Assembly: GCF_000003605.2 (NCBI RefSeq)
Contig: NW_003123310.1
Location: forward strand, 1-20,954
Length of the DNA: 20,954 nucleotides
Source of the DNA: Saccoglossus kowalevskii
Lineage: Eukaryota; Hemichordata; Enteropneusta; Harrimaniidae
Reading direction: 5' to 3'
Below the pieces are notes generated by a model that saw nothing but the letters and a program-made list of their open reading frames with translations, was not told the origin of the DNA and searched no databases. This document shows positions 1-20,954 of this stretch, in pieces (positions within the stretch are counted from its first letter, which is position 1; the number at the start of each line of letters is the position of its first letter). The position numbers and the translations under genes are program-made.

Positions 1-28
1 TCAATTTCAAACATCCAAAAACATGAAA
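1..28 (+). repeat. Tail of the preceding satellite unit
   Basis: These bases match the end of the other units (the stretch after the ATCGAT motif, ending in AACATGAAA) and run into unit 1 without a break. Confidence 0.9.
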
Positions 29-974
29 TAGCCGCCAAGTCGGCTTAATTTCAAATAATCCATGCACTTTTGTGGTTAGGTCACCGGCGAATGTTTAAAG
101 TAAAGTGCAATCGGGCGTGGTTAGTATTTGCATGGGAGACTCCCTGAATAAACGACCTTTTGAATTTATTTTTTTTGTTTCATCACACATCTATAAAACA
201 TATAAAACAACGATCCTGCATTCGTTTTTACAGTGATGTCAATCATTTATAGTGAAACATCGTAGAATTTTTGTAACTATTATAATTAATGCAAAGTGTT
301 TTAATTCCTTTTAATTTTCAAGGACAATTTGTTCATGCCGTCGGCACGTAGTGGGCTTTAAGCTGTTAACACACCGTGCAAAGTTGTTCAAAGTAAATGC
401 AAAGTTGTACAAAGTTATTGCAAAGTTGGTTGATGTATTTGTATATATGACCTAAGTCGTTGGCATATAGAAAGGCGCAGTTGTAAAGTCGACATATTAA
501 ATAAAAGTTAGTTGAAAGCAGCCTATAGATGTTCTCATGAGCTGAGTGTAAAATGTTAGAAACAAGTGTGCACATTTTAGGGAAAACGAACGAAATGTTG
601 GCGGAGTTGCTTTTATATTTAACCTAAGTCATTGTCATGACAACCCCGCAGTTAAATTTCGAAAACATTAAGTAAATGTATCGATAATGCCTCATATATA
701 GGGAGAAAATCACAACAGCCAACTGAAAAATCGACAACAAACTACATACAAAGTTGCAAAAAGCGATTGCAAAGTTGGTAGTTTCATTCGTGATTTTTAC
801 CTGTGATATCATAATAACAAGTCCCATAATTAAATGTTCGAAAATATGAATAAATATTTCTGAAAAAGCTGTTAAATTACCGTAGTGTTACTCCAAGCTT
901 GTAGAGGTCATAGGTCAATTCTAGAATGTACCAATGCTAGCAATATCGATTTCAAAACATCCAAAAACATGAAA
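29..974 (+). repeat. Satellite unit 1 (946 bp, group I)
   Basis: Complete unit. Group I marks are CCAAGTCGG in the first hairpin, CCTTTTGAA before the T run, and AAAGTTGTTC. It has the 12-base palindrome TTGTCATGACAA at 632-643. The minus strand is open for 67 codons at 624-827, a chance frame of the repeat and not called as a gene. Confidence 0.96.
97..176 (+). pseudogene. 5S rRNA-derived segment, unit 1
   Basis: Box A-like AAAGTAAAG, then TCGGGCGTGG, then a 5S-like GTTAGT-ATTTGCATGGGAGAC with one substitution more than unit 3. It ends at a T8 run (169-176), a possible Pol III stop. The 5S 5' half is not recognisable. Confidence 0.75.
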
Positions 975-975
975 T

Positions 976-991
976 AGCCGCCAAGTCGGCT
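976..991 (+). repeat. Short inverted repeat AGCCG-N6-CGGCT (reference unit)
   Basis: Five-base stem with a six-base loop just upstream of the 5S-like segment, present in most units. Units 8, 19, 21 and 23 carry single-arm changes without compensation, so selection on a hairpin is not supported. Confidence 0.5.
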
Positions 992-1042
992 TAATTTCAA
1001 ATAATCCATGCACCTTTGTGGTTAGGTCACCGGCGAATGTTT

Positions 1043-1123
1043 AAAGTAAAGTGCAATCGGGCGTGGTTTAGTACTTGCATGGGAGACTCCCTGAATAAAC
1101 GACCTTTTGAATTTATTTTTTTT
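1043..1123 (+). pseudogene. 5S rRNA-derived segment with Pol III-like internal promoter, unit 2
   Basis: In a 5S gene, box A, the intermediate element and box C recruit TFIIIA and then TFIIIC/B, and a T run ends transcription. Aligned to my recalled animal 5S consensus, the box A region (positions 50-64) matches at 8 of 15, the intermediate element (67-72) at 5 of 6, and box C (80-97) at 15 of 18. GTTAGTACTT is exact. This unit has one extra T in GGTTTAGT. A T8 run at 1116-1123 begins 38 bases after the start of CATGGGAGAC, against about 37 from the matching base to the 3' end of 5S. The 5' half is unrecognisable apart from a CATGCACC-like match at about the right place. This is a 5S relic, not a working rRNA gene. 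Whether it is transcribed cannot be seen. Confidence 0.78.
1116..1123 (+). terminator. T8 run, possible Pol III terminator (reference unit)
   Basis: Pol III stops at four or more T. This run sits where the end of a 5S gene would be. Equivalent runs of T4-T9 occur in all units except 17 and 20. Confidence 0.5.
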
Positions 1124-1136
1124 GTTTCATCACACA

Positions 1137-1160
1137 TCTATAAAACATATAAAAACAACG
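1137..1160 (+). other. Near-invariant TATAAAA-rich block (reference unit)
   Basis: Two TATAAAA-like motifs lie back to back 14 bases after the T run, and almost every unit keeps them (unit 20 lacks the region by deletion). They resemble a TATA box, but no gene follows. In an AT-rich repeat this may mean nothing. Confidence 0.3.
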
Positions 1161-1166
1161 ATCCTG

Positions 1167-1240
1167 CATTCGTTTTTACAGTGATGTCAATCATTTATAG
1201 TGAAAAATCGTAGAAGTTTGTAACTGTTTTAATTAATGCA
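1167..1240 (+). repeat. Internal subrepeat D (reference unit)
   Basis: CATTCG, TTTTTAC and GTGATGTCA, then ATAGTGAAAAATCG, parallel CATTCG, TTTTTACC, GTGATATCA and ATAGTTAAAAGTTCG in subrepeat C. This supports common descent within the unit, with clear but eroded similarity. Confidence 0.55.
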
Positions 1241-1282
1241 AAGTGTTTTAATTCTTTCTAATTTTACAGGACAAGTTGTTCA

Positions 1283-1293
1283 TGCCGTCGGCA
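1283..1293 (+). repeat. GC-rich dyad TGCCGTCGGCA (reference unit)
   Basis: An 11-base odd palindrome, the most GC-rich spot outside the 5S-like core, kept in nearly all units. Units 18 and 19 carry changes in it. It could be a protein site or simple shared ancestry. Confidence 0.45.
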
Positions 1294-1365
1294 CGTAGTG
1301 GGTTTTAAGCTGTTAACACACCGTGCAACGATGTTCAAAGTGAATGCAAAGTTGTACAAAGTTAT

Positions 1366-1477
1366 TGCAAAGTTGGTAGATGTATTTTTATATATGACCT
1401 AAGTAGTTGGCATATAGAAACGCGCAGTTGTAAAGTCGACGAATTAAATAAAAGTTAGTTGAAAGCAGCCTATAGAT
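1366..1477 (+). repeat. Internal subrepeat A (reference unit)
   Basis: Starts TGCAAAGTTGGTAG, with ACCTAAGT at 1397 and then CGCAGTTGTAAAGTCGA and AATAAAAGTTA. It aligns with subrepeat B over ACCTAAGT, GCAGTT, TCGA, ATTAA and TAAA. Upstream, copies of (T)GCAAAGTTG and shorter CAAAGT forms are clustered. Confidence 0.7.
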
Positions 1478-1542
1478 GTTCTCATGAGGTGAGTGTAAAA
1501 TGTTAGAAACAAGTGTGCAAATTTTTGGGAAAACGAAAGAAA

Positions 1543-1646
1543 TGTTGGCGGAGTTGCTTTTATATTTAACCTAAGCCATTGTCATGACACCCCCGCAGTT
1601 AAATTTTGATTACATTAAGTAGATGTATCGATAATGCCTTATATAT
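1543..1646 (+). repeat. Internal subrepeat B (reference unit)
   Basis: ACCTAAG at 1569, then the palindrome TGTCATGACA, then CCCGCAGTTAAA. In most units this is followed by TTTCGAAAACATTAAGTAAA. It aligns well with A (172 bp earlier) and C (177 bp later). Confidence 0.75.
1580..1589 (+). repeat. Palindrome TGTCATGACA in subrepeat B (reference unit)
   Basis: Perfect 10-base palindrome, extended to 12 bases (TTGTCATGACAA) in unit 1 and most units from 5 onward. Unit 19 breaks it with one substitution. Confidence 0.6.
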
Positions 1647-1711
1647 AGGCAGAATATCACAACAGCCAAATGAAAAATCGACAACAAACTACATAGAAAG
1701 TTGCAAAAAGC

Positions 1712-1834
1712 GATTGCAAAGTTGGTAGTTTCATTCGCGCTTTTTACCTGTGATATCATATTAACACGTCCCATAATTAAATGTTCGAAAATATGAATAA
1801 ATATTTCTGAAAAAGCTGTTAAATTACCGTAATG
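1712..1834 (+). repeat. Internal subrepeat C (reference unit)
   Basis: Starts TTGCAAAGTTGGTAG like A, then TTTTTACCTGTGATATCA, CCATAATTAAATGTTCG, and AAAATATGAATAAATA. The last part aligns closely with the TTCGAAAACATTAAGTAAA part of B. It contains the palindrome TGATATCA. Confidence 0.75.
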
Positions 1835-1847
1835 TTATTCCAAGCTT

Positions 1848-1921
1848 GTAGAGGTCATAGGTAAATTCTAGAATGTACCAATGCCAGCAATATCGATTAC
1901 AAAACATCCAAAAACATGAAA
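1848..1921 (+). repeat. Internal subrepeat E (reference unit)
   Basis: Contains ATTCTAGAAT (a 10-base palindrome) and then GTACC at 1874. Most group II units continue GTGCCAGCGATATCGATTTT with an 8-base palindrome, then TTAAAACATCCAAAAACATGAA, which parallels GTTAAAAGTTCGAAAATATGAA in C. Confidence 0.5.
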
Positions 1922-2867
1922 TAGCCGCCAAGTCGGCTTAATTTCAAATAATCCATGCATCTTTGTGGTTAGGTCACCGGCGAATGTTTAAAGTAAAGCG
2001 CAATCGGGCGTGGTTAGTACTTGCATGGGAGACTCCCTGAATAAACGACCTTTTGAATTTATTTTTTTTGTTTCATCACACATCTATAAAACATATAAAA
2101 CAACGATCCTGCATTCGTTTTTACAGTGATGTCAATCATTTATAGTGAAAAATCGTAGAAGTTTTGTAACTATTTTAATTAATGCAAAGTGTTTTAATTC
2201 CTTCTAATTTTCCAGGACAAGTTGTTCATGCCGTCGGCACGTATTGGGTTTTAAGCTGTTAACACACCGTGCAAAGTTGTTCAAAGTAAATGCAAAGTTG
2301 TACAAAGTTATTGCAAAGTTGGTAGATGTATTTGTGTATATGGCCTAAGTAGTTGGCATATAGAAAGGCGCAGTTGTAAAGTCGACATATTAAATAAAAG
2401 TTAGTTGAAAGCAGCCTATAGATGTTCTCATGAGGTGAGTGTAAAATGTTAGAAACAAGTGTGCAAATTTTTGGGAAAACGAAAGAAATGTTGGCGGAGT
2501 TGCTTTTATATTTAACCTAAGTCATTGTCATGACACCCCCGCAGTTAAATTTCGAAAACATTAAGTAAATGTATCGATAATGCCTCATATATAAGCAGAA
2601 AATCACAACAGCCAACTGAAAAATCGACAACAAACTACATACAAAGTTGCAAAAAACGATTGCAAAGTTGGTAGTTTCATTCGTGATTTTTACCTTTGAT
2701 ATCATATTAACAAGTCCGATAATTAAATGTTCGAAAATATGAATAAATATTTCTGAAAAAGCTGTTAAATTACCGTAGTTTTACTCCAAGCTCGTAGAGG
2801 TCATAGGTCAATTCTAGAATGAACCTGTGCCAGCGATGTCGATTTTAAAACATCGAAAAACATTAAT
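1922..2867 (+). repeat. Satellite unit 3 (946 bp, group I)
   Basis: Complete group I unit. Like unit 2 it reads GAGGTGAGTG where most units read GAGCTGAGTG. The end, about 2820-2867, departs from its neighbours (GATGTCGATTTT, CATCGAAAAACATTAATTAG). Confidence 0.96.
1990..2069 (+). pseudogene. 5S rRNA-derived segment, unit 3
   Basis: The cleanest copy. Bases aligned to 5S positions 62-97 match the recalled animal consensus at 32 of 36 without a gap. T8 run at 2062-2069. Confidence 0.8.
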
Positions 2868-3814
2868 TAGCCGCCAATTCGGCTTAATTTCAAATAAACA
2901 ATGCAGCTTTGTGGTTAGGTCACCGACGAATGTTTAAAGTAAAGCGCAATTGGGCGTGGTTACTACTTGCATGGGAGACTCACTGAATAAACGACCTGTT
3001 GAATTTATTTTTTTTTGTTTCATCACACATCTATAAAACATATAAAACAACGATCCTGCATTCTTTTTTACAGTGATGTCAATCATTTATAGTGAAAAAT
3101 CGTAGAATTTTTGTAACTATTTTAATTAATGCAAAGTGTTTTAATTCCTTCTAATTTTCAAGGACAAGTTGTACATGCCGTCGGCACGTAGTGGGTTTTA
3201 AGCTGTTAACACACCGTGCAAAGTTGTTCAAAGTGAATGCAAAGTTGTACAAAGTTATTGCAAAGTTGGTAGATGTATTTGTATATATGACCTAAGTAGT
3301 TGGCATATAGAAAGGCGCAGTTGTAAAGTCGACATATTAAATAAAATTTAGTTGAAAGCAGCCTATAGATGTTCTAATGAGCTGAGTGTAAAATGTTAGA
3401 AACAAGTGTGCAAATTTTTGGGAAAACGAAAGAAATGTTGGCGGAGTTGCTTTTATATTTAAACTAAGTCATTGTCATGACACCCCCGGAGTTAAATTTC
3501 GAAAAAATTAAGTAAATGTATCGATAATGCCTCATATATAAGCAGAATATCACAACAGCCAACTGAAAAATCGACAACAAACTACATACAAAGTTGCAAA
3601 AAGCGATTGCAAAGTTGGTAGTTTCATTCGTGATTTTTACCTGTGATATCATATTAACACGTCCCATAATTAAATGTTCGAAAATATGAATAAATATTTC
3701 TGAAAAAGCTGTTAAATTACCGTAGTGTTACTCCAAGCTTGTAGAGGTCATAGGTCAATTCTAGAATGTGCCAATGCCAGCGATATCGATTTCAAAACAT
3801 CCAAAAACATGAAA
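2868..3814 (+). repeat. Satellite unit 4 (947 bp, group I)
   Basis: Complete group I unit with some private changes (GGTTACTACTT in the 5S-like core, GTTGTACATG before the GC dyad). The minus strand is open at 3464-3667. Confidence 0.96.
2936..3016 (+). pseudogene. 5S rRNA-derived segment, unit 4
   Basis: TTGGGCGTGG and GGTTACTACTTGC each carry one further substitution. Box C is followed by ACTCACTG. T9 run at 3008-3016. Confidence 0.72.
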
Positions 3815-4756
3815 TAGCCGCCAAGTCGGCTTAACTTCAAATAATCCATGCACCTTTGTGGTTAGGTCACCGGCGAATGTTTAAAGTAAAGTGCAATTGG
3901 GCGTGGTTAGTACTTGCATGGGAGACTCACTGAATAATCGACCATTTGACTATATTTTTTTTTGTTTCATCACACATCTATAAAACATATAAAACAACGA
4001 TCCTGCATTCTTTTTTACAGTGATGTCAATCATTTATAGTGAAAAATCGCAGAATTTTTGTAACTATTTTAATTAATGCAAAGTGTTTTAATTCCTTCTA
4101 ATTTTCAAGGACAAGTTGTTCATGCCGTCGGCACTTAGTGGGTTTTATGCTGTTAACACACCGTGCAAAGATGTTCAAAGTGAATGCAAAGTTGTACAAA
4201 GTTATTGCAAAGTTGGTAGATGTATTTTTATATATGACCTAAGTAGTTGGCATATAGAAACGCGCAGTTGTAAAGTCGACAAATTAAATAAAAGTTAGTT
4301 GAAAGCAGCCTATAGATGTCACATGAGCTGTGTGTAAAATGTAGAAAAAAGTGTGCAAAGTTTGGGAAACGAAAGAAATGTTGGCGGAGTTACTTTTATA
4401 TTTAACATAAGTCATTGTCATGACAACACCACAGTTAAATTTCGAAAACATTAAGTAAATGTATCGATAATGCCTCATATATTAGCAGAATATGACAACA
4501 GCCAACTGAAAAATCGACAACAAACTACATAGAAAGTTGCAAAAAGCGATTGCAAAGTTGGTAGTTTCATTCGTGATTTTTACCTGTGATATCATATTAA
4601 AAAATCCCATAGTTAAATGTTCGAAAATATGAATAAATATTTCTGAAAAAGCTGTTAAATTACCGTAGTGTTACTCCAAGCTTGTAGAGGTCATCGGTCA
4701 ATTCTAGAAGGTATTTGTGCCAGCGATATCGATTTAAAAGTGCTGAAAACATGTAA
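3815..4756 (+). repeat. Satellite unit 5 (942 bp, group I to II junction)
   Basis: The first half follows group I and shares variants with unit 2. From about 4310 it has group II marks: TCACATGAGCTGTGTG, CACCACAG and TATTAGCAGAATATGAC. Its end carries CATCGGTCAATTCTAGAAGG, shared only with the ends of units 13 and 17. It is best read as a recombinant unit. Confidence 0.93.
3883..3963 (+). pseudogene. 5S rRNA-derived segment, unit 5
   Basis: Box C core intact (TACTTGCATGGGAGAC). The 3' part is altered (AATCGACCATTTGACTATA). T9 run at 3955-3963. Confidence 0.72.
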
Positions 4757-5700
4757 TAGCCGCCAATTCGGCTTAATTTCATATAATCCATGCAGCTTTG
4801 TGGTTAGGTTACCGACGAATGTTTAAAGTAAAGTGCAATCGGGCGTGGTTATTTCTTGCATGGGAGACTCCCTGATTAAACGACCTGTTGAATTTATTTT
4901 TTTGTTTCATCACACATCTATAAAACATATAAAACAACGATCATGCATTCTTTTTTACAGTGATGTCAATCATTTATAGTGAAAAATCGTAGAATTTTTG
5001 TAACTATTTTAATTAATGCAAAGTGTTTTAATTCCTTCTAATTTTCAAGGACAAGTTGTTCATGCCGTCGGCACGTAGTGGGTTTTGAACAGTTAACACA
5101 CCGTGCGAAGTTGTTCAAAGTGAATGCAAAGTTGTACAAAGTTATTGCAAAGTTGGTAGATGTATTTGTATATATGACCTAAGTAGTTGGCATATAGAAA
5201 GGCGCAGTTGTAAAGTCGACAAATTTAATAAAAGTTAGTTGAAAGCAGCCTATAGATGTTCACATGAGCTTTGTGTAAAATGTTAGAAAAAAGTGTGCAA
5301 AGTTTGGGAAAACGAAAGAAATGTTGGCGGAGTTACTTTTATATTTATCCTAAGTCATTGTCATGACAACACCACAGTTAAATTTCGAAAACATTAAGTA
5401 AATGTATCGATAATGCCTCATATATTAGCAGAATATGACAACAGCCAACTGAAAAATCGACAACAAACTACATAGAAAGTTGCAAAAAGCGATTGCAAAG
5501 TTGGTAGTTTAATTCGTGATTTTTACCTGTGATATCATATTAACAAGTCCCATAGTTAAAAGTTCGAAAATATGAATAAATATTTCTGAAAAAGCTGATA
5601 AATTACCGTAGTGATACACCAAGCTTGTACAGGTCATAGGTCAATTCTAGAATGTACCTGTGTCACCGATATCGATTTTTAAACATCCAAAAACTTGAAA
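4757..5700 (+). repeat. Satellite unit 6 (944 bp, group II)
   Basis: Private marks are GGTTAGGTTACC, GGTTATTTCTTGC, GTTTTGAACAGTTAAC, GAGCTTTGTGTAAAATG and TTTATCCTAAG. All of them recur in unit 13, seven units away. Confidence 0.96.
4825..4903 (+). pseudogene. 5S rRNA-derived segment, unit 6
   Basis: TCGGGCGTGG kept, GTTAGTAC changed to GTTATTTC, box C core kept. T7 run at 4897-4903. Confidence 0.72.
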
Positions 5701-6644
5701 TAGCCGCCAATTCGGCTTAATTTCAAATAATACATGCAGCTTTGTGGTTAGGTCAACGACGAATGTTTAAAGTAAAGTGAAATCGGGCGTGGTTAGTTCT
5801 TGCATGGGAGACTCCCTGATTAAACGACCTGTTGAATTTATTTTTTTGTTTCATCACATATCTATAAAACATATAAAACAACGATCCTGCATTCTTTTTT
5901 ACAGTGATGTCAATCATTTATACTGTAAAATCGTAGAATTTTTGTAACTATTTTAATTAATGAAAAGTGTTTTAATTCCTTCTAATTTTCAAGTACAAGT
6001 TGTTCATGCCGTCGGCACGTAGTGGGTTTTAAGCTGTTAACACACCGTGCGAAGTTGTTCAAAGTGAATGCAAAGTTGTACAAAGTTATTGCAAAGTTGG
6101 TAGATGTATTTGTATATATGACCTAAGTAGTTGGCATATAGAAAGGCGCAGTTGTAAAGTCGACAAATTAAATAAAAGTTAGTTGAAAGCAGCCTACAGA
6201 TGTTCACATGAGCTGAGTGTAAAATGTTAGAAAACAGTGTGCAATGTTTGGGAAAACGAAAGAAATGTTGGCGGAGTTACTTTTATATTTAACCTAAGTC
6301 ATTGTCATGACAACCCCGGAGTTAAATTTCGAAAACATTAAGTAAATGTATCGATAATGCCTCATATATTAGCAGAATATGACAACAGCCAACTGAAAAA
6401 TCGACAACAAACTTCATACAAAGTTGCAAAATACGATTGCAAAGTTGGTAGTTTAATTCGTGATTTTTACCTGTGATATCATATTAACAAGTCCCATAGT
6501 TAAAAGTTCGAAAATATGAATAAATATTTCTGAAAAAGCTGTTAAATTACCGTAGTGATACACCAAGCTTGTACAGGTCATAGGTAAATTCTAGAATGTA
6601 CCTGTGCCAGCGATATCGATTTTTAAACATCCAAAAACTTGAAA
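5701..6644 (+). repeat. Satellite unit 7 (944 bp, group II)
   Basis: Complete unit with GGTCAACGACG, GTGAAATCGGG, TTATACTGTAAAATCG and CCTACAGATG. The last is shared with units 10 and 14. Confidence 0.96.
5769..5847 (+). pseudogene. 5S rRNA-derived segment, unit 7
   Basis: Group II form: GTGAAATCGGGCGTGG, GTTAGTTCTTGCATGGGAGAC. T7 run at 5841-5847. Confidence 0.73.
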
Positions 6645-7587
6645 TAGCCGCCAATTCGACTTAATTTCAAATAATTCATGCAGCTTTGTGGTTAGGTCAA
6701 CGACGAATGTTTAAAGTAAAGTGAAATCGGGCGTGGTTAGTTCTTGCATGGGAGACTCCCTGATTAAACGACCTGTTGAATTTACTTTTTTGTTTCATTA
6801 CATATCTATAAAACATATAAAACAACGATCCTGCATTCTTTTTACAGTGATGTCAATCATTTATAGTGTAAAATCGTAGAATTTTTGTAACTATTGTAAT
6901 TAATGAAAAGTGTTTTAATCCCTTCTAATTTTCAAGGACAAGTTGTTCATGCCGTCGGCACGTAGTGGGTTTTAAGCTGTTAACACACCGTGCAAAGTTG
7001 TTCAAAATGAATGCAAAGTTGTACAAAGTTATTGCAAAGTTGGTAGATGTATTTGTATATATGACCTAAGTAGTTGGCATATAGAAACGCGCAGTTGTAA
7101 AGTCGACAAATTAAATAAAAGTTAGTTGAAAGCAGCCTATAGATGTTCACATGAGCTGAGTGTAAAATGTTAGAAAAAAGTGTGAAAAGTCTGGGAAAAC
7201 GAAAGAAATGTTGGCGGAGTTGCTTTTATATTTAACCTAAGTCATTGTCATGACAACCCCGCAGTTAAATTTCGAAAATATTAAGTAAATGTATCGATAA
7301 TGCCTCATATATTAGCAGAATATGACAACAGCCAACTGAAAAATCGACAACAAACTACATACAAAGTTGCAAAATACGATTGCAAAGTTGGTAGTTTCAT
7401 TCATGATTTTTATTAAAGATATCATATTAACAAGTCCCATACATAAAAGTTAGAAAATAAGAATAAATATTTGCGAAAAAGGCGTTAAAGACAGGTAGTG
7501 ATACTCCATCCTTATAGAGGTCATAGGTCAATTCAAGAATGTACCTGTGCCAGCGATATCGATTTTAAAACATCCAAAAACATGAAA
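6645..7587 (+). repeat. Satellite unit 8 (943 bp, group II, with divergent patch)
   Basis: Shares GTGAAAAGTCTGGG, GAAAATATTAAG and CTTATAGAGGTCATAGG with unit 16, about 7547 bp downstream. Subrepeat C of this unit (7403-7510) carries about 20 substitutions not seen in other units, without net indels. Confidence 0.95.
6713..6791 (+). pseudogene. 5S rRNA-derived segment, unit 8
   Basis: Group II form with intact box C core. The T run is interrupted upstream by a C (TTTACTTTTTT), leaving T6 at 6786-6791. Confidence 0.72.
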
Positions 7588-8531
7588 TAGCCGCCAATTC
7601 GGTTTAATTTCAAATAATTCATGCAGCTTTGTGGTTAGGTCAACGACGAATGTTTAAAGTAAAGTGAAATCGGGCGTGGTTAGTTCTTGCATGAGAGACT
7701 CCCTGATTAAACGACCTGTTGAATTTATTTTTTTGTTTCATCACACATCTATAAAACATATAAAACAACGATCCTGCATTCTTTTTTACAGTGATGTCAA
7801 TCATTTATACTGTAAAATCGTAGAATTTTTGTAACTATTTTAATTAATGAAAAGTGTTTTAATTCCTTCTAATTTTCAAGTACAAGTTGTTCATGCCGTC
7901 GGCACGTAGTGGGTTTTAAGCTGTTAACACACCGTGCGAAGTTGTTCAAAGTGAATGCAAAGTTGTACAAAGTTATTGGAAAGTTGGTAGATGTATTTGT
8001 ATATATGACCTAAGTAGTTGGCATATAGAAACGCGCAGTTGTAAAGTCGACAAATTAAATAAAAGTTAGTTGAAAGCAGCCTATAGACGTTCACATGAGC
8101 TGTGTGTAAAATGTTAGAAAAAAGTGTTCAAAGTTTGGGAAAACGAAAGAAATGTTGGCGGAGTTACTTTTATATTTAACCTAAGTCATTGTCATGACAA
8201 CACCACAGTTAAATTTCGAAAACATTAAGTAAATGTATCGATAATGCCTCATATATTAGCAGAATATGACAACAGCCAACTGAAAAATCGACAACAAACT
8301 ACATACAAAGTTGCAAAAAGCGATTGCAAAGTTGGTAGTTTCATTCGTGATTTTTACCTGTGATATCATATTAACAAGTCCCATAGTTAAAAGTTCAAAA
8401 ATATGAATAAATATTTCTGAAAAAGCTGTTAAATTACCGTAGTGTTACTCCAAGCTTGTAGAGGTCATAGGTCAATTCTAGAATGTACCTGTGCCAGCGA
8501 TATCGATTTTAAGACATCCAAAAACATAAAA
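7588..8531 (+). repeat. Satellite unit 9 (944 bp, group II)
   Basis: CATGAGAGAC at 7690 is shared with unit 18. TTATACTGTAAAATCG and the CACCACAG variant are shared with unit 17. GTTCAAAAATATG near its end is shared with unit 15. Confidence 0.96.
7656..7734 (+). pseudogene. 5S rRNA-derived segment, unit 9
   Basis: Group II form. One extra change in box C (ATGAGAGAC). T7 run at 7728-7734. Confidence 0.7.
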
Positions 8532-9475
8532 CAGCCGCCAATTCGGCTTAATTTCAAATAATCCATGCAGCTTTGTGGTTAGGTCACCGACGAATGTTTA
8601 AAGTAAAGTGAAATCGTTCGTGGTTAGTTCTTGCATGGGAGACTCCCTGATTAAACGACCTGTTGAATTTATATTTTTGTTTCATCACACATCTATAAAA
8701 CATATAAAACAACGATCCTGCATTCTTTTTTACAGTGATGTCAATCATTTATAGTGTAAAATCGTAGAATTTTTGTAACTATTGTAATTAATGAAAAGTG
8801 TTTTAATTCCTTCTAATTTTCAAGTACAAGTTGTTCATGCCGTCGGCACGTAGTGGGTTTTAAGCTGTTAACACACCGTGCGAAGTTGTTCAAAGTGAAT
8901 GCAAAGTTGTACAAAGTTATTGCAAAGTTGGTAGATGTATTTGTATATATGACCTAAGTAGTTGGCATTTAGAAAGGCGCAGTTGTAAAGTCGACAAATT
9001 AAATAAAAGTTAGTTGAAAGCAGCCTACAGATGTTCACATGAGCTGAGTGTAAAATGTTAGAAAAAAGTGTGCAATGTTTGGGAAAACGAAAGAAATGTT
9101 GGCGGAGTTACTTTTATATTTAACCTAAGTCATTGTCATGACAACACCGCAGTTAAATTTCGAAAACATTAAGTAAATGTATCGATAATGCCTCATATAT
9201 TAGCAGAATATGACAACAGCCAACTGAAAAATCGACAACAAACTACATACAAAGTTGCAAAAAGCGATTGCAAAGTTGGTAATTTCATTCGTGATTTTTA
9301 TCTGTGATATCATATTAACAAATCCCATAGTTAAAAGTTCGAAAATATGAATAAATATTTCTGAAAAAGCTGTTAAATTACCGAAGTGTTACTCCAAGCT
9401 TGTAGAGGTCATGGGTCAATTCTAGAATGTACCTGTGTCAGCGATATCGATTTTAAAACATCCAAAAACATAAAA
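8532..9475 (+). repeat. Satellite unit 10 (944 bp, group II)
   Basis: Starts CAGCCGCC instead of TAGCCGCC, preceded by CATAAAA, as in units 11, 12 and 16. GGCATTTAGAAAGG and CCTACAGATG are shared with unit 14. Confidence 0.96.
8600..8678 (+). pseudogene. 5S rRNA-derived segment, unit 10
   Basis: TCGGGCG reads TCGTTCG just before the intermediate element, as in unit 12. Box C core intact. The T run is reduced to T5 (8674-8678). Confidence 0.7.
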
Positions 9476-10422
9476 CAGCCGCCAATTCGGCTTAATTTCA
9501 AATAATCCATGCAGCTTTGTGGTTAGGTCACCGACGAATGTTTAAAGTAAAGTAAAGTGAAATCGGTCGTGGTTAGTCTTGCATGGGAGACTCCTGATTA
9601 AACGACCTGTTGAATTTATTTTTTTGTTTCATCACACATCTATAAAACATATAAAACAACGATCCTGCACTCTTTTTTACAGTGATGTCAATTATTTATA
9701 CTGAAAAATCGTAGAATTTTTGTAACTATTTTAATAAATGAAAAGTGTTTTAATTCCTTCTAATTTTCAAGTACAAGTTGTGCATGCCGTCGGCACGTAG
9801 TGGGTTTTAAGCTGTTAACACACCGTGCGAAGTTGTTCAAAGTGAATGCAAAGTTGTACAAAGTTATTGCAAAGTTGGTAGATGTATTTGTATATATGAC
9901 CTAAGTAGTTGGCATATAGAAACGCGCAGTTGTAAAGTCGACAAATTAAATAAAAGTTAGTTGAAAGCAGCCTATAGATGTTCACATGAGCTGTGTGTAA
10001 AATGTTAGAAAAAAGTGTGCAAAGTTTGGGAAAATGAAAGAAATGTTGGCGGAGTTACTTTTATATTTAACCTAAGTCATTGTCATGACAACACCACAGT
10101 TAAATTTCGAAAACATTAAGTAAATGTATCGATAATGCCTCATATATTAGCAGAATATGACAACAGCCAACTGAAAAATCGACAACAAACTACATACAAA
10201 GTTGCAAAAAGCGATTGCAAAGTTGGTAGTTTCATATGTGATTTTTACCTGTGATATCATATTAACAAGTCCCATAGTTAAAAGTTCGAAAATATGAATA
10301 AATATTTCTGAAAAAGCTGTTAAATTACCGTACTGTTACTCCAAGCTTGTAGAGGTCATAGGTCAATTCTAGAATGTACCTGTGCCAGCGATATCGATTT
10401 TAAAACATCCAAAAACATAAAA
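9476..10422 (+). repeat. Satellite unit 11 (947 bp, group II)
   Basis: Carries a 5-base tandem duplication in the box A-like region (AAAGT repeated, 9544-9555). CTGCACTC and CAATTATTTATACTG are shared with unit 21. Confidence 0.96.
9544..9625 (+). pseudogene. 5S rRNA-derived segment, unit 11
   Basis: The AAAGT duplication lengthens the distance from box A to box C. One base is missing in GGTTAGTCTTGC and one C in GACTCCTG. T7 run at 9619-9625. Confidence 0.7.
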
Positions 10423-11363
10423 CAGCCGCCAATTCGGCTTAATTTCAAATAATCCATGCAGCTTTGTGGTTAGGTCACCGACGAATGTTTAAAGTAAAGT
10501 GAAATCGTTCGTGGTTAGTTCTTGCATGGGAGACTCCCTGATTAAACGACCTGTTGAATTTATTTTTTTGTTTCATCACACATCTATAAAACATATAAAA
10601 CAACGATCCTGCATTCTTTTTTACAGTGATGTCAATCATTTATAGTGTAAAATCGTAGAATTTTTGTAACTATTGTAATTAATGAAAAGTGTTTTAATTC
10701 CTTCTAATTTTCAAGTACAAGTTGTTCATGCCGTCGGCACGTAGTGGGTTTTAAGCTGTTACACACCGTGCGAGTTGTTCAAGTGAATGCAAAGTTGTAC
10801 AAAGTTATTGCAAAGTTGGTAGATGTATTTGTATATATGACCTAAGTAGTTGGCATATAGAAACGCGCAGTTGTAAAGTCGACAAATTAAATAAAAGTTA
10901 GTTGAAAGCAGCCTATATATGTTCACATGAGCTGAGTGTAAAATCTTAGAAAAAAGTGTGCAAAGTTTGGGAAAACGAAAGAAATGTTGGCGGAGTTGCT
11001 TTTATATTTAACCTAAGTCATTGTCATGACAACCCCGCAGTTAAATTTCGAAAACGTTAAGTAAATGTATCGATAATACCTCATATATAAGCAGAATATC
11101 ACAACAGCCAACTGAAAAATTGACAACAAACTACATACAAAGTTGCAAAATACGATTGCAAAGTTGGTAGTTTCATTCGTGATTTTTACCTGTGATATCA
11201 TATTAACAAATCCCATAGTTAAAAGTTCGAAAATATGAATAAATATTTCTGAAAAAGCTGTTAAATTACCGTAGCGTTACTCCAAGCTTGTAGAGGTCAT
11301 AGGTCAATTCTAGAATGTACCTGTGCCAGCGATATCGATTTTAAAACATCCAAAAACATGTAA
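10423..11363 (+). repeat. Satellite unit 12 (941 bp, group II)
   Basis: Its start matches unit 10. Three single A losses occur within 33 bases (10759-10791). It has TATATAAGCAG, so the minus strand is open at 11013-11216. Confidence 0.95.
10491..10569 (+). pseudogene. 5S rRNA-derived segment, unit 12
   Basis: TCGTTCG variant as in unit 10. Box C core intact. T7 run at 10563-10569. Confidence 0.72.
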
Positions 11364-12304
11364 TAGCCGCCCATTCGGCTTAATTTCAAATAATCCATGC
11401 AGCTTTGTGGTTAGGTTACCGACGAATGTTTAAAGTAAAGTGCAATCGGGCGTGGTTATTTCTTGCATGGGAGACTCCCTGAATAAACGACTGTTCAATT
11501 TATTTTTTGTTTCATCACACATCTATAAAACATATAAAACAACGATCCTGCATTCTTTTTTACAGTGATGTCAATCATTTATAGTGAAAAATCGTAGAAT
11601 TTTTGTAACTATTTTAATTAATGCAAAGTGTTTTAATTCCTTCTAATTTTCAAGGACAAGTTGTTCATGCCGTCGGCACGTAGTGGGTTTTGAACAGTTA
11701 ACACACCGTGCGAAGTTGTTCAAAGTGAATGCAAAGTTGTACAAAGTTATTGCAAAGTTGGTAGATGTATTTGTATATATGACCTAAGTAGTTGGCATAT
11801 AGAAAGGCGCAGTTGTAAAGTCGACAAATTTAATAAAAGTTAGTTGAAAGCAGCCTATAGATGTTCACATGAGCTTTGTGTAAAATGTTAGAAAAAAGTG
11901 TGCAAAGTTTGGGAAAACGAAAGAAATGTTGGCGGAGTTACTTTTATATTTATCCTAAGTCATTGTCATGACAACACCACAGTTAAATTTCGAAAACATT
12001 AAGTAAATGTATCGATAATGCCTCATATATTAGCAGAATATGACAACAGCCAACTGAAAAATCGACAACAAACTACATAGAAAGTTGCAAAAAGCGATTG
12101 CAAAGTTGGTAGTTTCATTCGTGATTTTTACCTGTGATATCATATTAACAAATCCCATAGTTAAAAGTTCGAAAATATGAATAAATATTTCTGAAAAAGC
12201 TGTTAAATTACCGTAGTGTTACTCCAAGCTTGTAGAGGTCATCGGTCAATTCTAGAAGGTATTTGTGCCAGCGATATCGATTTAAAAGTTCTGAAAACAT
12301 GTAA
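11364..12304 (+). repeat. Satellite unit 13 (941 bp, group II)
   Basis: A close relative of unit 6, with GGTTAGGTTACC, GTTTTGAACAGTTAAC, GAGCTTTGTG and TTTATCCTAAG. Its end matches the end of unit 5 (CATCGGTCAATTCTAGAAGG). Confidence 0.96.
11432..11508 (+). pseudogene. 5S rRNA-derived segment, unit 13
   Basis: TCGGGCGTGG kept, GTTATTTCTTGC as in unit 6, box C core intact. T6 run at 11503-11508. Confidence 0.72.
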
Positions 12305-13244
12305 TAGCCGCCAATTCGGCTTAATTTCAAATAATCCATGCAGCTTTGTGGTTAGGTTACCGACGAATGTTTAAAGTAAAGTGCAATCGGGCGTGGTTAT
12401 TTCTTGCATGGGAGACTCCCTGATTAAACGACCTGTTGAATTTATTTTTTTGTTTCATCACACATCTATAAAACATATAAAACAACGATCCTGCATTCTT
12501 TTTTACAGTGATGTCAATGATTTATAGTGAAAAATCGTAGAATTTTTGTAACTATTTTAATTAATGAAAAGTGTTTTAATTCCTTCTAATTTTCAAGGAC
12601 AAGTTGTTCATGCCGTCGGCACGTAGTGGGTTTTGAACGAGTTAACACACCGTGCGAAGTTGTTCAAAGTGAATGCAAAGTGTACAAAGTTATTGCAAAG
12701 TTGGTAGATGTATTGTATATATGACTAAGTAGTTGGCATTTAGAAAGGCGCAGTTGTAAAGTCGACAAATTAAATGAAAGTTAGTTGAAAGCAGCCTACA
12801 GATGTTCACATGAGCTGAGAGTAAAATGTTAGAAAAAAGTGTGCAATGTTTGGGAAAACGAAAGAAATGTTGGCGGAGTTGCTTTTATATTTAACCTAAG
12901 TCATTGTCATGACAACCCCGCAGTTAAATTTCGAAAACATTAAGTAAATGTATCGATAATGCCACATATTAGCAGAATATGACAACAGCCAACTGAAAAA
13001 TCGACAACAAACTACATACAAAGTTGCAAAATACGATTGCAAAGTTGGTAGTTTCATTCGTGATTTTTATCTGTGATATCATATTAACAAATCCCATAGT
13101 TAAAAGTTCGAAAATATGAATAAATATTTCTGAAAAAGCTGTTAAATTACCGTAGTGATACTCCAAGCTTGTAGAGGTCATAGGTCAATTCTAGAATGTA
13201 CCTGTGCCAGCGATATCGATTTTAAAACATCCAAAAACATGAAA
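12305..13244 (+). repeat. Satellite unit 14 (940 bp, group II)
   Basis: Its start matches unit 6, eight units away. Its middle matches units 7 and 10 (CCTACAGATG, GTGCAATGTTTGGG). Three single-base losses lie within 12680-12727. Confidence 0.95.
12373..12451 (+). pseudogene. 5S rRNA-derived segment, unit 14
   Basis: Same form as unit 6. T7 run at 12445-12451. Confidence 0.72.
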
Positions 13245-14189
13245 TAGCCGCCAATTCGGCTTAATTTCAAATAATACATGCAGCTTTGTGGTTAGGTCAA
13301 CGACGAATGTTTAAAGTAAAGTGAATTCGGGCGTGGTTAGTTCTTGCATGGGAGACTCCCTGATTAAACGACCTGTTGAATTTATTTTTTTTGTTTCATC
13401 ACATATCTATAAAACATATAAAACAACCATCCTGCATTCTTTTTTACAGTGATGTCAATCATTTATAGTGAAAAATCGTAGAATCTTTGTAACTATTTTA
13501 ATTAATGAAAAGTGTTTTAATTCCTTCTAATTTTCAAGTACAAGTTGTTCATGCCGTCGGCACGTAGTGGGTTTTAAGCTGTTAACACACCGTGCGAAGT
13601 TGTTCAAAGTGAATGAAAAGTTGTACAAAGTTATTGCAAAGTTGGTAGATGTATTTGTATATATGACCTAAGTAGTTGGCATATAGAAACGCGCAGTTGT
13701 AAAGTCGACAAATTAAATAAAAGTTAGTTGAAAGCAGCCTATAGATGTTCACATGAGCTGTGTGTAAAATGTTAGAAAAAAGTGTGCAAAGTTTGGGAAA
13801 ACGAAAGAAATGTTGGCGGAGTTACTTTTATATTTAACCTAAGTCATTGTCATGACAACACCACAGTTAAATTTCGAAAACATTAAGTAAATGTATCGAT
13901 AATGCCTCATATATTAGCAGAATGTGACAACAGCCAACTGAAAAATCGACAACAAACTACATACAAAGTTGCAAAAAGCGATTGCAAAGTTGGTAGTTTC
14001 ATTCGTGATTTTTACCTGTGATATCATATTAACAAATCCCATAGTTAAAAGTTCAAAAATATGAATAAATATTTCTGAAAAAGCTGTTAAATTACCGTAG
14101 TGTTACTCCAAGCTTGTAGAGGTCATAGGTCAATTCTAGAATGTACCTGTGCCAGCGATATCAATTTTAAAACCTCCAAAAACATAAAA
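13245..14189 (+). repeat. Satellite unit 15 (945 bp, group II)
   Basis: GAGCTGTGTG with CACCACAG as in units 9, 11 and 17. Its end has GTTCAAAAATATG as in unit 9. ATATCAATTTT replaces ATATCGATTTT, breaking the CGATATCG palindrome. Confidence 0.96.
13313..13392 (+). pseudogene. 5S rRNA-derived segment, unit 15
   Basis: GTGAATTCGGGCGTGG has one private change. Box C core intact. T8 run at 13385-13392. Confidence 0.72.
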
Positions 14190-15134
14190 CAGCCGCCAAT
14201 TCGGCTTAATTTCAAATAATCCATGCAGCTTTGTGGTTAGGTCAACGACGAATGTTTAAAGTAAAGTGAAATCGGTCGTGGTTAGTTCTTGCATGGGAGA
14301 ATCCCTGATTAAACGACCTGTTGAATTTATTTTTTTGTTTCATCACACATCTATAAAACATATAAAACAACGATCCTGCATTCTTTTTTACAGTGATGTC
14401 AATCATTTATTGTGTAAAATCGTAGAATTTTTGTAACTTTTGTAATTAATGAAGTGTGTTTTAATTCCTTCTAATTTTCAAGTACAAGTTGTTCATGCCG
14501 TCGGCACGTAGTGGGTTTTAAGCTGTTAACACACCGTGCGAAGTTGTTCAAAGTGAATGCAAAGTTGTACAAAGTTATTGCAAAGTTGGTAGATGTATTT
14601 GTATATATGACCTAAGTAGTTGGCATATAGAAAACGCGCAGTTGTAAAGTCGACAAATTAAATAAAAGTTAGTTGAAAGCAGCCTATAGATGTTCACATG
14701 AGCTGAGTGTAAAATGTTAGAAAAAAGTGTGAAAAGTCTGGGAAAACGAAAGAAATGTTGGCGGAGTTGCTTTTATATTTAACCTAAGTCATTGTCATGA
14801 CAACCCCGCAGTTAAATTTCGAAAATATTAAGTAAATGTATCGATAATGCCTCATATATTAGCAGAATATGACAACAGCCAACTGAAAAATCGACAACAA
14901 ACTACATACAAAGTTGCAAAATACGATTGCAAAGTTGGTAGTTTCATTCGTGATTTTTACCTGTGATATCATATTAACAAGTCCCATAGTTAAAAGTTCG
15001 AAAATATGAATAAATATTTCTGAAAAAGCTGTTAAATTACCGTAGTGATACTCCAAGCTTATAGAGGTCATAGGTCAATTCAAGAATGTACCTGTGCCAG
15101 CGATATAGATTTTAAAACATCCAAAAACATGAAA
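14190..15134 (+). repeat. Satellite unit 16 (945 bp, group II)
   Basis: Its start resembles units 10-12. From mid-unit it matches unit 8 (GTGAAAAGTCTGGG, CTTATAGAGGTCATAGG) but lacks unit 8's divergent patch, so that patch is specific to unit 8. Confidence 0.96.
14258..14336 (+). pseudogene. 5S rRNA-derived segment, unit 16
   Basis: TCGGTCGTGG, as in unit 11. Box C reads ATGGGAGAATCCC, losing the C of GAGAC. T7 run at 14330-14336. Confidence 0.68.
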
Positions 15135-16062
15135 TAGCCGCCAATTCGGCTTAATTTCAAATAATCCATGCAGCTTTGTGGTTAGGTCAACGACGAATCT
15201 TTAAAGTAAAGTGAAATCGGGCGTGGTTAGTTCTTGCATGGGAGACTCCCTGATTAAACGATCTGTGAATTCATCACATATCTATAAAACATATAAAACA
15301 ACGATCCTGCATTCTTTTTTACAGTGATGTCAATCATTTATACTGTAAAATCGTAGAATTTTGTAACTATTTTAATTAATGAAAAGTGTTTTAATTCCTT
15401 CTAATTTTCAAGTACAAGTTGTTAATGCCGTCGGCACGTAGTGGGTTTTAAGCTGTTAACACACCGTGCGAAGTTGTTCAAAGTGAATGCAAAGTTGTAC
15501 AAAGTTATTGCAAAGTTGGTAGATGTATTTGTATATATGACCTAAGTAGTTGGCATATAGAAACGCGCAGTTGTAAAGTCGACAAATTAAATAAAAGTTA
15601 GTTGAAAGCAGCCTATAGATGTTCACATGAGCTGTGTGTAAAATGTTAGAAATAAGTGTGCAAAGTTTGGGAAAACGAAAGAAATGTTGGCGGAGTTACT
15701 TTTATATTTAACCTAAGTCATTGTCATGACAACACCACAGCTAAATTTCGAAAACATTAAGTAAATATATCGATAATGCCTCATATATTAGCAGAATATC
15801 ACAACAGCCAACTGAAAAATCGACAACAAACTACATACAAAGTTGCAAAAAGCGATTGCAAAGTTGGTAGTTTCATTCGTGATTTTTACCTGTGATATCA
15901 TATTAACAAATCCCATAGTTAAATGTTCGAAAATATGAATAAATATTTCTGAAAAAGCTGTTAAATTACCGTAGTTTCACTCCAAGCTTGTAGAGGTCAT
16001 CGGTCAATTCTAGAAGGTATTTGTGCCAGCGATATCGATTTAAAAGTTCTGAAAACATGTAA
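15135..16062 (+). repeat. Satellite unit 17 (928 bp, terminator run deleted)
   Basis: Shorter mainly because about 13 bases containing the T run and the following TGTT are missing (GTGAATTCATCAC near 15266-15278). Its middle matches unit 9, and its end carries the CATCGGTC...GAAGG variant of units 5 and 13. Confidence 0.96.
15203..15271 (+). pseudogene. 5S rRNA-derived segment without T run, unit 17
   Basis: Box C core intact, but the expected T run is gone. If these segments are transcribed by Pol III, this copy should read through into the unit. Confidence 0.7.
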
Positions 16063-17005
16063 TAGCCGCCAATTCGGCTTAATTTCAAATAATTCATGCA
16101 GCTTTGTGGTTAGGTCAACGACGAATGTTTAAAGTAAAGTGAAATCGGGCGTGGTTAGTTCTTGCATGAGAGACTCCCTGATTAAACGACCTGTTGAATT
16201 TATTTTTTTGTTTCATCACACATCTATAAAACATATAAAACAACCATCCTGCATTCTTTTTTACAGTGATGTCAATCGTTTATAGTGAAAACTCGTAGCG
16301 TTTTTGTAACTATTGTAATTAATGAAAAGTGTTTTAATTCCTTCTAATTTTCAAGTACAAGTTGTTCATGCCGTCAGCACGTAGTGGGTTTTGAGCAGTT
16401 AACACACCGTGCGAAGTTGTTCAAAGTGAATGCAAAGTTGTACAAAGTTATTGCAAAGTTGGTAGATGTATTTGTATATGACCTAAGTAGTTGGCATATA
16501 GAAACGCGCAGTTGTAAAGTCGACAAATTAAATAAAAGTTAGTTGAAAGCAACCGAAAGATGTTCTCATGAGCTGAGTGTAAAATGTTAGAAAAAAGTGT
16601 GCAAAGTTTGAGAAAACGAAAGAAATGTTGGCGGAGTTGCTTTTATATTTAACCTAAGTGATTGTCATGACAACCCCCCAGTTAAATTTCGAAAACATTA
16701 AGTAAATGTATCGATAATGCCTCATATATTCGCAGAATATCACAACAGCCAACTGAAAAATCGACAACAAACTGCATACAAATTTGCAAAAAGCGATTGC
16801 AAAGTTGGTAGTTTCATTCGTGATTTTTACCTGTGATATCATATTAACAAGTTCCATAGTTAAAAGTTCGAAAATATGAATAAATATTTCTGAAAAAAAG
16901 CTGTTAAATTACCGTAGTGTTACTCCAAGTTGTAGAGGTCATAGGTCAATTCTAGAATGTACCTGTGCCAGCGATATCGATTTTAAAACAATCAAAAACA
17001 TGAAA
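16063..17005 (+). repeat. Satellite unit 18 (943 bp, mixed)
   Basis: The 5S-like region matches unit 9, nine units earlier (CATGAGAGAC). GCAACCGAAAGATG is private and GTTCTCATGAG recalls group I. CCGTCAGCACG alters the GC dyad. The minus strand is open at 16654-16857 because TATTAGC reads TATTCGC. Confidence 0.95.
16131..16209 (+). pseudogene. 5S rRNA-derived segment, unit 18
   Basis: Group II form with ATGAGAGAC. T7 run at 16203-16209. Confidence 0.7.
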
Positions 17006-17950
17006 TAGCCGCCAATTCGACTTAATTTCAAATAATACATGCAGCTTTGTGGTTAGGCCACCGACGAATGTTTAAAGTAAAGCGCAATTGGGCGTGGTTA
17101 GTATTTGCATGGTAGACTCCCTGAATAAACGACCTGTTGAATTTATTTTGTTTGTTTCATCACACACCTATAAAACATATAAAACAACGATCTTGCATTC
17201 TTTTTACAGTGATGTCAATCAATTATAGTGAAAAATCGTAGAATATTTGTAACTATTTTAATTAATGAAAAGTGTTTTAATTCCTTCTAATTTTCAAGGA
17301 CAAGTTGTTCATGCTGTCGTCACGTAGTGGATTTTAAGCTGTTAACACACCGTGCAAAGTTGTTCAAAGTGAATGCAAAGTTGTACAAAGTTATTGCAAA
17401 GTTTGTAGATGTATTTGTATATATGACCTAAGTAGTTGGCATATAGAAACGCGCAGTTGTAAAGTCGACAAATTAAATAAAAGTTAGTTGAAAGCAGCCT
17501 ATAGATGTTCACATGAGCTGAGTGTAAAATGTTAGAAAAAAGTGTGCAAAGTTTGAGAAAACGAAAGAAATGTTGGCGGGAGTTGCTTTTATATTTAACC
17601 TAAATCATTGTTATGACAACCCCGCAGTTAAATTTCGAAAACATTAAGTAAATGTATCGATAATGCCTCATATATAAGCAGAATATCACAACAGCCAACT
17701 GAAAAATCGACAACAAACTACATACAAAGTTGCAAAAAGCGATTGCAAAGTTGGTAGTTTCATTCGTGATTTTTACCTGTGATATCATATTAACAAGTCC
17801 CATAGTTAAAAGTTCGAAAATATGAACAAATATTTCTGAAAAAGCTGTTAAATTACCGTAGCGTTACTCCAAGCTTGTAGAGGTCATAGGTAAATTCTAG
17901 AATGTACCTGTGCCAGCGATATCGATTTTAAAACATCCAAAAACATGAAA
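17006..17950 (+). repeat. Satellite unit 19 (945 bp, mixed)
   Basis: Combines group I-like marks (GCGCAATTGGG, CTGAATAAACG, AAAGTTGTTC, TATATAAGC) with group II flanks. The GC dyad reads TGCTGTCGTCA and the B palindrome reads TTGTTATGACAA, so both are broken here. The minus strand is open at 17600-17803. Confidence 0.95.
17074..17149 (+). pseudogene. 5S rRNA-derived segment, unit 19
   Basis: TTGGGCGTGG, GTTAGTATTTGC, and ATGGTAGAC in box C. The T run is cut to T4 (17146-17149) by a G, then TTTG. Confidence 0.68.
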
Positions 17951-18513
17951 TAGCCGCCAATTCGGCTTAATTTCAAATAATCCATGGAGCTTTGTGGTTA
18001 GGTTACCGACGAATGTTTAAAGTAAAGTGCAATCCGACGTGGTTAGTACTTGCATGGGAGACTATAGATGTTCACATGAGCTGAGTGTAAAATGTTAGAA
18101 AAAAGTGTGCAATGTTTGGGAAAACGAAAGAAATGTTGGCGGAGTTGCTTTTATATTTAACCTAAGTCATTGTCATGACAACCCCGCTGTTAAATTTCGA
18201 AAACATTAAGTAAATGTATCGAATAATGCCTCATATATTAGCAGAATATCACAACAGCCAACTGAAAAATCGACAACAAACTACATACAAAGTTGCAAAA
18301 TACCATTGCAAAGTTGGTAGTTTCATTCGTGATTTTTACCTGTGATATCATATTAACAAGTCCCATAGTTAAAAGTTCGAAAATATGAATAAATATTTCT
18401 GAAAAAGCAGTTAAATTACCGTAGTGTTACTCCAAGCTTGTAGAGGTCATAGGTCAATTCTAGAATGTACCTGTGCCAGCGATATCGATTTTAAAACATC
18501 CAAAAACATGAAA
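17951..18513 (+). repeat. Satellite unit 20 (563 bp, internal deletion of about 382 bp)
   Basis: After CATGGGAGACT at 18053-18063 the sequence jumps to ATAGATGTTCACATGAG. Measured on unit 19 (17118 to 17500), 382 bp are missing: the 5S 3' end, the T run, subrepeat D, the GC dyad and subrepeat A. The two source sites share only CT at the junction. Confidence 0.95.
18019..18063 (+). pseudogene. 5S rRNA-derived segment, truncated, unit 20
   Basis: Box A-like part, TCCGACGTGG and GTTAGTACTTGCATGGGAGAC are present. The 3' end and T run are removed by the unit deletion. Confidence 0.72.
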
Positions 18514-19457
18514 TAACCGCCAATTCGGCTTAATTTCAAATAATTCATGCAGCTTTGTGGTTAGGTCAACGACGAATGTTTAAAGTAAAGTGAAACCGGG
18601 CGTGGTTAGTTCTTGCATGGGAGACTCCCTGATTAAACGACCTGTTGAATTTATTTTTTTGTTTCATCACACATCTATAAAACATATAAAACAACGATCC
18701 TGCACTCTTTTTTACAGTGATGTCAATTATTTATACTGTAAAATCGTAGAATTTTTGTAACTATTTTAATTATTGAAAAGTGTTTTAATTCCTTCTAATT
18801 TTCAAGTACAAGTTGTTCATGCCGTCGGCACGTAGTGGGTTTTAAACTGTTAACAAACCGTGCGAAGTTGTTCAAAGTGAATGCAAAGTTGTAAAAAGTT
18901 ATTGCAAAGTTGGTAGATGTATTTGTATATATGACCTAAGTTGTTGGCATATAGAAACGCGCAGTTGTAAAGTCGACAAATTAAATAAAAGTTAGTTGAA
19001 AGCAGCCTATAGATGTTCACATGAGCTGAGTGTAAAATGTTAGAAAAAAGTGTGCAATGTTTGGGAAAACGAAAGAAATGTTGGCGGAGTTGCTTTTATA
19101 TTTAACCTAAGTCATTGTCATGACAACCCCGCTGTTAAATTTCGAAAAGATTAAGTAAATGTATCGATAATGCCTCATATATTAGCAGAATATCACAACA
19201 GCCAACTGAAAAATCGACAACAAACTACATACAAAGTTGCAAAAAGCGATTGCAAAGTTGGTAGTTTCATTCGGGATTATTACCTGTGACATCATATTAA
19301 CAAGTCCCATAGTTAAAAGTTCGAATGTATGAATAAATATTTCTGAAAAAGCTGTTAAATTACCGTAGCGTTACTCCAAGCTTGTAGAGGTCATAGGTCA
19401 ATTCTAGAATGTACCTGTGCCAGCGATATCGATTTTAAAACATCCAAGAACATGAAA
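18514..19457 (+). repeat. Satellite unit 21 (944 bp, group II)
   Basis: Starts TAACCGCC, which breaks the AGCCG stem. CTGCACTC and CAATTATTTATACTG match unit 11. Confidence 0.96.
18582..18660 (+). pseudogene. 5S rRNA-derived segment, unit 21
   Basis: AACCGGGCGTGG has one private change. Box C core intact. T7 run at 18654-18660. Confidence 0.72.
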
Positions 19458-20401
19458 TAGCCGCCAATTCGGCTTAATTTCAAATAATCTAACCTGCTTT
19501 GTGGCTAGGTCACCGACGAATGTTTAAAGTAAAGCGCAATCGGGCGTGGTTAGTACTTGCATGGGAGACTCCCTGAATAAACGACCTGTTGAATTTATTT
19601 TGTTTGTTTCATCACACATCTATAAAACATATAAAACAACGATCCTGCATTCTTTTTTACAGTGATGTCAATCATTTATAGTGAAAAATCGTAGAATTTT
19701 TGTAACTATTTTAATTAATACAAAGTGTTTTAATTCCTTCTAATTTTCAAGGACAAGTAGTTCATGCCGTCGGCACGTAGTGGGTTTTGAACAGTTAACA
19801 ACCGTGCGAAGTTGTTCAAAGTGAATGCAAAGTTGTTACAAAGTTATTGCAAAGTTGGTAGATGTATTTGTATATATGACCTAAGTAGTTGGGTATAGAA
19901 ACGCGCTGTTGTAAAGTCGACAAATTAAATAAAAGTTAGTTGAAAGCAGCCTATAGATGTTCACATGATCTGAGTGTAAAATCTTAGAAAGAAGTGTGCA
20001 AAGTTTGGGAAAACGAATGAAATGTTGGCGGAGTTGCTTATATATTTAACTTAAGTCATTGTCATGACAACCCCGCAGTTAAATTTCGAAAACAATAAGT
20101 AGATGTATCGATAATGCCTCATATATTAGCAGAATATGACAACAGCCAATTGAAAAATCGACAACAAACTACATGCAAAGTTGCAAAATACGATTGCAAA
20201 GTTGGTAGTTTAATTCGTGATTTTTACCTGTGATATCATATTAACAAGTCCCATAGTTAAAAGTTCGAAAATATGAATAAATATTTCTGAAAAAGCTGTT
20301 AAATTACCGTAGTGTTACTCCAAGCTTGTAGAGGTCATAGGTCATTTCACGAATGTACCTGTGCCAGCGATATCGATTTTAAAACATCCAAAAACATGAA
20401 A
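19458..20401 (+). repeat. Satellite unit 22 (944 bp, mixed)
   Basis: The 5S-like region is group I-like (GCGCAATCGGG, GTTAGTACTT). GTTTTGAACAGTTAACA recalls unit 6. AATCTAACCTGC replaces the usual AATCCATGCAGC upstream of the 5S-like core. Confidence 0.96.
19526..19601 (+). pseudogene. 5S rRNA-derived segment, unit 22
   Basis: As well kept as unit 3 over 5S positions 62-97. The T run is T4 (19598-19601), then GTTTG. Confidence 0.78.
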
Positions 20402-20954
20402 TAGACGCCAATTCGGATTAATTTCAAATAATCCGTGCAGCTTTGTGGTTAGGTCAACGACGAATGTTTATAATAAAGTGAAATCGGGCGTGGTTAGTTC
20501 TTGCATGGGAGACTCCCTGATTAAACGACCTGTTGAATTTATTTTTTTGTTTCATCACATATCTATAAAACATATAAAACAACGATCCTGCATTCTTTTT
20601 TACAGTGATGTCAATCATTTATAGTGTAAAATCGTAGAATTTTTGTAACTATTGTAATTAATGAAAAGTGTTTTAATTCCTTCTAATTTTCAAGTACAAG
20701 TTGTTCATGCCGTCGGCACGTAGTGGGTTTTAAGCTGTTAACACACCGTGCGAAGTTGTTCAAAGTGAATGCAAAGTTGTACAAAGTTATTGCAAAGTTG
20801 GTAGATGTATTTGTATATATGTCCTAAGTAGTTGGCATATAGAAAGGCGCAGTTGTAAAGTCGACAAATGAAATAAAAGTTAGTTGAAAGCAGCCTATAG
20901 ATGATATACACTTGAGCTGAGTGTAAAATGTTAGGAAAAAGTGTCCAAGATTGG
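20402..20954 (+). repeat. Satellite unit 23 (partial, cut by window edge)
   Basis: First 553 bp of a group II unit. The last 55 bases are unusually altered (GATGATATACACTTGAGC for GATGTTCACATGAGC, and GTGTCCAAGATTGG). This could be real divergence or poor base quality. Confidence 0.94.
20470..20548 (+). pseudogene. 5S rRNA-derived segment, unit 23
   Basis: The box A-like part is altered (ATAATAAAG). TCGGGCGTGG and box C core intact. T7 run at 20542-20548. Confidence 0.7.

Follow-up and report, generated by a model that had tools for sequence, protein, structure and literature searches.

The 20,954-nucleotide stretch of Saccoglossus kowalevskii DNA analysed here (hereafter the window) is, to judge from its letters, a 5S-derived satellite array whose unit has been reduced mainly to the promoter part of the gene. 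The unit almost certainly descends from a copy of the host 5S rRNA gene. What is best kept of that gene are the segments corresponding to the box A core, the intermediate element and box C, together with a T run; the first third of the gene matches no better than background, other parts have decayed to some extent, and folding predicts no 5S-like RNA structure. The putative elements of a type-1 RNA polymerase III (Pol III) promoter are present at their native spacing, with the T run at the position of the terminator.

The array (1..20954, + strand), which we call S944, comprises 23 5S-bearing units of about 944 bp and fills the whole contig (C1592). Among the 22 intervals between the 23 5S-like segments, 20 measure 940-949 bp and the other two 928 and 563 bp, and mean pairwise identity is 94.9% among the 21 cut units that were aligned, the short unit among them. 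G+C content is 0.47 in the 5S part and 0.33 in the remainder of the unit. It is a long head-to-tail array, part of whose unit is homologous to 5S and distinct from the functional gene, as expected of a 5S-derived satellite, a class also characterised by a heterochromatic or centromeric location. The window contains no tRNA, and the CENP-B core pattern had no exact match in either orientation. When the source assembly (572 Mb, 4830 contigs) was queried with the satellite, the best 40 of 3757 first-look candidates were scored; on five further contigs the fetched stretches are covered by the same ~944-bp unit, and a 25-letter core with T at 5S position 77 has 285 exact occurrences in the genome. 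Exact patterns gave zero matches in viral contigs and a species-genome collection; one 16-mer matched once in each of 48 viral contigs, which we took as chance, and nothing similar to the S944 unit was found among phages and plasmids.

Six animal 5S genes formed the reference set for a 5S model built on sequence alone. Its 23 best matches are the 23 units of the window, all on the + strand (E 6.7e-9 to 1e-3), and its best match beyond them has E 6; each unit thus carries a 5S-like segment, as a first-pass annotation of the window had claimed. That annotation had also suggested a search with a 5S covariance model, which succeeded in part: a structure-bearing model of the six genes (R1) finds 22 of the 23 units, at E values up to 1.4, but Rfam fails. 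It gives no match at E≤1 in the window as a whole, and a 251-base piece scores 16.4 bits (E 0.61), below the gathering cut-off of 38 bits that the listed host genes pass at 105-113 bits. The reported ungapped match of unit 3 to 5S positions 62-97 of human and Xenopus is exact (32/36, at 2004-2039), and the best other 36-mer on either strand, with the segments masked, reaches 22/36. The range of homology is wider than had been stated, about 36-113 ungapped in the best units by the alignment of the sequence-only model. This ungapped alignment also replaced an insertion-ridden box A that gapped alignments had produced. Gapped scores over the whole 5S gene gave P 4e-7 to 0.015 depending on the reference, C. 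elegans being the weakest, and gapped extension tests over the six references were mixed (left P 0.005-0.30, right 0/200 to 0.15). We make no case for a conserved RNA structure: strong pair counts come from the structure-fitted alignment, and the single-strand fold of 1940-2064 is no stabler than shuffles, 185 of 200 of which fold at least equally well (z +1.34).

The species' own 5S genes give the closest comparison. A genome search with RF00001 yielded 18,217 candidates, the best 47 of which were scored; all of these lie above the cut-off, at 105-113 bits, and stand in tandem on C3485, C2212, and C3801. From four fetched stretches (L083-L086), 29 host genes were selected by the core with at most 2 errors, and all 29 share the same letters over 62-91, which are the letters of unit 3 (30/30). 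This comparison, which the first-pass annotation had proposed, agrees with its 5S assignment. C82, common to unit 3 and host, is G in all six references, and G68, likewise common to both, is different in five of the six; given this identity over 62-91, two of the four mismatches of unit 3 to human and Xenopus are the host's own letters. The genome holds two classes of ordinary 5S rDNA array in which the gene is nearly identical; units measure 1126-1139 bp on C3485, whereas on C2212 and C3801 most are about 1579 bp long and some 1245-1335 bp.

Unit 3 has a stretch co-linear with the 5S gene and ending in the T run (1943..2069, + strand, 1943 being 5S position 1), and this is the RNA that would be expected from a 5S-type promoter. 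The putative box A core, 5S 49-57, lies at 1991..1999 (+ strand) and reads AAGTAAAGC, compared with AAGTTAAGC in the host (8/9); with the segments masked, no other register on either strand exceeds 7/9. The block equal to host 5S 62-91 follows on the same strand at 2004..2033 (30/30) and takes in the intermediate element and most of box C. Beyond it, the + strand equivalent of 5S 92-119 (2034..2061) is decayed, with 3/6 matches over 92-97 and 11/24 over 98-121 (P 0.018), and leads into the T8 (2062..2069, + strand) that had been noted before, at 5S position 120, the place of the Pol III terminator in 5S genes. Elsewhere unit 3 matches the host gene at 8/35 positions over 1-35, which is background, at 5/13 over 36-48, and at 0/4 over 58-61; taken in wider sections, the counts are 13/26 over 36-61 and 14/30 over 92-121.

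Across the six references, 67 positions are invariant. Unit 3 keeps 34 of the 40 that fall within 36-97 and 7 of the 27 outside (one-sided Fisher 1.3e-6), and this, together with the 30/30 match to the host, bears out the earlier claim that the internal promoter is best preserved. The same test gives p below 1e-3 for 21 units; the other two of the 23, units 2 and 11, have an indel in the core. Over 36-61 unit 3 keeps 11 of 15 invariant sites, a count that no other register in the window (32,770 compared) attains. T runs of four or more letters begin at 5S position 118-122 in 21 of the 23 window units, and of 163 segments taken from the window and from 14 fetched stretches, 159 have such a run at the terminator position. 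Unit 3 ranks among the best copies: its exact 24-letter core is found in 43 of these 163 segments, and 50 have the same core with T at position 77.

Within the S944 family, the 5S part varies no less than the remainder of the unit, and present constraint gives no clear sign. Among 118 units sampled from six contigs, variability over 36-97 exceeds that of 87% of windows and variability in box A that of 98%, and box C with the intermediate element is mildly quiet (27th percentile). In the window alone, 62-97 stands at the 82nd percentile and box C at the 28th; the six letters of the intermediate element are unchanged in 21 of 21 aligned window units, the 92nd percentile for intactness. That the 5S part is not more conserved within the family counts against a present function. 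Over 62-91, 20 of the 118 units are identical to the host, 47 have one difference, 34 two, and 17 three. Position 77 is T in 59/118 units and A, the host letter, in 57/118; because the A-bearing units are more diverse (0.054 vs 0.037), the ancestral letter was probably the host A.

The block at 18039..18062 (+ strand) belongs to the shortened unit, with the interval of 563 bp, in which the terminator part is gone as a result of a deletion that starts directly 3' of the box C core (GGGAGACT joined to ATAGATG). About 381 bp are missing there (18039-18070). The junction string is found in 2 of the 163 segments, and on contig C1321 (L069, about 1158-1219) the match to the 5S model likewise ends at position 91; the deletion probably recurs on another contig. 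Furthermore, four CAAAG boxes lie on one strand with spacings of 11, 10, and 11 bp at 2270-2321 and at the equivalent place in other units, and the window holds 147 CAAAG and 26 CTTTG. With an 80-nt window, this stretch is the least variable part of the unit (P 0.0045 in 21 units, 0.022 in 118); with 60- and 100-nt windows the values in 118 units are non-significant (P 0.17 and 0.11). It could be a helically phased protein site.

The block also occurs in other satellites of the same genome. We used as bait a pattern that bars the host gene (C at 92) as well as S944 (T at 92), which has 260 exact matches in the genome, with 0 for the reversed control, and took 12 loci among the matches listed for it and seven loci from a second pattern. 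Three relatives of S944, namely S728, S940, and a copy on the 223-kb contig C1414, were found by exact block match, a procedure to which block-less families are invisible; as the block served as bait, its conservation across these families is biased upward. This bait played no part in the choice of S944 or of the host gene. S728 is a 728-bp satellite (10 units, 96.9% identical) that is 67.5% identical to S944 over 680 aligned sites, S940 (four units, 97.4% identical) is a sister of S944 at 86.6%, and the C1414 copy is S728-like. In all four long satellites, the block matches the host at 29-30 of 30 positions and the T run begins at 5S position 115-120. S728 and the C1414 copy have in common T66, a non-host letter. 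Given that S728 aligns to host 5S 35-106 with 77.8% identity over 72 positions, the ancestral 5S copy must have extended beyond the block.

No 30-nt window is better conserved between S728 and S944 than the block (28/30), a value reached by 4 of 650 windows, which start 0-3 letters off, and the same is true between S728 and S940 (29/30; 4 of 646 windows equal). Between S940 and S944 the block is nothing special, its value being reached by 98 of 910 windows. The 95-nt flanks of the block are 66-80% identical. In the comparison of loci across families, the row of L106 is shifted by an indel. On C496 an array with the T77 core is spaced at about 923 bp and C585 has one interval of 324 bp; there are probably more subfamilies than those named in this account.

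The remaining family, S216, has a unit of 216 bp in which the 5S-like part is of full length (89 units, 86.7% identical), and its consensus is 90.8% identical to the host 5S gene. It is found at loci L103, L087, L093-L101, and L104, on contigs C3892, C111, C404, C576, C588, C2220, C2424, and C3927. Rfam matches on L103 are over the cut-off in 14 of 14 cases; at E 0.1, it finds nothing on the sampled S728, S940, and C1414 loci (L091, L102, L109), S216 alone being matched. At E 0.01 the S216 consensus and the long units have the 5S part alone in common. The block of S216 is no quieter than its other 5S parts (0.091 vs 0.078 and 0.085; 29th percentile in 103 units). In these 103 units, which were picked by their spacer, variability is 0.08-0.13 in the 5S part and 0.15 elsewhere. 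The helix I ends of the consensus (GCCTACTGC / GCAGTAGGC) are fully complementary though altered from the host, and S216 may represent a second, ancient class of 5S genes.

Retention of the promoter part at its native spacing, together with the terminator, suggests that for a period the function as a Pol III promoter was of importance. We give an even chance to the reading that the unit holds a Pol III/TFIIIA promoter module that was retained for some time and is now drifting. On 5S genes, assembly proceeds from TFIIIA through TFIIIC to TFIIIB. If the satellite followed this pathway, TFIIIA would bind box C, TFIIIC and TFIIIB would come next, and Pol III would make a satellite RNA of ~120 nt, stopping at the T run. 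The 5S copy would then have been kept for a while for its promoter, not for its RNA, be it inside a Pol III-driven mobile element or in the satellite itself, and the present array would be drifting close to neutrally, although TFIIIA binding or transcription may persist in some units. In favour of promoter retention, we count the 30/30 match over 62-91 against 8/35 over 1-35, and the position of the block as the most conserved window between S728 and S944. Counted against it are the change from A to T at position 77 in half of the units (59/118), the unremarkable block between S940 and S944 and in S216, and the capacity of gene conversion to keep the block alike.

Such conversion, by which 5S or S216 arrays would overwrite short patches of the long satellites with no need for promoter function, is in our view an unlikely explanation. 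It would account for a block that is host-identical to the letter despite decayed adjoining 5S positions; the 5S and S216 arrays are possible donors within the genome, and recombination between 5S rDNA and the satellite PcP190 has been reported or proposed in frogs (PMC11675491, PMC4877019). The ends of converted patches should, however, be random, whereas the kept parts match promoter elements and 58-61 is lost between them (0/4), and T66 in S728 and the C1414 copy, not being the host letter, means that the host gene has not reset these two. A passive history, in which a captured 5S fragment or pseudogene was spread by satellite amplification and the uneven match reflects chance and decay, we likewise hold to be improbable. 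The lack of present constraint within S944 and of special quiet in the S216 block is what it would predict, and it agrees with an ancestor that probably had the host letter at 77 (diversity of A units 0.054, of T units 0.037). Uniform decay nevertheless does not account for 30/30 beside 13/26 (36-61) and 14/30 (92-121); S728 has a longer and likewise uneven 5S stretch, and since about a third of the sequence differs between S728 and S944, a single shared capture, if there was one, would not be recent.

Less probable still is an origin from a retroelement that has a 5S promoter and came to be arrayed in tandem, either SINE3, a dispersed element with a 5S head, a LINE-like tail and target duplications, or an LTR miniature of the Cassandra or Ajax kind. 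This route is compatible with promoter retention, so that the probabilities we assign to the two overlap. Ajax retains just box A, the intermediate element, and box C of 5S (PMC10886601), and tandem Cassandra arrays are known (PMC7215508). Yet the window holds no open reading frame of at least 80 aa, and neither the LTR pair nor the primer-binding site of a terminal-repeat miniature (TRIM) with a Pol III promoter was found: the best candidate primer-binding site matches 9/12 letters of one of 20 tRNA ends (an incomplete set, either strand), and in 1600-3000 the longest direct repeat within a unit is 55 nt at 76-78%, with nothing LTR-like there. A T run downstream of the promoter would moreover be ill-suited to a SINE. 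Finally, it is highly improbable that a 5S gene and its own spacer simply decayed into the satellite unit, along the lines suggested for 5SHindIII: its length of 944 bp is comparable to that of the host 5S units and the G+C contrast recalls gene and spacer, but in Smith-Waterman comparisons the host 5S spacers match the satellite remainder at shuffle level (P 0.40, 0.92, 0.68, and 0.87 for four units, 60 shuffles each), though a spacer may have diverged past recognition, and the 5S part is all that the S216 consensus has in common with the long units.

The CENP-B box is common to different satellites. Extending the promoter-retention reading by analogy, we tentatively suggest, as a conjecture of low probability, that the diverged satellites of 216, 728, 940, and 944 bp are united by a host-derived 30-nt TFIIIA site resembling the CENP-B box in this respect; recruitment of TFIIIA and Pol III, or a short RNA, would maintain the arrays, and the site would track the host 5S sequence. 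The usual description of 5S-derived satellites is that of arrays of pseudogenes; in this case the best-kept piece is the Pol III control core, which equals the host gene down to a letter absent from all six animal references and is common to several satellites. Selection of satellites for transcription-factor binding and Pol III transcription of satellites thereby become testable.

Several known systems invite comparison. PcP190 of hyloid frogs has a ~190-bp unit with a 120-bp 5S-like part ~67-70% similar to 5S, and comes in several types with a common 5S part and a differing remainder (PMC11675491, PMC4877019). Like S944, it is a tandem 5S-derived satellite, and recombination with 5S rDNA has been suggested for it; unlike PcP190, S944 has a 944-bp unit that keeps mainly the promoter part, with 5S 1-35 at background and a core that, in its best copies, agrees with the host at 30/30 positions. 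The first-pass annotation was thus right to see a 5S-derived satellite with a long unit and partly right to call it another PcP190, to which the 216-bp satellite of this genome comes closer. The centromeric 5SHindIII-DNA of Hoplias malabaricus similarly combines a 95-bp 5S-like segment with a satellite unit, of 360 bp (PMC2713275), but its other 265 bp resemble a 5S spacer, whereas the host spacers tested here do not match S944. Donax (box positions, spacer composition), Cycloramphus (5S pseudogenes and satellites) and the elements Helenus and HaSE3 provide further background, and no satellite like S944 was described among the matches listed in our literature searches. In Ajax of ribbon worms, a 421-434-bp LTR miniature with a primer-binding site and 5-bp target duplications (PMC10886601), 5S is represented by the same box A, intermediate element, and box C part as in S944, but the LTRs and primer-binding site of Ajax were not found here. 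Cassandra, whose 5S promoter is reported to mirror mutations of the host 5S gene (PMC10853983), resembles S944 in that its repeat, which may be arrayed in tandem, includes a promoter and a terminator of the 5S type (PMC7215508), and differs in belonging to plant LTR elements with a primer-binding site, of which S944 showed none. Given that 5S-derived satellites were already known from PcP190 and 5SHindIII, what is unusual in the present case is that mainly the promoter has been kept, that it is identical to the host, and that it is found in several satellites.
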